Assembly (NCBI RefSeq): GCF_024518835.1
Contig: NZ_JANIGO010000001.1
Span: 434,001 to 498,000, forward strand
Reading direction: 5' to 3'
DNA from: Limnobacter humi
GTDB taxonomy: Bacteria; Pseudomonadota; Gammaproteobacteria; Burkholderiales; Burkholderiaceae_B
Length of the DNA stretch: 64,000 bases
In this document: in pieces, positions 1 through 64,000 of the stretch
Layout of the letters: the number at the start of each line of letters is the position of its first letter
Numbering within the stretch: the stretch's first letter is position 1
Position numbers and translations under genes: made by a program
The notes under the pieces: generated by a model
What the model was told of the DNA's origin: nothing
The model's database searches: none
Seen by the model: the letters and a program-made list of their open reading frames with translations, nothing else

Positions 1-428
1 AATTCATCAAAGCCCAGCAATTCAGCAATGCCGGGAAAACTGCGGGGCTGAGCCAAGTCCTGCTCGGTCAAACTGCTGAGTTGGGGCTCAACAACGTGAA
101 GATCGCTTGGCTTGAGCAATATAGACAACACGCTATTGAGCACCTTGGGCACGGACTGACCTGAGGCGCTTGGATTCACCACAACAAACAGCTCCACACC
201 ACGGTGGTTGCAGGCGTATTCACTTAACTGGAAGGTACCGATGCCTTTCAAGAAACCAAGGTGCAGCTTGTGCGCCTGAATGGTGTTGAAGTGTGTGACA
301 TTTCTGGAATGCGCAACAGTGTTGATTGATATACCACTGCTTTCAAATACACAGTTGAGAGAGGCCTGCGCGGGTGTGTTCAATAGCCCGACAGAACACA
401 ACAGGGTTGTGATGATGATCTGCTTCAT
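1..428 (-). CDS. Secreted hypothetical protein (3' end outside window)
   Basis: An open frame starts with ATG at 426-428 and runs off the left edge without a stop, giving about 142 residues. The first ~22 residues form a typical signal peptide (MKQ, then a hydrophobic run ending in PAQA), so the product is probably periplasmic or secreted. The mature part has at least two cysteines and no motif I recognise. Its start lies 9 bp downstream of the arfB stop, so the two are probably co-transcribed. No function is assigned. Confidence 0.6.
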   Translation of the reverse strand, partial: MKQIIITTLLCSVGLLNTPAQASLNCVFESSGISINTVAHSRNVTHFNTIQAHKLHLGFLKGIGTFQLSEYACNHRGVELFVVVNPSASGQSVPKVLNSVLSILLKPSDLHVVEPQLSSLTEQDLAQPRSFPGIAELLGFDE

Positions 429-437
429 TCAAATACC

Positions 438-836
438 TTAAATCCCCACCTTGGACCGACCCGACTTCACCTCGGCCCGTTTGGACTTGCCTTCCCGCCG
501 GCGGCGCTTGGACGCCAACGTTGGCCGGGTTGGGCGGCGGGTGCGCGGCACATGCTCGGCCTGCTCAATCAGCTCACGGAGCCTTGCCAAGGCCTCAAGC
601 TTGTTGGCCTCTTGGCTGCGCGAGCCCTGCGCTTTGATGACGACCATGCCCTCGCTGGTGATTCGACTGTCGGAGATGTTGAGCAGCCTTTCCTTCACGG
701 ACAGTGGCAACCCAGAGGCATGAATATTGAAGCGGAGCTGAACCGCTGTTGCAGACGTGTTGACGTGCTGACCACCGGGGCCTTGGGCACGGATGGCGGT
801 GAATTCAATGTCAGATTCGGAAAGGACGTAGCGCAT
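438..836 (-). CDS. arfB: Alternative ribosome-rescue factor ArfB (YaeJ), peptidyl-tRNA hydrolase
   Basis: A 132-residue protein with the class I release-factor core, including GPGGQHVN with GGQ at residues 21-23, and a very basic C-terminal tail rich in Arg/Lys (RRPTRP, KRRRREGK). This is the ArfB/YaeJ architecture: the tail threads into the empty mRNA channel of a stalled ribosome and the GGQ loop hydrolyses the peptidyl-tRNA. The length matches the family (about 130-140). I chose ATG 836 because the product then begins in the usual MRY..S style. A start at 881 is open, but it would read through a remnant shared with another locus (see the repeat at 841-905). Confidence 0.92.
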   Translation of the reverse strand: MRYVLSESDIEFTAIRAQGPGGQHVNTSATAVQLRFNIHASGLPLSVKERLLNISDSRITSEGMVVIKAQGSRSQEANKLEALARLRELIEQAEHVPRTRRPTRPTLASKRRRREGKSKRAEVKSGRSKVGI

Positions 837-840
837 TTCG

Positions 841-905
841 GTAGGCCCTAGTAATAGCACCGAGAGCACTGGGATGGTCAATTTTGACCTTCATAAAATC
901 CTCAC
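841..905 (-). repeat. Remnant 5' gene fragment, copy 1
   Basis: On the minus strand an ATG at 892-894, preceded by GTGAGGATTTT, encodes a 21-codon stub that begins MKVKIDHPSAL and soon stops. Nearly the same sequence recurs at 2455-2502, where the stub begins MQIKVDHPSAL. The fragment looks like the start of a gene, perhaps a GNAT-type acetyltransferase judging only by the flavour of its N-terminus, left behind by deletion upstream of arfB. Confidence 0.5.
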
Positions 906-945
906 GATTGGGCGGAAAGTGAAGAAATAAAGTACGAATTGGAAG

Positions 946-972
946 GAATCCTCACGATCGGGAGGATTCTTA
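946..972. other. Small inverted repeat, possible terminator
   Basis: AATCCTC and GAGGATT form a 7-bp stem separated by about 8 bases, followed on the + strand by CTTAC without a clear T run. It sits between the ivy-like gene and the arfB upstream region. It may end the minus-strand transglycosylase/inhibitor transcript, but the evidence is weak. Confidence 0.3.
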
Positions 973-1006
973 CATAGCCACCTCATTACGTCCAATTATT
1001 GTCCGT

Positions 1007-1465
1007 CTAATCGCCATGCCGTTCTAAAAACCCCTTTCGAATAACCTCTGGCAGCACCGAATAATCATCTGTCATGCCATACCAACGGGTACTCACCCGA
1101 TTTTCCGCCCGCGTAAAAAAACCTGCCCAAACCGTTTGGTTGGCAGGGTCGATCACCACGGTGGCCATATCGGCCGGGCAATTGTGCGGAAGGCATTGGT
1201 CAACAATCAGCAAGCCCTCCACCTCAGCAACCGGTGCTTCGGCTTTGAACCTGGCCAATGCAGCCTGTTCTGCTTTTGGCAAGATCTGCTTCAGCGCAGC
1301 TTGAATCGCTGGCTGCCTCAGAAGTGATTTCTGACCCACCAACCGGGTAGATGGTGCCTTGCCCAACCACGCGGTGAATGTATTCCAGTCGGCAGTGGGG
1401 CTTGCCGCTTCCGAAATACCAGCCCACAAACACAACAAGATCAACGGCCATTTCAAGGGTTTCAT
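1007..1465 (-). CDS. Ivy-like lysozyme inhibitor, periplasmic
   Basis: A 152-residue protein with a clear signal peptide (MKPLKWPLILL...SEA, cleavage near residue 20). Residues 91-96 read CLPHNC, matching the CKPHDC loop that Ivy inserts into the lysozyme active site, and the following strands (ATVVIDP, VWAGFF) also fit the Ivy fold. Ivy proteins inhibit c-type lysozyme in the periplasm, and some relatives act on other muramidases. The start at 1465 lies 7 bp after the stop of the transglycosylase-domain gene, so the two form an operon. The 3' end of this gene is duplicated at 3224-3347. Confidence 0.8.
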   Translation of the reverse strand: MKPLKWPLILLCLWAGISEAASPTADWNTFTAWLGKAPSTRLVGQKSLLRQPAIQAALKQILPKAEQAALARFKAEAPVAEVEGLLIVDQCLPHNCPADMATVVIDPANQTVWAGFFTRAENRVSTRWYGMTDDYSVLPEVIRKGFLERHGD

Positions 1466-1472
1466 TGCGGGC

Positions 1473-1889
1473 TCACAGATGAATTTTGTGGAGGGCCACC
1501 ATGGGGTGGGCTGTGTCACCTTTAAGGCACGCCTCACAGGTGTGAATCGACTTCGAATAACCCTTACCGGTACCAAAACTGGCATCAATGCCACCCAGCT
1601 TATTTTTGGCGATGTCGAGATACAAGGTGCCACATTGAATGTTGGTCGCTGGGTCGAGCATGTCAGCATGCTCAAAGTGCGTGCCGGCGGGTGTCAGTTT
1701 ATTGACCATGTCCACCGCACCTTTACTGATTTGCATCAAACCTGTGATGGTTTGGCTGTTGGTACGGGATGGGTTGAAATTGGTTTCTTTCCAGATCAGA
1801 CAAATCACAAACTCATCCGAAAATTCCTTGGAACGGTTGTTTTCCTTAACCAGCTTCTGAATTTCATCAAACGTTAAAGCGCCTTGCAT
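1473..1889 (-). CDS. Small lytic transglycosylase (SLT-like) domain protein
   Basis: A 138-residue protein made of little more than an SLT-type goose-lysozyme-like fold. The candidate catalytic Glu is E35 in WKETNFNP, followed by GLMQI at 50-54 and a conserved N-x-Q-C-G-T-x-Y-L segment near residues 85-95. No signal peptide or membrane anchor is visible, which is unusual for a housekeeping peptidoglycan enzyme. With the Ivy-like inhibitor immediately downstream, it could be a secreted effector with its immunity protein. No secretion genes are present in the window to confirm this. Confidence 0.75.
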   Translation of the reverse strand: MQGALTFDEIQKLVKENNRSKEFSDEFVICLIWKETNFNPSRTNSQTITGLMQISKGAVDMVNKLTPAGTHFEHADMLDPATNIQCGTLYLDIAKNKLGGIDASFGTGKGYSKSIHTCEACLKGDTAHPMVALHKIHL

Positions 1890-2537
1890 ATGGTCCCCGA
1901 CAACGATTGTTGGTCAGCATTGACTGCCTGACAAGTATTGGCTTGGTAACCAACGGCGGGGGTTGGTTCGATTGGGGAGAAATTTCAAAGATGGATAAAT
2001 ACGGATGAGCGTGAAATTCGCCCTCCTGCGTTATGCAGGAAACTCTAGAGTTTCAACTGTTCGCTGTCAGGGGAGGCTTACGGCATCACCCCACAATCGT
2101 CCGTCAAACCGGCAAGGTGTTTGTTTCGTCGTCGGCAATTCCTTCATGTTGGTCGACACTACCGTCTAAAGAGCGGTTGAGGCTGAAGGTCAAAAGCCCC
2201 TAGTCTGCCAGGTCCGATTCAATTGGTCTTCGTGTGCTCGGTAGCAATACGTTATGAATGATGACGAAAATTGAGTGTTAGGACCCGTGAGAGGCAATTA
2301 GCGTAGCCGCCAGTCCGTTTGTAACGTGTTAGGTGCAATCACCACTGCGGCCAGACTCCACTTTGGCTCGTAGTTCACCCCCTCGCCCCTCCCAAACGTC
2401 GAAGTCAAAGGCACACTGAACCGCGCTGGCTTTTGCGACAGGCCAGAACGATGGGCTCCAAGGCACTGGGATGATCGACTTTGATTTGCATAAAATCCTC
2501 ACTCATGTGGATTTAGAATGGATGACCAACCGGTATT
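1890..2537. other. 648-bp gap without a recognisable gene
   Basis: I see no open frame with a convincing protein or start signal here. Two GTTAGG-like motifs (around 2278 and 2329) recall integron core sites, but no paired attC structure can be drawn. Near 2030-2056 there are short palindromes (CTCTAGAG). The stretch 2455-2502 copies the fragment found at 841-905. It is best described as decayed sequence. Confidence 0.5.
2455..2502 (-). repeat. Remnant 5' gene fragment, copy 2
   Basis: This matches the copy at 841-905 closely, from CACTGGGATG through CATAAAATCCTCAC. On the minus strand ATG 2489-2491 opens a stub reading MQIKVDHPSAL before running into a stop. In copy 1 about 110 bp separate the fragment from the ivy-like 3' end. 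Here a complete gene (2538-3182) lies between the same two landmarks. Confidence 0.5.
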
Positions 2538-3182
2538 TTAGTCACCCGATATGAACACGCTAATTTGCCACCGTCCATCGATCTTGCTGAATCGGAGCCG
2601 ATCAGCCAGTGAACTGCGCAGAAAGCTGGATTCCATAAACCCGGTTCGATTTTGATCCAGTTTGATGTGGGTCCATGACGCTTGGCTGAATTGATCATTG
2701 GCAAGCTCAACAACAGAAAAACTCAAATGATCAATCACTGGTGCAGCGTTGCTAGGTTGGCTGTAGACAGGCACATCCGCGGCAATAACGGCGACGAATT
2801 CAAATGCGTCTTTGTCATTCGGCCAATTGGTGAATACATAAGGTGCAGTGAATGAACCATCCGAATCAAAAGTACCGCCAAGCGCCAGAGTTTCAGCCAT
2901 TATTGGCCAAACTGGAGAATCAGGGCGTGATGGATCCCAATTTTTTACGAAATCATCAAAACCCGACTCTGAACCGAATGAGAAAAATATGTCCTTGCTA
3001 ATCACATTCAACAGGAAATTTGGATCTCTTCGCGCTATTGCGGACTGAAGTTGAACACGAAACGCGAAAAAGTCAGGATTCAATGATGCCTCATCAACAG
3101 GCAATAAACGATCACTTGCAGATGCCGTTACCGTATTAAAAACGAGGAGTACTAATAGGATAAAAAATCGGCACATTTTCAT
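2538..3182 (-). CDS. Secreted protein with SH3b-like C-terminal region
   Basis: A 214-residue protein with an N-terminal signal peptide (MKMCRFFILLVLL...ASA, about 22 residues). The C-terminal half has the feel of a bacterial SH3 domain: a segment around DVPVYSQPS, then a W-x-H-I-K-L strand and a G-F-M-E-S turn typical of SH3b repeats. No catalytic motif is seen. The gene sits between two duplicated landmarks (2455-2502 and 3224-3347) and may have been inserted there. Function unknown; a periplasmic binding role is possible. Confidence 0.6.
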   Translation of the reverse strand: MKMCRFFILLVLLVFNTVTASASDRLLPVDEASLNPDFFAFRVQLQSAIARRDPNFLLNVISKDIFFSFGSESGFDDFVKNWDPSRPDSPVWPIMAETLALGGTFDSDGSFTAPYVFTNWPNDKDAFEFVAVIAADVPVYSQPSNAAPVIDHLSFSVVELANDQFSQASWTHIKLDQNRTGFMESSFLRSSLADRLRFSKIDGRWQISVFISGD

Positions 3183-3223
3183 AGTTGCTTACAAAGTCAA
3201 TTTTTACGTTATGCGCAGGGCGA

Positions 3224-3347
3224 TCAGTCACCATGCCGTTTTAAAAAACCCTTTCGGATAACCTCCGGCAGCACAGAATAATCATACGTCATGCCATACC
3301 AACGGGTACTCAACCAATTTTCCTCCCGCGTAAAAAAAACCTGTCGA
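3224..3347 (-). pseudogene. Duplicated 3' end of the ivy-like gene
   Basis: About 120 bp repeat the last ~40 codons of the gene at 1007-1465 at roughly 85-90% identity by eye, including the terminal R-H-G-D-stop. No upstream coding part is present, so this is a fragment. It marks a segmental duplication that also includes the fragment at 2455-2502. Confidence 0.75.
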
Positions 3348-3494
3348 GTTGTATGGCGCCGAAAACCAAGAGCAAGTGGCTGATTTGGAAATATGGATTG
3401 GATTTGTGGTGGGAATGGTCATCTTTTGGCCAATAGGCCTGCTTACATTCCGAAAAAATTAATTGAACCGCCTCACTGCCGAATAAAGGAAGTA

Positions 3495-3965
3495 ATGAAT
3501 AGACAAAACCATCACTCCCGTTGGGTTGTGACTATTAACCTATTGCTAGGGACATTCAGTAGTCAAAGCGCTTTTGCCTGGGATTCACCCAAAGCCGCTG
3601 TCGAGGAATTTGTAAAGTTCGACTTGCAAGGCGGTCGACTGAGCTCAGAGCAATGGTCAACCTACATCGACCAATATGTGTATGCGCCAAAGGAATACGA
3701 CGAGCCAGGCTGGGATATAGCAACCATTGTGACCACCTATCGCATTGGCAAACCAGCCTGTGAAAACAACCTTTGTCGAGTCAAGGTGAAGTACACTCTG
3801 CTTCCCACAAAAAGCATGCACGATACGTCCATTGCTCGACATGAACACGGCGGGACAGAGACCCTTGAATTTCGGGTCAGGAACACAGCGGGCAATTGGA
3901 AAATTGAACCACGGGGTGAACACCCGAGAATATCGATAGAGACTTATCATAAATCGAGAAACTGA
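3495..3965 (+). CDS. Secreted hypothetical protein
   Basis: A 156-residue product starting at ATG 3495, chosen because a strong AAAGGAAGT ribosome-binding site precedes it and because the N-terminus then forms a clean signal peptide ending SAFA before WDSP. An upstream in-frame start (3393) would bury this signal. The mature protein has a Cys pair (CENNLC) likely to form a disulfide. No family recognised. Its end overlaps the convergent lipoprotein gene by 19 bp. Confidence 0.6.
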   Translation: MNRQNHHSRWVVTINLLLGTFSSQSAFAWDSPKAAVEEFVKFDLQGGRLSSEQWSTYIDQYVYAPKEYDEPGWDIATIVTTYRIGKPACENNLCRVKVKYTLLPTKSMHDTSIARHEHGGTETLEFRVRNTAGNWKIEPRGEHPRISIETYHKSRN

Positions 3966-4510
3966 GCGTCTGGAATTTCGCAGACCTCGTCAGTCTCCGG
4001 GTTGAGGCCCAGCTGATTCACCGCCTTACTGATTGTTTTGTCGTGAATACCCCAACGAACCCGAATACCACCTCCTTCGTCGGCTTGCAGCCTGTTCACA
4101 TCCTCAGTGGACAACACAAAAATCCACATGAAGCCATAGAACTTATGGACAGTGGATTGATATTGAAGCGTTCGGACAGGCGAGCTGTTTTTGAAGACAG
4201 TGACCTGACTGTGCACCAAGGTACGGGAATAGGTGGGGATCAAACCAAAACTGGCCGATGACACTTTTCCAGCGAATGATTCATCTGCGTAATCATCGAC
4301 AGCATCGCTGGAATATTTCAACGCATAACTGGCGCTGGATTGGTCGCAGGTCTTGAGGAACACATTACCCGCAACATCCTTCAGATCTCCACTAACTCGC
4401 CCGGCGCAGCCAGACGATGCGAATGCCAACAGCAGCAATACACCATAGCCTCGTTTGAATAATCGCTTGTTTACTGATTGTATTTTTCGCATGGCAGTTT
4501 TTCTGATCAA
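3947..4510 (-). CDS. Putative lipoprotein of unknown function
   Basis: A 187-residue protein with a basic N-terminus, a hydrophobic stretch and a lipobox-like LAFASSGC with the lipidated Cys at residue 35. A start at 4492 (MRKIQ) would put the lipobox at a more usual distance and is equally likely. The mature domain is not recognised. It converges with, and slightly overlaps, the secreted protein gene at 3495-3965. Confidence 0.6.
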   Translation of the reverse strand: MIRKTAMRKIQSVNKRLFKRGYGVLLLLAFASSGCAGRVSGDLKDVAGNVFLKTCDQSSASYALKYSSDAVDDYADESFAGKVSSASFGLIPTYSRTLVHSQVTVFKNSSPVRTLQYQSTVHKFYGFMWIFVLSTEDVNRLQADEGGGIRVRWGIHDKTISKAVNQLGLNPETDEVCEIPDAQFLDL

Positions 4511-4604
4511 AACACGACCATGTTAGTGCTCTGATCTTTGACCGAAAAAAGTCTCTACCATCCGGGGGATTCATACACCCGATAACGGGTGAGATTGCAT
4601 GCTG

Positions 4605-5261
4605 TTACGCCACGTGGTCATTCTGCGCGAATTGCCAGCCGCTTCTGTCCATGTGCATGACAACCATGGTAATGACGGTCAACAAGCTGGATTGAGGGTC
4701 GCTCTTTAATAGGTCGATGGTGTGTGTGTCTCGCAAGGTCAGAAGTTTTCCTTGAACTCGTGCAAGGTATTCTGACCGATGAGTAATCTTGAAATCCAGA
4801 TCCCAAAAATTGCCCGTCATTTCGGCGCCATCCAATGGGCCGCCAACCACTTGGTACTTCCGCACCACAGACCATATTGGCCTTTGAATTTTGAAGACCC
4901 CAAGTTGGCTGGTGATCAACCATGTTGGGCGCCACGCGAACACTTTCCGCCGGATGGTGGCCACTTCCCCTTGTGCATTGGTCAAACACCATGTGGGGTT
5001 GAAGAATGCGAATTCTCCTCTGGCCTCGTAAACGAGTTCACCCTGTTGGTTGGTGATCGGAATTCGTCCTCTCAGTGAAAAAATTTTGTTGGAAATGGTT
5101 AACTGTTGGATCAATTTAATGGCTCGTTCTCGAGAAATTTTCTGTAGCGATAACGTTCGCGAAGCAGGTATGCCAATGACGAACATCTCGAACAAGTGGA
5201 TCAGGAGAAGAGTCGGAAGCTCAACAATTTTTTCTCCTGATTGGAGGAACCCTTGTATCAA
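4605..5261 (-). CDS. LURP-one-related family protein (tubby/scramblase-like fold)
   Basis: A 218-residue protein whose middle and C-terminal parts match the LURP-one-related pattern: NKIFSLRGR, an ITNQQGE turn, YEARGEFAFF, then KVFAWRPTW. This fold is shared with Tubby and phospholipid scramblases, and bacterial members have no settled function. The N-terminal ~45 residues are partly hydrophobic and could contact the membrane. Its ATG overlaps the stop of the upstream zinc-ribbon-like gene (ATGA at 5258-5261), so translation is probably coupled. Confidence 0.75.
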   Translation of the reverse strand: MIQGFLQSGEKIVELPTLLLIHLFEMFVIGIPASRTLSLQKISRERAIKLIQQLTISNKIFSLRGRIPITNQQGELVYEARGEFAFFNPTWCLTNAQGEVATIRRKVFAWRPTWLITSQLGVFKIQRPIWSVVRKYQVVGGPLDGAEMTGNFWDLDFKITHRSEYLARVQGKLLTLRDTHTIDLLKSDPQSSLLTVITMVVMHMDRSGWQFAQNDHVA

Positions 5262-5551
5262 AGCCAGCTCGGAGCAGCTTTAGCTGGCATTGAATTTCTA
5301 ACCTCGTATTTGATGTTCTCCTTGTTATCCCCACAAATAACGAGGATTTGACCATCAGGTTCTTGTTTGATGCTGGTCATCAATGCTTCCCGATGATTAT
5401 TAGTCAAGCCGTCCACCCACAGTTTTCCTCTGCGTGTGATGTCAAAGGTGAAGCAATAAGTACAGTAGCCCCGCGCCAAATTGCCGTGGTCGATATCGCT
5501 GGCGGGTGCTGCTTGATGACACAGCGGGCACGTGCATTTACTGCAAGACAT
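5258..5551 (-). CDS. Small Cys-rich (zinc-ribbon-like) protein
   Basis: A 97-residue protein starting MSCSKCTCPLCHQ, with Cys at 3, 6, 8 and 11 and a later Y-C-T-Y-C pair, suggesting one or two zinc-binding knuckles. I prefer ATG 5551 to the longer start at 5626 because the family-like Cys cluster then opens the protein. It overlaps the LURP-one gene by 4 bp. Function unknown; the pairing suggests a joint role. Confidence 0.55.
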   Translation of the reverse strand: MSCSKCTCPLCHQAAPASDIDHGNLARGYCTYCFTFDITRRGKLWVDGLTNNHREALMTSIKQEPDGQILVICGDNKENIKYEVRNSMPAKAAPSWL

Positions 5552-5771
5552 GGCATCTTCCTGTGGGATAGGTTTCGAGACACAGCGGAGTGTAATCAGC
5601 TTGTTGGTTAATAAAACGGACACCAACGATGAAAACTCATCAACACCGAAGTGGAAATATTAGCGAGATAAAAACAGCGGCTCAAATCGACCGTCCGTTC
5701 TGATGCAGCCAGTCAGTTACCTCGCAGATACATTCAGCACCGGTGAGGTAAGGCTGGTTTTTAAGAGAAAG

Positions 5772-6491
5772 TTAGATAGGTTTTAGACGAACGTGTACAT
5801 GAACATTCGTAGAACCATCTCCTGAGGATACGTCTTTGACTTCCAGAAAAGTCTGCTTACGAACCAATTCACCGAGCTTCTGAAAACCATAGTTTCGCGG
5901 ATCAAATGAAGGGCTATTTTTCAACAACATGGATCCAACTGTGGATAAGGGTGACCAACCGTTGTCGCGTGCTGTGGCTGTTATGGCAGTTCTCAGCATA
6001 GGCTCAATTGGCTCTGGTGGCTGCTCTTTTTGAGCCTCTTCTGTTTGCTCAGGCCTCAAGATTTCGGTGTAGATAAACTTGTCACACGCCGCAACAAATG
6101 CCGGTGCAGTTTTTCGTTCGCCAAAGCCGTAGACGACCAGCCCAGACTCCCGGATTCGGGTGGCCAGTCGCGTAAAGTCGCTATCGGAGGAAACAAGGCA
6201 GAAGCCGTCCAAATTGCCAGAGTGGAGTAAATCCATGGCATCGATGATTAACGAAGAGTCGGTCGAGTTTTTGCCAGTGGTATAGCCGAACTGCTGCACG
6301 GGTTGAATGGCCATTTTATGAAGGACATCTTTCCAGCTCCTTAAATTTGGCGTTGTCCAATCTCCATATGCTCGCTTAATACTGGCGATTCCATATCGTG
6401 CCACCTCAGAAAGAAGCTCATGAACAATTGCAGCTTGAGCATTGTCTGCATCAATAAGTACTGCAAGCTTTTCATTATTGGATTGCGCCAT
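5772..6491 (-). CDS. NYN-domain RNase-like protein with C-terminal LOTUS/OST-HTH domain
   Basis: A 239-residue protein. The N-terminal half is a NYN (PIN-like) nuclease domain: LIDADNAQ with acidic residues at 14 and 16, a central TDSSLIIDAMDLL, and VSSDSDFTRLA, which together supply the metal-binding acids. The C-terminal ~70 residues (GWSPLSTVGSML...GFQKLGELV) match OST-HTH/LOTUS, an RNA-binding fold. The start at 6491 has a good AAGGAG site. Such proteins probably process or degrade RNA in the cytoplasm, but targets are unknown. Confidence 0.85.
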   Translation of the reverse strand: MAQSNNEKLAVLIDADNAQAAIVHELLSEVARYGIASIKRAYGDWTTPNLRSWKDVLHKMAIQPVQQFGYTTGKNSTDSSLIIDAMDLLHSGNLDGFCLVSSDSDFTRLATRIRESGLVVYGFGERKTAPAFVAACDKFIYTEILRPEQTEEAQKEQPPEPIEPMLRTAITATARDNGWSPLSTVGSMLLKNSPSFDPRNYGFQKLGELVRKQTFLEVKDVSSGDGSTNVHVHVRLKPI

Positions 6492-6544
6492 TGACTCTCC
6501 TTGAGCAAACCAAGATCGATATGACATGGTTTGCCAAGATTACA

Positions 6545-7096
6545 TTAAAAATTTTTCTTCAGAATATGGGTCGGAAAGCCATCCATGCTGAGCTGGTTTT
6601 TCTGTTCCCAATATTCTTTCAAGCCCTGGTCGCCCCGCTTTTGTGCCCAGTTGGTGAGCAGGTCCCTGTCGCCCACGTAGTCGAAATTGGGTACAGCCAT
6701 GCCGCAGGAGGTTTGAACCAACTCAACCGACATGTCGAAAATTTGCCGGGCCCCGGGAATGGGGTCAAACAAGGCAAACAAGGAGGCCCACTCGGGCTCG
6801 TTGCGGTGAACCGCTTTGGCCTCGCCATACAAACGGAGAATGAGCGGGCTGCCGTTGAACGCGCAGAACATCAAGGTCATTCTGGGGTTCATTTGCACAT
6901 GGGCTGCTGTTTCGTTTCCGCTGCCCGTTACATTGAGCCAGGCCACCCGGTTTTTACCCAGCACCCGAAGCGAATCCATGCCCTTGGGTGAAATGTTGAC
7001 GCGCCCTGTGTCGGCAGCAGTGCCCACAAAATAGATTTTTTGCTCAGCGATGAACTCGCAATGTTTGTCCGACAGTTCGGTGTACTTTTGGCCCAT
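6545..7096 (-). CDS. Pyridoxamine 5'-phosphate oxidase-like (flavin-binding split barrel) protein
   Basis: A 183-residue protein of the PNPOx-like family that binds flavin or related cofactors: IYFVGTAA, NISPKGMDSLRVL, VAWLNVTGSGNETAAHV and MTLMFCAFNG fit the split-barrel strands. It is not the biosynthetic PdxH, since it lacks the usual C-terminal segment. ATG 7096 has a GGAGAGG ribosome-binding site; a longer frame is open but lacks support. The substrate is unknown. Confidence 0.8.
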   Translation of the reverse strand: MGQKYTELSDKHCEFIAEQKIYFVGTAADTGRVNISPKGMDSLRVLGKNRVAWLNVTGSGNETAAHVQMNPRMTLMFCAFNGSPLILRLYGEAKAVHRNEPEWASLFALFDPIPGARQIFDMSVELVQTSCGMAVPNFDYVGDRDLLTNWAQKRGDQGLKEYWEQKNQLSMDGFPTHILKKNF

Positions 7097-7142
7097 ACAA
7101 CCTCTCCAATGGCGGCTAATGCTGTCGCTAAAGAACGTTTGC

Positions 7143-7550
7143 TTATGGTTGCCCGTGCACGTGCCTGGCGAAATTGTTGAGAATGGACTGCCAACCTTGC
7201 TGCTGTTGCTCAACAGAATGCTGTTGCTCAGCGTCAAAGGTGACGCACACCTCTACACTGTTATCCAGCTGCTTGAACTCCACCGTGGCCGTGCGCTCGC
7301 CGAAGGCATATTCGATCAACTTGTTTGGCACCACTTGTGTGTAGGTGCCGGCAAAGTCGAAACCAAAGCTGCTGTCTTTGGCTTCCATGCGGGAAGAAAA
7401 AGAGCCGCCCACCCGCAAGTCGACCGTGGACTGGGTGGTGTGCCAGTCGTCGGAAGCGGCGTTCCATTGCATGATGTCTGCTGGTGTGGTGTATGCGGTC
7501 CAGACCTCGCTGACGGGCGCGTTGACTGTGGTTTTGACGGTGATCTTCAT
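7143..7550 (-). CDS. SRPBCC (AHSA1-type) domain protein
   Basis: A 135-residue single-domain protein opening MKITVKTTVNAPVSEVW with a tryptophan-containing helix, then IMQWNAAS and DLRVGGSF, and closing with GWQSILNNF. This is the AHSA1/SRPBCC hydrophobic-ligand-binding fold. The family is broad and often called activator of Hsp90 ATPase homologue, but the ligand is unknown. The gene is a single unit on the same strand as its neighbours. Confidence 0.85.
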   Translation of the reverse strand: MKITVKTTVNAPVSEVWTAYTTPADIMQWNAASDDWHTTQSTVDLRVGGSFSSRMEAKDSSFGFDFAGTYTQVVPNKLIEYAFGERTATVEFKQLDNSVEVCVTFDAEQQHSVEQQQQGWQSILNNFARHVHGQP

Positions 7551-7607
7551 GGAGCGGTCCTGGGGGGGTGGTTGGTCAGTGTTTGCGGTGTGCCCAATGA
7601 ATTGATC

Positions 7608-7895
7608 TTACAAGTTCACATCTCGTTTAGCCACGGCTCGTCGTATTCCAAGAAAAATGACAGCGATGGCCGAATAAAATATCCAACTCACAACCAAACC
7701 AACAATGACTTCCAGGTCAGCGATTTGCTCGGCGTTTTCCGCACCATAAAGCTGGACCAATTTAAGGCCAAGCCACTCTGGCACGTCTGGCAGAAAACCG
7801 GGGTAGTTGGTCCAGTACCAAGTGGTCAGAAGGCTTGCAAAAAATATCAAGGCAAGCAACCCTCGCTCGGTGGAAAGCGGTATGAGACAAGCCAT
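7608..7895 (-). CDS. Small membrane protein, unknown function
   Basis: A 95-residue product with two predicted membrane segments (about residues 11-28, LLALIFFASLLTTWYW, and 62-84, LEVIVGLVVSWIFYSAIAVIFL) and a basic C-terminus. No attC follows it, so I treat it as the first chromosomal gene beyond the integron array rather than a cassette. Confidence 0.5.
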   Translation of the reverse strand: MACLIPLSTERGLLALIFFASLLTTWYWTNYPGFLPDVPEWLGLKLVQLYGAENAEQIADLEVIVGLVVSWIFYSAIAVIFLGIRRAVAKRDVNL

Positions 7896-7939
7896 TGTTT
7901 CACTTCAAGTTGATACCCAATCGGGCACTTGGTTCAGAG

Positions 7940-8054
7940 GCATAACGCCAAAGTTCGGCGGCGCCGAAGCAAAAGGCGGAGGATACCAGCACTGGCCATG
8001 AAAATGACCAAGGCATGGCCTGTACTGGCGTCCGCTTGCAACGTACAGTTTGCC
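7940..8054 (-). repeat. attC site 10 (YefM-YoeB cassette)
   Basis: Bounded by GCATAAC and a degenerate GTTTGCC, about 115 bp, with a long imperfect stem in which CACTGGCCATG pairs with CATGGCCTGTACTGG. Its inner arms resemble those of attC 6 at 15990-16106. It lies directly downstream of the YoeB-like toxin and is the outermost site seen. Confidence 0.7.
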
Positions 8055-8082
8055 TATGGCCTATTGAAAGCTCTGTAGGCAC

Positions 8083-8349
8083 TTATTCATAATGTGTCCA
8101 CATGCGTAACACCTTAACGACTCGTTCATCCGTGAGCACTTGATAAACGAGGCGATGCTGAATATTGATTCGTCGCGAGTAGGCACCAGCGAGATCTCCG
8201 ACGAGTTTTTCGTATGGTGGTGGATTTTGAAAAGGGTTCTGTTGCACGACGGCAAGCAGTTCGAGCGCTTTGGGTTTCAATCCGCTGGCAGCGAGTTTTT
8301 GCGCGTCCTTCTGAGCATGTTTGGTGTAGACAATTTGCCAATTCACCAA
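8083..8349 (-). CDS. Txe/YoeB-family mRNA interferase toxin
   Basis: An 88-residue RelE-superfamily toxin ending YSRRINIQHRLVYQV...VLRMWTHYE, the signature tail of Txe/YoeB, whose final His/Tyr belong to the ribosome-dependent mRNA-cleaving site. It overlaps the upstream antitoxin gene by 7 bp, the usual antitoxin-first order of this family. The pair fills one integron cassette, a common fate for toxin-antitoxin modules, which stabilise arrays. Confidence 0.92.
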   Translation of the reverse strand: MVNWQIVYTKHAQKDAQKLAASGLKPKALELLAVVQQNPFQNPPPYEKLVGDLAGAYSRRINIQHRLVYQVLTDERVVKVLRMWTHYE

Positions 8350-8597
8350 TCAAGCTCCTTGGAGCACGAGCTTGCCGGTTCGGCCATTCCTTCCTTAATT
8401 GATTCACGCATACCAGGAACAGACAGCAAATGAAGCGTTTCTTGAATGGCTTGCCAATCTTCAGCGGAGATCAATACAGCATCGTGCCGCTTGCCAGAAA
8501 TAGTTATGGGTTGATGTGATTCCGCCGTCTCATCCATCAATCGATAGAGATTGGCGCGTGCTTCACTTGCTGAAAGAGTTTGCATAGAGACCTCCAT
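8343..8597 (-). CDS. Phd/YefM-family antitoxin
   Basis: An 84-residue antitoxin with the YefM opening MQTLSASEARANLYRLMDE and the following ITISGKRHDAVLISAEDW. The N-terminal part dimerises and binds the operator, and the tail neutralises the toxin. The start could be 8597 or the internal ATG that gives MQTLSASE (8585); the upstream MEVS start follows a GGAGGT site. It is co-transcribed with the downstream YoeB-like toxin. Confidence 0.92.
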   Translation of the reverse strand: MEVSMQTLSASEARANLYRLMDETAESHQPITISGKRHDAVLISAEDWQAIQETLHLLSVPGMRESIKEGMAEPASSCSKELDW

Positions 8598-8605
8598 AAG
8601 ACGAT

Positions 8606-8634
8606 ATCGTACGCAATTCAGTACGCTTTGTCAA
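8606..8634 (-). promoter_or_regulatory. Promoter/operator of the YefM-YoeB cassette
   Basis: On the minus strand a perfect -35 TTGACA (8629-8634) is separated by 17 bp from a -10-like TACGAT (8606-8611). GTAC-containing half-sites inside the spacer resemble YefM-type autorepression operators. The cassette thus carries its own promoter and need not rely on the array promoter. Confidence 0.75.
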
Positions 8635-8648
8635 TGGACCGTTCAAAG

Positions 8649-8715
8649 GCATAACACCAAAGTTCACCTGCGACCATGCGAAGCATGGGCGTCCGTGCGC
8701 AACGCCCAGTTAGGC
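8649..8715 (-). repeat. attC site 9 (AbiEii/HigBA cassette)
   Basis: A compact 67-bp site bounded by GCATAAC and GTTAGGC. The stem includes ACCATGC...GCATGGG. The HigA stop codon lies within the GTTAGGC box, as is common for tightly packed cassettes. Confidence 0.85.
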
Positions 8716-9003
8716 CGCCGCCAACTTGAGTTTGCCAACGCCTTTCAAGTCAACGGACTGCCGAGCCACCCAAAGATCATATGCGTCTTGCATGGCAAGC
8801 CAGCTCTCAGGAGAGCGGCCAAGGGACTTGGCAAGACGCAGTGCCATTTCAGGAGAAATGCGGCCGGTGCCGTTCAAGATGCGACTGAGCGTAGATGCAG
8901 CAACGCCGAGCTTTTCGGCCAGCATGCGACCGCTGATCCCATTGGGCTCAAGGTAGATGCCGGAGATGAACTCACCAGGGTGGGGAGGATTGTGCATAGC
9001 CAT
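8710..9003 (-). CDS. higA: HigA-family antitoxin (XRE-type HTH)
   Basis: A 97-residue protein opening MHNPPHPGEFISGIYLEP, the HigA signature, followed by an XRE helix-turn-helix (MLAEKLGVAASTLSRILNG) and SPEMALRLAKSLGRSPESWL. It neutralises HigB and represses the operon. Its ATG overlaps the higB stop by one base (TAATG), giving the inverted toxin-first order typical of higBA. Confidence 0.95.
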   Translation of the reverse strand: MAMHNPPHPGEFISGIYLEPNGISGRMLAEKLGVAASTLSRILNGTGRISPEMALRLAKSLGRSPESWLAMQDAYDLWVARQSVDLKGVGKLKLAAA

Positions 9004-9281
9004 TAGTGGTAGTCCTCATAGTCTAGAACGTAGGCGTTTCCGTCTTGGAACTCGAACGTGATGCGCCAATTACCGTTGACGGTAATTGACCAGCGACCTT
9101 GCATTTCACCTTTCAACGGGTACAGGCGAAAACCAGGAATGTCCATGTCCTCAATGGACTTGGCAGTGTCCAAGGCGGCAAGCTGGAGCCTCAATCGTTT
9201 AGCGTGGCTAGCTTGAATGCCTGAGGTGCTGCCAGTCTCAAAAAGACGCCGCAAGCCTTTATGGCGAAAACTCTTGATCAT
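9003..9281 (-). CDS. higB: HigB-family mRNA interferase toxin
   Basis: A 92-residue RelE-fold toxin starting MIKSFRHKGLRRLFE and including RLYPLKGEMQGRWSI and NWRITFEF, all canonical HigB landmarks. I place the start at ATG 9281, since longer starts (9296 or GTG 9305) would read through the operator palindrome. The toxin cleaves mRNA on the ribosome. It precedes and overlaps higA. Confidence 0.93.
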   Translation of the reverse strand: MIKSFRHKGLRRLFETGSTSGIQASHAKRLRLQLAALDTAKSIEDMDIPGFRLYPLKGEMQGRWSITVNGNWRITFEFQDGNAYVLDYEDYH

Positions 9282-9295
9282 GTCTAACTGTAGCA

Positions 9296-9314
9296 TGTTG
9301 CGCACTGCGCAACA
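9296..9314 (-). promoter_or_regulatory. Palindromic operator of higBA
   Basis: TGTTGCGCA and TGCGCAACA form a perfect 9-bp inverted repeat around one central base, just upstream of the higB start. Position and symmetry fit a HigA binding site for autoregulation. Confidence 0.65.
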
Positions 9315-9318
9315 AGTG

Positions 9319-9325
9319 GTCTAAC
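9319..9325 (-). repeat. Orphan integron core site
   Basis: On the minus strand GTTAGAC matches the GTTRRRY core and sits two bases after the AbiEii-fusion stop, but no second core box or stem accompanies it. It is probably the remains of an attC lost by deletion, which would have welded the AbiEii gene and higBA into one cassette. Confidence 0.5.
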
Positions 9326-9326
9326 G

Positions 9327-10733
9327 TCAGACGATGTAGCCCACACGGCCAAAGCACCGATTTCCGTACTTGTCCTTGTGCTCGTTCAACTTAGTGTCGT
9401 ACTTTTCGCGCTTGAACTTCTTGTCGCAGACTAGGCATGCCACCGTGTACGAGATGCCATATCCCGATATCACCTTGGCGCGTGGAAGCCTTGTTGGCCT
9501 AAACACTATCGGCTTCGGCGGTGTGGAAGAGAACGGCGTCGAGAAGAACCCTCCAGAGTCCTTTGCAAGCTCAATTGGGAACCTCGGCTCGAACGTCTCA
9601 TCCAGGACAGAAACGGCCTGCAGCTTGTTAGCAAAGAAGGACTTGATGCCAACACTACCACTACTCCCTCCAGACCTGTCCCAAACGTAAAAGTACTCAC
9701 TTGCCACACCGTCCTTTGGACGCTTGAACGTAAGTGAATATGGTTCCACCACCCGCTCGTAGCCGTCATAGACAACTTTGAGGAGTCTTCCCAGCCGGCC
9801 GGCCTCAAGAATGGCCTCGCGTTGAGGAGACGAATAGAATGAACCGACCACACCAGCACGGGCACCTGCGAAAGCTGCCCGGGGCTGGGGCGCAGCAAAT
9901 AGATCCTCGACGATGTTCCTGAACCATGTCTGGGCATCGTCGAAACTGAAAAGGGTCAATTTCGGGCAGGCCAAGTACTCGTTCCAGAAGCCGCGAATCA
10001 TTTCGAATGGAAGTTGCAGAAGCAGCCCCTTGGCGAGTTGAGGGTCCGGTTCGTAAATCGTCTGCTTCAGAAACGTAGTCAACACCTCTCTTCGCGAGAC
10101 CGCCAATGTCTTCTGGAAGAAGAGCGAGTGGACGAAGTCGTACAGGTCGGGGGAGTGCCTTCGCTGCAAAAGAGCGCGCAGCTTGGAGGCAAGCAGTTCC
10201 TCGAGCTTCATGCAGCGCAGTTCCGCTTGGCATTGCGCTGCATCCGAGTAAGAGTGAATGAGCCTGCGAGTTTGGATAGGCAGAACGATCGCATCGAACT
10301 CCTTGAAGTCTAAGTTCACTCGCAGCTTCAAGTCTTCATCAACCCCGTAGAAGCTTCGGAAGTACACCCTAGCCTCAAAGAACCGCGACTCAGCGTCCGC
10401 CATCCGCTTTTCCGAAACTCGAGAGTCGTCCACGAGGAAATCGATGCCGCTGCGCGCTCGGGCGGTCGTGCACGCTTGCTTCAGTCCATCCAACAAGCGT
10501 TTCGGATCGACCGCTTCTTGCGTTGAGAAATCTAGGTCGTTGGAGTACCTCGCGTGCTCAAAGTACGCTTTGCGCAAGCAGTTGCCTCCCTTCAAGATCA
10601 ACAACCGCTGAAGAGGATTGTCGGGTTGATAGAAGGCAGAGAGCAACCAGCCGAATGCGTAGTCTCTCTGCACATTCGATGTGTGGACCGCAAGTTCCGC
10701 GCTCTTAGCCTCAATTTCGTCCCGCTCGATCAT
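9327..10733 (-). CDS. AbiEii-type nucleotidyltransferase fused to WYL-like and zinc-finger regions
   Basis: A 468-residue protein. The N-terminal part is an AbiEii/AbiGii-type nucleotidyltransferase: LKGGNCLR (KGG at 48-50), SNDLDFS (acids at 66 and 68) and a downstream KLEELLASKLRAL helix. AbiEii enzymes act as toxins that nucleotidylate target RNAs, normally paired with an AbiEi antitoxin. Here no AbiEi gene is present. Instead residues ~300-385 look WYL-like (REAILEAGRLGR, VEPYSLTFKRP), and the C-terminus carries a Cys/His set (C433, C436, H452, C460) fit for zinc. The added domains could sense a ligand or hold the enzyme inactive. A candidate single-gene abortive-infection factor. Confidence 0.75.
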   Translation of the reverse strand: MIERDEIEAKSAELAVHTSNVQRDYAFGWLLSAFYQPDNPLQRLLILKGGNCLRKAYFEHARYSNDLDFSTQEAVDPKRLLDGLKQACTTARARSGIDFLVDDSRVSEKRMADAESRFFEARVYFRSFYGVDEDLKLRVNLDFKEFDAIVLPIQTRRLIHSYSDAAQCQAELRCMKLEELLASKLRALLQRRHSPDLYDFVHSLFFQKTLAVSRREVLTTFLKQTIYEPDPQLAKGLLLQLPFEMIRGFWNEYLACPKLTLFSFDDAQTWFRNIVEDLFAAPQPRAAFAGARAGVVGSFYSSPQREAILEAGRLGRLLKVVYDGYERVVEPYSLTFKRPKDGVASEYFYVWDRSGGSSGSVGIKSFFANKLQAVSVLDETFEPRFPIELAKDSGGFFSTPFSSTPPKPIVFRPTRLPRAKVISGYGISYTVACLVCDKKFKREKYDTKLNEHKDKYGNRCFGRVGYIV

Positions 10734-10739
10734 GAGTGC

Positions 10740-10811
10740 GCCCTAACGTTCGAGCTAACCGGCCTGCGGAGGCAAGTGCCGTAGCGGGTCCGGTTGAGCG
10801 AGGGATTAGGC
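10740..10811 (-). repeat. attC site 8 (CHAT cassette)
   Basis: Bounded by CCCTAAC and ATTAGGC. The stem pairs CTAACCGG...GCCTGCGG with the complementary arm ending GGGTCCGGTTGAG. It begins only 7 bp upstream of the AbiEii-fusion start and lies 137 bp beyond the CHAT gene stop. Confidence 0.85.
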
Positions 10812-10947
10812 ATCAGCTCGCGGCTCGCGAATACTCGGCGTTTTGCGGAATCGCAAGAGGCCATCGCGGCAGCGCGCATGGCCAAAGCTCGCGTTGCAAT
10901 GGGCCGAAGGGTGCTTGCTGTTCTTCATAGTGGGCGGGCTGACGGGG

Positions 10948-12789
10948 TCAGTTCTTGCGGAAGAGTCTAGCTGGGGGATTCGTGACATTCGACGGCGCGA
11001 TCCAGCGCTCATATAGTCCATTGGCCTCACGTTCAAGATACTCGATGCTCTTCTTCAAGTCCTCCTTCGTCTTCTCGCTGAGGCCAACCTCATCGCTAAG
11101 GAGCCTCTTGTACTGCCTAGCGGTTCGAAGCAAAGCCTTTGCAGACTCGGCTGGAACATCTCGAAATACCGTTCGCAGTCTTTGAGGAAAGATGCCAGCC
11201 ATTACATACGGGCGACGGGGCGAGTTGACGCCGTAGGCCTCTCGTTGAGAAGCCCAGAGAGCAACTGGCAGCGGCTTGCCGAAGTGTTTCCCTAGCAGGC
11301 CACTAGTCACCGGCTCCGCGTCGTAGACAGTTACTGGGTACAGCGTGCCGAGGTAGGCTCTGGCGCCTCCCAAAATAAAGGTCTCGGACAGTCTGTGCCA
11401 TGAGGCGCAGGCATTGTTGAGAATGACTGGGCTGCCATGCCCGGCGACCTCGCGTGGTATCGGTAAGTAGTTGTTGTCGTGCATCTGAAGAACTGCGGCG
11501 CCGTGAACCCGATCGACGGGAGTCTTCAGGACAGGTTCCAGTTCATCGATTCGCGCAGTGAAGTCCACGATAGCTGCGCCAACAACGAGCTTCGACTCTC
11601 TGTCAGGGTCGTGCCATGACACGCCATCTAAGGAGACGAAGTTGTAGAGCTGAGTGACCAATACCTTGTCGTCGTCGCGATCCGACAACGCGACTCCTAT
11701 TGCAGTGTCAACCTCAAGGCGTCGAGGCTTTCCTGAGGAGTCCGCAAACTCATAGGTCCATCGCCAGCCGGGGGCGTCGCCACAATGAGTTGCGATAACG
11801 AGTAGGTCGTATGGAAACAACTCGACCATTCGGCTGACATCAAGAACGTTTGCCGCGGGGCCAACGTATCCGCGAACAAAGATTCGTCGTGATTTCAGCT
11901 CATCAGCCGCGGCTTCAATCTCGGGAGCCTCAGCCTTTTTCGGATCAACCAGTACAGCACACCCAATTCCCTGCTTGTCGTCCTGCTCCGCAACAAAGCC
12001 ACCCAACATGGAAACGCCGAGCTGGGGATACAACATCAAGTGCGTAGAGGGAAACTCTGGGAAGGCGACGCCAAGTGGTAGCGAATTGGTTATGAAAGTC
12101 GCCGACCTTATCCCGGCCGACGGGAGAGGGCCAGTCAACTCGCGGAGTCTGTGTCTCAAACGTTCAAGGGCTTCGGCAACTGGCTCGTGCAACTCATAGA
12201 GACTGTAAAAACTCTCCAAGAGTGCCTCAGCCTGTCGCTTGTCGATTTTCGGTATTAGGCATAGCCCAGCATCGAGTGAGTGCGCGTAGTTCGCGGCAAC
12301 GACCTGCGCATGATCGTCCCCAGTTTCGCAGAACACCCAGTGCCCAGACGGACTTGAGATGGGTATTGAAGGCGAGGGCTTTTCCACAAAGTGGATTGAG
12401 CGCTGTTGGCGAAGTGCAGTAAGCAGGCCATAGGCAAGATTGTCGTAACCCCAAGAGAGCGACTGCCCCTTTGTCGCACGCACGAGCCCACGCAGCTTCT
12501 CTGCTTCGCCGACGGAGTCAATTCGTTTGGACAATGACGCAGGAATTTGTCTAGAAAATAGAGAACAAGTTTCGTCGGATAGCCCGACAAAGACCACCGT
12601 TTCTGCCTTCATGCTGGCAGCGGCATTTCCGCGGATCGAGACTTCGGCGCGGTGGTCCGGGCGAGTCATGCGCGGTCCATCGATTACTGGCAAATAGTGC
12701 CTTTTCCTTGCCAGTAGACACGACACTTGGGCAAGTAGCCGTGGGTTGTCACCGATAAGAAGTGTGCGGAGGAGTTTGGGGCAATCCAT
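10948..12789 (-). CDS. CHAT-domain (caspase-like) cysteine protease
   Basis: About 613 residues from ATG 12789; a TTG at 12822 would add 11. The C-terminal half carries the two hallmarks of CHAT proteases: the catalytic His in LLVIATHCGDAPG (H335 by this start) and the catalytic Cys in ILNNACASW (C461), followed by GGARAYLGTLYPV, the conserved strand-loop after the active site. The N-terminal ~240 residues match nothing I know and could be the sensor. CHAT proteases act as executioners in several bacterial immune systems, usually beside a substrate or sensor gene, but this cassette has only the one gene. Confidence 0.85.
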   Translation of the reverse strand: MDCPKLLRTLLIGDNPRLLAQVSCLLARKRHYLPVIDGPRMTRPDHRAEVSIRGNAAASMKAETVVFVGLSDETCSLFSRQIPASLSKRIDSVGEAEKLRGLVRATKGQSLSWGYDNLAYGLLTALRQQRSIHFVEKPSPSIPISSPSGHWVFCETGDDHAQVVAANYAHSLDAGLCLIPKIDKRQAEALLESFYSLYELHEPVAEALERLRHRLRELTGPLPSAGIRSATFITNSLPLGVAFPEFPSTHLMLYPQLGVSMLGGFVAEQDDKQGIGCAVLVDPKKAEAPEIEAAADELKSRRIFVRGYVGPAANVLDVSRMVELFPYDLLVIATHCGDAPGWRWTYEFADSSGKPRRLEVDTAIGVALSDRDDDKVLVTQLYNFVSLDGVSWHDPDRESKLVVGAAIVDFTARIDELEPVLKTPVDRVHGAAVLQMHDNNYLPIPREVAGHGSPVILNNACASWHRLSETFILGGARAYLGTLYPVTVYDAEPVTSGLLGKHFGKPLPVALWASQREAYGVNSPRRPYVMAGIFPQRLRTVFRDVPAESAKALLRTARQYKRLLSDEVGLSEKTKEDLKKSIEYLEREANGLYERWIAPSNVTNPPARLFRKN

Positions 12790-12835
12790 TAATTCGCGAA
12801 TTCCTGCTAGAGCGCCGAGCAACGGTATTTCTGAT

Positions 12836-12922
12836 GCCTAACGTTCGCCATAACCGGCAAAATTGGGCGATGCGCCAAGGGCGCGTTGACCAAGACCGTC
12901 CGCGTTGATGGCGTGGTTAGCG
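12836..12922 (-). repeat. attC site 7 (TGT-like/TM cassette)
   Basis: Bounded by GCCTAAC (12836) and GTTAGCG (to 12922), about 87 bp, with an inner ATGCGCC...GGGCGCG stem. The second box contains the stop codon of the upstream membrane-protein gene. Confidence 0.85.
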
Positions 12923-13534
12923 CTCTTTGTGGCCATGCCCGATGCCATAACTGACGCCATCAGTATTAATTTCGACTCCAGGAGAATTCCTCAAAAACTC
13001 TTCGTAACTCTTTTTGGTACGGTTCCACAAGTTTCTTAGGTATAAAACCGCAACTATCACCAAAAGATATGGCATAACCCTAATTGGATCGAAATTGCAA
13101 AAAGGAGCTGAAAACCCCGGAACTACTCGGTCGAGAAAATGGTAAATAATCACCAGCCCGCTGAGACCCAAACCAAGTGCTTGCTGTATACGCAGGTGTT
13201 GTATCATCTTGTGAGGCCTGTGTTTGCCAAAGTAGTAATGAATCTGTTTGAGGTCGTCCTTTTTTAGAAACTGTCGTTCAATATTCGCAATGATTACTAA
13301 GTTGCGGTTATACCAATAGGACGCGTCAAAAAGGTGGGCCAGTAACCATGCGCATAAAAGCAACACTATACTTGCTGCGATATCCAGAGAAACTACTTGC
13401 TTTTCAACCAGAGCAAATATGGCGAAAGCGCCAACTACCACACCAATACTCTGCCATACGACCATAATGTGTCTGTTGATGTCGTTGAACATTTGGTCGT
13501 ACATTTTGAGCAGAAGCTCTTCCCTCGTACTCAT
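12917..13534 (-). CDS. Four-TM membrane protein, partner of the TGT-like gene
   Basis: A 205-residue protein with four likely membrane helices (about 24-44, 49-68, 118-136 and 152-170), a charged cytoplasmic loop between helices 2 and 3 (FLKKDDLKQIHYYF) and a hydrophilic C-terminus. The family is not recognised. Its ATG overlaps the stop of the upstream TGT-like gene (13531-13534), so both are made together from one cassette. In bacterial defence loci, small multi-TM proteins beside an enzyme often serve as membrane-disrupting effectors. That role here is inference. Confidence 0.6.
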   Translation of the reverse strand: MSTREELLLKMYDQMFNDINRHIMVVWQSIGVVVGAFAIFALVEKQVVSLDIAASIVLLLCAWLLAHLFDASYWYNRNLVIIANIERQFLKKDDLKQIHYYFGKHRPHKMIQHLRIQQALGLGLSGLVIIYHFLDRVVPGFSAPFCNFDPIRVMPYLLVIVAVLYLRNLWNRTKKSYEEFLRNSPGVEINTDGVSYGIGHGHKER

Positions 13535-14202
13535 ATTGCCACCTTCATCATTTTTTTGACTTCCGCGTGAGGTTCGTAGTCATGCCATAGTACATTTATA
13601 TTCACAAGTGAATCACGCAAACATCTTTCGTATCCTCCTAACGGATGCGGGCGAAATGTCTGACCATCAAAATAGTCTCCAAATTGGGCGTCCAGTGTAA
13701 ATCTGTTGCAGTCAAGTGAAAACACCTTCAGGTGTTTCGCCAGAGAGCGTTGGGTATCGGGCCGCCCCCCCAGCAAATGCACTGGGCGGTCGAAGCTATC
13801 CACTGCCACTTTTGTACCACCATACTTGGTCGGCACGCTGTAGCCAAGCATAAAGGCATCCGGGATAAGCTCGTTAAGTCTTCCATTGAGGTTCGGGTCT
13901 TTTGGCACTACAGCGACGTGATCACAATGTTGCAATAGACACTCCGCTTCGCGCAGGATGGCATCAAGTGCAAAGATGCACTCCACGTCACGAGCAATGG
14001 TTAGTCTGGGCCTATGTTGCGCGACAGCATCGAGGTGCCTATGGAAATTATAATTTTTCCAATCAATATCCAAAAAACCATTGTCGGTAAAGTCGAACGA
14101 TTTTACGTCGCGTAAATTTGTATAACGCGCCCCGGGATGCCAACCATATTCTTGAGCAATAGCAATCGCTTTCTTACTGTGCGTGATAAATTTTAGAACC
14201 AT
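13531..14202 (-). CDS. TGT-like TIM-barrel protein (resembles DUF6610)
   Basis: A 223-residue protein with EYGWHPGARYTNLRDV near the N-terminus, GFLDIDWKNY, a mid-region GYSVPTKYGGT, then RPVHLLGG and SLDCNRFTLD. The last elements echo tRNA-guanine transglycosylases, where HLLGG and a downstream D-C segment shape the base-exchange site, and match proteins I recall as DUF6610. TGT relatives exchange guanine for deazaguanines in tRNA or, in DpdA, in DNA. A base- or nucleotide-handling role is therefore plausible but unproven. It is the first gene of a two-gene cassette with a membrane protein. Confidence 0.6.
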   Translation of the reverse strand: MVLKFITHSKKAIAIAQEYGWHPGARYTNLRDVKSFDFTDNGFLDIDWKNYNFHRHLDAVAQHRPRLTIARDVECIFALDAILREAECLLQHCDHVAVVPKDPNLNGRLNELIPDAFMLGYSVPTKYGGTKVAVDSFDRPVHLLGGRPDTQRSLAKHLKVFSLDCNRFTLDAQFGDYFDGQTFRPHPLGGYERCLRDSLVNINVLWHDYEPHAEVKKMMKVAI

Positions 14203-14217
14203 TCGTCACTCTGCGTA

Positions 14218-14286
14218 GCGCTAACGTTCGAATTCACCGGCCTGCGAGGTTTTTCGCGCAGGTCCGGTGGAATGATGGGTTCGGCA
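14218..14286 (-). repeat. attC site 6 (AAA-TOPRIM cassette)
   Basis: Bounded by GCGCTAAC and GTTCGGC; CACCGGCCTGCG pairs with CGCAGGTCCGGTG with few mismatches. The stop codon of the AAA-TOPRIM gene follows immediately at 14287. Confidence 0.85.
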
Positions 14287-15957
14287 TTATGCGGGTATGC
14301 CTTTTCGATTTGGATCAATGAGCCAGCTCTTCAGTTGTTTCATGAACCCCCAAACATCATTGTCTGATGGCTTTAAATAATTCTCAGCGCTCGGATCCTC
14401 TCCCATCTTTTCGAAGACGCTGATTAGCCAAGACGGTCCATGGCCCGATACGCCCAAGTGCTTCACCCATGATTCCAATTCGCCACCAGATATTACGAAT
14501 ACGCCGTAGCCTTCAAGCTGAGACAAAAGATTCCTCGCCGCTTCTTGTTCCGAAGGGTTAAGTATGGCGACGCCGCCGTCGCGCTTCATGTCGCGGCCGG
14601 TGGCGTCCATCGCCTTTTTAACAGATGCGCGCATTGTTGCTAATGACCCGTGGGCGATATCTGGAACATTCGCTCCAGAGAGCAAATTTGTCCAAGTTGT
14701 GCCTCCGTCCTTAAGAACATCTACGTCCACGACTCCGGCGGCGGGAATGCCCAATTTACGAAGCGGACGCAGTATTGTCTGGACAGTCTGTTTATTCTGC
14801 GCGTTGATGAACAGGCAGTTCGGAATACCCCATTCAGGTTTGAATCGCAGCAGGCGTTCATTGATTTCTTGATAGAACGCTCGGTCTGCATCGGACTCAG
14901 TGACGACTACAAATTCATAGAACAGCCCACTAAGAACGCCCGTTGACCGGAGCAATGGATTTCTCATTAGTTCAAGTATTTCGTCACTAGGAAGTACTCT
15001 CGCGGTGGCAGTGCCCGCTCGGTAAGTTAGCCGGACAATATTCACCGGAGCACCAGATTGTATGCAGCCCATAACGAATGTCGGACTGTGGGTGGAGACA
15101 AGTACCCTTTTATCAGCCGAGAGCGCGGCACGAGACACCTCATAGCCAAGCTTCGAGGCAAGCGAGGGATGAAGAAATGCTTCCGGTTCATCAATGAGCA
15201 ACACCCTCGGATCGCCAGCCATTACTTCTGTGACAATACCCGTGAAGGCTTTCACTCCATCACTTGCTAGATCGATAAGCTGAGCGTTCGAGTGGAACTG
15301 AACCGCTTCCGCGTGAATACCACGCTCTTCTAAGTCAGTGGCAGGTGCACGCTGGGACAACCGAATACGTAACTGACCCAAGCTGGTGGGATCGATTACG
15401 AAGTAGGAACCAAACGCTTCATTGACTATACGGCGGACCTCGTGCCGTTTTGTATCGTCTTGAAATAGCACCTGAAAGCTTGATTGTGGGGCTTGCTGCA
15501 AATCGCCGGCTACTTGCTGGTCCACAAGGTTAATTCTGTTTCGGCCATCAAGTATTAGCGTACTGTGCTTTAAGAACCACTGACAGAAGGCGCCAAGGTT
15601 GGAATTGGGGTTTTGTATAAACTGCGTGAGGGAATTGAAGTGCACCTGTTGCCGGCCATATTTGCTTCCGACGATTATGTGATCAATGTTGAGCGCTTCC
15701 CCTTGATTTGGCGCCTGCTTGATGTGCTCGACGGCCTGCAGCGCTTTTTCGACGGAGAGGCCGGAAAAGGCGAGATCATCAAGAATTACCGCGGAGGCAT
15801 CTTTCGATCCACTCCGACAGTACTGCTCGATTTCAGATAGCACTTTGCTCTTACCCGAATTATTTGGCCCAACGAAAACAGTAACTGGCGTTGCAGTAAT
15901 CGTTTCTGGATTAAGCCCAGGGGCACGGCCGAATTTAAGCTTGAAATTGGAAATCAC
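14287..15957 (-). CDS. AAA ATPase with TOPRIM nuclease domain (OLD-like)
   Basis: A 556-residue protein. The N-terminus is an ABC/SMC-type ATPase: Walker A GPNNSGKSK (30-38), Walker B LLIDEPEAF (D256, E257), then the switch VLVSTHSP near 286-292. A TOPRIM domain follows, with the acidic residues VTESDAD (E354) and GVVDVDV (D411, D413). This is the OLD-family layout, also used by GajA and retron effectors, where ATP binding controls DNA cleavage. No GajB-type helicase lies next to it, so it is more likely a stand-alone OLD-like defence nuclease. It fills one cassette alone. Confidence 0.85.
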   Translation of the reverse strand: MISNFKLKFGRAPGLNPETITATPVTVFVGPNNSGKSKVLSEIEQYCRSGSKDASAVILDDLAFSGLSVEKALQAVEHIKQAPNQGEALNIDHIIVGSKYGRQQVHFNSLTQFIQNPNSNLGAFCQWFLKHSTLILDGRNRINLVDQQVAGDLQQAPQSSFQVLFQDDTKRHEVRRIVNEAFGSYFVIDPTSLGQLRIRLSQRAPATDLEERGIHAEAVQFHSNAQLIDLASDGVKAFTGIVTEVMAGDPRVLLIDEPEAFLHPSLASKLGYEVSRAALSADKRVLVSTHSPTFVMGCIQSGAPVNIVRLTYRAGTATARVLPSDEILELMRNPLLRSTGVLSGLFYEFVVVTESDADRAFYQEINERLLRFKPEWGIPNCLFINAQNKQTVQTILRPLRKLGIPAAGVVDVDVLKDGGTTWTNLLSGANVPDIAHGSLATMRASVKKAMDATGRDMKRDGGVAILNPSEQEAARNLLSQLEGYGVFVISGGELESWVKHLGVSGHGPSWLISVFEKMGEDPSAENYLKPSDNDVWGFMKQLKSWLIDPNRKGIPA

Positions 15958-15989
15958 GCTAAAGCTCCAAGAGGACTGAAACTGATGAT

Positions 15990-16106
15990 GCCGAACGCCC
16001 TAGTTAACCGGCGCCGGAGCACGAGGTGCGGAGGACACCAACACAGGCCATGAGAATGCCGAAGGCATGGCCTGTGTTGGCGGCCGCGTTGAACGACCAG
16101 TTAGGC
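15990..16106 (-). repeat. attC site 5 (HNH cassette)
   Basis: A long site, about 117 bp, bounded by GCCGAAC and GTTAGGC. The central hairpin ACACAGGCCATG...CATGGCCTGTGT is nearly perfect. It resembles attC 10 (7940-8054) in arms and length. Confidence 0.85.
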
Positions 16107-16120
16107 CGGGGTACGAATTT

Positions 16121-16837
16121 CTAACCAATTTCATTTCTTCTTTGCAGGAAATCAACAACTGCAGAACTGATTTTTTCGTCGCTATGCCCAAGATTGGCTA
16201 GAAGAGACAAAACGGCTTCCAAATCGAACCAGTAGAAAGCGTTGTTGAGGCCGCTCCGCAAAGAGTCCAATTGCGTCGTCGTTAGCCTCGCCAAGTAGGC
16301 TCTCATGCGACTTTCCGACTTCGCTCTTAGTTCGTGACAATTGTGACAGAGACACCTAAGTGCACTGAGCGGGTACTCCCATGGTTCGTGGCCGCTGCTC
16401 ATTTGGGTGTAGTAGCAGTGGTGGGTTTCAAGTCGATCTATGCCACCACAGTCTTCGCATTTCCAGCCTGCCCGCTCTTTGACCAGTTTTGCTTTGCGCT
16501 GCCAACGAGGATCTCGAAGCTTATGGGCGTACGAACCGACAAGTGGTCGAAAATCGTAGTCTGGGATTGGGTAGAAGCCCATATTCCAGGAGTGACCAAG
16601 TTCGTAGTAATACCCAAATGATTCTATGTAATCGTCAAACTCTGACGTATCGCCACCGTAGTTCAACATTGTATGAAGACTGCCTTCAAACACAAGGACA
16701 AGGTCTGCGTCGTCGAGGAATTGCTCTTTGCGAGCCCGCCACTCATCCATCGTGTAGAAGTGAGTGTCCATATCCAATTCATTTCGGATAAGCCATTCCT
16801 CAATGGCTACCCTAAGTCGTTGTATGTTCGTGGGCAT
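16121..16837 (-). CDS. HNH-type zinc-binding endonuclease-like protein
   Basis: A 238-residue protein with an HNH-like core at about 118-168: GWKCEDCGG (C127, C130), LETHHCYY (H139, H140), a spacer with PWEYPLSAL, and CLCHNCH (C164, C167, H168). Four cysteines would bind a structural zinc, while the His pair and final His suit metal-dependent nuclease activity. The ~100-residue N-terminal part is acidic and unrecognised, and the C-terminal ~65 residues are helical. As a lone cassette gene among defence-like neighbours, DNA restriction is a reasonable guess. Confidence 0.75.
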   Translation of the reverse strand: MPTNIQRLRVAIEEWLIRNELDMDTHFYTMDEWRARKEQFLDDADLVLVFEGSLHTMLNYGGDTSEFDDYIESFGYYYELGHSWNMGFYPIPDYDFRPLVGSYAHKLRDPRWQRKAKLVKERAGWKCEDCGGIDRLETHHCYYTQMSSGHEPWEYPLSALRCLCHNCHELRAKSESRMRAYLARLTTTQLDSLRSGLNNAFYWFDLEAVLSLLANLGHSDEKISSAVVDFLQRRNEIG

Positions 16838-16847
16838 TGCTTTGTGG

Positions 16848-16917
16848 GCCTAACGTTCAAGGTAACAGGCGCTGCGCGGCTTCATTGCGCAGCGTCCTGT
16901 TGACTGTAGGGTTGGGC
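16848..16917 (-). repeat. attC site 4 (CD-NTase/DUF6602 cassette)
   Basis: Bounded by GCCTAAC and GTTGGGC, 70 bp, with the stem GTAACAGGCGCTGCGC...GCGCAGCGTCCTGTT. The DUF6602-like gene ends inside its inner arm. Confidence 0.88.
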
Positions 16918-17673
16918 ATCGCTGCCACTCAAGATAGACGCATATCTATTCCAGTCGACAGCAGGCACAGTTCCAAGTGACTGTAGTCGCTGAAGCAATC
17001 GAAATAGAAACGCTGCGAGCGATCCTTGTTTATCGGTCACAGTAAGCGTTCCCCCAAACGTATCAAACGCTCGATCAGACAACGCAAGGCCACAGTCAAG
17101 TGAGTGTGTTCCGATAAGGGCCGCTAAGTTTGAGGAAAAGTGTTTTCCCGATAGTCCGTCCACCCAGTCCACGTTGGTTGCAACAATGCCTGCGACTATG
17201 GGGAATAAAGGTTTCGGTGGATACTCACCACCAGCATGCTGAATCGGAAAACTTGTTCGTTCGAGTTTCCGAACTGAGTGAGCTTTCTCCGCAGCGTAGT
17301 CAAGATATTCCTTACTTATCGTAGGCTTAACTTCGAGAACACAGTAGACCGCTTCAGCAGGGATAAACCTGTGAGCATGTTGGTCTAATAAAGTGGGTGT
17401 GTATTGGTGATCAAAAATGACTACATCGATTTGATCGCTTGTCGCGCCGTTTGAATCGATCACGATGCCCTGATCGACTTCATAACGTCTTGGAAGGTAC
17501 TTTCGCAAAACTTGAATGAAGTGCTGTTCGTTTACATCGCCCATTACCCCGTTATGAGTAATTGACTTTCCGGACAGATCGAGCTGAACCGCTAGGACTG
17601 CCTGTTCTGCGACGAACGCTTCTCGTAGAAAGCGCTTGCCATCGATTTCTGAAAAGTTCTTTGCCTTATTCAT
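16882..17673 (-). CDS. DUF6602-like putative PD-(D/E)XK nuclease
   Basis: A 263-residue protein from ATG 17673, one base after the CD-NTase stop. Residues 75-118 carry a nuclease-like pattern: GATSDQIDVVIFD (acids at 80 and 83), then a strand VYCVLEVKPT with E114 and K116, the D...E-x-K triad of the PD-(D/E)XK fold. The overall layout matches proteins I recall as DUF6602. As the downstream partner of a cyclic-nucleotide synthetase-like enzyme it is a candidate effector that cuts nucleic acid on activation. No ligand-binding domain is recognisable. Confidence 0.65.
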   Translation of the reverse strand: MNKAKNFSEIDGKRFLREAFVAEQAVLAVQLDLSGKSITHNGVMGDVNEQHFIQVLRKYLPRRYEVDQGIVIDSNGATSDQIDVVIFDHQYTPTLLDQHAHRFIPAEAVYCVLEVKPTISKEYLDYAAEKAHSVRKLERTSFPIQHAGGEYPPKPLFPIVAGIVATNVDWVDGLSGKHFSSNLAALIGTHSLDCGLALSDRAFDTFGGTLTVTDKQGSLAAFLFRLLQRLQSLGTVPAVDWNRYASILSGSDAQPYSQQDAAQ

Positions 17674-17674
17674 A

Positions 17675-18427
17675 TCACCAAACAATCTCGTCCCAAGTCT
17701 TCTTTCCCAGTGACTCCCTCGCTTTGGCCGCAATAGCCGCTTTCTCGGCTCGTGTGCAATCGTCAGACACAATGTTGTTAGTGTTGGCTGGGTCGATGTA
17801 CTGCGTTGTTTCGATTTTGTCGCGAAAATGCTCTAGCACCTGCCAGACGTTCGCGGCGGTGTTTCCAAGCCGCGCATACCGAAGTGAATCAATTACCGCC
17901 ATTTCTAGGTAGAACGATGAAATCGACAGTCCGTGACGCAAACGCCATAGCTTCAATGTTCTGATCTCACTGATTCGGTTGCTTCCCGTAACATACGATA
18001 TGTGAGTATCGACGTTTGTTTGTGTCCAGGTGGTCTTTTTGTTTCGGTACAGGCTGTGGTCGCTTCCATACTGCGATTGCCGACGACCTGGTACTAAATC
18101 TATCGAGTAGCCATTGACGGTTACTCCGATTGAAACATCTTGCTTTCGTGCCGTGTATCCCGCCGCTGTAACAGCGTTGTACAAACTCAAATACATATCA
18201 GCGAGGGTGCCGGGTGTTATGGATGAAAGAGACAGAAAAATGTCCGCATCGGTTGAAGCTGAGATGCCAGTGCCCTTCGCCAGTGAACCAGAGTAGCTGG
18301 CGCTATTTAGGTATTGACCCCCCCATTTTTCTAGTACCGGATAGATCATGTTTCCGGCTGCCTTCGCTCCGGAAACATTGACAGCGTACTTCTGGAGGAG
18401 GCTTTGAAGGTACTCATCCGCAGTCAT
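17675..18427 (-). CDS. CD-NTase/SMODS-type nucleotidyltransferase
   Basis: A 250-residue enzyme with the OAS/cGAS-like core: GS at 47-48 in SYSGSLAKGT, then STDADIFLSL with catalytic acids D60 and D62, and the third acid D110 in GYSIDLVPG. The C-terminal helical part includes RISEIRTLKLWR, common in SMODS enzymes. CD-NTases make cyclic oligonucleotide signals that trigger CBASS effectors. Here it precedes a putative nuclease within one cassette. It could instead be a related non-cyclising nucleotidyltransferase. Confidence 0.8.
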   Translation of the reverse strand: MTADEYLQSLLQKYAVNVSGAKAAGNMIYPVLEKWGGQYLNSASYSGSLAKGTGISASTDADIFLSLSSITPGTLADMYLSLYNAVTAAGYTARKQDVSIGVTVNGYSIDLVPGRRQSQYGSDHSLYRNKKTTWTQTNVDTHISYVTGSNRISEIRTLKLWRLRHGLSISSFYLEMAVIDSLRYARLGNTAANVWQVLEHFRDKIETTQYIDPANTNNIVSDDCTRAEKAAIAAKARESLGKKTWDEIVW

Positions 18428-18450
18428 TTTCCCTCCTTAGGATTTGCGAG

Positions 18451-18518
18451 GCCCAACGTTTGACATGAGAGGCTCGCCCCAGCTTCCGGGGTGAGCCCTC
18501 TCGATGGAAGGGTTAGGC
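18451..18518 (-). repeat. attC site 3
   Basis: Bounded by GCCCAAC and GTTAGGC, 68 bp. GAGAGGCTCGCCCC pairs with GGGGTGAGCCCTCTC across a short loop. The stop of the unknown gene at 18513 lies in the second box. Confidence 0.9.
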
Positions 18519-19112
18519 GCCGACCGAAATGACTGGGGGAACGCCATAACTCATACCTGCGACGTGAAATGCCGAGACTACTTTGTCTTGAGGCGACGCA
18601 GCCAACTCATCAGGCGAAATGATGCGCCCGCAGCCTGCAAAGCCCCATACGACGTTCTTTAGGCTCTGGACATCTGCTCGATGATCGGAAGGTTTCTCTC
18701 TTGTCTTAAAAGAAACCAAGCCTTCAAACAAGCGTACCTCTCTCGTCGGGATGGCCTCCGTAATGGCTCGCACCAGATACGTTGCCGACACCAGCACGCT
18801 GCAACCAAGCCCGACATACCAGTAGCGCGCCTGTCTATCGCGACGCTCCACACTCCTGCCGACAGGATTCCCTTCTTTCCCGAATGCGACAGAAAGTGGA
18901 GCCTCTATCGCTAAGTTCAGCGGCAACTCGCTGGCGCGCACTTGCCGTACAAGTTGAAGCTGAAGTTCTGAGAAAGACACGCAGATTGGCTCTTGGTCTT
19001 GTAGCAGAAGACCGCAGCTCTTAGCTGAACTAGCAAAGCCGGGATCAACAAAGATCCATTCACCTGAATCGCGTGTTGCTTCAGCGGTTGTTCCAGCTCG
19101 GATGTTCACCAT
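18513..19112 (-). CDS. Cassette protein of unknown function (possible RNase H-like fold)
   Basis: A 199-residue protein from ATG 19112. The longer frame would begin inside the neighbouring attC, so I prefer the inner ATG. Conserved-looking features are WIFVDPGF (D23) near the start, LNLAIEAPLS (E70) and a glycine-rich GLGCSVLVSATYLV. An acidic residue at the end of the first strand and another after a later strand recall RNase H-like nucleases such as DUF429, but the match is only suggestive. Sole gene of its cassette. Confidence 0.5.
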   Translation of the reverse strand: MVNIRAGTTAEATRDSGEWIFVDPGFASSAKSCGLLLQDQEPICVSFSELQLQLVRQVRASELPLNLAIEAPLSVAFGKEGNPVGRSVERRDRQARYWYVGLGCSVLVSATYLVRAITEAIPTREVRLFEGLVSFKTREKPSDHRADVQSLKNVVWGFAGCGRIISPDELAASPQDKVVSAFHVAGMSYGVPPVISVGA

Positions 19113-19115
19113 CGG

Positions 19116-19211
19116 CGCCAACGTTGGAAATAACCTGCTGCCGCAGTTGCGCAGCAACGGAGGGAACCCAAAGCGCAGCATTGAGCAGTCAGGTTGATTG
19201 AAAGGTTAGCC
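19116..19211 (-). repeat. attC site 2 (DUF6615-like cassette)
   Basis: About 96 bp from GCGCCAAC to GTTAGCC, with arms ATAACCTGCTGC and GAGCAGTCAGGTTG. The stop codon of the upstream cassette gene (19206) lies in the second box. Confidence 0.82.
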
Positions 19212-20021
19212 ACGATTTGCCTCCTTAATTACGACTACCCCCCAAGCTGATGTTGTAATGGTATCTGGACGCTGCCCTTCTGCTATCGCACGGACATAAG
19301 GTGGCGGCTCATTCGTGACTCTGGTGAAAAGTTGGCCCACTTCGCTTTTGTTCTCGGTTTGGTTCGGCGACGTAGGAATGCTCATACCATGAGATAGCAT
19401 GTTCCAAGCGCGCTCAGGGAGAGAATCTCCGCCATATCCCGGACAGCAGACTAAGCAATGCCACGGATGTGCATTAGAAATTACTGAGTTCAGATCATTG
19501 GCTTTTTTCTTCTTCCGAAGAGATTCGACGTGAGACAAAGGAATTAGTGAGCATCCATAAGACTCAGCCAAGCAACCGAAACTGCCACAATGTTTAATTA
19601 ACTTGTGGAATTTTGAATGATCGTGAAGATAAAGGCAGTAAAGAGGTATCAAGCCATCTTTAGCGGACTCGCGCTTAAGTATGGTTGACTGATAGATTTT
19701 TGTTTTTCCAGACTTGTAGTGCAGATGCGCAAATGTGTTTGAACTAAGATGTAGCACCTTCGCTTGGATACGTAAGCCCAGCCATTTCGATTTTAAAGAG
19801 TCAGTTAACCACCATTCCCAATCTGCGCCATTTTTCCCCTCCTGTGACTTGGTAAATGCTTGGCAGAAAATTTCGGTGGGATGCCTGTCTTTCAGCTCTA
19901 GGATATTTAAATCTGTGAATGTTTCTTCAAGTGGCTGATGCCCAACTCGACGAGCACGCCCCATTTGATCGAACGTACGAAAGGCAAGTGATCGGAATGT
20001 TTCACAGAGAGTCGTGTGCAT
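19206..20021 (-). CDS. DUF6615-like cassette protein, candidate nuclease
   Basis: A 271-residue protein from ATG 20021; longer starts fall in the neighbouring attC. Residues 64-90 read GADWEWW...GLRIQAKVL. An acidic pair (D67, E69), then a strand ending in Q86-x-K88, resembles the metal-binding core of PD-(D/E)XK nucleases with a Q-x-K variant, preceded by an acidic helix (EETFTDLN). I recall this arrangement from DUF6615 proteins. A later cysteine-containing segment (WHCLVCCPGYG) is unassigned. No partner gene lies in the cassette. Confidence 0.55.
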   Translation of the reverse strand: MHTTLCETFRSLAFRTFDQMGRARRVGHQPLEETFTDLNILELKDRHPTEIFCQAFTKSQEGKNGADWEWWLTDSLKSKWLGLRIQAKVLHLSSNTFAHLHYKSGKTKIYQSTILKRESAKDGLIPLYCLYLHDHSKFHKLIKHCGSFGCLAESYGCSLIPLSHVESLRKKKKANDLNSVISNAHPWHCLVCCPGYGGDSLPERAWNMLSHGMSIPTSPNQTENKSEVGQLFTRVTNEPPPYVRAIAEGQRPDTITTSAWGVVVIKEANRG

Positions 20022-20045
20022 AGTGCCTGTAGGTGAATTAAGCGT

Positions 20046-20159
20046 GGCTAACGTAAAGGTGACCGGCACGTTGCGGCAAGGGGCCGCACAGTGCCATTGG
20101 AAATCGTGCACCGTGCGGCCCCTTGCCGCAACGTGTCCGAGTCGACCGACCTGTTAGAG
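20046..20159 (-). repeat. attC site 1 (Mrr cassette), with very long stem
   Basis: Bounded by GGCTAAC and GTTAGAG. The inner arms CACGTTGCGGCAAGG...GCCGCAC and GTGCGGCC...CCGCAACGTG pair over more than 20 bp, the strongest hairpin of the array. It contains the stop codon of the Mrr-like gene. Confidence 0.88.
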
Positions 20160-20696
20160 CTCATCGCCGACCCCTAGTGCTTTTCGCGTGTACTCGCCGA
20201 TCTCGGAAGACATGACACTCATGCTGTTGCCATGGCACCACCAGCCGATGTACTCAGGGATGTTTGCCCATGGCGGTGGAGGTGCCGGCGGCCCGGCACT
20301 CTTTGTGAACCAGCTCGTTGAGTCGTTTGCAAGGTGAACCAAAGCGATGCCGTGCACGTCTGCGTAGTCGATCGCCCCGTCTTGAAATCCGCTCACCGAG
20401 AACAGCATGCCCTTCTGTGCGCCCGTGGAGCGGACCTTGTCATTCAATATCTGAACATCTTGCCGCTCGACCTTTCGGCGCTCGTGTTTGCACTCGACCA
20501 ACACCAAGAAATTGGCTCCGAGTGCGCTGAATCGGACCGTCACGTCTATCACATAGCAGCCGTCAACTCCAGCCACCTTCTCCAAGTGCTCGGACCTGAA
20601 TTCGACCAGGTCGAGACCAGCCCCATCCAAGATGCCCTTCACCGCGAGTTCGTACTCCCGCGGCGTGAGGATCAGCGGCGTGTCGATTCGGGGCAT
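20154..20696 (-). CDS. Mrr-like restriction endonuclease domain protein
   Basis: A 180-residue protein with an Mrr_cat-type PD-(D/E)XK fold: D51 in YVIDVTVRF, the E-C-K motif at 68-70 in VLVECKHERRK, then QDVQILNDKVRS and GAQKGMLFSVSGFQDGA, the typical Mrr continuation. Mrr domains cut DNA, often modified DNA. No DNA-recognition domain is attached, unlike full Mrr proteins. It lies 64 bp downstream of an unknown gene with no attC between them, so the two share the first cassette. Confidence 0.85.
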   Translation of the reverse strand: MPRIDTPLILTPREYELAVKGILDGAGLDLVEFRSEHLEKVAGVDGCYVIDVTVRFSALGANFLVLVECKHERRKVERQDVQILNDKVRSTGAQKGMLFSVSGFQDGAIDYADVHGIALVHLANDSTSWFTKSAGPPAPPPPWANIPEYIGWWCHGNSMSVMSSEIGEYTRKALGVGDEL

Positions 20697-20740
20697 GATG
20701 GGTATGGGTCAATAAACGCGTGCACTCTGCACAGGCAATC

Positions 20741-20765
20741 GGTGAGGCGAAGGCCACGCCTCACC
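20741..20765 (-). other. Hairpin between the two genes of cassette 1
   Basis: GGTGAGGCG and CGCCTCACC form a perfect 9-bp stem that contains the stop codon of the upstream gene (20761). Without a T run or core boxes it is neither a clear terminator nor an attC. It may moderate expression of the Mrr-like gene. Confidence 0.45.
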
Positions 20766-21375
20766 TTCTAAGCTCTCCCGTCCGGGGATCTATTGGAACG
20801 ACTTCGTCGAGAGATTCGTCGTAAACGACCAGTATCGTTCGCCCCATTGGCACCACTGACTCGAATCTCCTCCGGACGATATCGCTTACGTTTCCCGAGT
20901 TCATGTCCTTGAGGAGGTCGAGGAAGACGTCCACACAACGCTCGTATTCGGCTGGCGCGACCTGCTTTTTCAGCAGCAGCTTCAAGCGAAGGCCGTTCGG
21001 CGCCTCACCCATCAGGGAGAAGTAAAGCGAATAGGGCTGAACCTCGTTCACTTTGCCCTTCGTTCCCACGACCCTGATCTCTGGAGTCTCCGGGCCGGCG
21101 ACCTTCGGGTAAAGCTTCTTGAGCTGTTCTTTGAGCAAGACGTAGTGGTCTTTGCCCATCTCTTGGAAGAAGCCTCCGAAGTATGCAGACGCGACGAAGC
21201 CGGTCACAAAGGCTGGCATCAGCCACTCCAGGCCCGCCATCGGACCGGGCGGCTCAACTGCGATGACCTGCACTTCGACTTCAGGCGTCGTCGTGGCGAG
21301 GCGGAACTCTTCGAAGATCCCCTCTGGCACAGTGTTGACGTGAACGATTGCGATCTTTGGGCGCACGTGCTGCAT
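20761..21375 (-). CDS. Unknown cassette protein upstream of the Mrr-like gene
   Basis: A 204-residue protein from ATG 21375. An ATG at 21399 would read through the attI/cassette junction. A hydrophobic stretch (about residues 51-72, LEWLMPAFVTGFVASAYFGGFF) could be a membrane or buried helix, and the start looks like a beta strand (KIAIVHVNTVP). The C-terminus ends in a compact TILVVYDESLDEVVPID. No family recognised. As the first gene of the first cassette it is nearest any array promoter. Confidence 0.55.
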   Translation of the reverse strand: MQHVRPKIAIVHVNTVPEGIFEEFRLATTTPEVEVQVIAVEPPGPMAGLEWLMPAFVTGFVASAYFGGFFQEMGKDHYVLLKEQLKKLYPKVAGPETPEIRVVGTKGKVNEVQPYSLYFSLMGEAPNGLRLKLLLKKQVAPAEYERCVDVFLDLLKDMNSGNVSDIVRRRFESVVPMGRTILVVYDESLDEVVPIDPRTGELRR

Positions 21376-21383
21376 CTTGTGAG

Positions 21384-21467
21384 CTCTAACTTGATTCATC
21401 GAACAATAACGGCGATATCCATTTATCCGAACGTCACCCCAAAGGTACACCATACATAGGTAGTGCG
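21384..21467 (-). other. Probable attI region and cassette junction
   Basis: On the minus strand GTTAGAG (21384-21390) fits the core site where the first cassette joins attI, followed outward by sequence leading to the integrase promoter. The exact limits of attI cannot be set from sequence alone. Confidence 0.5.
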
Positions 21468-21481
21468 TTGATTTGAGCCAA
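21453..21481 (-). promoter_or_regulatory. Possible array promoter (Pc)
   Basis: TTGGCT (21476-21481) and TATGTA (21453-21458), 17 bp apart, read toward the cassettes from between the integrase and attI. The -10 match is weak, so this is tentative. Confidence 0.3.
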
Positions 21482-21511
21482 AGTCGGCAAATATACTGTT
21501 TTTATGAACAG
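21468..21511 (+). promoter_or_regulatory. Integrase promoter with overlapping LexA-type SOS box
   Basis: A -35 TTGATT (21468-21473), 18 bp, and a -10 TATACT (21492-21497). The sequence CTGT-N8-ACAG (21496-21511) matches the LexA consensus within a longer TACTGTT...AACAGTA palindrome that covers the -10 end and the ATG. SOS control of integron integrases by LexA is established in other integrons. The start codon lies within a few bases of the expected transcription start, so the message may be leaderless. Confidence 0.8.
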
Positions 21512-22277
21512 TATAAATAACACCCAAAACTCGCCACGCCTGCTCGATCAACTGCGCACTGCGATTCGGTATAAGCACTACTCCTATGCCACCGAAAAGG
21601 CATACGTATACTGGGCAAGATTCTACATTCGCTTTAACAATCTGCAACACCCCGCCAACATGGGCGCAACCCATGTTGAAGCATTTCTGAAATTCTTGAG
21701 TACCCGCCGCAATGTTTCATCGTCCACCCACAATCAAGCCTTGTCAGCGCTGCTTTTTCTGTACCGAGAGGTCTTAAAACAAGACCTACCCTGGTTGAAC
21801 GAAGTTAGTCGACCCGCAAAACCAAAAAGGTTGCCAGTGGTTTTAACCCGCCTGGAGGTGAACAACCTATTCACAAATTTGGAGGGAACCCACTTATTGC
21901 TTGCTAAATTGCTTTACGGCACGGGTATCAGAATTATGGAGGCGCTTCGTCTTCGAACCAAAGACATTGATTTTGATCATCATTGCATCATAGTTCGCAG
22001 CGGCAAGGGTGATAAGGACAGGGTAGTCATGCTACCCGCATCTCTGACATCAAGCCTAAATACCCAATTACAACGCGCACACTCTCTGTGGTTAGGCGAC
22101 AGACAAAATGCCATAGCTGGTGTCGAACTTCCCCGTGATGTGGTGGCTCACTGCGTGTGTGGCTTGTTAGCCCACTTGACTCACTTTCTCAACCATAGCT
22201 ACCGCCCACCCACACTGCGGCCAGCAATTTACCACCACGCCCCAACAATCTTTTCAAAATGTAAATTACTTTTATAA
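21504..22277 (+). pseudogene. intI: Integron integrase IntI, truncated at the C-terminus
   Basis: The first ~210 codons match integron integrases: LLDQLRTAIRYKHYS, the STHNQALSALLFLY core-binding region, LPVVLTRLEV, GTGIRIMEALRLR (catalytic Arg 143), DFDHHCIIVRSGKGDKDR and a terminal AGVELP. Normal IntI proteins continue for ~120 more residues with the IntI-specific insert, the H-x-x-R and the tyrosine nucleophile. Here homology stops at about 22134 and unrelated sequence follows to a stop at 22277. All catalytic residues after the first Arg are missing, so the protein should be inactive as a recombinase. Confidence 0.9.
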
Positions 22278-22341
22278 CCAAATCAAGAAAACCCTCTCCA
22301 CTCCCCCATTTCTGCCGCAAAATCCAAAACCCTCAAAACAA

Positions 22342-22376
22342 AAAACCCCAGGCTCACGTGGTGAGCCTGGGGTTTT
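22342..22376. terminator. Bidirectional intrinsic terminator
   Basis: A 16-bp perfect stem (AAAACCCCAGGCTCAC / GTGAGCCTGGGGTTTT) with a 3-base loop, giving T runs in both directions. It ends the fad operon on the minus strand and would stop read-through from the integrase side. Confidence 0.93.
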
Positions 22377-22417
22377 CCAACTTCCAACCGGGTGGTTAAG
22401 CCCGGCAATTCAACTGC

Positions 22418-23617
22418 TTACACGCGCTCGAAAATACCGGCTGCACCCATGCCTGTACCAATGCACATGGTCACCATGCCGTACTTCAGGTTGTGGCGGC
22501 GCAGGGCGTGCACCACAGTGGCTGCGCGAATGGCACCGGTGGCACCCAGTGGGTGGCCCAGGGCAATGGCGCCACCCATGGGGTTCACTTTGGCGGGGTC
22601 CAGTTGCAGGTCTTTCATCACGGCCAGCGACTGTGCAGCAAACGCTTCGTTCAGCTCAAACCAGTCGATGTCGTCCTGCTTCAGGCCGGCGGTTTTCAGT
22701 ACGGCGGGAATGGCTTCCTTGGGGCCAATGCCCATAATTTCCGGAGGCACACCGCGCACGGCGAAGCCGCGCCACTTGGCCAGGGGCACCAGGTTGAAGC
22801 GTTTCACGGCATCTTCAGACGCCAAAATCAGCGCGCCTGCGCCATCACTCATTTGCGAGCTGTTACCGGCAGTCACCGAGCCTTTGGCGGCAAACACAGG
22901 CTTCAGCTTGGTGAGGCCTTCAATGCTGGAGTCGGCGCGGGCGCCTTCGTCCAGGCTGACCACTTTGCTGCTGGTGGTAATTTCGCCAGTGGCCAAATCG
23001 GGCGCTGCCTTTACCACGGTGAATGGGCTGATTTCATCATTGAACTCGCCCTTTTGCTGGGCGGCAATGGCTTTCTTGTGGCTGTTCAGGGCGAACTCGT
23101 CTTGCTCGTCGCGGCTGATGCCCCATTGCTGGGCCACTTTTTCGGCGGTCATGCCCATGCCGTAGGCAATGCCCAGGTTTTCGTCTTTCTCGAAAATGGC
23201 CATGTTGAAGCTGGGCTTGTTGCCGCTCATGGGCACCATGCTCATGCTTTCGGCGCCGGCAGCAATCATGACTTCGGCTTCGCCGGTGGCAATGGCGTTG
23301 GCGGCCATGCTCACGGCAGTAATGCCCGACGCGCAGAAGCGGTTGATGGTGACGCCGCCCACGGTGTTGGGCAGACCAGCCAGCAGCACGGCAATGCGGG
23401 CCATGTTCATGCCCTGCTCGCCTTCGGGGAAGGCGCAACCCACGATGGCATCGTTGATGGCAGCGGGGTCGAGCGTGGGCACTTGGGCCATGGCTTTGGA
23501 AATGGCATGCACCAGCAGGTCGTCGGGGCGCACTTCCTTGAATACGCCACGGGGCGCTTTGCCGATCGGCGTGCGGGTGGCCGCGACGATATAGACATCT
23601 TTCATTTGGCGGGACAT
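22418..23617 (-). CDS. fadA: Acetyl-CoA acyltransferase (thiolase), FadA type
   Basis: A 399-residue thiolase. The acyl-accepting Cys lies in NRFCASGITAV, the His in NEAFA and GGAIALGHPLGATG motifs, and the second Cys in MCIGTGMGAAG, all in family order. It cleaves 3-ketoacyl-CoA with CoA to acetyl-CoA and a shortened acyl-CoA, the last step of beta-oxidation. It is the final gene of the fad operon, 36 bp after the fadB-type gene and followed by a strong terminator. Confidence 0.93.
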   Translation of the reverse strand: MSRQMKDVYIVAATRTPIGKAPRGVFKEVRPDDLLVHAISKAMAQVPTLDPAAINDAIVGCAFPEGEQGMNMARIAVLLAGLPNTVGGVTINRFCASGITAVSMAANAIATGEAEVMIAAGAESMSMVPMSGNKPSFNMAIFEKDENLGIAYGMGMTAEKVAQQWGISRDEQDEFALNSHKKAIAAQQKGEFNDEISPFTVVKAAPDLATGEITTSSKVVSLDEGARADSSIEGLTKLKPVFAAKGSVTAGNSSQMSDGAGALILASEDAVKRFNLVPLAKWRGFAVRGVPPEIMGIGPKEAIPAVLKTAGLKQDDIDWFELNEAFAAQSLAVMKDLQLDPAKVNPMGGAIALGHPLGATGAIRAATVVHALRRHNLKYGMVTMCIGTGMGAAGIFERV

Positions 23618-23653
23618 GTGTGTGTCTCCTCTTAGTTGCCGATGAGTGCCGTA

Positions 23654-26059
23654 TTAGTTACGCACAGGCTTGCCGGTTTGCAGCATGCCCATGATTCGTT
23701 CTTGAGTTTTGGGGTTGTCCAGCAGCTTCACGAAGTGCTTGCGCTCCAGGTTGAGCAGCCACTCTTCGTCCACCAGTGAACCGGTTTCAATTTCGCCACC
23801 GCACACCACATCGGCAATGACGCAGCCCAGGTGGAAGTCGTAAGCGGAAATGAAGCCACCGTCGCGCATGTTGACCAGTTGTGCCTTGATGGTCGCAATG
23901 CCGCTTTTGCCTGCCACGGGCACGCCTTTCAGTTTGTGCGGTGGGCGGTAGCCCTGCTCAAACATGGCGCGGGCGCGGTTGATGGCCACGTACAGCAGCT
24001 CATGGCTGTTGAACACAATCGTGTCGCTGTCCTTGATGAAGCCCAGGTCACGGCATTCCATGGCCGATGTGCCCACCTTGGCCGTGGCCGCAGTCAGGAA
24101 GCCATCTTTCACGAAGGCCAGCACGTCGCTGGAGCCTGCTTTTTGTGCAGCCAAACCAGCGTTCACGGCAATTTCTTTCAAACCACCGCCACCGGGAATC
24201 AGGCCCACGCCCACTTCCACCAGGCCCATGTAGCTTTCGAGGTTGGCCACGCGTGCGGAACAGTGGATGGCGAATTCGCAACCACCGCCCAGTGCCAGGC
24301 CTGTTACGGCCGCAACAGTTGGAATTTGTGCGTATTTGAGGGCCATGGTGGCCTTCTGGAATTCAGCCACCATCGGTTCGATGGCTTTGCCACCACCTTG
24401 CATGAAGGCGGGCAGCATGGCTTGCAGGTCGGCACCGGCAGAGAATGGCTCGTCGGGCGACCAAATCACCAAACCTTTGTAGCTTTTCTCGGCCAGGGCA
24501 ATGGCTTCGTGGGTGGCTTCGATGACACCGGGGCCAATGGCGTGCATTTTGGTTTTGATGGACAGAACCACCACGTCGTCGTGACCTGGGGCTGTCCAAA
24601 TGCGCGCGGCATCGGTTTCTTTCAGGGTGGTGCCACCGTTGTGGCCAGTCACCGTGGTTTCGCCCAGTACCTTGGCGCGGAAAATTTGGCGCTGGTAAAC
24701 GGGCAAGTCCTTACGGGCCACAAAGCTGTTGGACGCTGGGCTGAACGCACCGGCGGGCGAGTACACGCCACCGTTGGCAGCCACAGGGCCTTCAAACACC
24801 CAGGCGGGCAGCGGGGCTTTGCACAGGGCTTCGCCGGCGTCGATGTCGGCTTTCACCCACTCGGCGATCTGCTTCCAGCCAGCGGCTTGCCAGGTTTCGA
24901 ATGGGCCTTCGGTCCAGCCGTAACCCCAGCGCAAGCTGAAGTCCACGTCGCGGGCGGTGTCGGCAATGTCATTGAGGTGCACGGCGATGTAGTGGAACGC
25001 GTCGCGGAAAATCGCCCACAGGAATTTGGCCTGGGGGTGGTCGCTGCCACGCAGTTGCGCCATGCGCTCGGCCACGTTTTTGTTCTTCAAAATTTTGAGA
25101 ACGGCTTCGTCGGCCTTGCCTTCAGACGGTACATAGTCGCCCTTGGCTTCGTCGAACTGCATGATCTGCTTGCCGACTTTCTTGAAGAAACCGGCCTTGG
25201 CCTTTTGGCCCAGTGCGCCCAGTTCCACCAGCTTTTTCAGCACGGCGGGTGTTTCATAGCTGGGGGCAAACGGGTCGTTGGGCAGTGTGTTTTGCATGGT
25301 GGCAATCACGTGGCCCATGGTGTCCAGGCCAACCACATCCGCCGTGCGGAAGGTGGCGGACTTGGCGCGGCCCAGTTTGGAACCGGTCAGTTGGTCGACG
25401 ATGTCGAACGCAATGCCGTACTTCTTGGCTTCGGCCATGGTGGCGAGCATGCCCGCAACACCCACGCGGTTGGCCACGAAGTTGGGCGTGTCTTTGGCGG
25501 TGATGATGCCCTTGCCCAGCGTGGTGGTCAGGAAGGTTTCCAGATTGTCCAGAATGTCCTGACGGGTGGTGCTCAAGGGAATGAGCTCGCACAGGTGCAT
25601 GTAGCGGGGTGGGTTGAAGAAGTGCACGCCACAGAAACGGCTCTTCAGGTCGGCGTCAAAGCCTTCGCTCAGCTTGGAAATGCTGAGGCCCGAGGTGTTG
25701 GTTGCAAAAATGGCGGTGGGGTTGATGAACGGGGCAACCTTTTTGTACAGGTCGTGTTTCCAGTCCATGCGCTCGGCAATCGCTTCGATCACCAGGTCGC
25801 AACCCTTGAGCAGTTCCAGGTTTTCTTCGTAGTTGGCGGCCTGCACGTATTGGGCCACGTCCTTCGCGCCAAACGGCGCGGGCTTCAGTTTGGTCAGGTT
25901 GGCAATGGCCTTGTCCACGATGCCATTCTTGGGGCCTTCTTTGGCCGGCAGGTCGAACAGCACCACGGGCACTTTGGCGTTGGCGCAGTGTGCGGCAATT
26001 TGCGCACCCATGACGCCTGCGCCGAGCACGGCGACTTTGCGAACGATGAAATTGGACAC
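23654..26059 (-). CDS. fadB: 3-hydroxyacyl-CoA dehydrogenase/enoyl-CoA hydratase, FadB type
   Basis: An 801-residue bifunctional enzyme. The NAD-binding hydroxyacyl-CoA dehydrogenase comes first (GAGVMGAQIAAHCAN near residue 13; NTSGLSI; GVHFFNPP), and the crotonase-like hydratase region sits toward the C-terminus (FSAGADLQAM, TGLALGGGCE). This order is inverted relative to E. coli FadB but common in beta- and alphaproteobacteria. It catalyses the hydration and oxidation steps of beta-oxidation. Encoded between the acyl-CoA dehydrogenase and thiolase genes. Confidence 0.92.
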   Translation of the reverse strand: MSNFIVRKVAVLGAGVMGAQIAAHCANAKVPVVLFDLPAKEGPKNGIVDKAIANLTKLKPAPFGAKDVAQYVQAANYEENLELLKGCDLVIEAIAERMDWKHDLYKKVAPFINPTAIFATNTSGLSISKLSEGFDADLKSRFCGVHFFNPPRYMHLCELIPLSTTRQDILDNLETFLTTTLGKGIITAKDTPNFVANRVGVAGMLATMAEAKKYGIAFDIVDQLTGSKLGRAKSATFRTADVVGLDTMGHVIATMQNTLPNDPFAPSYETPAVLKKLVELGALGQKAKAGFFKKVGKQIMQFDEAKGDYVPSEGKADEAVLKILKNKNVAERMAQLRGSDHPQAKFLWAIFRDAFHYIAVHLNDIADTARDVDFSLRWGYGWTEGPFETWQAAGWKQIAEWVKADIDAGEALCKAPLPAWVFEGPVAANGGVYSPAGAFSPASNSFVARKDLPVYQRQIFRAKVLGETTVTGHNGGTTLKETDAARIWTAPGHDDVVVLSIKTKMHAIGPGVIEATHEAIALAEKSYKGLVIWSPDEPFSAGADLQAMLPAFMQGGGKAIEPMVAEFQKATMALKYAQIPTVAAVTGLALGGGCEFAIHCSARVANLESYMGLVEVGVGLIPGGGGLKEIAVNAGLAAQKAGSSDVLAFVKDGFLTAATAKVGTSAMECRDLGFIKDSDTIVFNSHELLYVAINRARAMFEQGYRPPHKLKGVPVAGKSGIATIKAQLVNMRDGGFISAYDFHLGCVIADVVCGGEIETGSLVDEEWLLNLERKHFVKLLDNPKTQERIMGMLQTGKPVRN

Positions 26060-26095
26060 GAGGGTCTCCTTATCGGGGGTTTTATCTGTTGTGGC

Positions 26096-27886
26096 TTAGA
26101 ACAGTTCTTCTTCCATTTCCATGAGCACTGCAGAACCGGCGCGGGCCTTGCGGATCAGCATCGCGGTTTCGGGCAGCATTTTCTGGAAGTAGAAACGGGC
26201 AGTGATCAACTTGGCTTTGTAGAAGTTGTCGCCACTGTTCTGCTTTTCCAGCGCGATCTTGGCGGACAGCGCAAAGAAGTAAGCGTAGAACATGTGGCCC
26301 ACCACGCGCAGGTAGTCCACCGCAGCGGCGCCCACTTCATCGGGGTTGGCCATGGCCTTGCCACCAATTTCCATGGTGAGCTTGGTCACTTTGTCGCCCA
26401 GGTCGGCCAGGGGCTCGATGAACTCTTTCATGGCGGGGTTGTTGGCCTCGGCTTCGCACAGGGCGCGCACGCGCTTGCCAAACTTCATCAACTTGGCACC
26501 ACCGTCGGCCAGCACTTTGCGGCCCAGCAGGTCAAGCGATTGAATGGTGTTGGTGCCTTCGTAAATCATGTTGATGCGGCTGTCGCGCACATACTGTTCC
26601 ATGCCCCACTCGGCGATGTAGCCGTGGCCGCCATACACCTGCAGGCAGTGTGAGGTGGCTTCCCAGGCGTTGTCGGTGATGAACGACTTCACGATGGGGG
26701 TTGTGAGGGCCACCATTTCAGCGGCTTCTTTGCGCACGGCTTCGTCGGGGTGGCTCAGTTCTTTGTCCAGCTCCAGCGAGGTCCACATGCACAGGGCGCG
26801 GCCACCTTCGGCATAGGCACGGGCGGTCAGCAGCATTTTGCGCACGTCGGGGTGCACAATGATTTTGTCGGCAGGCTTGTCGGCTTGCTTGGGGCCGGTC
26901 AGCGAACGGCTCTGAATGCGGTCCTTGGCGTACACCACCGCGTTTTGGTAGGCCACTTCGGTCAGGCCCAGGGACTGCATGCCCACGCCCAAGCGGGCGG
27001 CGTTCATCATCACGAACATGGCGTTCAGGCCCTTGTGCGGCTGACCAATAATCCAGCCGGTGGCGCCGTCCAGGTTCATCTGGCAGGTGGAGTTGCCGTG
27101 AATGCCCATTTTGTGTTCGATGGCACCGCAGTTGATGGGGTTGCGGGCGCCCAGTGAGCCGTCGGCATTGGGAATGAACTTGGGGACGAGGAACAGCGAA
27201 ATGCCTTTGGTGCCAGCGGGTGCGTCGGGCAAGCGAGCCAACACCAGGTGAATGATGTTCTCGGCCATGTCGTGTTCACCACTGCTGATGAAAATTTTCG
27301 CGCCGGTGATTTTGTAGCTGCCATCGGCCTGGGGTTCGGCCTTGGAGCGCAGCATGCCCAGGTCGGTACCGCAGTGGGGTTCGGTCAGGCACATGGTGCC
27401 GGTCCATTCGCCGCTGGTCAGCTTGGGCAGGTAGGTGGCTTTTTGCTCGGGTGTGCCGTGTGCGTGCAGGCAGTCGTACGCGCCGTGGGTGAGGCCAGGG
27501 TACATGGTCCAGGCCTGGTTGGCGGCGTTCATCATTTCGTAGAAGGCTTGGTTCACGGTCACGGGCAAGCCCTGGCCGCCGAATTCAGGGTCGCAGCTGA
27601 GTGCGGGCCAACCGGCTTCCACATACTGCTTGTAGGCCTCTTTAAAGCCAGTGGGTGTTTTCACCGAGAAGTCGGTTTTGTTGTGGGTACAGCCTTCGGA
27701 GTCGCCCACGGCGTTCAGGGGTTGCAGCACCTCGGCGCAAAACTTGCCGCCCTCTTCCAGAATCTGGTTGATGGTGTCGGCGTCCATGTCCGCAAAGGCA
27801 GGAATTTCCTTGAAAGTGGCTTCGGCATTGAACAGTTCGTGCATCACGAATTGCATGTCGCGAATGGGGGGCGTGTATTGGCTCAT
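26096..27886 (-). CDS. Acyl-CoA dehydrogenase with C-terminal extension
   Basis: A 596-residue flavoprotein of the long acyl-CoA dehydrogenase group: TMCLTEPHCGTDLG, the KITGAKIFISSGEHD region, the IYEGTNTIQSLDLLGRK motif and a C-terminal domain (to residue 596) typical of the larger subfamily often called AcdA or FadE-like. It introduces the first double bond in fatty acyl-CoA. Second gene of the operon, 22 bp after the TetR gene. Confidence 0.92.
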   Translation of the reverse strand: MSQYTPPIRDMQFVMHELFNAEATFKEIPAFADMDADTINQILEEGGKFCAEVLQPLNAVGDSEGCTHNKTDFSVKTPTGFKEAYKQYVEAGWPALSCDPEFGGQGLPVTVNQAFYEMMNAANQAWTMYPGLTHGAYDCLHAHGTPEQKATYLPKLTSGEWTGTMCLTEPHCGTDLGMLRSKAEPQADGSYKITGAKIFISSGEHDMAENIIHLVLARLPDAPAGTKGISLFLVPKFIPNADGSLGARNPINCGAIEHKMGIHGNSTCQMNLDGATGWIIGQPHKGLNAMFVMMNAARLGVGMQSLGLTEVAYQNAVVYAKDRIQSRSLTGPKQADKPADKIIVHPDVRKMLLTARAYAEGGRALCMWTSLELDKELSHPDEAVRKEAAEMVALTTPIVKSFITDNAWEATSHCLQVYGGHGYIAEWGMEQYVRDSRINMIYEGTNTIQSLDLLGRKVLADGGAKLMKFGKRVRALCEAEANNPAMKEFIEPLADLGDKVTKLTMEIGGKAMANPDEVGAAAVDYLRVVGHMFYAYFFALSAKIALEKQNSGDNFYKAKLITARFYFQKMLPETAMLIRKARAGSAVLMEMEEELF

Positions 27887-27908
27887 GTCGTCGTCTCCTG
27901 GATACAGC

Positions 27909-28532
27909 TTAGGTCAAGATTACTGAAGAGGTGTTACTGGGTTTGTTCTGGTATTGGGCAATCATGCGGTCGAAAGCATGACGGGCACGTTGCAGGCACT
28001 GCGTGTCGCCCATGAGGCGGCCCTGTTGGTGTGCGGCCAAAATAATTCCGACCATTTCGAACACCAGTTGGTCAGCATCGGCCGAACCGGCGGGCAGGTG
28101 TTTTTCTTCAATGGCCTGTGATGCCGCACGGCGCATTTCTTTTTGCCAGTCACGGTGCATGTTCACCAACACATCGCGCACGGCACCCGGTCTGTCATCG
28201 TACTCGGTTGCGCCGGAAATGTAGATACAGCCGCTGTCGATCTCTTTGCCGATGCGGTCCAGCCAGCGCATGAAAATGGCGCGAAGGCGTGGAAAGCCGC
28301 GTGGTTCCTTGAGACAGGGAAACAGCACCGCATTGATAAATTGTGTTTCGTACTCTTTGAGCACAGCAATTTGAAGTTCTTCACGCGAGCCAAAGTGGGC
28401 AAACACACCGCTTTTGCTCATGGCCATTTTTTCGGCGATGGAGCCAATGGTGAGCCCTTCCAGCCCTTGGGTGGAAGCGATCTCGAGTGCTGCCTCAACG
28501 ATGGCAGCGCGGGTTTGCTCGCCTTTGCGCAT
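27909..28532 (-). CDS. TetR/AcrR-family regulator of the fad operon
   Basis: A 207-residue regulator from ATG 28532, where the classic MRKGEQTRAAIVEAALEIA opens the TetR DNA-binding domain (GLTIGSIAEKMAMSKSGVFAHFGSREEL). The C-terminal ligand domain presumably senses acyl-CoA. It leads the operon and an operator-like palindrome lies just upstream, consistent with autorepression and control of beta-oxidation. Confidence 0.9.
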   Translation of the reverse strand: MRKGEQTRAAIVEAALEIASTQGLEGLTIGSIAEKMAMSKSGVFAHFGSREELQIAVLKEYETQFINAVLFPCLKEPRGFPRLRAIFMRWLDRIGKEIDSGCIYISGATEYDDRPGAVRDVLVNMHRDWQKEMRRAASQAIEEKHLPAGSADADQLVFEMVGIILAAHQQGRLMGDTQCLQRARHAFDRMIAQYQNKPSNTSSVILT

Positions 28533-28540
28533 AAAAAATA

Positions 28541-28554
28541 GACCGAACGTTCGT
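28541..28554 (-). promoter_or_regulatory. Palindromic TetR-type operator
   Basis: CGAACGTTCG (28544-28553) is a perfect 10-bp palindrome 12 bp upstream of the TetR start codon, within an ACCGAACGTTCGTT context typical of TetR-family operators. Confidence 0.7.
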
Positions 28555-28756
28555 TTTTTTATTAGTGTACATGCGAACGGTGGATTTGGGTCAATGGACT
28601 GCAAAAAAGGGCCTTGACGCAAAAAACAAGTTCATCGAATGTAGCGCACATCTTATATTCAAATAATTTGAATAATGCATTCAATGCCACGCACTGGATG
28701 AACCCATCTGTTCAGCGCAAAATTCAGCCATGTTCACAACCCACAAGGAGAACAAC

Positions 28757-29194
28757 ATGGTCAACTCAACAAACTCAAGCAATTTCATCAACAATATTTT
28801 TGAATCCGTTAAAAACCCATTGGCGGTGATTGCCCGCATTTTGCTGGCCCTGATGTTTGTGCTGGCCGGCTTTGACAAGCTGACGCATTTTTCGGGCACC
28901 GTGGGCTTCATCGGCTCGGCGGGCCTGCCCGTGCCGGAGGTGTTGGCGGCCATTACGCTGACGGTTGAGATCGTGGGCGGCTTGGCTTTGATCACCGGCA
29001 TTCAAGCGCGTCTGGCGGGCTTTGTTCTGGCAGGCTTCACACTGCTGGCCTCCATCACCTTCCACAATTTTTGGGCAGTGCCTGCGGACCAGGCTTATGT
29101 GCAGCAACTGCTGTTCATGAAAAACATCAGCGTGGCCGGTGGATTGCTGCTGGTGGCTGCGCTGGGCGCAGGCCAGTGGAAGCTGGGCAAGTAA
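28757..29194 (+). CDS. DoxX-family membrane protein
   Basis: A 145-residue protein with four hydrophobic helices and the DoxX pattern (ILLALMFVLAGFDKLTHFSG, then EIVGGLALITG and FTLLASITFHNFW). ATG 28757 is chosen for the strong ACAAGGAGAA ribosome-binding site 7-15 bases upstream. DoxX proteins are often linked to oxidative-stress or quinone functions, but the exact role is unknown. Divergent from the fad operon. Confidence 0.88.
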   Translation: MVNSTNSSNFINNIFESVKNPLAVIARILLALMFVLAGFDKLTHFSGTVGFIGSAGLPVPEVLAAITLTVEIVGGLALITGIQARLAGFVLAGFTLLASITFHNFWAVPADQAYVQQLLFMKNISVAGGLLLVAALGAGQWKLGK

Positions 29195-29315
29195 TGCTGG
29201 ACGTGCACGGTTGGCTGGTTGCTTAAACCACCGCCACCAGAATGGAGGCTCTGTGTTGCCATTCACCTCGACATCTTGAATATTGAAGACCCTTCAATGT
29301 TGGAGTTGAACACGA

Positions 29316-29822
29316 ATGACCACCTTAGCAACATTTTCCACGGCATCACCAAAAAACTGGACCGCCGTTGACTTGGAGGCTGGGCAAACCAGACCCGAGG
29401 CCACTGTAAGACAGGCCAACACTTGGCGAACCGGTGCCAAGGTCATGGCCATGGGGTTGTGCATGACAGCCGCTGCCGGCACTTTGGCACTTTCGCTGTT
29501 AAACGACGCCACCGAAACAAACAGGGGTATGCGAAGGCTTCAAGACGACAATGACGGATGTGGGTCGGGCAAATACCGCTCAGAACTAACCGACAAGGAT
29601 AAACAACATTACAAATGGGCGTTTGTTGGGGAAGGTGCTGCGGCTGGGCTGGGATTGGTGGTCGGTGGGGTAGGTATAGCCACTCAACTCACCCGATGCG
29701 GCGAAATTTTAATGGCCATCGGTGGCGCGTTTCTTCTTCCCGCCGTTGGGGCCTTGGCGCTCACCGGCCTCGCCTACGGCGTTCAGGCTGCCACGAACGG
29801 ACAATGCCAATTGAAGACCTAA
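29316..29822 (+). CDS. Membrane protein of unknown function
   Basis: A 168-residue protein with two or three hydrophobic segments (about 41-62, 105-123 and 131-157), the last two rich in Gly and Ala. A GGAGTTGAA site precedes the start. The loop between the first and second segments contains charged, Cys-bearing sequence. No family recognised. Confidence 0.55.
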   Translation: MTTLATFSTASPKNWTAVDLEAGQTRPEATVRQANTWRTGAKVMAMGLCMTAAAGTLALSLLNDATETNRGMRRLQDDNDGCGSGKYRSELTDKDKQHYKWAFVGEGAAAGLGLVVGGVGIATQLTRCGEILMAIGGAFLLPAVGALALTGLAYGVQAATNGQCQLKT

Positions 29823-29845
29823 AGAGCCGCAGAATTCAAATCGAA

Positions 29846-30496
29846 CTACACCACCACCACCAACTGCTGACCTGGCGTGACCTGCACCACATGTCCGCCA
29901 GTGAATTCGCCAAAAGCGGGCATGAGCAAGCTGTTGGCAGTTTGCACAAAACACGGCAGGCGGGCAGTGTCCCGCCCTTTGCCTTGAATGCGACACACCG
30001 GGTGCACATGCCCGGCAATGCTGAATGAACCTGCCGCAGCCTGTGGGTGGTGGCACAAAGCAAACCCGCCCAGCGCATGCGGCTCTGCATGCAGTTGAAT
30101 GTTGAGCATGGCCGGTGGCATGCCGGCCTTGCTGTCGTGGTTGCCCACAATCAAATGCAATTCCAAAGTGGCATGTGCAGAGCGCCATTGCTGAAACTCG
30201 GCCAACAAGGCCGGGTTGAGAGCGGCCTTGGCGTGGAACAAGTCGCCCAGGATATAGACGTGTTGCGGGTTGAACTGCGCAACGGCTTCAGAAAGGTTTT
30301 GCAGGTTACCCGATGTAGTGCCTGCCGGGACCGGAACCCCCAGGCTTCGGAACGTGGCAGCCTTGCCCAAATGAACATCAGCCACCAGCAACGCCTGATA
30401 CGCAGGCACATACACACTGCGAAGGCGTGACAACACAACGTCACCGGCTGGGGTGCTAATGCTCAGCGTACGTTGCGTGGCCGATAAAACCTGCAT
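29846..30496 (-). CDS. pdeM: Ligase-associated metallophosphoesterase PdeM
   Basis: A 216-residue calcineurin-like phosphoesterase: VADVHLGK (D-x-H), ILGDLFH (GD), VGNHD, then CHHP and GHVHP supply the metal ligands. The short length and sequence match the PdeM family that accompanies DNA ligase, exonuclease and helicase genes in the ligase-associated DNA damage response set. The partners lie at 31163-33814 and 41887-44609. Confidence 0.85.
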   Translation of the reverse strand: MQVLSATQRTLSISTPAGDVVLSRLRSVYVPAYQALLVADVHLGKAATFRSLGVPVPAGTTSGNLQNLSEAVAQFNPQHVYILGDLFHAKAALNPALLAEFQQWRSAHATLELHLIVGNHDSKAGMPPAMLNIQLHAEPHALGGFALCHHPQAAAGSFSIAGHVHPVCRIQGKGRDTARLPCFVQTANSLLMPAFGEFTGGHVVQVTPGQQLVVVV

Positions 30497-30610
30497 GAAA
30501 AATTGCCGGGGAGTAATGAAGCAGACCGGAGTTTAACAAAGCCAAATCCGCAAAAACATTGAACCGTGCCTTCGGGAAGTACACCCATGTTTTTCAACCC
30601 AATTGGGAGA

Positions 30611-31162
30611 ATGACGATGGGATGGTTTTCAACCAAGATGGACAACAATCGAATGGCCACTTCAGCGGGCTTCATGGTGTGCAGCGCCATGCTCGGGGCC
30701 AACGCCGAAATACTTGAGAAAGCAGAAACATTCACCAACCAACAAATTTCGCGGGGCAATACGCTGGTGGGCCAAACCTATGCACTGCAAGGCACCGCGA
30801 GCAAGCTCGGTCGGGAACTGCTGCAAGCCATCGGAAATCTCCGGCAGTTGAACCACGATATTGGCGACCTGAAAGGGGATTTGCTGGAGCGCGCCCATCA
30901 AATGATTTTTCTGGCCAATGACTATGACAAACCTCGACTGTTACGACAGACTGGCATGTCCGGGAAAGACATGGTGGAATTTGTGGCTGAAATGACCGAT
31001 GAGTCGATCGGAAATTTGCAGCTTTTGGCCAATCGAAACCCGAATTTCATCGCCGACATTCAGACCTTGGACCGGGCTGACTCCATCGTCAATGGAACTC
31101 GGGCTACCCGTGCAGCCAACAGCATTCCCATGCTGGAGTTTGAGGACCTGAACGACCGGTAA
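30611..31162 (+). CDS. Hypothetical protein with central helical region
   Basis: About 183 residues from ATG 30611. GTG/ATG choices at 30566 or 30617 are also possible, and 30617 sits best behind the GGGAGA site. An initial hydrophobic part (TSAGFMVCSAMLGA) is followed by a helical, charged stretch (LLQAIGNLRQLNHDIGDLKGDLLERA) that may form a coiled coil. No family recognised. It ends one base before the convergent helicase gene. Confidence 0.5.
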   Translation: MTMGWFSTKMDNNRMATSAGFMVCSAMLGANAEILEKAETFTNQQISRGNTLVGQTYALQGTASKLGRELLQAIGNLRQLNHDIGDLKGDLLERAHQMIFLANDYDKPRLLRQTGMSGKDMVEFVAEMTDESIGNLQLLANRNPNFIADIQTLDRADSIVNGTRATRAANSIPMLEFEDLNDR

Positions 31163-33814
31163 TCAGTTGGCCTGCAGGGCAGCCTTTTCCAGTTCGGCCA
31201 CCATGCGGGCCACGCGGTCGCTCAGTTTTTCCGTACTCACCATTTCGCGCAAGCGTTCAATCATCAGCGGAAATGCAAAGGGTGTGGGGCGTTCAATGGT
31301 GTTGAACACGAGCCGCTTGGCTTGCATGGATTTCAGTGCGGCTTCCATGCGGACAATGTCCAGCTCTTGCTCCAGGGCCTCGCGCTGGGCCTGGCTGAGT
31401 AACAAATTTCCGCGGTCATATTTTTGGAACACTTCAAAAAACAAACCGCTGGAGGCCTGCAGTTGCTTGGTGCTTTTGCCCGCACCCGGGTAGCCCTGGA
31501 ATATCAGCCCGGCAATGCGGGCAATTTCGCGAAAGCGGCGTTGCGCCAGTTCCGACGCATTCAAGCACTCCAGCACATCGGCCAGCAAGCAGTCGGTGCT
31601 GAGCACCGCTTTGCTGCCACCCCACCACTGCTGCCAGTTCACGGGCTCGGCGCTCAACAGCTCAAAGCCGTAGTCGTTCATGGAAATGGAAAACGTACCG
31701 GGCCGATGCTGCGAGGCGCGCCAGGCGAACAAACTGGCCAAGCCAATGTGCACGGTGCGGCCTTCAAACGGATACACAAACAGGTGGTGCCCTTCCTTGC
31801 TGTGCAGTTGCTCCACCAGCAAGGTTTGCGTACCGGGCAATTCACTCCAGCGGCGTTGCAACGTGAGCAGGTCGGTTAAGGCGCGCAGCTCAGGCCAATC
31901 GGGCTGCTTGCCCTGCTCCATGGCGCTGCGGGCCACATCCAGCATGTGCAGCGAGGCGTGGGCCAACTCGCTGCTGAGCGGCATTTTGCCGCCCTGCCAT
32001 TGCGGTACCGTGGCTTTTTTTCGGTCGGCTTTGCGAACGTAGGCGGTCATGTCACGCACCTTGACCAGCTCCAGCACACGGCCTGCAAAGCTGAAGCAGT
32101 CGCCGCTTTTCAGGCGGGCAATGAAACTTTCTTCAATGGTGCCCAAGCGACCACCGCTCATCCAAGCCACATGCATGGCCGAGTCGGACACAATGGTGCC
32201 CACCGACATGGCGTGGCGCCGGGCAATGTCGCGGCGAAGCACGCGGTATACACCAGTCTCATCACGCTGTATGCGTTGATAGTCGGGGTAGGCCTTCAGG
32301 CTTTCACCACCCTGCTCCACAAAAGTCAACGCCCAGTTGAAGGCCTCGCGCGATAGGCCGGAATAGGCCGCGGTGTTGCGCACCTCGGCATACAAATCGT
32401 CAGGCTCAAAGCCTGAGCCCATGGCAATGGTCACCAGGTGTTGCACCAGCACATCGAGTGGGGCTTGCGGGCTGTGACGGGATTCGATGTGACGCAATTC
32501 GGCGGCGTAGCGTGCAGCAGCGGCCTCCACCAGCTCCAACGCATGGGTGGGCACCACGGTAATGCGGGACGGCCGCCCCGGGGCATGGCCCGAGCGCCCG
32601 GCCCGCTGCAGCAGGCGGGCAACACCTTTGGGCGAACCGATTTGAATAACGCGGTCGACCGGCAAAAAATCAACACCCAGGTCGAGCGACGAGGTACACA
32701 CCACGGCTTTGAGTTGACCCATCTTCAAACCGTTTTCCACCCAGTCGCGCACCGATTTGTCCAGCGAGCCATGGTGAAGTGCAATGGAGCCTGCCAACTC
32801 GGGCCGCGCATCCAGCAAGGCCTGGTACCAAATTTCGGCCTGCGACCGGGTGTTGGTGAACACCAGTGCGGATGCACTTTGTTCGATTTCACGCACCACG
32901 GCATCCAGTTGCTTGAGCCCCAAATGGCCGCCCCAGGGAAAGCGCTCAAAGCTGGGGGGCACCAGGCTGTCGATCACCAACTGTTTGGGCAGCTTGCCCT
33001 GCACCAGTGTGGCGCTGCTGTGCAGGCGCACTGGGTAGGTGAGTGTGCGCAATGCATCCTCGAGATTGCCCAGGGTGGCACTCATGCCCCATACCTGCAA
33101 GGCGGGGTTGAGCTTCACCAAGCGTGCAATGGCCAATTGCAGTTGTACGCCGCGCTTGTTGCCCAACAGTTCATGCCACTCGTCCACCACAATGGCATCC
33201 AGCTTTTGCAACTGTGCTTGCCCGGTGGCGCGGGTCAACATGAGGGTGAGGCTTTCCGGCGTGGTCACCAGGGCAAACGGTGGCTTTTTGAGGATACGGG
33301 TGCGGGTGGCGGCATCGGTGTCGCCAGTTTGCAGGGCGACTTCGCAATCGCTGGCCAAACCGGCACAGGCCTTTTGAAGGGATTTGCAACTGTCGGCCGC
33401 CAGGGCGCGCATGGGGGTAATCCACAACACCCGGGTGGTGGCTGCGCGCGGCTTGGGCAACTGCGCAAGGCGCAGCAACAGGCCCACCCACACGGCCAGT
33501 GTTTTACCAGCGCCCGTGGTGGCATGCAGCAAACCACTGTGGCCGGCCTGCACCGCGGCCCACACCTCGGATTGATAATCGAACGGTGCCCAGCCCTGTG
33601 CTGCAAACCAATGGTGAACACCGCTCGGGTTAAGTGCCATCAGCGGGGCATTGGCATTGGGTGTAAAGCCAGGGGCTGGATTGGGGGCAGCGGGTTCGGC
33701 GGGTGAATCTACCGTGCTTTCATCGGCACGCGCACGCGCTTTGGCTTTGCGCCGCAAGGCCTTGAGCTGGGTACCCACATTGGGCCCCGGTGGAATACCC
33801 CGATACTCGGTCAT
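31163..33814 (-). CDS. Ligase-associated DEXH-box helicase (Lhr-like)
   Basis: An ~883-residue SF2 helicase from ATG 33814: motif I ATTGAGKTLAVW, Walker B with DEWH, SATLGNLEDA (motif III-like), a second RecA lobe with TNTRSQAE, and QRAGRSGHAPG (motif VI). The long C-terminal region follows the Lhr pattern. This is the ligase-associated helicase of a bacterial DNA-repair set. Here it lies 33 bp after the arginase-PutA gene on the same strand, away from the ligase itself. Confidence 0.9.
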   Translation of the reverse strand: MTEYRGIPPGPNVGTQLKALRRKAKARARADESTVDSPAEPAAPNPAPGFTPNANAPLMALNPSGVHHWFAAQGWAPFDYQSEVWAAVQAGHSGLLHATTGAGKTLAVWVGLLLRLAQLPKPRAATTRVLWITPMRALAADSCKSLQKACAGLASDCEVALQTGDTDAATRTRILKKPPFALVTTPESLTLMLTRATGQAQLQKLDAIVVDEWHELLGNKRGVQLQLAIARLVKLNPALQVWGMSATLGNLEDALRTLTYPVRLHSSATLVQGKLPKQLVIDSLVPPSFERFPWGGHLGLKQLDAVVREIEQSASALVFTNTRSQAEIWYQALLDARPELAGSIALHHGSLDKSVRDWVENGLKMGQLKAVVCTSSLDLGVDFLPVDRVIQIGSPKGVARLLQRAGRSGHAPGRPSRITVVPTHALELVEAAAARYAAELRHIESRHSPQAPLDVLVQHLVTIAMGSGFEPDDLYAEVRNTAAYSGLSREAFNWALTFVEQGGESLKAYPDYQRIQRDETGVYRVLRRDIARRHAMSVGTIVSDSAMHVAWMSGGRLGTIEESFIARLKSGDCFSFAGRVLELVKVRDMTAYVRKADRKKATVPQWQGGKMPLSSELAHASLHMLDVARSAMEQGKQPDWPELRALTDLLTLQRRWSELPGTQTLLVEQLHSKEGHHLFVYPFEGRTVHIGLASLFAWRASQHRPGTFSISMNDYGFELLSAEPVNWQQWWGGSKAVLSTDCLLADVLECLNASELAQRRFREIARIAGLIFQGYPGAGKSTKQLQASSGLFFEVFQKYDRGNLLLSQAQREALEQELDIVRMEAALKSMQAKRLVFNTIERPTPFAFPLMIERLREMVSTEKLSDRVARMVAELEKAALQAN

Positions 33815-33847
33815 GAACTGCACACGCTGACATCACATTGCGATGGT

Positions 33848-36800
33848 TTATTTTGCCATGGCTTGCGGCGCTGGGCTGGACAACAAGTCCACATTCCCAC
33901 CGGTGGCAGCGGTGTTGTTGCACACAGCCTGCTCATGAAACAGGCGATACAGGGGATAAACCCCGTCGCTGGTTTGAACAATGACCGGCACCAGGGCGGC
34001 ACAGTGGTGCAGCAGTTGCCGACGCAAGGTGGATTGCAAGGCACTGTCATGCTCGCACAGCACACCGTCCAACCTGGTCCAGTCAATGGTGTGCACACCC
34101 TGTACCCGCTGCTGGATGGGCTCGGGCAAGCTGGCCAACCAGCGTGGCCAGTTCAGGGTGGCTGAATGCAGAATGCACGCCTGTGCGCCCGCATGGCACA
34201 CCGCCATGACTTGCAGCAGCAGGGCATCGGCCTCCTGCGCGGTACACCACACCAGGCTGCGGGGCAGCAGGTGGTAGGTGTTGCGTTCACCAGTGGGGCC
34301 AGGCAACAACAAACCCGGTGGCGCGCTGGCCGCTTGCACCAGTGACCACTCAGCCCGGTGCATGAGGAACGGCAACATGAGGGGCCCGCCAGCCTTGGGG
34401 CCGGTACCGGAAAGCCCCCGTCCACCAAAGGGCTGGCTACCCACCACCGCGCCCACTTGGTTGCGGTTGATGTACAGATTGCCCACCCGGGCTCGCTGTT
34501 GAACCCAGGCCTGAAACGTACCCAAACGACTGTGCACACCGGCAGTAAGGCCGTAGCCCAGTGCATTGACAGCGGCCATGCGCTGCGACCACACCCCGGC
34601 CGGGCAACGCCACACATGCAGCACGGGCCCAAACACTTCTTCGGCCAGCAGATCAAGGCCATGGACTTCCACCAAGGCAGGGGCCAGGAAGTAACCCGGC
34701 TGCTGCGCCTGCTGACGGCGGTGTTGGGCGCATTGCCAAACCGTCATGCCCTGCGACTCCAGGCTCAATACATGAGCCTGAACCCGGTCACGCGCATGGC
34801 CATCAATCATTGGGCCCATGTCGGTTTGCGGGTGTATTGGGTTGCCCAATGTTCGGGTCGCCAATGCAGCCTTTAGTTTGTTCAGCAGGGTGTCTGCAAT
34901 GCTGCTGTGCACGCACAGCAGGCGCAGTGCAGAACAGCGTTGCCCCGCACTGTCGAAGGCGGCATGCAGCACATCCTGAACCACTTGTTCCAGGTGGGCA
35001 GAAGAATCGACCCAGAGCGCATTTTGCCCACCGGTTTCAGCCACCAGTTGAGCAGGGCTGCGTGGGCCAGCTGCCTTGAGCAAGCTGGCTTCGATGAGAC
35101 GAGCCACCGAGAGGGACCCAGTGAACATCACCAAGCGAACTGCCTGCGCTGCGCACAAGGCTTGCCCAACGGTGCCATCGCCGGGCAGGCACTGCACCAC
35201 GGCGGTGGGTTGATGAACACGCGCCAAGGCCCGGTGAATACATTGCATGGCTTGGTGGGCAATCAAGGGGGTTTGTTCGGCGGGCTTGGCGATCACCGGA
35301 TACCCTGCAGCCAGGGCTGCGGCAATTTGCCCCATGAAAATGGCCAGTGGAAAATTCCACGGGCTGATGCAAACGGCCACACCACCGGTGGCCTGGCCTG
35401 GGTTTTCTGGCAGGCGTTCCAGTTGCGCAGCATAGTAAAAACAGAAGTCGATGGCCTCACGCCATTCCGCCAGGGCATTGGCCCAGGTTTTCCCGGCCTC
35501 CAGCACCAACAAGGCCATCAAGTCTTCGGCATGGCGGCTTAACTCCACCGCCAACGCATTCATGCAGGCCACCCGCGTGGAATGGGCACTGCAGGACCAT
35601 GCCGCCGCCCGTGCGGCAGCATCCCGCAAGGCTTGCTGGACATCGTCGGGAGTGGACCATTGCACCTGCCCGACCCGCTCGGTGGGGGCAGCGGGGTTGA
35701 AAACATCCCGCCAAGGGCCCTTGCTGGCATGGGGTGACGCCGGCAACACCGGATAAGCCAGCCAGGCATGCGCCTGACGATGCGCCAACGCCTGCGCCCA
35801 ACGGTGCGCAGTGGCCGGGCAGTGAAGGTCGATGCCCGGGGAATTGGGGCGGTCATACACCTGTGCGGGCATGCGGCAAGCCGGGTTGGCCGTGGGCCGC
35901 TGTTGATGCAGCACCGTCCAGGGGTGTTGTGCCAGCGTGGTCGGGTCGATGTGGGGGTCGAGAAGCTGATTCACAAAGGAGGTGTTGGCGCCATTTTCGA
36001 GCAAGCGGCGAACCAAATAGGGCAGCAACTGGGCCTGTGCGCCAATGGGCGCATACACGCGCGTGGTGTGGGCACCGGTGTGCATGGATTCTGAATACAG
36101 ACTTTCGCCCATGCCGAAAAGGCACTGCAATTCAAAGCGGGTGACGCCCTGCTGTTGCACCATGTGCTCCACCAGTGCGTAGGTGTGGGCATTGTGCGTG
36201 GCCAATTGCGGCAAGACCAGTTCGTGGTGTTGCAACAGGCGCCACGCACACAGGGCATAGGACAGGTCTGTGTGGACTTTTTGTGTAAAAACCGGAAAAG
36301 CCGACAAACCCTGCTGCTGGGCCTTTTTGATTTCACTGTCCCAATACGCCCCCTTGACCAGGCGAACGGGAATGTGGCGTCCACTGGTGCGGGCCAGCTG
36401 AATCACCCAGTCCACCACGGCTGGTGCGCGGGTTTGATAGGCCTGAATAACCCAACCCAACCCTTGCCAACCTTGCAAGGCAGGCTCCAGGGCCAGCCGT
36501 TCAAACAAGTCCATGGACAGCTCAAGCCGCTCGCTTTCCTCCGCATCCAGGTTCACCAGCAGGCCGGCAGACTTGCAAGCCAGGCACAAACTGAGCAGAC
36601 GGGGATACAGGCTGGCGTGCACCTGTTCGCGCTGCGCGGTTTCATAGCGCGGGTGCAGGGCCGACAATTTGATGGACAGGCTGTGGGCCTGCCAATGAAA
36701 ACCCTCGGCGGGCAACGGCCGGTGTTGCAGCGCGCGCTGCAGGCAGTCGATGGCCTGGTGGTAGCTGCGCAGGTAGCCTTGCGCCTCTGCATCGCTTTGC

Positions 36801-38260
36801 GCGGCCTCACCCAGCATGTCGAATGAACAGAACGGACCAGACTGCGCAGCCAGCAAACCCGCCTCAATGGTTTCGGCCATGACAAACTGTTTACCCATGA
36901 TGCCTACGGCAAGTTCCACCGCCCTGCGCACGAGGCGCTCGCTGCCGTGTTTCAATTTGCTGGCCACCAACAAACCCCAGGTGGCCGCATTGACCAGGGT
37001 GGAATCACTGTGGCCCAAGTGGGCCTTCCAGTCAGCATGGCTTAGTTTGTCCTGAATCAGGGCTTCACGGGTGCGCGGATCTGGAATGCGCAGCAAGGCT
37101 TCCGCCAGGCTCATCAGGGCAACCCCTTCGTCGGTGGACAGACCAAATTCCTGCATCAGCACATCAACACCGATGGCGTGGCTGCGTTGCTGGCGCACCC
37201 GGTGGATGTGTTCAAGGGTTCGTCGTTCAATGGCTGCGTCATCCAGCCGGTCCGATGGAAAATTCTCCAGCATCAGGCTCACGGCTTGCGCCTCCTCCAT
37301 GCGATGCAGGCGGCGCAGCCCATGGCGCTGGTCCAACAGCATGCGCAGCAAGGCCAGGGTGTGTTGAAGGGTTTGCCCGGTCAGGTCTGCCGACGGATTG
37401 AACTCCACCAAGTCGACCGACCCCACACAGCCGGTTTGTGCCAGCCGCAGCATGCACTGCTGCATTTGCTGCAGGCTGGGACCACCGGCAACCGGGGTAC
37501 CCACACCCGGCGCATCTTGAGGGTCCAGACAGTCCACATCGAAGCTGACATGGACATGGGTGCCGGGTTCCACACCCTGCAATGCGCGTTGCATCACCGC
37601 GTCCATGCCCAGCTCGCGAATGTGCTGCATGGTGAACACCTGAACCTGCGATTCATCCAATAGACCTTGCTCGCCAGGGTCGACGGACCGGACGCCGATT
37701 TGGGTAATTTGACCCGACTGCAGACAAGGCGCAGCATGGCCAGGGTTCAGGACCTCGAGCAGCTCGGCTGGACCCCAGCCGCACAAAGCCGCCAATGGCA
37801 TGCCATGCAAATTGCCCGATGGCGAGGTTTTTGCCGTGTTGATGTCGGCATGGGCATCCACCCAGACCACGCGCAGCGGCCGGTTGTGGGTTTTACAGTG
37901 GGCAGCAACCGCAGCAATGGAGCCCATGGCCAGGCTGTGGTCGCCACCCAGCAACAGTGGTACCTCACCCCGGTGCAAGGCTTGGGCCACTGCATCGCGA
38001 ATGTGCGTTACCCACGCCATGGCCTCGGGCAGATTTCGGTAACCATCCACCCGGTGCCGGTGCTGAACCGCTGGGCCTTGAAGGTCACCAACATCCTGAA
38101 CGGCCCAGCCCAAGTGGGTTAGCTGTGCGACCAAGCCCCCACAGCGCAAGGCCGCCGGGCCACCGGCACAGCCGGTGTAGGTGGTGCCCACATCGGTGGG
38201 GGCGCCAACCACACACAGCGCATTCTTGATTGCAGCGGGTGTGTTGGCGGGGTTCATCAC
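33848..38260 (-). CDS. Arginase-proline dehydrogenase-aldehyde dehydrogenase fusion (PutA-like)
   Basis: A 1470-residue protein joining three enzymes. Residues ~12-320 are an arginase/agmatinase fold with all manganese motifs: GGDHS (105-109), DAHAD (135-139) and SFDVDCLDP (D241, D243). Residues ~335-800 are the PutA proline dehydrogenase (IKLSALHPRYE, VNLDAEESERLELS, RLVKGAYWDSEIK). Residues ~850-1300 are the glutamate-semialdehyde dehydrogenase (PWNFPLAI, FTGSLSVARL, VAETGGQNAL, GQRCSALR with the catalytic Cys). No DNA-binding domain precedes the PutA part. It would convert arginine to ornithine and, after ornithine cyclodeaminase has made proline, oxidise proline to glutamate. Its ATG overlaps the cyclodeaminase stop. 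Confidence 0.9.
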   Translation of the reverse strand: MMNPANTPAAIKNALCVVGAPTDVGTTYTGCAGGPAALRCGGLVAQLTHLGWAVQDVGDLQGPAVQHRHRVDGYRNLPEAMAWVTHIRDAVAQALHRGEVPLLLGGDHSLAMGSIAAVAAHCKTHNRPLRVVWVDAHADINTAKTSPSGNLHGMPLAALCGWGPAELLEVLNPGHAAPCLQSGQITQIGVRSVDPGEQGLLDESQVQVFTMQHIRELGMDAVMQRALQGVEPGTHVHVSFDVDCLDPQDAPGVGTPVAGGPSLQQMQQCMLRLAQTGCVGSVDLVEFNPSADLTGQTLQHTLALLRMLLDQRHGLRRLHRMEEAQAVSLMLENFPSDRLDDAAIERRTLEHIHRVRQQRSHAIGVDVLMQEFGLSTDEGVALMSLAEALLRIPDPRTREALIQDKLSHADWKAHLGHSDSTLVNAATWGLLVASKLKHGSERLVRRAVELAVGIMGKQFVMAETIEAGLLAAQSGPFCSFDMLGEAAQSDAEAQGYLRSYHQAIDCLQRALQHRPLPAEGFHWQAHSLSIKLSALHPRYETAQREQVHASLYPRLLSLCLACKSAGLLVNLDAEESERLELSMDLFERLALEPALQGWQGLGWVIQAYQTRAPAVVDWVIQLARTSGRHIPVRLVKGAYWDSEIKKAQQQGLSAFPVFTQKVHTDLSYALCAWRLLQHHELVLPQLATHNAHTYALVEHMVQQQGVTRFELQCLFGMGESLYSESMHTGAHTTRVYAPIGAQAQLLPYLVRRLLENGANTSFVNQLLDPHIDPTTLAQHPWTVLHQQRPTANPACRMPAQVYDRPNSPGIDLHCPATAHRWAQALAHRQAHAWLAYPVLPASPHASKGPWRDVFNPAAPTERVGQVQWSTPDDVQQALRDAAARAAAWSCSAHSTRVACMNALAVELSRHAEDLMALLVLEAGKTWANALAEWREAIDFCFYYAAQLERLPENPGQATGGVAVCISPWNFPLAIFMGQIAAALAAGYPVIAKPAEQTPLIAHQAMQCIHRALARVHQPTAVVQCLPGDGTVGQALCAAQAVRLVMFTGSLSVARLIEASLLKAAGPRSPAQLVAETGGQNALWVDSSAHLEQVVQDVLHAAFDSAGQRCSALRLLCVHSSIADTLLNKLKAALATRTLGNPIHPQTDMGPMIDGHARDRVQAHVLSLESQGMTVWQCAQHRRQQAQQPGYFLAPALVEVHGLDLLAEEVFGPVLHVWRCPAGVWSQRMAAVNALGYGLTAGVHSRLGTFQAWVQQRARVGNLYINRNQVGAVVGSQPFGGRGLSGTGPKAGGPLMLPFLMHRAEWSLVQAASAPPGLLLPGPTGERNTYHLLPRSLVWCTAQEADALLLQVMAVCHAGAQACILHSATLNWPRWLASLPEPIQQRVQGVHTIDWTRLDGVLCEHDSALQSTLRRQLLHHCAALVPVIVQTSDGVYPLYRLFHEQAVCNNTAATGGNVDLLSSPAPQAMAK

Positions 38261-39303
38261 ACCGCCGCCTCGGGTTGCGGGGCCATTGCGCCGTGCAGCA
38301 CCCCATACAGGTTTTTGGGGTCACTGAGGTTGGGAACAATGTCGAGGCTCTCGCCAATGTGGTGTTCCAATGCCAGGTGGTGCAACACGGTGAGTGCAGA
38401 AAAATCCTCCAACGCAAAACCAACCGAGTCGAACACGGTGATGTCGGCATCGGTTTGACGGCCAGGTGCAGTACCGGTGAGCACGGTCCACAATTCGGTG
38501 ACCGGAAAGTCGGCAGGCAGCTGCTGAATGTCGCCCTCCAGCCGTGTTTGTGGTTCGTATTCCACAAACACGCGGGCCTTGCGCAACACATCGGGATGAA
38601 GTTCGGTTTTGCCGGGGCAGTCGCCGCCCACCGCATTGATGTGAACACCGCAGCCGACCTGCTCAACGGTCAAAATGGTGGCGCGGGTTTTGTCGGCAGT
38701 CAGCGTTGTGATCACATCCACTCCTGAAACGGCATGAGACACGCTGGCACCCAGCATAACCTTGAATCCGCATTCCTTCAAATGTTGGGCCAGGCGAAGG
38801 CTGGCCGCGGGGTCAATGTCGAACAGGTGAAACTGGTCGATACCCAGCAGCGCATGAAAGCCCACGGCCTGAAATTCACTTTGGGCCCCGTTGCCGATGA
38901 TGGCCATGCAGCGGGCATTTCGTCGAGCGAGGTGGCGGGCGGCCAACGCCGAGGTGGCCGCAGTGCGCAAGGCTGTGGTCAGGGTGAGTTCCGACACCAG
39001 GAGGGGAAAGCCGGTGTGCACATCGGCCAGCACCCCCAAGGCCATGACGGTGGACAAACCCCGGGACGGATTGCCCGGGTGGCCGTTCACGTATTTGAAG
39101 GCATAGCGTTCGGCATTGCTGACCGGCATGAGCTCGATCACACCAAGTGTGGAGTGGCTGGCCAGGCGGGCACTTTTTTCAAAGCAGTGCCAGTGGGTGA
39201 AGTCGTGCTCAATCTGCCGGGCAATGCGGGTGATGAGGTTTTCAAGGCCGACCCGGTGAGCCAGGCGGGCCACATGCTGAACACTGAGGTACCGGGTGTG
39301 CAT
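38257..39303 (-). CDS. Ornithine cyclodeaminase
   Basis: A 348-residue enzyme of the ornithine cyclodeaminase/mu-crystallin family, from ATG 39303: GVIELMPV, FKYVNGHPGNP, the NAD-binding MAIIGNGAQSEFQ (Rossmann glycines), TTLTADKT and the INAVGGDCPGKTEL signature. It converts ornithine directly to proline and ammonia. It is the first gene of the arginine operon, and its stop overlaps the start of the arginase-PutA fusion (ATGA), placing the intermediate enzyme of the pathway next to both flanking activities. Confidence 0.93.
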   Translation of the reverse strand: MHTRYLSVQHVARLAHRVGLENLITRIARQIEHDFTHWHCFEKSARLASHSTLGVIELMPVSNAERYAFKYVNGHPGNPSRGLSTVMALGVLADVHTGFPLLVSELTLTTALRTAATSALAARHLARRNARCMAIIGNGAQSEFQAVGFHALLGIDQFHLFDIDPAASLRLAQHLKECGFKVMLGASVSHAVSGVDVITTLTADKTRATILTVEQVGCGVHINAVGGDCPGKTELHPDVLRKARVFVEYEPQTRLEGDIQQLPADFPVTELWTVLTGTAPGRQTDADITVFDSVGFALEDFSALTVLHHLALEHHIGESLDIVPNLSDPKNLYGVLHGAMAPQPEAAV

Positions 39304-39444
39304 GGTAGCCTCCTGCGCGAAACGGGTCAGACCATGGATTGATTGTGCAAGCCATTGAACCCAACAAAAAGCCACTTTTTGCTTGCAAAACGGCAAATAG
39401 CGCTCAAAATGACCAAACCTGCTGTCGATATGCAAGGTTTGACC
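39304..39444. promoter_or_regulatory. Divergent control region of the arginine operon
   Basis: About 140 bp between ornithine cyclodeaminase and a divergent Lrp-family gene. The A/T-rich stretch CACTTTTTGCTTGCAAAACGG in the middle is a likely Lrp-type target. The layout suggests the regulator controls the operon and itself, probably responding to an amino acid of the pathway. Confidence 0.5.
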
Positions 39445-39867
39445 ATGGATGCGCTGGACCGTGAACTGATTGCCCGATTGCGGGCCAATGCCCGAACCCC
39501 AGTGGCCGACCTGGCCCATGCATTGAAGGTAAGCCGCAGCACGGTGAGCAACCGCATGGCCAAACTGGAGCGCGAGGGCGTGGTGACAGGCTACACCGTG
39601 CTGTTAAAACCCGACAGCCATGCCCACCGGATTGTAGCGTGGATGAGCATTCAGATTGAGGGCAATGACAGCCGGCGCGTGATGCTGAGCTTGCTGGGTG
39701 AGCCTGGTGTGACCGCCCTGCATGGCACCAATGGCCGGTGGGATGCGCTGGCCGAGTTGCAGGCTGACAGCCTGGCAGAATTGTCCAATGTGCTGGAGCG
39801 GATACGCCTCATCAAGGGCATCCAAAACACCGAGACCAGTATTCACCTGTCGAATTTTCGGGGGTGA
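39445..39867 (+). CDS. Lrp/AsnC-family transcriptional regulator
   Basis: A regulator of ~140 residues from ATG 39445, which gives the standard MDALDRELIARLRANAR opening behind an AAGG site; ATG 39409 is an alternative. The helix-turn-helix reads VADLAHALKVSRSTVSNRMAKLEREG and is followed by the RAM effector domain (IVAWMSIQIEG, LHGTNGRWDALAELQAD). It is divergent from, and probably controls, the cyclodeaminase/arginase-PutA genes. Confidence 0.9.
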   Translation: MDALDRELIARLRANARTPVADLAHALKVSRSTVSNRMAKLEREGVVTGYTVLLKPDSHAHRIVAWMSIQIEGNDSRRVMLSLLGEPGVTALHGTNGRWDALAELQADSLAELSNVLERIRLIKGIQNTETSIHLSNFRG

Positions 39868-39900
39868 TTGAACAGGCTCACAGCGTGAGCCTGTTCAATC
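39866..39900. terminator. Strong hairpin at convergent gene ends
   Basis: A 16-bp perfect stem (GATTGAACAGGCTCAC / GTGAGCCTGTTCAATC) with a 3-base loop between the Lrp gene and mnmH. It has no T run but is placed as a terminator for both. Its core recurs at 22342-22376 and 54816-54844. Confidence 0.75.
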
Positions 39901-39904
39901 CGTA

Positions 39905-40993
39905 TCAACCCCTGGCCAACACCTGCACGGCCAATGTGCGCAGGGCTGCATCATCCAGCGCATCCACTGCAAACACGGTGGCTTGGTCGTAGCCTTTGAG
40001 GTTGTGTGCGGTGGATTTGCGATAGGCAGGGTCGTAGTGGTTGACCAACAAGTCAGTCACCAAGTCAGGCCAGGCGGCGGCATCCACCCAGGCATTCCAT
40101 TGGGCCAGCACAGCCTGCCCATGCAGGCTGTACAAAAAGCCCAATTGGGTTTTCAGCAGCTCGGGTTGGCTCAGAAAATAATCGTAGTCGCGCAGCAGGT
40201 AATCCACCCGCGCGGCCACAGGCGCTTCAATGCGCAGCACCGTGCCTTGCTCGCGCATGCACTCGATCAAGGTCTCGGGCACGCGCAAGCTGCCAATCTT
40301 TTTGCTTTCTGCTTCGATGTACACGGGCTTTTCGGGGTTGAGTGTGCGCAGCACATTCCACACCCGGGTTTCGAACAGCTTTTGCGAAGGCTGGCTTTGC
40401 CCGGGCAACACACCCAGTACCGAGCCCTTGTGACAGGCCAATGTTTCCAGGTCCAGCACCTGCCCGCCCTGCCGGGCAATTTCCTCCAGCAGCCGGGTTT
40501 TGGCGCTGCCGGTTTCGCCACACACCACGCGGTATTGAAACCGGGTTGGCCATTGCGCGAGGTCGCTCAGCACCTGGGTGCGAAACACCTTGTAGCCACC
40601 CTTGAGTTGTGCAGCAGGCCAACCCACTTGCCGCAACACCGTGGTCATGGCGCCAGACCGGCTGCCACCGCGCCAACAGTAAATGAGGGGCTTCCACTGT
40701 TTGTCGTGGTGAATGAATTGTTCTTCCAGGTGGCGGGCAATGTTTTTGGACACCAGGGCCGCCCCCACCTTCTTGGCCTCGAAGGGCGACACCTGTTTGT
40801 ACAGCGTGCCCACGCGAATGCGTTCCTCATCATCCAGCACCGGGCAATTGATGGCCCCGGGCATGTGGTCGAGTGCGTATTCGGCGGGCGAACGCACGTC
40901 GATGATGACGGTGTAGTCATCCAACTGACTGAGATCAACCTGGTCGGGATGTTTGGAAGAACGCGGGGCGTTGCTGGGGGTGGTGGGTTCCAT
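39905..40993 (-). CDS. mnmH: tRNA 2-selenouridine synthase MnmH (SelU)
   Basis: A 362-residue enzyme from ATG 40993. An N-terminal rhodanese domain (VIIDVRSPAEYALDH, catalytic Cys in LIYCWRGGSRSG) is followed by a P-loop domain (VCGETGSAKTRLLEE). This is the MnmH/YbbB architecture, which replaces the sulfur of 2-thiouridine at the tRNA wobble position with selenium, by way of a geranylated intermediate. Last gene of the ligase operon, 7 bp after DUF429. No selenophosphate synthetase gene is in the window. Confidence 0.93.
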   Translation of the reverse strand: MEPTTPSNAPRSSKHPDQVDLSQLDDYTVIIDVRSPAEYALDHMPGAINCPVLDDEERIRVGTLYKQVSPFEAKKVGAALVSKNIARHLEEQFIHHDKQWKPLIYCWRGGSRSGAMTTVLRQVGWPAAQLKGGYKVFRTQVLSDLAQWPTRFQYRVVCGETGSAKTRLLEEIARQGGQVLDLETLACHKGSVLGVLPGQSQPSQKLFETRVWNVLRTLNPEKPVYIEAESKKIGSLRVPETLIECMREQGTVLRIEAPVAARVDYLLRDYDYFLSQPELLKTQLGFLYSLHGQAVLAQWNAWVDAAAWPDLVTDLLVNHYDPAYRKSTAHNLKGYDQATVFAVDALDDAALRTLAVQVLARG

Positions 40994-41000
40994 GCGCGGA

Positions 41001-41903
41001 TTATACCGGCCTTGTGGCGGGTATTCCGGCAATCCAGCCTTCCACCGGGTCGATGCGCTGGGGCAAGCCGAATTGCTGGTCGGCCCGCTTGGCGCACCAC
41101 GCAGCCACCAGGCAGCACAACACCGCGTCCAGGTGGTCGGCCTTGGCGTCTTCCAGCAGGCGGGCACGCAGGTAAGGCCGCACCTGCACACGGATGCCGA
41201 GCAACATGCCCTCCTCCAGCGCGCACAGCAATTCCGAGCGGGCCATGCGGCGGTCGGGCGTATCCTTTTTGGGGTCGTCGGATTTGTAGCTTTGCCGCCC
41301 CAGCACCTGCCGTGCCCAGTAGCCCGGGTAGCCTTCCAGCGCAATGCGTTGGGGGTCGCCAGCCTGCATGCCGGGAATGAACACACCCGCTTTTTTCAAC
41401 AACGGTGCGCCCGCATGCAGCATGTAGGCCACTGGCGGGTTGACCCACTTCATGGAGGGCGATGAGCCGGCGGGTTTGTCGCAAGCCCGATGGGCAAATT
41501 TTTGACCGGCAGGCCGGGCGTCGCACCAGGCCTTGAAAATGCTGCGGATGTCGTCACGCCCCAGGCTGGCGTAAAAATCGATGAGGTCGCCCCAGGCGCG
41601 TTTGTCGGTGCGCTGCGCGCCGGGCCAGTTGAGTTTGTCCACCAACTCGCGGGACAAACCAAACGGCATGTCGATCACCGCCAGGTATGGTGCCGGGCCG
41701 GCTTCACCAGCCACGGTGGGCCCGTGCTGCAACAATGTCTCAAAGCCTTCCAGATGGGTGAATGAATGCAATTCGCCCACTTTCAGCACGCCCTCCACCC
41801 ACTGCCCCTGCGCCACAGCCACCGGCTTGGCCTTGGTGGGGCTGCTGGAAAAGTCGATGCCCAGCAGGGTGTATTCGTCAATCGATTCAAGCAGTAAAGG
41901 CAT
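41001..41903 (-). CDS. DUF429 protein (RNase H-like)
   Basis: A 300-residue DUF429 protein: LLGIDFSSSPTKAKP at the start gives the first strand and its acid, VIDMPFGLSRELVDKL the second acidic motif, and CALEEGMLLGIRVQ with a later DHLDAVLCCLVAAW closes the fold. DUF429 proteins are predicted RNase H-fold nucleases of unknown target. It overlaps the ligase gene by 17 bp and precedes mnmH, and probably belongs to the repair set. Confidence 0.85.
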   Translation of the reverse strand: MPLLLESIDEYTLLGIDFSSSPTKAKPVAVAQGQWVEGVLKVGELHSFTHLEGFETLLQHGPTVAGEAGPAPYLAVIDMPFGLSRELVDKLNWPGAQRTDKRAWGDLIDFYASLGRDDIRSIFKAWCDARPAGQKFAHRACDKPAGSSPSMKWVNPPVAYMLHAGAPLLKKAGVFIPGMQAGDPQRIALEGYPGYWARQVLGRQSYKSDDPKKDTPDRRMARSELLCALEEGMLLGIRVQVRPYLRARLLEDAKADHLDAVLCCLVAAWCAKRADQQFGLPQRIDPVEGWIAGIPATRPV

Positions 41904-43599
41904 GCAGCAACTCGGTCAGGGTTTGAAGCGTGTCGGCTTCGTGAAGGGGTTTGTCATGGCGGATGCGCAGCATGCGCGGAAAACGCACGGCCACGCCACT
42001 TTTGTGACGGGTGGATGGCGCGATGGCCTCGAACCCCAATTCAAACACCAAGGTGGGGGCCACGGTGCGCACTGGGCCAAATTTGTCGACGGTGTATTTG
42101 CGGATTTCGCGGTCCACCAGTTTGAATTCGTCGTCCGTGAGGCCCGAATACGCCTTGGCAAACGGCACCAGGCGGGGCAAACCCCGGGCCACGGTGTCGT
42201 CCACTTTTTCGCCTTGGGCAATGGCTTGCACCACCGCCTGCGCCTCGTCGGCCGAGGTGGGCGTTCGGTCCCACACGGCGAAGGTGTAGTCGGTGTACAA
42301 ACTGGCACGGCGGCCATGGCCCCGTTGGGCATACACCAGCACACAGTCCACGCTCATGGGGTCGATTTTCCATTTCCACCACACGCCATCGGTTTTGCTA
42401 CGCCCCACCCCGTAGCGGGAATCCCGGTGCTTCAACATGAAGCCCTCGACACCGCGGGCACGGCTTTCAGCGCGCAAGGCCTGAAGCGCGGCCCAACTGG
42501 GTTGCTTAACCAATTCCGACAACAAGAAGTGCGGCGTGTTGAGGGCTGCAATCTGCTCCAGCTGTGTACGGCGTTCATGCTGAGGGCGGTCCACCCACCG
42601 CACACCCTGCAGCCGCAACAGGTCGTAGGCCATGAACACCACCGGGGCGTCTTGCTGCAACTTTTTGCTCACGGTTTTGCGGTTGAGCCGGGCTTGTAAC
42701 GCGTTGAATGGCGCGGGTGAGCCATTAAGCCAAACCAATATCTCGCCATCCAGCGTGAGCCCATCGGGCAGGTTGGCAAACGCCGCCGTCAATTCCGGAA
42801 ACTGCTCACTGACCAACTCTTCACCGCGAGACCAAATCCACACCTGTCCGGCATCTTTCACCACCTGGGCGCGAATGCCGTCAAACTTCCATTCCACCAG
42901 CCACTGCGACACATCGCCCAAGGTCTCGGGTGCGTCTTGCAGTGGGTGGGCCAAAAAAAACGGCAGGGGCTGGCCAGGGCGGTGGTCGCTGTCAGCCTGG
43001 GCTTCATCAGCCAGCAAGGCGCGGTAGCTTTCTGCCGTGGGTTGGTGGTCGGCATCGGCATACCCCATGAGGCGGGTGGCGAGCAGCTTGGCATCCAGCC
43101 CACTGGTTTGGGCCAAAGCACGCAACACCAAAAGCTTGGACACCCCCACCCGGAAACCACCACCGACCAGTTTCACAAACAGGAAGCGGCCAGCCGTGTC
43201 GAGGTCCATCCAGCAGCGCAACACCGCCTCCAGCCGGGCCGTGTCGTCCAGGTTGCGCAGTGGCAAGATGCGTTGTTCCACCCAATGGGCCAGGCCCTGT
43301 TCGGGCAAGGGTTCGGCTTCTGCCAGCGGCAGCACCTGGGCAATGGTTTCTGCCAGGTCGCCCACGGCCTGGTAGCTTTCTTCAAACAGCCAGTCGGGCA
43401 GACCACTGACCTGCAATGCGGCCTCACGCAACTGGCGGGTGGGCACCGTGCGGCGGGGTTTTCCACCCACCAAAAAATACACGGCCCAGGCGGCATCGGC
43501 CGGGCTGGCCTGCCGAAAATAATCGGCCATGGCCTGCACCTTGTGCAGGGTGGAGGTGGAGGCATCCAGCGCATTGAACAGGACCGCAAATTCTTTCAT
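41887..43599 (-). CDS. ATP-dependent DNA ligase
   Basis: A 570-residue ligase from ATG 43599. The adenylated Lys lies in VEWKFDGIRAQ (motif I). LTLDGEILVW (III), VFMAYDLLRL (IIIa), GVEGFMLKHRDS (IV) and WWKWKIDP (V) follow in order, after an N-terminal DNA-binding domain of ~190 residues. The length and neighbours match the ligase of the ligase-associated DNA damage response set. It overlaps the exonuclease gene by 4 bp and DUF429 by 17 bp. Confidence 0.92.
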   Translation of the reverse strand: MKEFAVLFNALDASTSTLHKVQAMADYFRQASPADAAWAVYFLVGGKPRRTVPTRQLREAALQVSGLPDWLFEESYQAVGDLAETIAQVLPLAEAEPLPEQGLAHWVEQRILPLRNLDDTARLEAVLRCWMDLDTAGRFLFVKLVGGGFRVGVSKLLVLRALAQTSGLDAKLLATRLMGYADADHQPTAESYRALLADEAQADSDHRPGQPLPFFLAHPLQDAPETLGDVSQWLVEWKFDGIRAQVVKDAGQVWIWSRGEELVSEQFPELTAAFANLPDGLTLDGEILVWLNGSPAPFNALQARLNRKTVSKKLQQDAPVVFMAYDLLRLQGVRWVDRPQHERRTQLEQIAALNTPHFLLSELVKQPSWAALQALRAESRARGVEGFMLKHRDSRYGVGRSKTDGVWWKWKIDPMSVDCVLVYAQRGHGRRASLYTDYTFAVWDRTPTSADEAQAVVQAIAQGEKVDDTVARGLPRLVPFAKAYSGLTDDEFKLVDREIRKYTVDKFGPVRTVAPTLVFELGFEAIAPSTRHKSGVAVRFPRMLRIRHDKPLHEADTLQTLTELLHAFTA

Positions 43600-44609
43600 G
43601 CTGCGGGCACCTCGTCGTCTGCCCCTTGCTCGCCACCATATTCCGTTTGGAATGCGCGGGCATTGAGCCCTTGCTCCTGCAGCCAGCGCACCATCACCGG
43701 CACATAACCATGGGTCACAATCACGTTTTCGGCACCGGTGGCACCAATGGCTTTCATGAGGCCAGGCCAGTCGGCATGGTCGGACAGCACAAAGCCGCGG
43801 TCCACATTGCCACGCCGGCGTGCGCCACGCAACTGCATCCAGCCAGAGGCCAGGGCATCGGAATAGTCCGAACCAAACCGCTTCATCCAACTGGCGCCTT
43901 GGGCAGCAGGCGGTGCAATGGCCAGGCAGTTTTTATAGATGGCTTTGTCGGTGACTTCGCTCACCAGCAACGTGGGCGGCAAGGCAATGCCCGATTCCCG
44001 GTAAGCGGTGTTCAAGGCCTGCGCTGCGCTGTGGCACACAATGGGGCCGATCGAGGAATCCACTCCCGCCACAATGCGCTGAGCTTTGCCAAACGAGTAG
44101 CCGTACAGCACGCTGGCTTTGCCCTGCGCGGCATTGGCAGCCCACCAGGCATTGATGTCGGCGAACACATCGGCCTGCGGTCGCCAGCGGTAAACGGGCA
44201 AACCAAAGGTGGACTCGGTGATGAAGGTGTGGCACTTCACCGGTTCAAAAGGTGTGCAGGTGGCGTCGGGTTGCACTTTGTAGTCGCCACTGGCCACCCA
44301 AATTTCACCCTGGTATTCCAGCCGAACCTGGGCCGAGCCCAACACATGCCCCGCCGGGTGAAAAGAGATGCGAACGCCCCGGTGTTCAACAGCCGTGCCG
44401 TAGGGCAAGGTGTCCAGGTGGATGTTGCCCAAGCGTGTGCGCAACACTTGCGCGCCAGCCTCAGCACACAGATAGTGGTTGTGGCCATAGCGGGCATGGT
44501 CTGCGTGGGCATGGGTGATGACAGCGCGGTCCACTTTGCGCCAGGGGTCGATGTAAAAATCACCGGGCGGGCAATACAAACCCTCCGGGCGGCTAACAAC
44601 CAATTCCAT
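43596..44609 (-). CDS. Ligase-associated DNA exonuclease (MBL fold, SNM1-like)
   Basis: About 337 residues from ATG 44609. A metallo-beta-lactamase fold carries THAHADHARYG near residue 35 as metal ligands, FHPAGHVLGSAQV as a later motif, and a beta-CASP region with VLSDHADWPGL and VIVTHGYV. This is the exonuclease partner of the bacterial ligase set. Its stop overlaps the ligase start, giving tight coupling. The upstream gene is clsB, 17 bp away. Confidence 0.9.
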   Translation of the reverse strand: MELVVSRPEGLYCPPGDFYIDPWRKVDRAVITHAHADHARYGHNHYLCAEAGAQVLRTRLGNIHLDTLPYGTAVEHRGVRISFHPAGHVLGSAQVRLEYQGEIWVASGDYKVQPDATCTPFEPVKCHTFITESTFGLPVYRWRPQADVFADINAWWAANAAQGKASVLYGYSFGKAQRIVAGVDSSIGPIVCHSAAQALNTAYRESGIALPPTLLVSEVTDKAIYKNCLAIAPPAAQGASWMKRFGSDYSDALASGWMQLRGARRRGNVDRGFVLSDHADWPGLMKAIGATGAENVIVTHGYVPVMVRWLQEQGLNARAFQTEYGGEQGADDEVPAA

Positions 44610-44626
44610 GCTGAACACCGACTGCC

Positions 44627-45997
44627 TTAATATCGACTACCGAATGCGGTGACAAACACCGCCAACTGCGTGAGTTTATAACACACCCAACTGAATGCCC
44701 GGCTGCGCCAGGGGCGGCGGCGGTGCAGCTCCGGGTCGACGCGATGGCTGTGGTGCGCAATGGCGTGCAACAATTCCGCTTTTAATTGTTGGGCAAATGC
44801 CCGGTTGTGAACCACCATGTTGGCCTCGCGGGCAAACAGGGTGCTCAACGGGTCGAGGTTGGAGGACCCCACCGTGGCCCAGAAGGAGTCGACCACGCCC
44901 ACCTTGGCGTGCAAAAAGCTGGGCGTGTACTCGTACACCTCCACACCGTGTTGCAGAAGCTCGTCGTACAGGTGCAGGGTGGCATAGTGTTGAAACGCAT
45001 ATTCCACGCGCCCCTGCAGCAGCAGCTTGACCACCACACCACGGCTGCGTGCAGCCAGAATGGCGCGCCGCATGCGTCGGCTGGGCAAGAAGTAGGCATT
45101 GGCCAACACCACCGAGGTGTGGGCTCGGCTCATGGCCTGAATGTAGCTGCGCTCAATGCGACGGCGAAACCGGAAATTGTCCCGCAATACCAGTTGGGCT
45201 TTCACCGAGCCTTGGTGGGCAATTGGACCTTGGCGGGCCTCTTCCGCCAGAACATTGGCCAGGCGCTGTTTGCGCTTGGCCCACCACCGGGCAGTTAAGG
45301 TGTCGGTGACGGTGCCTCGCGGCCCAACCTGCCACCACAGCCATTCCATGCTGTGCCACACATCGCCCACCACTGGGCCTTCCAATTGGATGGCAAAGTC
45401 ATAGCGCGGGCCGAGCATGTCGCCCCGCAGTTGGCGGTTGGTGTTCAAGGGTTGGCGGTGCCCGGACAACAGGTGCACGTAAGACTGCTGCTCGCGCAGT
45501 TCAGCCATGCGCAGTTCATGTTGTTCGTCGGCGTGGTTGAGGTCATCAATCAAATTGATGCCGCCGACAAATGCCACCCGGCGATCGACCGCGATGATTT
45601 TGCGGTGCATGCGGCGCAAACGCGTGGGTGTGAGCTTCAGCGGCGAACCTTCTGGCCGGAAGATGCGCACGTCCACACCCGCTTGCTGGAGGCGGGGCAC
45701 ATGGTGCTCAACACCTTCCTTTCCCCCAAAGCCATCCAGCACCAGGCGAACCTGCACACCCCGCAGGGCTGCATGGCACAGGGCCAGGCAAAAAGCCTCA
45801 CCCACGGCATCGTTGGCAAATATATAGGTTTCAATACGGACTGCATGGGTCGCATTGGCAATCGCTGCCAAAGCACGCGGAAACAAGGCCTCCCCACCAG
45901 TGAGCAAGGCCACCTGGTTTCCGTTGCGTTCAGGTGGAACCGGTTGCAACAGGGTTTCCAAGCGGGATTCCAGCAGCCCCTCGATGCGATGTTTCAT
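44627..45997 (-). CDS. clsB: Cardiolipin synthase ClsB (phospholipase D family)
   Basis: A 456-residue protein with two HKD motifs: MHRKIIAVDRRVAFVGGINL near residue 150 and FLHAKVGVVDSFWATVGSSNLD near 365. Spacing and size match ClsB, which makes cardiolipin at the inner membrane. A C-terminal hydrophobic, basic tail (WVCYKLTQLAVFVTAF) may contact the membrane. It overlaps the upstream EEP gene by 4 bp. Confidence 0.9.
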   Translation of the reverse strand: MKHRIEGLLESRLETLLQPVPPERNGNQVALLTGGEALFPRALAAIANATHAVRIETYIFANDAVGEAFCLALCHAALRGVQVRLVLDGFGGKEGVEHHVPRLQQAGVDVRIFRPEGSPLKLTPTRLRRMHRKIIAVDRRVAFVGGINLIDDLNHADEQHELRMAELREQQSYVHLLSGHRQPLNTNRQLRGDMLGPRYDFAIQLEGPVVGDVWHSMEWLWWQVGPRGTVTDTLTARWWAKRKQRLANVLAEEARQGPIAHQGSVKAQLVLRDNFRFRRRIERSYIQAMSRAHTSVVLANAYFLPSRRMRRAILAARSRGVVVKLLLQGRVEYAFQHYATLHLYDELLQHGVEVYEYTPSFLHAKVGVVDSFWATVGSSNLDPLSTLFAREANMVVHNRAFAQQLKAELLHAIAHHSHRVDPELHRRRPWRSRAFSWVCYKLTQLAVFVTAFGSRY

Positions 45998-46788
45998 GGC
46001 GTCATGGTCTTTAAATGCAAATCGGCCACCATGGGCGCATGGTCTGACAACTTGCCCCAGGCCGCGCCATGACAGACCTCCGCATGGAGCACATCAAACC
46101 CCCGAGCAAACACGCGGTCCAGCCCCAAGAGGGGCAATCGGCTGGGGAAGCTGGCCACTTTGGCCAAACGACGGCTGCGTTCAAAAGGGATGACTTCCTC
46201 GGCGCCCAAGCCAGCCTTGAGCACCGGGCCCAGGCGGCGTTGCCAGTCGTTGAAATCGCCGGCGACCAGCACCGGTGACTGGGGCTGAACATGGCGGCGG
46301 ACATGGTCTACCAGCTTGTCGGCCTGGCGGTTTCGGCTGCGTGCAAACAGGCCAAAATGCGCCACCAGCGCATGCACTGGTCCACTGGGGGTCAAGACGC
46401 GACAATGCAACAGCCCGCGCTGCTCCAGCCGATGGTCGGACACATCCTCATTGAGCACCCATTCAATGGGATACCGGGACAACAAGGCATTGCCGTGGTG
46501 ACCATGTGGGTAGACTGCATTCATGCCGTAGGCTGTGAAATAGCGGGGGCTGCTGGCATGGCCCAGCACCTCGTCCACGCCAGAGGCCAAAAATTCATGC
46601 TGACCGGCCTGCGGCCAGTGCTCAAAGCGCTCGGCATGGCGGTCATGGCGGCCCTGCACTTCTTGCAGAAACACCAGGTCAGCATCCAGCGCGTGAATGC
46701 TGTCCCGCAGGGCATGAATGGTGAGCGCGGGTTTGCGCAGGCCCATCACGCCTTTGTGGATGTTGTAGGTGGCCATTCTCAAGCGCAT
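45994..46788 (-). CDS. Endonuclease/exonuclease/phosphatase-family protein (YbhP-like)
   Basis: A 264-residue EEP-fold protein: MATYNIHKGVMGLRKP, VFLQEVQG with the metal-binding Glu, VAGDFNDW and LSDHAPMVADL. Gene order with clsB (EEP before ClsB, overlapping stop and start) is the same as in E. coli ybhP-clsB. It probably hydrolyses a phosphodiester linked to lipid or nucleic acid, but the substrate is unknown. Confidence 0.88.
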   Translation of the reverse strand: MRLRMATYNIHKGVMGLRKPALTIHALRDSIHALDADLVFLQEVQGRHDRHAERFEHWPQAGQHEFLASGVDEVLGHASSPRYFTAYGMNAVYPHGHHGNALLSRYPIEWVLNEDVSDHRLEQRGLLHCRVLTPSGPVHALVAHFGLFARSRNRQADKLVDHVRRHVQPQSPVLVAGDFNDWQRRLGPVLKAGLGAEEVIPFERSRRLAKVASFPSRLPLLGLDRVFARGFDVLHAEVCHGAAWGKLSDHAPMVADLHLKTMTP

Positions 46789-46849
46789 GACACGCCCCTT
46801 CCCCTTGCTGAACAGGTCCGTAAATTACGGGCAGATTGAACGTGGTTTC

Positions 46850-47007
46850 AAGGTTTTGTCACAGACTCCGGGTATTGTGACACCTAGGGTATCCCCCTAC
46901 CATCTCATCGTAAATATTTAGTTCTGGCTAACGAAGTCTTTTGATCTTCTCTTCTTTTGAACTAATTTCATATCGCAAAGGGGCCTATCGGCCCCTTTTT
47001 ATTTTTG
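46850..47007 (+). ncRNA. Possible small RNA or leader ending in a terminator
   Basis: In the 210-bp gap between the EEP gene and nudB, a TTGTCACA...TGTGACA inverted repeat (46855-46882) is followed by AT-rich sequence and then a GGGGCC/GGCCCC hairpin (46977-46998) with a T-rich tail on the + strand. A + strand terminator with no + strand gene suggests a short transcript. No promoter is certain. Confidence 0.25.
46977..47007. terminator. Intrinsic terminator after nudB
   Basis: AAAGGGGCC / GGCCCCTTT with a 4-base loop and TTATTTTT following on the + strand. It abuts the nudB stop codon (46999-47001). Confidence 0.85.
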
Positions 47008-47499
47008 GGTATTCAAACGGGCGGCCAGGTCCAGAATGGCCTGCGCGTTGTTGGGTGAAAAACACCGCTTTGCCGCTTCCTGGGCATTCAACCATTCAAA
47101 GGCCACATGCTCTTTGGCGGCCAAGGTGGGCTTTGCGTCGCTGGGCAAACACACCATGAACCAATGCTCGGTATTGTGGGTGACACCGGGCCCGTACCGG
47201 TGGCGCCAATGCTCAAAAATTTCATATTGAATGTGGTGTGGCCAGGGCCGCAATACGCCTGGTTGTTTGAGTTCTGCGGCCGTGCAGTGCAACACGGGTT
47301 TGTTGTCCAGACGAGCAATGAAACCGGTTTCTTCCTGCAACTCCCGCAGGGCGGCTTGGGCAGGGTCTTCGTCCAACGCATCCAGACTGCCGGTGACAGA
47401 CTGCCAATACCCCGCCTTGTCGGCCCGCTCGATCAATAAAAAATCCCCGGAAGGACGGGTCATGACGACCAGCACCGACACGGGGATTTTGAATGCCAT
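46999..47499 (-). CDS. nudB: Dihydroneopterin triphosphate diphosphatase (Nudix)
   Basis: A 166-residue Nudix hydrolase with the box GSLDALDEDPAQAALRELQEETGF at about 37-60, spaced as in NudB. ATG 47499 (MAFKIPVSVLVV) is chosen over longer starts because it opens the fold directly. NudB removes pyrophosphate from dihydroneopterin triphosphate in folate synthesis. It follows aspS by 22 bp, as in many betaproteobacteria. Confidence 0.88.
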   Translation of the reverse strand: MAFKIPVSVLVVMTRPSGDFLLIERADKAGYWQSVTGSLDALDEDPAQAALRELQEETGFIARLDNKPVLHCTAAELKQPGVLRPWPHHIQYEIFEHWRHRYGPGVTHNTEHWFMVCLPSDAKPTLAAKEHVAFEWLNAQEAAKRCFSPNNAQAILDLAARLNTQK

Positions 47500-47521
47500 G
47501 AACGGCTGAACCAGCGGGCGT

Positions 47522-49327
47522 TTAAGCCACGTTTTTGGGTTCGGCCTGGCGCAGGCGAATGTGCAATTCGCGCAACTGCTTTTCGTCCACTGGGCTTGGG
47601 GCTTGCGTGAGCAAACACTGGGCGCGCTGTGTTTTGGGGAAAGCAATCACGTCGCGAATGCTTTCGGCACCGCTCATCATGGTCACAATGCGATCCAGAC
47701 CAAAGGCCAAACCACCGTGGGGTGGCGCACCGTACTGAAGGGCATCCAGCAGGAAGCCAAACTTTTGCTGGGCTTCTTCTTCGCCAATGTTGAGTGCGCG
47801 GAACACCTTGCTTTGCACGTTTTCTTTGTGAATACGCACCGAGCCACCGCCCAATTCCCAGCCGTTCAACACCATGTCGTAGGCCTTGGCCAGACACTTG
47901 CCAGGGTCGGTGGCCAGGTAATCTTCGTGACCGTCCTTGGGGCTGGTGAAGGGGTGGTGACAGGCCACCCAGCGGCCGCCTTCGTCGTCGAATTCGAACA
48001 TCGGGAAATCCACCACCCAGAGGGGTTCCCACTGGCCTTGCACCAAACCGGCCTTCTGGCCGAATTCGCTGTGGCCCACTTTCAACCGCAATGCGCCGAT
48101 GGCATCGTTGACCACTTTGGCTTTGTCGGCACCAAAGAAGATGAGGTCGCCATTCTGGGCACCGGTGCGCTTGAGCAGCTCGTTCAGGGCGGTGTCGTGA
48201 ATGTTTTTCACAATGGGCGACTGCAGGCCGTCACGGCCTTTGGAGAGGTCGTTGACCTTGATCCAGGCCAGGCCCTTGGCGCCATAAATGGCCACGAATT
48301 TGGTGTAGGCATCGATTTCAGAACGGGGCATGTCGCCACCGCCAGGCACACGCAGTGCAACCACGCGGCCACCGTCCATGTTGGCGGGGCCGGAGAACAC
48401 CTTGAAGTCGACGTCTTTCATGAGGTCGGTCAGCTCGGTGAATTCCATTTTGACGCGCAGGTCGGGCTTGTCGGAACCAAAGCGGGCCATGGCCTCGCTA
48501 TAAGGCATGACCGGGAAGGGGTTGGCCAGTTGCACATCCATGGTTTCGGCAAACACCTTGCGGATCATGTGCTCAAACAGGTCACGAATTTCCTGTTCGG
48601 TCAGGAAGGAGGTTTCGATGTCCACCTGGGTAAATTCGGGCTGACGGTCAGCACGCAGGTCTTCGTCACGGAAGCACTTGGTGATTTGGTAATACCGGTC
48701 AAAGCCCGCCACCATCAGCATTTGCTTGAACAACTGGGGCGACTGGGGCAGCGCGAAAAATTCGCCGGCATGCACGCGGGAGGGCACCAGGTAGTCGCGC
48801 GCGCCTTCGGGCGTGCTCTTGGTCAGCATGGGGGTTTCAATGTCGATGAAGCCTTGGTCGTCCAGGTACTTGCGGATGGCCATGGCCACCTTGTAACGCA
48901 GCATCAGGTTTTTCTGCATTTGCGGGCGGCGCAGGTCCAGCACGCGGTGGGTCAGGCGGGTGGTCTCGGAGAGGTTTTCATCGTCGAGCTGGAACGGCGG
49001 CGTGACCGACGCGTTTAGCACTTCCAGGCCCTTGCACAGCACTTCGACAGCACCGCTTTTCAAGTTGCTGTTTTCGGTACCCGCCGGGCGGGAACGCACC
49101 AGGCCTTCCACGCGCACGCAGAACTCGTTGCGCAGGGTTTCGGCCAGGGCAAACATCTCGGGCAAATCGGGGTCGCACACCACTTGCACCAGGCCTTCAC
49201 GGTCGCGCAGGTCGATGAAGATCACCCCACCGTGGTCACGGCGGCGTTGTACCCAGCCACACAGGGAGACGGTTTGGCCCAGGTGGGCTTGTGACACGTT
49301 GCCACAATAATCGGTGCGCATTTTCAT
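47522..49327 (-). CDS. aspS: Aspartyl-tRNA synthetase
   Basis: A 601-residue class II synthetase: the OB-fold anticodon domain ([24 protein letters not shown]) leads into motif 1 near LDLRRPQMQ, then [18 protein letters not shown] (motif 2) and [13 protein letters not shown] (motif 3), with the GAD insertion between. It charges tRNA-Asp; bacterial-type enzymes of this length are often non-discriminating when Gln/Asn synthetases are absent, which cannot be judged here. The start at 49321 is an alternative. Confidence 0.97.
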
Positions 49328-49354
49328 GTTGTTGGTGTGTAGTCGAAGTTCAAG

Positions 49355-49957
49355 TTAAAGGGCAGCTTCACCGGGCGGTGTGACCACCCCCAGTGACACA
49401 ATGTATTTCAAGGCTTCGTCCACGGTCATGCCCGAGGGGCGAAGCGAATTTTCCGGCACGATGATGACATACCCGGAGGCTGGACTGGGCGCTGTGGGCA
49501 CATACACAGCCACCATGCGGTCTTCAAATGAGCTCGCCAGGTTGTCGGGCGGATTGCCGGTGACAAAACCCAACGCCCACACGCCAGGGTGCGGGTAAGG
49601 CACCAGCACAGACTCGCGAAAGGCTTTACCCGACGAGGTGAGCAAGGTGTCCGAAATTTGCTTGACGCTGGTGTACACCACCTTGAGCAGCGGAATGCCC
49701 GACAAAATGCGGTCGCCAAGCCGGAACAACCAGGCACCAATGAAATTGGTATACAGCAAACCCGTGACCAGCAGCACCAAAAAGGTGAGTACAAATCCCA
49801 AGCCCGGTACATAAAAACCGAACAGGCTTTCCGGCTGCAAGGCAGCTGGCAGCAGCAACAGGGTTTTGTCGACCAGGCCCACCACAGTGAGCAGCACCCA
49901 AGCGGTGATCAGCAGGGGTACCCACACCAACAGACCGGCCAAAAGAAGTTTTTTCAT
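49355..49957 (-). CDS. DUF502 membrane protein
   Basis: A 200-residue protein with two long N-terminal membrane helices (about 5-29 and 49-70) and the DUF502 core PLLKVVYTSVKQISDTL, VPYPHPGVWALGFVTG and VYVPTAPSPASGYVIIVP. The function is unknown. It precedes aspS and follows fmdB, an order conserved in Burkholderiales. Confidence 0.9.
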   Translation of the reverse strand: MKKLLLAGLLVWVPLLITAWVLLTVVGLVDKTLLLLPAALQPESLFGFYVPGLGFVLTFLVLLVTGLLYTNFIGAWLFRLGDRILSGIPLLKVVYTSVKQISDTLLTSSGKAFRESVLVPYPHPGVWALGFVTGNPPDNLASSFEDRMVAVYVPTAPSPASGYVIIVPENSLRPSGMTVDEALKYIVSLGVVTPPGEAAL

Positions 49958-50229
49958 GCGGCGTCAGACGACGGGGTGGACGACGATGCAGCGGGTGCTG
50001 CAGGTGCTGGCGCGCCGGCGCCAGCCGCTGCACTGGAACCGCTGGACCCGCCACGGAAATCGGTGACATACCAACCCGAACCCTTGAGTTGAAAGCCGGG
50101 CGCAGTGACCTGCTTGGCAAAATGCTCCTGCCCGCACGTGGGGCAGCGGGTCAACGGGGCATCACTGATTTTCTGCAAGACGTCTTTTTCAAAGCCACAG
50201 GACTGGCAGCGATACGCATAAATTGGCAT
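49954..50229 (-). CDS. FmdB-family zinc ribbon protein
   Basis: A 91-residue protein from ATG 50229, starting MPIYAYRCQSCGFEKDVLQ and holding CPTCGQ, the four cysteines of the FmdB/CxxC zinc ribbon, followed by a low-complexity Ala/Gly/Ser/Pro tail. The role is regulatory or unknown. It overlaps the DUF502 gene by 4 bp. Confidence 0.9.
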   Translation of the reverse strand: MPIYAYRCQSCGFEKDVLQKISDAPLTRCPTCGQEHFAKQVTAPGFQLKGSGWYVTDFRGGSSGSSAAAGAGAPAPAAPAASSSTPSSDAA

Positions 50230-50316
50230 TTTGGAAACACCTGGAAAAGCAACGACAAACCCCTGATTATACGTTGCGCTGGGGTGGTTCTCCAAGCGTC
50301 TGTTTTTGAAAGGAAA

Positions 50317-50354
50317 TAAAAAAACGCGCCGGGTTCTTCAGAAACCCGGCGCGT
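50317..50354 (-). terminator. Intrinsic terminator of the desaturase gene
   Basis: ACGCGCCGGGTT / AACCCGGCGCGT, a 12-bp perfect stem with a 7-base loop, followed on the minus strand by a run of seven T. It lies 26 bp past the desaturase stop. Confidence 0.93.
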
Positions 50355-50379
50355 GGTGTGTACCGAATCGACTCGCGCC

Positions 50380-51504
50380 TTACTGGGCGCTCACCGGCAC
50401 CATGGCTTTGGGGTCGTTGCCCCAGCGGTTGGCCCGCGTGAAGGAACCCAGGTCATTGAAGCGGACACCGTTGGCGCGCATGACTTCATGGGCCTTTTTG
50501 GCTGTCATCTGGCGAATGTAAAACGGATCACGAACCACGAAGTGATGAATGCCGTGTGTGGAACCGAAGTTGAAGCAGAACAGGTGAGGGATCACGAACC
50601 ATTTGCTGTTCAACACCTGGCACTGCTGCACGAAGTTACCGTCTTCGATGTCGCCAAAATAGTGCATGTTCGAGCTGATGAAGTTGATCGAAAATGACCG
50701 CAGCAGGTTGGGAGCCAGCACCAGCACAGCCACGGTGTTGGCCAAGTCCACGTGATTGGTCACCACGGCAGGCCAAGGCACGCTGTAACCCACTAGCCAG
50801 GCCGCTGCTTCAATGGCCCAGTAGGCCACGTAGGCATGGTAAACGGTGTAGAAAATGGTGGCCAACGGGAAGTTGCCAATGGCGCCGCGCATCAAGGCTT
50901 TGAAACGCAGGTGTTTGGGCACTTTCAGAATGCGCAGCACAACCGACAATTCCAGGTCCAGCATCATCAGCACGCGCAGGGGGGTGAAACGCTCGCCGTT
51001 GGTGATGGCGCGCTCTTCCAGGTCGGTGGCAGTGCCGGAATGCTTGTGGTGGTGAAGGTGCAAGTGGCGGCGCAACCAAGGGTTGATGGTGCTGGGGCGG
51101 CAAATCCACACCAGGGCCATCATCAGGTTGTGCATGAACTTGTTTTTGCGGAAGTACATGTAATGAATGAGGTCGTGCTCCAGCTCATGGGTGAACGAGA
51201 GGAAAACCGCAATCACGGGAATGGTGATGTACCAGGCCAGCACACCTTCCAGGTAGGCCCAGCCGGTCAACAATGCACCGGCCATGCTCAGCAACAGAAT
51301 GCCCATGCCAATGGCGTCCTGATGAGCCAGCACGGGGTACTTGGCGCGAATGCGGTCACCTTCGGCCAAAATCGCGGTTTTGATGGTGGCAATGCGTTTC
51401 TGGTCCACCGCATTGATGTGGTTCTGCTTGATGCGCGATGCAGGGGCAGCTGCTGCAGTCTGGCTTGGGGTGCCATTCATCAGCTTGTCGCTCAAACTTG
51501 CCAT
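50380..51504 (-). CDS. Membrane fatty acid desaturase/alkane hydroxylase-like protein
   Basis: A 374-residue integral membrane diiron enzyme. The eight-His signature appears as HELEHD, HLHHHKH and HGIHHF at about 106, 148 and 325, with membrane helices between. The overall form fits the FA_desaturase superfamily shared by desaturases and AlkB-type hydroxylases. The AraC regulator divergent from it may control it. The substrate is not clear from sequence. Confidence 0.85.
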   Translation of the reverse strand: MASLSDKLMNGTPSQTAAAAPASRIKQNHINAVDQKRIATIKTAILAEGDRIRAKYPVLAHQDAIGMGILLLSMAGALLTGWAYLEGVLAWYITIPVIAVFLSFTHELEHDLIHYMYFRKNKFMHNLMMALVWICRPSTINPWLRRHLHLHHHKHSGTATDLEERAITNGERFTPLRVLMMLDLELSVVLRILKVPKHLRFKALMRGAIGNFPLATIFYTVYHAYVAYWAIEAAAWLVGYSVPWPAVVTNHVDLANTVAVLVLAPNLLRSFSINFISSNMHYFGDIEDGNFVQQCQVLNSKWFVIPHLFCFNFGSTHGIHHFVVRDPFYIRQMTAKKAHEVMRANGVRFNDLGSFTRANRWGNDPKAMVPVSAQ

Positions 51505-51610
51505 GGTCTTGCCTCACTCGGATTTGTTATTGAAGTGCATGCAGTATGCTTGGGCTACTGATTGATTGCATGTTCCAGAACGACAAGCCCATGACTTTGC
51601 GCGCCACACC

Positions 51611-52624
51611 ATGACGCCCTTGCATTCCGACACCCCCACCGCCCTGACCAGCTGGATGCGCGGCCTTGCCCGTGAACTGGAGCTGCGGGGCCTGTCTTCG
51701 AGCGCACTGTTCGCCGAAGTCGGACTGGACCACAGCCTGCTGGACAACCCGGAGGCCCGTTACCCAGTGGTTGACACCACCCGCCTGTGGCTGCGGGCTG
51801 TTGAATTGACCGGTGACGAGGCCTTGGGTCTGAAAGCCATCCGCCACATCACGCCGGCCACATTCCATGCCGTGGGCTTGAGTGTGATGGCCAGCGAAAC
51901 GCTGGAGCAGGCCTTTGGCCGCATGAGCCGCTTTGCCGACCTGGTGACCGACGCCAGCCAGATCGTGATTTCAACCCGGGAATCCACGTTTGAAGTGGAG
52001 TTGCGCATTCGGGATGCATCCAGGCCTGCACACCAGTCGGTGGATGGCTTTATGGCTTTGCTGGCCAATGCCGGCAAAGGCCTGGGTTCGCCCGAATTGA
52101 TCCCCTTGCGGGTGGAGTTGAGTCGACCAGAACCCCAGGGGGAGGCCCTGGACCTCTTCAACAAGCTGTTTGTAGCCCCAGTGAGCTTTGGCCAGCCGCG
52201 AATTGCGCTGGTGTATGCGCTGCACACGGTTCAAACCCGACTAAAGGGCGCCAACCCCTTGGTGGCTGAACACCTGGACCAGGCGAGCCTGGCAGCCATG
52301 GAACGCCTGAAACCGGCCACCAGTTTGAGCCGCATGCTGAAAAACTGGGCCAGGGAACGCCTGCCCCACGGCACGCCCACGATTGAAGAGGCGGCACAAC
52401 AGGTAAACATGAGCGCGCGCAACCTGCAGCGCAAACTGGCCGAAGAAGGCACCAGCCTGGCTGCACTGATTGACGACATTCGTCAAACCGAATGTTTGCG
52501 ACGCTTGAAACACACCCAGGACCCACTGACAGCCATCGCGCTGGACCTTGGGTTTTCAGACTCATCCGCATTCAGCAGGGCTTGCAAACGCTGGTATGGC
52601 AAAAGCCCCAGCGAACTTCGCTAA
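51611..52624 (+). CDS. AraC-family regulator with Arabinose_bd-type N-terminal domain
   Basis: A 337-residue regulator from ATG 51611; 51566 is also open. Residues ~20-200 match the OruR/ArgR-like ligand domain (SSSALFAEVGLD, GLKAIRHITPATFHAVGL). The C-terminal AraC HTH pair includes IEEAAQQVNMSARNLQRKLAEEG and IALDLGFSDSSAFSRACKRWYGKSPSE. It is divergent from the desaturase gene, with a ~106-bp shared promoter region. Confidence 0.9.
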   Translation: MTPLHSDTPTALTSWMRGLARELELRGLSSSALFAEVGLDHSLLDNPEARYPVVDTTRLWLRAVELTGDEALGLKAIRHITPATFHAVGLSVMASETLEQAFGRMSRFADLVTDASQIVISTRESTFEVELRIRDASRPAHQSVDGFMALLANAGKGLGSPELIPLRVELSRPEPQGEALDLFNKLFVAPVSFGQPRIALVYALHTVQTRLKGANPLVAEHLDQASLAAMERLKPATSLSRMLKNWARERLPHGTPTIEEAAQQVNMSARNLQRKLAEEGTSLAALIDDIRQTECLRRLKHTQDPLTAIALDLGFSDSSAFSRACKRWYGKSPSELR

Positions 52625-52766
52625 GCCCCACCCCGCCACGAATCAATACCATTTAGACACAGCCCTCTAGCTGGAGGGAACAACTCTTGCAACGAACCCT
52701 GCAGCGGCACGGCGTGTTTTGCAAAACACGTCAGCAAAGTGATGAGATCTGTATGGAGATGGTGCA

Positions 52767-54809
52767 ATGAAACGTGTGTTTTCCAATCAAACAATGCTGA
52801 CCCTTGCACTGAGTGCAGGCGCTTTGGTCTTCGGGCTGGGCGCAATTGGTGCAAGCATGCGACCCATTGATTTGCAGCCGAGCGCCCCCAGTGTGCGCTC
52901 ACTGGAAGGCGCTTCGCGGGTGTCAGAACCCATCGAATACCGGTCTGCACAAATTGTGGTGGACGACCCCCAAGGCGTTAAATACAACGCGGACGTCAAC
53001 GCCCTGGTGCGCTATCCGCTGGACGGCGACGGTCCCTTTCCAGTGGTTCTGTATTTGCACGGGCGCCATGTCACCTGTAGCTACCTGGGTCAGGAATTTT
53101 TAAGCACGGGTGAATGCGACCTGGAACTGCCCGGTGTATTGGGCCAGCCCATACAGGTGGTGAAAACAGTCGACAGCTACAAAGGCTACGACTACATGGC
53201 CAGGAACCTGGCGGCGCATGGGTATGTGGTGATTTCCATCAATGCCAATGACGTGAACGACAAGGACCTGGTCGGAGACGCCGGTGTGAATGCCCGCTCT
53301 CAACTTATCTTGCACCACCTGGACATTTTGAGAGAGATCAACAAAAACGGCAGTTATTCCGCCATGAACAAGCCCTACGCGCTGGCCAGCTTGCGCGGCA
53401 AAATTGACATGGACCACATTGGCGTGATGGGCCACTCCCGGGGTGGCCAGGCCGTCACGCATGTGGTGGGCGTGAACAAGGCACGGGGTGCAACGCTGGA
53501 AGTGGGCAATGTTTACCCGGCGGGCAGTGAATTCAACAAACCGCACAACATCACATCCGTGTTTGCCTTGGCACCCACCAACTTTGGCTACATTGCGGCG
53601 CCGGATGTGAACTTTGCGGTGTTGTTGCCCTACTGCGACGGGGATGTCTCGAACCTTCAAGGGGCTTTCATGTTCGACAAGAGCCGCTACGTCACCGAGC
53701 AAACCCCAAAACCGAAATTCCAGATCGTGACCATGGGAGCCAACCACAACTTTTACAACACCACCTGGACTGGCGACGACTATTCGAATACAGACAGCTT
53801 CTGCGAGCTGGGCAAGGCCGGCAACGGGCGTGACAACCCGCTGGACCAGCGGCGCCATGGCGAATTTTTGATGTCGTCGTTTTTCCGGTATTTCTTGGGC
53901 AATGAGCAGCAGTTTGCAGGTTACTGGACTGGGCAAGCCAGCCTGCCGCTGGATGCCTGCCCCCAAGCCACAGCGAAAAACGGACAACGGTGTGAAGACC
54001 GGGTGCACCTGAGCATTCAGAAACCCGTCGACCAGCGACTGGTGATCGACGACACACTGGACAATCAGTCCCTGATGACCAACAACCTGAATGCCGCCAA
54101 CACGGCGGTGAATCTGGACAAGTTTGAGTTCTGCAATACCACCTCGGCCACTGGCACTGCTGCACCTGCAGCCTGCCCCAGCGCCAGAACACAGGCCACT
54201 GCCGGGCAGTTGGTGGTGGAGTCAGACAACCAGCAATCCAGCGTGGTGTTTAACCTGGGCAACCTGAACAGCAAGGCCTATGACGCCGTGACCTTCCGGG
54301 TTGGCTTGCCAGTGCCCACGGGCACCACACCGGCACTGACAGATGCGCCCAAATTGTCGGTGACCTTGACCGACACCAAGGGCCAATCCAAAACCCTGCG
54401 GGTGGCGGATTACAGCACGGCGGTGTATGTACCACCTGGCGATGCCACCAACACCGAGGGGGCCAAAACGCTGCTGAACATGGTGCGCCTGCCGTTAAAA
54501 GACTTCGCCGGCATTGACTTTGAACACCTGAAAAGCCTGGCCCTGGAAGCCGAAGGGTTGGTAAAACTTCAGCTGACCGATGTTCAACTGCAGGCATTGG
54601 CTGGCCCATTGCCCAATATTCCGGTCAGTGACGCAGGGGGCGGAACACCCACATCACCCACCGAAACAGGCACTGGCAGCACTGGCGGCACTGGCGCAAC
54701 CAGCGCCGGCAACACCAGCACCACGGGTGGTGGCGGTTCGATGGGTTGGGCTGGCTTGCTGATGCTCACGGCGGCCTTGGCGGCATACCGACGCAAAACA
54801 ATCCGCTAA
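52767..54809 (+). CDS. Secreted alpha/beta hydrolase with GlyGly-CTERM sorting tail
   Basis: A 680-residue protein with a signal peptide, then an alpha/beta hydrolase domain: FPVVLYLHGRH, the nucleophile elbow GVMGHSRGGQAVTH, and a late MGANHNFYN with the probable catalytic His. Residues ~400-620 form a second beta-rich region. The last ~60 residues are low-complexity Gly/Thr/Ser followed by GGGGSMGWAGLLMLTAALAAY and RRKTIR, the GlyGly-CTERM pattern processed by a rhombosortase. It is likely exported to the surface or medium. The substrate is unknown; polyester or lipid is possible. Confidence 0.75.
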   Translation: MKRVFSNQTMLTLALSAGALVFGLGAIGASMRPIDLQPSAPSVRSLEGASRVSEPIEYRSAQIVVDDPQGVKYNADVNALVRYPLDGDGPFPVVLYLHGRHVTCSYLGQEFLSTGECDLELPGVLGQPIQVVKTVDSYKGYDYMARNLAAHGYVVISINANDVNDKDLVGDAGVNARSQLILHHLDILREINKNGSYSAMNKPYALASLRGKIDMDHIGVMGHSRGGQAVTHVVGVNKARGATLEVGNVYPAGSEFNKPHNITSVFALAPTNFGYIAAPDVNFAVLLPYCDGDVSNLQGAFMFDKSRYVTEQTPKPKFQIVTMGANHNFYNTTWTGDDYSNTDSFCELGKAGNGRDNPLDQRRHGEFLMSSFFRYFLGNEQQFAGYWTGQASLPLDACPQATAKNGQRCEDRVHLSIQKPVDQRLVIDDTLDNQSLMTNNLNAANTAVNLDKFEFCNTTSATGTAAPAACPSARTQATAGQLVVESDNQQSSVVFNLGNLNSKAYDAVTFRVGLPVPTGTTPALTDAPKLSVTLTDTKGQSKTLRVADYSTAVYVPPGDATNTEGAKTLLNMVRLPLKDFAGIDFEHLKSLALEAEGLVKLQLTDVQLQALAGPLPNIPVSDAGGGTPTSPTETGTGSTGGTGATSAGNTSTTGGGGSMGWAGLLMLTAALAAYRRKTIR

Positions 54810-54815
54810 AAAAGT

Positions 54816-54844
54816 TGAACAGGCTCACTGCGTGAGCCTGTTCA
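54816..54844. terminator. Hairpin terminator between convergent genes
   Basis: TGAACAGGCTCAC / GTGAGCCTGTTCA, 13 bp, with a 3-base loop. It contains the stop codon of the FAH-family gene (54842-54844) and shares its core with the hairpins at 22342 and 39866. Confidence 0.8.
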
Positions 54845-55498
54845 TTTCACCCACACGGTGTGAGACAACAACGTTGCCAACTGCACATCGATTTGATCTC
54901 CAGCAGACAAGGCCCCGACACCCTCCGGTGTGCCGGTGAACACCAGGTCACCCGCCTGCAGCGTAAACACCTGGCTGAGGTGGGCAATGATGACAGGCAG
55001 GCTGTAGAGCATCTGGCGGACATCCCCTTGTTGCCGCGTTTGGCCATTGAGCGCCATGCGAAAGGTCAACTGGCTCCAGTCCCCGACCGACGTTGCGGGA
55101 ATAAATTCGGACACCGTGGCCGAGTCATCAAACCCCTTGGCCACGGCCCACGGCAAGCCGGCTGATTTGGCTTTGCCTTGAATGTCGCGGGCGGTCAGGT
55201 CCAGACCGATGCCAAAGCCTGCAATGTGCTGCAAGGCATCAGCCTGCGGAATGTTCTTCCCACCCCGCCCCATCAACAGCACCAACTCAGTCTCATAGTG
55301 TACATCGCTCGAATGGCTAGGCAGGCGCAGGGTATTGGTGGTGTTCAAGGCCGACGTGGGTTTGAGAAACACCACGGGGTCGTCGGCCGGCTTGTTGCCC
55401 AGCTCGGCAATGTGGGCGGCGTAATTGCGGCCAATACAGAAAATGTTTTGAACAGCGATGGACTGCGGTGGGTTGCTGAGCAGGTTAACGTGCGGCAT
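54842..55498 (-). CDS. Fumarylacetoacetate hydrolase-family protein
   Basis: A 218-residue FAH-family enzyme from ATG 55498, behind a CCGGAG site: IFCIGRNYAAHIAELG, VVFLKPTSAL, VHYETELVLLMG (metal-binding acids), DLTARDIQGKAK and VFTGTPEGVGAL. Single-domain members hydrolyse or decarboxylate oxo-acids such as acylpyruvates. No partner gene indicates a pathway. Confidence 0.9.
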   Translation of the reverse strand: MPHVNLLSNPPQSIAVQNIFCIGRNYAAHIAELGNKPADDPVVFLKPTSALNTTNTLRLPSHSSDVHYETELVLLMGRGGKNIPQADALQHIAGFGIGLDLTARDIQGKAKSAGLPWAVAKGFDDSATVSEFIPATSVGDWSQLTFRMALNGQTRQQGDVRQMLYSLPVIIAHLSQVFTLQAGDLVFTGTPEGVGALSAGDQIDVQLATLLSHTVWVK

Positions 55499-55754
55499 GA
55501 ATGCTCCGGGGTTGACTGGTGTATGGCCCATTTTATCCACGTGCCTTGTGGTGGTGCACATGCCCCAACAGCGCCTACTGGAAAACCCGCAAAGCTTGGT
55601 GTAAACCCCAAGCGCCACTGCACCAGCGCGGTGTGCCGATGCACTGGGAGCGTACACCCGGACCGGGAAACTGGCATGGCACAGACGTTGCGTAAAGCGC
55701 TGGCTGGGTAGCCCTGCTGCCCACGTGCATTTGAAGCAACCCCCAGGAGTACCC

Positions 55755-56800
55755 ATGATCAAGATGACACGCACGCGCTGGGCCATTGCTGCAGCGTTTT
55801 CCGGGGCCGCGGCCCCCACACATTGACCGGCCCCATTTACGTGAACGGCGCCGAGCCCGGTGATGTGCTGAAAGTGAAAATCAACCGGATTGTGCCCCGC
55901 GCTTATGGCACCAACTTCAATATTCCCGGCATGTTTGGCCAGTTCCCGAAAGACTTCCAGGACGGCCAGGTGAAATACCTGTACCTGGACATGGAACGCA
56001 AGGTGGCGGAATTTTTGCCAGGTATTGAAATTCCGTTGAAACCCTTCCCCGGCACCATTGGTGTGGCACGCGCCGAGCCTGGCCGCTATTCCAGCGTACC
56101 TCCCGGTGAGTACGGCGGCAACATGGACATCCGCGAACTGCAGGCCGGTGCAACCTTGTACGTGCCAGTGTGGGTGAAAGGTGGCTTGCTGTGGTCAGGC
56201 GACTCACACGCCGCACAAGGCAATGGTGAAGTCAACCTCACCGCGATTGAAACCGCCTACAAGGAGTTGAATGTGACGGTGGAAGTGGTGAAGACCATGA
56301 AGCTGGACATGCCCCGCATCGAAACCCCCACCCACTGGGTGACCATGGGCTTTGACAAAGATTTGAACCTTGCTTGGGACAATGCCAAGGCACAAACCGT
56401 GAAGTATCTCGCCGAGCAGCGCAAAATCACGCCGGACGCAGCCGCCAAGCTGATGCCCACTGTGTCGGACTGCCGGGTGTCACAAGTCGTGAACATCAAG
56501 AAGGGCATTCACTGCACCAACCCCAAAAACCTGAAGGCCAAAGGCATTGAGCCAAGGCCGCTGACCGAAACCAAAGACCTGTTTGTGTCGGTGGGCACTG
56601 ACGCCGATGCCAACAAGGCGATGGACATGGCGTCCATGGGCATGATTGAGCAACTGCAAGCCAAAAAAGGGCTGAGTCGTCTGGATGCCTACGGTTTGGT
56701 ATCCGTGGGCATGGACTGCCGCGTGGGTGAGATGACGGATGCGAAGAAGTCCATTCACTGCGTGGTGCCCAAAAACCTGTGGGTGAACAAGAAGGCATGA
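55755..56800 (+). pseudogene. Acetamidase/formamidase with N-terminal deletion
   Basis: From 55755 an ATG opens a signal peptide (MIKMTRTRWAIAAAFSGAAA), which then stops at a TGA. In a second frame, sequence from ~55815 reads HTLTGPIYVNGAEPGDVLKVK, the conserved middle of the FmdA/acetamidase family, and continues 325 residues through GGNMDIREL and WSGDSHAAQGNGE to the C-terminus (56800). About 60-80 residues and the reading frame are missing between the two parts. A shorter start at 55823 exists, but the product would lack part of the catalytic fold. Confidence 0.75.
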
Positions 56801-57585
56801 TGATAAACCGCGCAAGGTGTTGCCTGATGATTGGCCTGCTGGGTCTGCTACTGCCCAGCCTGAGCCGCCTGAAAAACACGCGACTGTTGGTTCGGGTTGG
56901 CCTGGACTATGACGTGTGGTTAAACCGGCTGATCAAGCAAAGTGGACGCACCGACCTGACACGTGGTGGTGAAGCGGTGGTGGATGCATCCCGCAATGTG
57001 TTGCTGCTGGAAGTCAAACAGGGTGGGTTTCAATCGGACGGCCATGCCCATGGTGCTGGAAACCCCCACTACTGGTTAGACCCAGACAATGCGGCGGTGA
57101 TCACGGGCAACATTGCGGAGGCGCTGGCCCGCCTGGACCCAACCCATGCCCGGCAATATGTGCAACAGCGCAATGCCTTTTTGGCTTTGCTGAAAGAAAA
57201 AACGCTGGCCTGGCAAGACCAATTGAAACCCTGGGCCGGCGTGCCCTTGCTGGTGTACCACAACAATTGGCCCTACCTGGCCCGTCGGTTCAAGCTCAAC
57301 ATGGCAGCCACTGTGGAAACCCGTCCTGGTGTTGCGCCCAGCCCCAAAGCACTGGCCACGCTGGTTCAAACCGTACAAACCCGGAATATCCGCTGGCTGA
57401 TCCGCCAACCGTCAGAACCAACCCGTGATCTGGAGTTCATCGCCCGGAAAACCGGGGCTCACATTGTGAGCCTGGCTGCGTCTGTGGGGGATGCACCAGG
57501 CATCAACAACTACGTGGATTTGTTTGAATACAACGTGCAAGTGCTTCAAAAAGCCTTGAGCGCAACACCTGGAAGCCAACCATGA
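56797..57585 (+). pseudogene. Metal ABC transporter substrate-binding protein, internally deleted
   Basis: About 262 residues. The signal peptide (MMINRARCCLMIGLLGLLLP) is followed directly by SLSRLKNTRLLVRVGLDYDVW, which in ZnuA-like proteins lies ~70-80 residues further in. The first metal-binding lobe, including the usual H-x-(F/Y)-x-P segment, is therefore missing, while the later HAHGAGNPHYWLDPDN and GVAPSPKALATL motifs remain. The frame is open, so a product could still be made. Coupled to the next gene by a start/stop overlap. Confidence 0.75.
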
Positions 57586-58476
57586 ATGCACTGGATTTTT
57601 TGACCCTGCCGCTATTGGCCTGCTTGTTGCTGATTGTGGTGCACTGTCAGTTTGGGCTGCATGTCATCCAGCGCAATGTGATTTTTGTAGACCTCGCCTT
57701 GGCACAATGCGCGGCACTTGGGGCCACGGTGGCCTTTATGCAAGGCCACATGCCGGGCACATTGGGCGCCTATGCATGGTCACTGGGTTTGGCTTGGGCG
57801 GGTGCATTGGTTTTGTCCCTGATTCGGTTTGCACCCAACACCGTCCCCCATGAGGCTTTGGTGGGTGTGTTGTATGTGGCCTGTTCAGCAGGCGGTGTTC
57901 TACTGATTGACTCTGCGCCCCAAGGGGCTGAGCACTTGAAGCAGATGCTGACCGGCAGCATTTTGACAGTCACGCCCGACGAGGTGTTGAAAGCCGCACT
58001 GGTCTACACCCCGATTGTTGGGCTGCTGCACCTGGCCACCGACCGGGGGTGGATGCAGGGCAACGGCGGGCGAGCCTGGCTGGTCGACCTGCTGTTTTAC
58101 GCCGCATTCGGTGTGGTCGTAACATCCTCAGTGGCCATGGCTGGCGTGTTGCTGGTCTTCTCATTTCTGATTATTCCGGCGCTGTGCGGCGTGCTGCTGG
58201 CCAAACGCCAAAGCCAACAATGGGCTTGGGGCATCGGCCTGGGTGGTCAGCCTAGTGTGGCTGGCTGCGCAACCACGGGCCGACCAGCCCTTGCTGGATG
58301 CCGCAGAAAAAGCGCTGCCCGCCCTGCAAGCGCTCTACCTTCGCCCGGTGGAGCGGCAAGCCCTCGGTGAGTCACAGGCGTACAGCAAGCTTGCTGGGTT
58401 TGTGGCTGTGGCGTCGCGCACAGACCTCATCCAAATAGACGAGCCCTGCTGTATTGCCACGCCCGCCGGGTTTTGA
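57582..58476 (+). pseudogene. Metal ABC transporter permease, broken near the 3' end
   Basis: The permease reads normally for ~225 residues: seven or more membrane segments with FVDLALAQCAALGA, PHEALVGVLY and the GVVVTSSVAMAGVLLVFSFLIIPA core. After GIGLGG the frame departs into unrelated sequence. A second frame (58243-58476) contains WLAAQPRADQPLLDAAEKALP, a segment seen downstream or at the end of related permease genes, so a piece is deleted between. No ATPase gene is present nearby. Confidence 0.7.
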
Positions 58477-58506
58477 CATGATGCAAGACCAAAGGGGCGG
58501 GATGCG

Positions 58507-59124
58507 ATGAATCTGCTGGTGATTGATGACCATTTGTTGTTCAGGGAAGGCCTGCGCCATATTTTGCAGCGGCTGGATGACACCGTCACCATTCATGAAT
58601 TTGGCGCCCTGCAGCCAGCCTTGCGATTTGCAGACGAGATGTCTGACTTCGATCTCATCCTGATGGACATGCAATTGCCGGACTCTGCCGGGCTGCAAGG
58701 TCTTCAAGCATTGCGGCGCGCCTTCCCCGGAAGCCCCATCGCCCTGATTTCCGGTGTCGCAGATACGATCCAGATTCAACAAGGTCTGCGTCAGGGTGCG
58801 CAAGGTTTCATCTCAAAATCGGGCAGTGCCGACGATTTGCTCAACGCCATTGAACGCATTCTGGCGGGCCATGTGGAGTCGCCATCCCCACAGCGACCGA
58901 TCGCCTTGAGCACCCAGCCCAGCCGAAGTGCCTTTCACCTCACTCCCCGTCAGGTTGAGGTGTTGTCACAACTGTGTGAAGGCCATTCCAACAAGGAAAT
59001 CGGCCGAATGCTGAACATGAGCGAGAACACTGTGCGCTGCCATGTGGCCAGCGTATTCCGAGCCCTGGGCGCCAAATCACGAACCGAAGCGGTGGTGCTG
59101 GCAAAGCGCCGGGGGGTTGTGTGA
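58507..59124 (+). CDS. LuxR/NarL-family response regulator
   Basis: A 205-residue regulator: receiver domain with LLVIDDHLLFREGL, phospho-acceptor Asp in LILMDMQLPD and a terminal ISKSGSAD Lys, followed by a LuxR HTH (LTPRQVEVLSQLCEGHSNKEIGRMLNMSENTVRCHV). The next gene, its likely sensor kinase, starts in its stop codon. Confidence 0.93.
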   Translation: MNLLVIDDHLLFREGLRHILQRLDDTVTIHEFGALQPALRFADEMSDFDLILMDMQLPDSAGLQGLQALRRAFPGSPIALISGVADTIQIQQGLRQGAQGFISKSGSADDLLNAIERILAGHVESPSPQRPIALSTQPSRSAFHLTPRQVEVLSQLCEGHSNKEIGRMLNMSENTVRCHVASVFRALGAKSRTEAVVLAKRRGVV

Positions 59125-60875
59125 CGACCCCGGTGCCGGACGGTAACGCTTATGCCGCCGATATTCGCCGTGAACAATGCCGACTGCTGTTTGATCACTT
59201 GCCCTTTGTGCTGATCGGCAGCCTGGTCTCTGCATCGGGCGTGGGGGCGATTTTCTGGAATATCCGCCCGCATGGCACGGTGGTTGGCTGGATGGCTGCC
59301 ATTTACCTGTTGTGCGCCATCCGCTGGTGGGTACGGCGTCGTTTTATTGCACTGGGCTCAACATTTGAGCCTGATCGGTGGATTCGAATTGCCACAGCGC
59401 AAACCCTGACAGCAGGCTGCCTGTGGGGGTTGCTGGGTATTCTGTTTTTTGGCGATGAGCCGATTGTCATGATGACCCTGGTGATTGTGTTGGGGGGCAT
59501 GACAGCCGGTGCCGTCTCGTCCCACAGCTGCCATGTACCGGCTTATGCAGCGTATGCCATCCCGACCGTGCTCCCCTTTGCCCTGCGCTGTTTGGTGGAA
59601 GGCTCACAATTCCACGCGGTGGTGGCAGCCTTGTCGCTCACCTTCCTAATGGTGAACATCAACTACGGAAAAAACCTGCAACGCATGTTGCTTGAAACCC
59701 TGGAATTGCGTTTTCGCAACGCTGACCTGGTGAAAGCCCTGCGCCACCAGAAAGACGTGGCGGAACGCGCCAGCCTGGCCAAAACACGGTTTTTGGCCGC
59801 AGCCAGCCACGATTTGCGCCAACCGGTGCAAGCCATTGAATTGTTTGTGGACGTGCTAAGCCAGGAACTTCAAAACCGACCGCAGGCCAGCATGCTGGGC
59901 CGCATCCGGGCAGCTGGTCGTGGCCTGGAAAGCCTGCTGAACGCACTGCTGGATTTTTCAAGGATTGATGCCGCCAGCATCACGCCGGACATTCACAGCT
60001 TTCCCCTCCAGCCGCTGCTGGACAGCCTGAAAAACACGTTTGCAGCCCAGGCCGAGGTGAAAGGCCTTGAACTGCATATTCACCCAACCCGATTGCTGGT
60101 GCGCAGCGACCCCAACCTGCTGGAACGCATTCTTCGCAATTTTGTGGCCAATGCTTTGAAATACACACCGACCGGGCGTGTGGTGGTGGGCTGCAGGCGC
60201 CAGGGCCCGCAGTTGCGCATTGATGTGATTGACACGGGTGTTGGTATTCCGGAATCGGCCCACCAACAGGTGTTCAATGAGTTTTTTCAGCTCGACAACC
60301 CCGAACGGGACCGCGAGAAAGGGCTGGGCCTGGGTCTGTTCATTGCGAACGGACTGGCCGATCTGCTGGGCCATCGGATCGCCATTGATTCCAGGGTGGG
60401 CCACGGCGCACGGTTTTCCGTTGAGGTGGAACGGGGGCAACTGGCCGACTTGCGGGCCAATGAATCTGCGTTGGCAGACCAGGGTATGGCGCTGCAGGGC
60501 AAGGCCATCCTGATCATCGATGACGACCCGGACATTCGGACTGGCCTGGCGGAAATGCTGGAGCGGTGGGAGTGTGCCACCACCACGGCCGAGTCGGCTG
60601 AAGAAGCACTGGAATTGATCCAGATCAGCGGCTTCATGCCGGATGCCATCTTGGCGGACTACCGACTTCGGCACGACACCACCGGCACCCAAGCCATTGC
60701 CGATATTCGGGCCCGCTGGGGCCCCATTCCCGCGGCCATTCTCACCGGAGACACCGACCCCATGAGAATCCGCGAAGCGAGGGCATCCGGGCTGCCCTTG
60801 CTGCACAAACCCTTAAGCGCTGCGAAGTTGCGGGCAGCGCTTAGCCACCTGTTGGCGCAAAACCCGCCAGCGTAG
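59121..60875 (+). CDS. Hybrid sensor histidine kinase/response regulator
   Basis: A 584-residue protein from GTG 59121. Five or six N-terminal membrane helices (30-190), then a short linker and the H-box FLAAASHDLRQPVQAIE, the N-box LERILRNFVANALKYTP, the G boxes VIDTGVGIPESA and GLGLGLFIANGL, and a C-terminal receiver (ILIIDDDPDIRTG; Asp in DAILADYRLRHD). The membrane domain is of an unassigned sensory type. It probably phosphorylates the preceding LuxR-type regulator. Confidence 0.93.
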   Translation: MTTPVPDGNAYAADIRREQCRLLFDHLPFVLIGSLVSASGVGAIFWNIRPHGTVVGWMAAIYLLCAIRWWVRRRFIALGSTFEPDRWIRIATAQTLTAGCLWGLLGILFFGDEPIVMMTLVIVLGGMTAGAVSSHSCHVPAYAAYAIPTVLPFALRCLVEGSQFHAVVAALSLTFLMVNINYGKNLQRMLLETLELRFRNADLVKALRHQKDVAERASLAKTRFLAAASHDLRQPVQAIELFVDVLSQELQNRPQASMLGRIRAAGRGLESLLNALLDFSRIDAASITPDIHSFPLQPLLDSLKNTFAAQAEVKGLELHIHPTRLLVRSDPNLLERILRNFVANALKYTPTGRVVVGCRRQGPQLRIDVIDTGVGIPESAHQQVFNEFFQLDNPERDREKGLGLGLFIANGLADLLGHRIAIDSRVGHGARFSVEVERGQLADLRANESALADQGMALQGKAILIIDDDPDIRTGLAEMLERWECATTTAESAEEALELIQISGFMPDAILADYRLRHDTTGTQAIADIRARWGPIPAAILTGDTDPMRIREARASGLPLLHKPLSAAKLRAALSHLLAQNPPA

Positions 60876-61036
60876 CCCCTCGGCCGAGTTCTGCCGGTTG
60901 AGGGGGTGCGCGAAGTGGGTATGGTTACACCCTGTTCAAAAGCGGTACTGTCAGCCATCGCCTCGCCGTCTAAGGCACTGTTGGCTGCGGGTTGTTCAAC
61001 GCAGGCACCCCTCGACCCCTTGCAACTGGACATTCC

Positions 61037-62599
61037 GTGAACACATTCGCCAATCTCACCATTCGCACCAAACTCACCCTGATGATGGGCATCGCCATTG
61101 TCGCCCTGTTGGCCAGCAGCCTGACCGGCTTTTTGGGCATTCGGACCGTGACAGGCTCCATGAATGAAATTGGTCAGGTTCGACTGCCGTCCGTTCTGGG
61201 TCTGGAAATCGTGATGAATGCCAGAACAGCCATTCAAGCGACCAACCGGCGCGTGGCGTTTTATGAAAACAACCATCAAGCCCAGGCAGAATTTGACAGC
61301 ATTTTGAAATCACTGGACAAACGTTGGGCGCGCCTGCAGGAAGGCTGGAAGCTTTACGAACCTCTGCCCCAAACCGCTGAGGAAGCCGCACTGTGGAAGC
61401 AGTTTGAAGCCAAACAGAGCGAGTGGAAAACCGGGGCAGACCAGATTCGGCAAACCATTGAAGCGCTTAGCCGCACGCGGTCAGAGATCGAGCAGAAACA
61501 ACTGTTTGCGCAGTACTACCAGCAAATGAAAGACTTGCTGCCGGTGTACAACACCTCGGAAGATTTGCTCAAACAGATTGTCGATTTGAATGTGAACATC
61601 GGCAATGCGGCTGTGGTGGAGGGCGCTGCGGCTGCAGACAAAGCCAATGTGGTGATGTTAACGGTGGCCTTGATTGCCTTGGGCGGCTTGTTGGCCATGG
61701 GCATCCTGATTGTACGCAGCACACTGAAACAACTGGGTGGCGAGCCCAACCTGGTGAACAACATCGTGGGCCGGGTGGCCAACGGCGACCTGTCGGTGAG
61801 CATTCCACTGCAAGCGGGCGACTCCACCAGCATGCTGGCTTCGATCAAGACCATGGTCGAGAAACTCTCCGGCATCATTCTGGAAGTGCGCAGCGCCACC
61901 GACAATATTTCCAGTGCGTCGGTGCAGGTGTCCTCCACCGCGCAGAACCTGAGCCATGCCACCAGTGAGCAGGCGGCCTCGGTGGAGGAAACCAGTGCGG
62001 CCATGGAAGAAATGTCCACCTCGGTGGCCCAGAACACCGACAATGCCAAGGTGACTGAAGGCATGGCCTCCACTGCCGCCCAACAAGCCCGGGAAGGCGG
62101 GAATGCTGTGGCGTCCACCGTGTCTGCCATGCGTGACATTGCCGAGAAAATCGGCATCATCGACGACATTGCCTACCAAACCAACATGCTGGCCCTGAAC
62201 GCCGCCATTGAAGCAGCACGCGCCGGTGAACATGGCAAAGGGTTTGCCGTGGTCGCCACCGAGGTGCGCAAACTGGCTGAACGCAGCCAGGTGGCCGCAG
62301 CAGAAATTGGACAGGTGGCAACCAACAGCGTCGAACTGGCTGAACGGGCTGGCGAGCTGTTGGGCCAAATGGTGCCAGCCATTACACGGACCGCTGACCT
62401 GGTGCAGGAAATCACCTGTGCATCGCAGGAGCAAACCGTGGGGGTGGAACAGATCAACAGCGCCATGCAACAGATGAGCCAGATCACCCAGCAAAACGCT
62501 TCGGCCTCCGAGGAGTTGGCTGCCACAGCAGAACAGATGTCGGCCCAGGCCAGCCAATTGGCCGACGTGATGTCTTTTTTCAAGACCCACACCGCCTGA
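61037..62599 (+). CDS. Methyl-accepting chemotaxis protein
   Basis: A 520-residue receptor from GTG 61037. The first membrane helix is at about 11-32, the periplasmic four-helix sensor runs from ~35 to 190, and the second helix is near 200-220. A HAMP segment ([15 protein letters not shown]...ANGDLSV) precedes the signalling coiled coil with the conserved hairpin tip ([33 protein letters not shown]). It lacks a C-terminal NWETF pentapeptide. The ligand is unknown. Confidence 0.93.
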
Positions 62600-62619
62600 T
62601 CACTCGAAAACCCTGAGAC

Positions 62620-62669
62620 TGCAAACGCCACAAAAGCGTTTGCATTCTCGCAGTTGCAACGCGAGAATC
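62620..62669. other. Two adjacent inverted repeats downstream of the receptor gene
   Basis: GCAAACGC...GCGTTTGC and ATTCTCGC...GCGAGAAT lie side by side between the chemotaxis receptor and the MFS gene. The first may act as a terminator; neither has a T run. Confidence 0.45.
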
Positions 62670-62691
62670 CAATCTCCCCCGGAGATTGATC

Positions 62692-63906
62692 ATGTTTGCA
62701 AACATCCGCCGCCCTGAAGTGCTTCCCATCGTGCTGGCTGCGGCTGGCATTCTCATGGTCACCATGGGCATTCGCCAGTCCATGGGCCTGTTCATCAGCC
62801 CCATCAACCAAAGCACAGGCCTGGGCATTGCCACCATCAGTTTTGCCTTGGCCATTGGTCAGTTTGCCTGGGGTGCCATTCAACCGGTTGCAGGCGCAGT
62901 GGCCGACCGCTATGGGCCCAAGCCCGTGTTGCAAGGTGGCCTGGTGCTGCTGGGCCTGGGTTGCCTGCTGACCGCCTTTGTGAACAGTGCATGGATGCTG
63001 GTGCTGTCAGCCGGTTTGCTGGCCGCCATCGGCTCCGGGGCTGGCAGTTTTTCGGTGTTGATTGGCGCTGCAGCCCAACGCCTGCCTGCCGATGCGCGGG
63101 GCACTGCATCCGGCATCATCAACGCAGGCGGATCGTTTGGGCAATTTGTGTTTGCACCCCTGCTGCAGAAATTGATCCAATGGCTGGGCTGGATGGGTGC
63201 CATCGGGTCCATGCTGTTGGTGGCGCTGGCCACCCTGCCCCTGGTGAACAAGGTAACCGGCCAAGGTGTGATTGCTGACAGCGCCAACCAGGCGACCGAT
63301 GGCGGGCTGAAACAGGCGGTGTCGCACAGCCTGAAAGACCCCAGCTACCTGCTGCTGCATGCCGGTTTTTTTACCTGCGGATTTCACATTGCATTTTTGG
63401 TGACGCACCTGCCTGGCGAGGTGGCCCTGTGCGGCCTGCCCGCCAACGTGGCCAGTTGGTCGTTGGCCATCATCGGATTGGCCAATATTGCAGGCAGTTT
63501 GCTGGTGGGCCAACTGATTTCCAAACACCGCAGCAAAATGATCCTGGCCGTGATGTACGGCTCACGCAGCCTGTTGATCATTGCCTACCTGCTGCTGCCC
63601 AAAACCGACTGGACCTTTTACGCCTTTGCGGCAGGGCTTGGGTTTACCTGGTTGGCCACGGTGCCCCCCACGGCCTCGCTGGTGGGCAAACTGTTTGGCA
63701 CGCGCTACCTGGGCACGCTGTTTGGGCTGACCTTGCTGTCGCACCAGGTGGGCGGCTTTTTGGGGGCCTGGCTGGGTGGCTTGGCCATGGTGGAATTTGG
63801 CAATTACCAGTGGATGTGGATGGCCGATATTGCCCTGGCAGCGATGGCCGCTGTGGCGAACTTGCCGATTCGGGAAGCGCAGATGCGGGTTTCAGTGGCG
63901 GGGTGA
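62692..63906 (+). CDS. Major facilitator superfamily transporter
   Basis: A 404-residue protein with twelve predicted membrane helices and the MFS loop motif near GAVADRYGPKPVL, plus a repeated half at VGQLISKHRSKMIL. ATG 62692 follows a CCGGAG site. The sequence resembles OFA/NNP-like permeases for organic anions, but the substrate is not assigned. The last 94 bases of the window after its stop show no further gene. Confidence 0.88.
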   Translation: MFANIRRPEVLPIVLAAAGILMVTMGIRQSMGLFISPINQSTGLGIATISFALAIGQFAWGAIQPVAGAVADRYGPKPVLQGGLVLLGLGCLLTAFVNSAWMLVLSAGLLAAIGSGAGSFSVLIGAAAQRLPADARGTASGIINAGGSFGQFVFAPLLQKLIQWLGWMGAIGSMLLVALATLPLVNKVTGQGVIADSANQATDGGLKQAVSHSLKDPSYLLLHAGFFTCGFHIAFLVTHLPGEVALCGLPANVASWSLAIIGLANIAGSLLVGQLISKHRSKMILAVMYGSRSLLIIAYLLLPKTDWTFYAFAAGLGFTWLATVPPTASLVGKLFGTRYLGTLFGLTLLSHQVGGFLGAWLGGLAMVEFGNYQWMWMADIALAAMAAVANLPIREAQMRVSVAG

Positions 63907-64000
63907 GTTCGGCACTGCACAGTTACCTCGCGCTTGACTGCAGCGCTGCGCGTACACCTCGCCCAGAAAAGCGTCCCGCGCATTCCCTCCCCTTTGCGAC

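Follow-up and report, generated by a model that had tools for sequence, protein, structure and literature searches.

In the 64,000-nucleotide stretch of Limnobacter humi DNA analyzed here (the window), a minus-strand gene at 33848..38260 encodes an arginase and a PutA in a single uninterrupted frame of 1470 codons, beginning at GTG 38260 or ATG 38257. Drawing on the directly observed frame, domains, motifs, gene order and arrangement in congeners, we give a probability of about 0.7 to the reading that this is a real, lineage-specific fusion within an arginine-degradation operon, which arose when about 67 nt net were lost and yields a trifunctional protein.

Domains of the fusion gene

The arginase domain (residues 15-310; 37331..38218, minus strand, as for all parts of the gene) matches the Pfam arginase family over residues 15-306 (E 1.3e-68) and scores 261.1 bits against NCBIfam rocF_arginase TIGR01229, for which the cut-off is 227.6. 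It carries the motifs GGDHS (105-109), DAHAD (135-139), SFDVDCLDP (239-247) and SPSGNLHG (the SGNxHG segment), and residues H108, D135, H137, D139, N150, H152, D241 and D243 are invariant in 24 arginase rows comprising the window sequence and 23 others. The predicted fold of this part is confident and matches Bacillus arginases. By family model and Mn-motifs the domain belongs to the arginases, and arginine hydrolysis is its predicted activity. The join (residues 311-326; 37283..37330) is followed by the PutA N-terminal region (residues 365-459; 36884..37168; Pfam Pro_dh-DNA_bdg), proline dehydrogenase (PRODH; residues 474-765; 35966..36841; Pfam Pro_dh), L-glutamate gamma-semialdehyde dehydrogenase (GSALDH, an ALDH; residues 851-1293; 34382..35710; Pfam Aldedh) and a C-terminal domain of the type B/C-like kind (residues about 1310-1462; 33875..34333). 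The fusion scores above the cut-off of the NCBIfam PutA model PRK11904 and matches SmPutA (5kf6) with E 1.2e-261, the PRODH and GSALDH domains lying on one chain. The PutA part contains YLVRRLLENGANTSF (748-762), AETGGQNA (1074-1081) and SAGQRCSAL (1104-1112); these and the arginase motifs are of the metal-binding or catalytic kind. Frame, Pfam, NCBIfam and motifs thus agree with the preliminary description, which had reported a full arginase with its metal motifs ahead of PutA in one frame, and its placement of the join was close to residues 311-326 (about 37283-37330).

The two halves of the fusion were modeled separately. In the first of these models the PutA portion is of low confidence (block pLDDT 40-69), and the join region is modeled at low confidence in both.

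PMC5293562 defines type B PutAs by a C-terminal domain of 100-200 residues beyond the core, and about 160 residues lie beyond the ALDH domain in the fusion. Matches to PutAs from family members and from E. coli plasmid records extend to residue 1460-1461, the domain is aligned in seven congeners, and residues 1083-1232 of SmPutA give a separate weak second match to residues 1316-1460 of the fusion (i-E 0.023). Judged by its domains, the PutA half is type-B-like, with PRODH, GSALDH and the C-terminal domain. The N-terminal RHH domain that marks type C was not found in the fusion at E 0.001, and arginase occupies its place. The PutA RHH family PF21775 was found in the PutA of one family member (G016) and, with the same library at E 0.01, in none of the seven congener PutAs, which means that the position of the RHH domain was vacant beforehand.

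Operon context and arginine pathway

Upstream on the same strand lies an ornithine cyclodeaminase (OCD) gene (38257..39303), which scores 532.1 bits against PRK07589 (cut-off 350) and whose likely start is ATG 39303 (codon 73 in the longest frame), preceded by an AGGAGG. Its stop and the fusion start overlap as GTGATG. A divergent regulator of the Lrp/AsnC family follows on the plus strand (39409..39867), with its start at 39409, 39430 or 39445. As had been proposed, OCD and the fusion are predicted by homology to cover the route from arginine to glutamate in two genes. The fusion is the only PutA found in its own genome and the only arginase found there at E 1e-30; two other arginine routes were sought in the same genome, which gave no match to the ADI family and none to AstA. 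The pathway itself is already known, and the novelty is the fusion of known enzymes.

Search for other fusions

The fusion had been described as rare, and within the searches made this holds: a hand count over 301 other genomes in which an arginase was matched revealed no second arginase-PutA fusion, and there is none in the 15 congeners, of which G002 is only 85% and G011 only 65% complete. The genome searches returned only two other arginase frames longer than 1000 aa, both rejected. In G397 (1276 aa) the arginase lies at the end of a chance frame reaching upstream across the OCD gene, with no PutA after it, and in G1258 (1025 aa) the arginase match likewise lies at the end of a long chance frame reaching upstream. 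A contig scan of named relatives gave 10 loci, none matching upstream of residue 310. Two records of the plasmid search reach a query coverage of at least 80%, and H2 (80%, residues 293-1468) may be one of them; among the 15 of 3438 records listed, none matches upstream of residue 293. No arginase-PutA fusion appears in the titles or abstract openings among the matches listed from the open-access literature, where "puta" also matches "putative". The fusion has been seen in one genome only.

Unfused state in congeners and origin of the join

The gene order OCD, arginase, putA, helicase is common to 7 of the 15 congeners, and in these seven, arginase and putA are separate genes that overlap out of frame. 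The spacing between two conserved anchors is 88 nt in each of the seven and 21 nt in the fusion, a net difference of 67 nt by which the arginase stop is gone and putA is brought in frame. The Lrp regulator was matched in six of the seven operon-bearing congeners (all except L036). Two further related genomes, G004 and G011, have OCD and arginase with no adjoining putA. In the trees of PutA (support 100/100) and arginase (93/84) alike, the sequence from the window branches as sister to these seven congeners; both trees come with a warning of long branches meeting at its row. The preliminary description had held that absence of the fusion from close relatives would refute it. That absence is literally what the congeners exhibit, yet it does not refute the fusion, since the 67-nt net difference explains both states and no near relative is among them: the nearest found are about 46-54% identical over the proteins concerned.

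Possible internal start and alternative explanations

At 37280..37296 (minus strand) an AGGAGG is followed, at a spacing of 8 nt, by GTG at codon 327, where free PutA might have an internal start. Among the 157 in-frame starts of the gene that were scored, this one, which the preliminary description does not mention, has the strongest Shine-Dalgarno-like site (-12.0 kcal/mol), a strength that 4 of 1333 internal in-frame starts reach in a mechanical ORF set of the window. The OCD start likewise uses AGGAGG, and the strongest such site right at the join is as expected if PutA is still separately made. Free PutA may therefore also arise from codon 327. A stronger version, that the open frame is real and PutA is made chiefly from GTG327, with the read-through fusion a minor, tolerated product or part of a built-in mixture, we regard as unlikely. 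PutA homology extends upstream of this codon, with matches beginning at residues 312-317, and the first confident PutA helix in the model begins at residue 323, so a start at codon 327 would cut into it. Moreover, two GAG codons followed by a G are enough to give AGGAGG, GAG being 30 of 62 Glu codons, and a full-length product would still be expected unless translation stopped.

Compared with real fusion of the genes, a sequencing or assembly error, in which the frames of two separate genes were merged by an indel near the join, is highly improbable. It would account for the occurrence in one genome, and a one-base shift would end arginase in frame 1 at a TGA overlapping GTG327 as GTGA; however, the net difference from congeners is 67 nt, more than a one-base error can explain. 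Within residues 311-326 codon use favors the fused frame (9.1 bits vs 3.1 and -2.9), with frame 1 slightly ahead in the first nine join codons, residues 311-319 (5.56 vs 4.83 bits), by a table built from a mechanical ORF set that includes some antisense frames. Six neighboring genes (22.4-33.8 kb) were compared with L078 and L079 and show no frame breaks, each having one open frame, and the join holds no homopolymer beyond GGG. That the operon is decaying, with the fusion a step toward loss of function, is barely credible: about 17 residues present in congeners are missing from the PutA half near residue 437, and this half evolves modestly faster (mean outgroup distance 0.488 vs 0.442-0.468 in congeners), but all 1470 codons are open, every checked motif is kept, and window-congener distances are 2.64-2.81 times the congener-congener distances in the arginase, PRODH and ALDH parts, compared with 2.42 times in the helicase, 2.09 times in OCD and 5.09 times in Lrp.

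Discussion

Under the preferred reading of a real fusion, an operon of OCD, arginase and putA with a divergent Lrp-type regulator would have lost about 67 nt net where the ends of arginase and putA overlap, giving one trifunctional protein; we infer loss in the window lineage rather than gain in the congeners. The arginase part would produce ornithine and urea, the separate OCD would convert ornithine to proline and ammonia, and the PutA half would oxidize proline via P5C to glutamate. The arginase core, in the position that the RHH domain has in type C PutAs, may set the oligomeric state and hold PutA units around an arginase trimer or hexamer, and some free PutA would perhaps be made from codon 327. 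Channeling of intermediates between the arginase and PutA halves, suggested in the preliminary description, is unsupported because ornithine has to be released and cyclized on OCD, a separate protein, before coming back as proline. The only channel expected is PutA's own P5C tunnel, and the gain would more probably lie in fixed stoichiometry and co-localization. A further proposal, quite doubtful at present, is a working trifunctional enzyme in which the arginase core replaces RHH as the PutA assembly module and the internal start sets the ratio of fused to free PutA, making a dual-output gene beside unfused, overlapping relatives.

Several known systems resemble parts of this arrangement. The type B PutA of Rhodobacter capsulatus, as presented in PMC5293562, likewise has a PRODH and GSALDH core and a C-terminal domain with no RHH, and its gene is activated by PutR, a protein of the Lrp/AsnC family. 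The engineered EcRHH-RcPutA chimera described there is a precedent: attaching an RHH domain N-terminally to a type B PutA altered the oligomeric state and left catalysis intact; that construct adds a DNA-binding domain, whereas the window fusion adds a natural enzyme, arginase. The type C "trifunctional" PutA of the E. coli kind also combines PutA with an extra N-terminal module, which in that case is the RHH repressor domain. Cyanobacterial AgrE and PutA, according to PMC8262935, also take arginine through ornithine and proline to glutamate by two polypeptides. AgrE is an arginine dihydrolase fused to OCD that releases ammonia and CO2, whereas the window system has an arginase that would release urea and is fused to PutA, with OCD a separate gene and no ADI-family match in the genome. 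Related genomes also pair OCD with arginase; their putA is a gene of its own, either out of frame or at another place.

The seven congeners whose arginase and putA genes overlap and the one relative in which a 67-nt net difference joins them form a natural unfused/fused pair, which allows testing of how gene overlap becomes protein fusion. The pair also lets one ask whether an oligomeric N-terminal enzyme can replace PutA's RHH domain, and whether there is any gain in linking pathway steps that are not consecutive.

Domain organization of the fusion gene

The gene at 33848-38260 (minus strand) is a single open frame of 1470 codons, and the arginase and PutA that the preliminary description placed in one frame are borne out by this frame, by Pfam domains and by NCBIfam models. 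Pfam places arginase at residues 15-306, Pro_dh-DNA_bdg at 365-459, proline dehydrogenase (PRODH) at 474-765 and aldehyde dehydrogenase (ALDH) at 851-1293, and NCBIfam assigns the first part to rocF arginase and the remainder to bifunctional PutA (PRK11904), both above cut-off. Among solved structures, the best match to the arginase half is Bacillus arginase (1cev, query 15-310) and that to the PutA half is SmPutA (5kf6, query 314-1301), and the motifs that we take to be metal-binding or catalytic are all present. The model of the arginase half has block pLDDT of 77-97, shows its last helix at 296-309 and matches Bacillus arginases with TM of 0.91-0.94 by target length. The first confident helix of the PutA-side model spans residues 323-333, and the join (residues 311-326) is of low confidence in both models. 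At about residue 437, near 36952 and behind a GLLVASK segment, a stretch of about 17 residues that seven congeners and most other alignment rows have is absent from the window PutA. It also carries about 30 residues at the start of the ALDH part that are missing from the PutAs of these congeners (putA loci L036-L042).

Rarity and origin of the join

Arginase was searched for in 16 genomes at the level of the genus, 268 of the family, 300 of the order, 369 of the class and 398 of the phylum; these sets overlap, and the last three are samples. The proposed rarity holds within these searches: none of the 301 other genomes in which an arginase was matched at E 1e-30 (hand count of match lists) has the same fusion, a count that would not include arginases too divergent for this cut-off or carried by genomes outside the samples. 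The arginase lies within a frame of more than 1000 codons in only two of the 301, and both were rejected as further fusions, as the arginase ends a chance frame with no PutA after it.

Within the genus, arginase was matched at E 1e-30 in 9 of 15 other congeners. Seven (G001, G003, G005, G008, G012, G013, G014) keep the order ornithine cyclodeaminase (OCD), arginase, putA, DEXH helicase, the helicase being downstream of putA in all seven, and Lrp is matched in six of the seven stretches, with none matched at L036 (G001). Two others, G004 and G011, have OCD and arginase without an adjoining putA, the G011 OCD match being split into three pieces. Each of the seven has arginase and putA as separate genes in different frames with an 11-nt overlap, in which the arginase stop lies over the putA Met before ELDRL. 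Between two conserved anchors, the last arginase LLN and PutA L(T/A)RV(D/E)E, the distance is 88 nt in 7/7 congeners versus 21 nt, in frame, in the window. The net difference of 67 nt is not a multiple of three and removes the arginase tail, the arginase stop and the first PutA codons; as arginase stands alone in the other relatives examined, we infer that sequence was lost in the window and not gained in the seven.

A difference of this size rules out a one-base error as the cause. With codon use taken from mechanically called ORFs, some of them antisense, residues 311-326 score 9.1 bits in the fused frame versus 3.1 and -2.9 in the others, with frame 1 slightly ahead over residues 311-319 alone (5.56 versus 4.83 bits). 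Six genes from two congener stretches map to 22.4-33.8 kb, each in a single frame.

A rival reading, which may also hold alongside the fusion, is that free PutA is made from an internal start at codon 327 (GTG327), which has the best ribosome-binding site of the 157 in-frame starts scored in the gene (-12.0 kcal/mol; AGGAGG, 8 nt). Of 1333 internal starts in the mechanical ORF set, just 4 reach this value. The AGGAGG could, however, simply arise from two GAG codons in succession (GAG 30, GAA 32), and in the predicted structure this start would truncate the first confident PutA helix.

Descent and rates of the fused halves

The fused halves are sister to the seven congeners in both trees, with support of 100/100 for PutA and 93/84 for arginase, both trees flagging long branches meeting at the window row. 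The N-terminal DNA-binding domain of type C PutA (RHH, PF21775) is found in the PutA of family member G016 (1257 aa, E 3.2e-13), in 0/7 congener PutAs at E 0.01 and, at E 0.001, not in the window protein. A likely path would begin with an OCD-arginase pair, joined by a putA without RHH in the common ancestor that the window genome shares with the seven congeners, with fusion following within the window lineage. Protein identity to the seven is 75-77% for the helicase, 58-67% for Lrp (six loci), 55-66% for OCD, 50-53% for arginase and lowest, 46-47%, for PutA. That the fusion is decaying is disfavoured by distance ratios, which do not set it apart (arginase 2.64, PRODH 2.75, ALDH 2.81 and C-terminal domain 1.66; neighbouring helicase 2.42, OCD 2.09 and Lrp 5.09). 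Distances to outgroups indicate modestly faster evolution of the PutA half (0.488 versus 0.442-0.468 in congeners) but not of the arginase half (0.501 versus 0.507-0.528).

Genomic context

The OCD protein scores above the PRK07589 cut-off, and its gene stop overlaps the fusion start in GTGATG. Its likely start, preceded by AGGAGG, is at codon 73 in the longest frame, which leaves room for the divergent Lrp/AsnC gene. Searches of the window genome found no second PutA, no second arginase at E 1e-30, no ADI-family protein, no AstA and no urease alpha. By sequence, the OCD-arginase-PutA route thus appears to be the only one present of the three arginine-degrading routes looked for (this one, ADI and AstA), and since urease alpha was not found, use of urea through urease is not expected.

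The arginine operon is embedded in a ligase-associated DNA-damage-response cluster at 29849-44618 (minus strand), made up of genes for an exonuclease, an ATP-dependent ligase, the DEXH helicase and a PdeM endonuclease. Beta-oxidation genes at 22421-27886 (minus strand; thiolase, 3-hydroxyacyl-CoA dehydrogenase/enoyl-CoA hydratase and acyl-CoA dehydrogenase) are 89-93% identical to those of G008 and G013, a conservation far above that of the fusion. Positions 1-20000 have a G+C of about 0.50-0.54 versus about 0.55-0.62 elsewhere in the window, hold an AbiEii-like nucleotidyltransferase (9330-10733) and an AAA_21 ATPase (14290-15957), and are perhaps a mobile or defence island.

Predicted function and significance

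The arginase half would convert arginine and water to ornithine and urea, OCD would convert ornithine to proline and ammonia, and the PutA half would oxidize proline via P5C to glutamate. As the first and the last two steps are joined and the middle one is on a separate protein, direct channelling from arginase to PutA, which had been suggested, is not expected. Arginases form trimers or hexamers. Taken with the analogy of the EcRHH-RcPutA chimaera, in which an RHH added N-terminally kept catalysis and changed the oligomeric state (PMC5293562), this would lead one to expect that the arginase core sets the assembly of the fusion. According to the same paper, Rhodobacter capsulatus putA is activated by PutR, an Lrp/AsnC-family protein, and the divergent Lrp of the window operon is in keeping with this. 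The arginine-to-glutamate pathway is itself already known, with cyanobacteria using AgrE and PutA (PMC8262935), and no earlier description of an arginase-PutA fusion was among the matches listed in the open-access literature. The fusion is a new version of enzymes already known, and its main value is a clear pair of unfused and fused forms within one genus.
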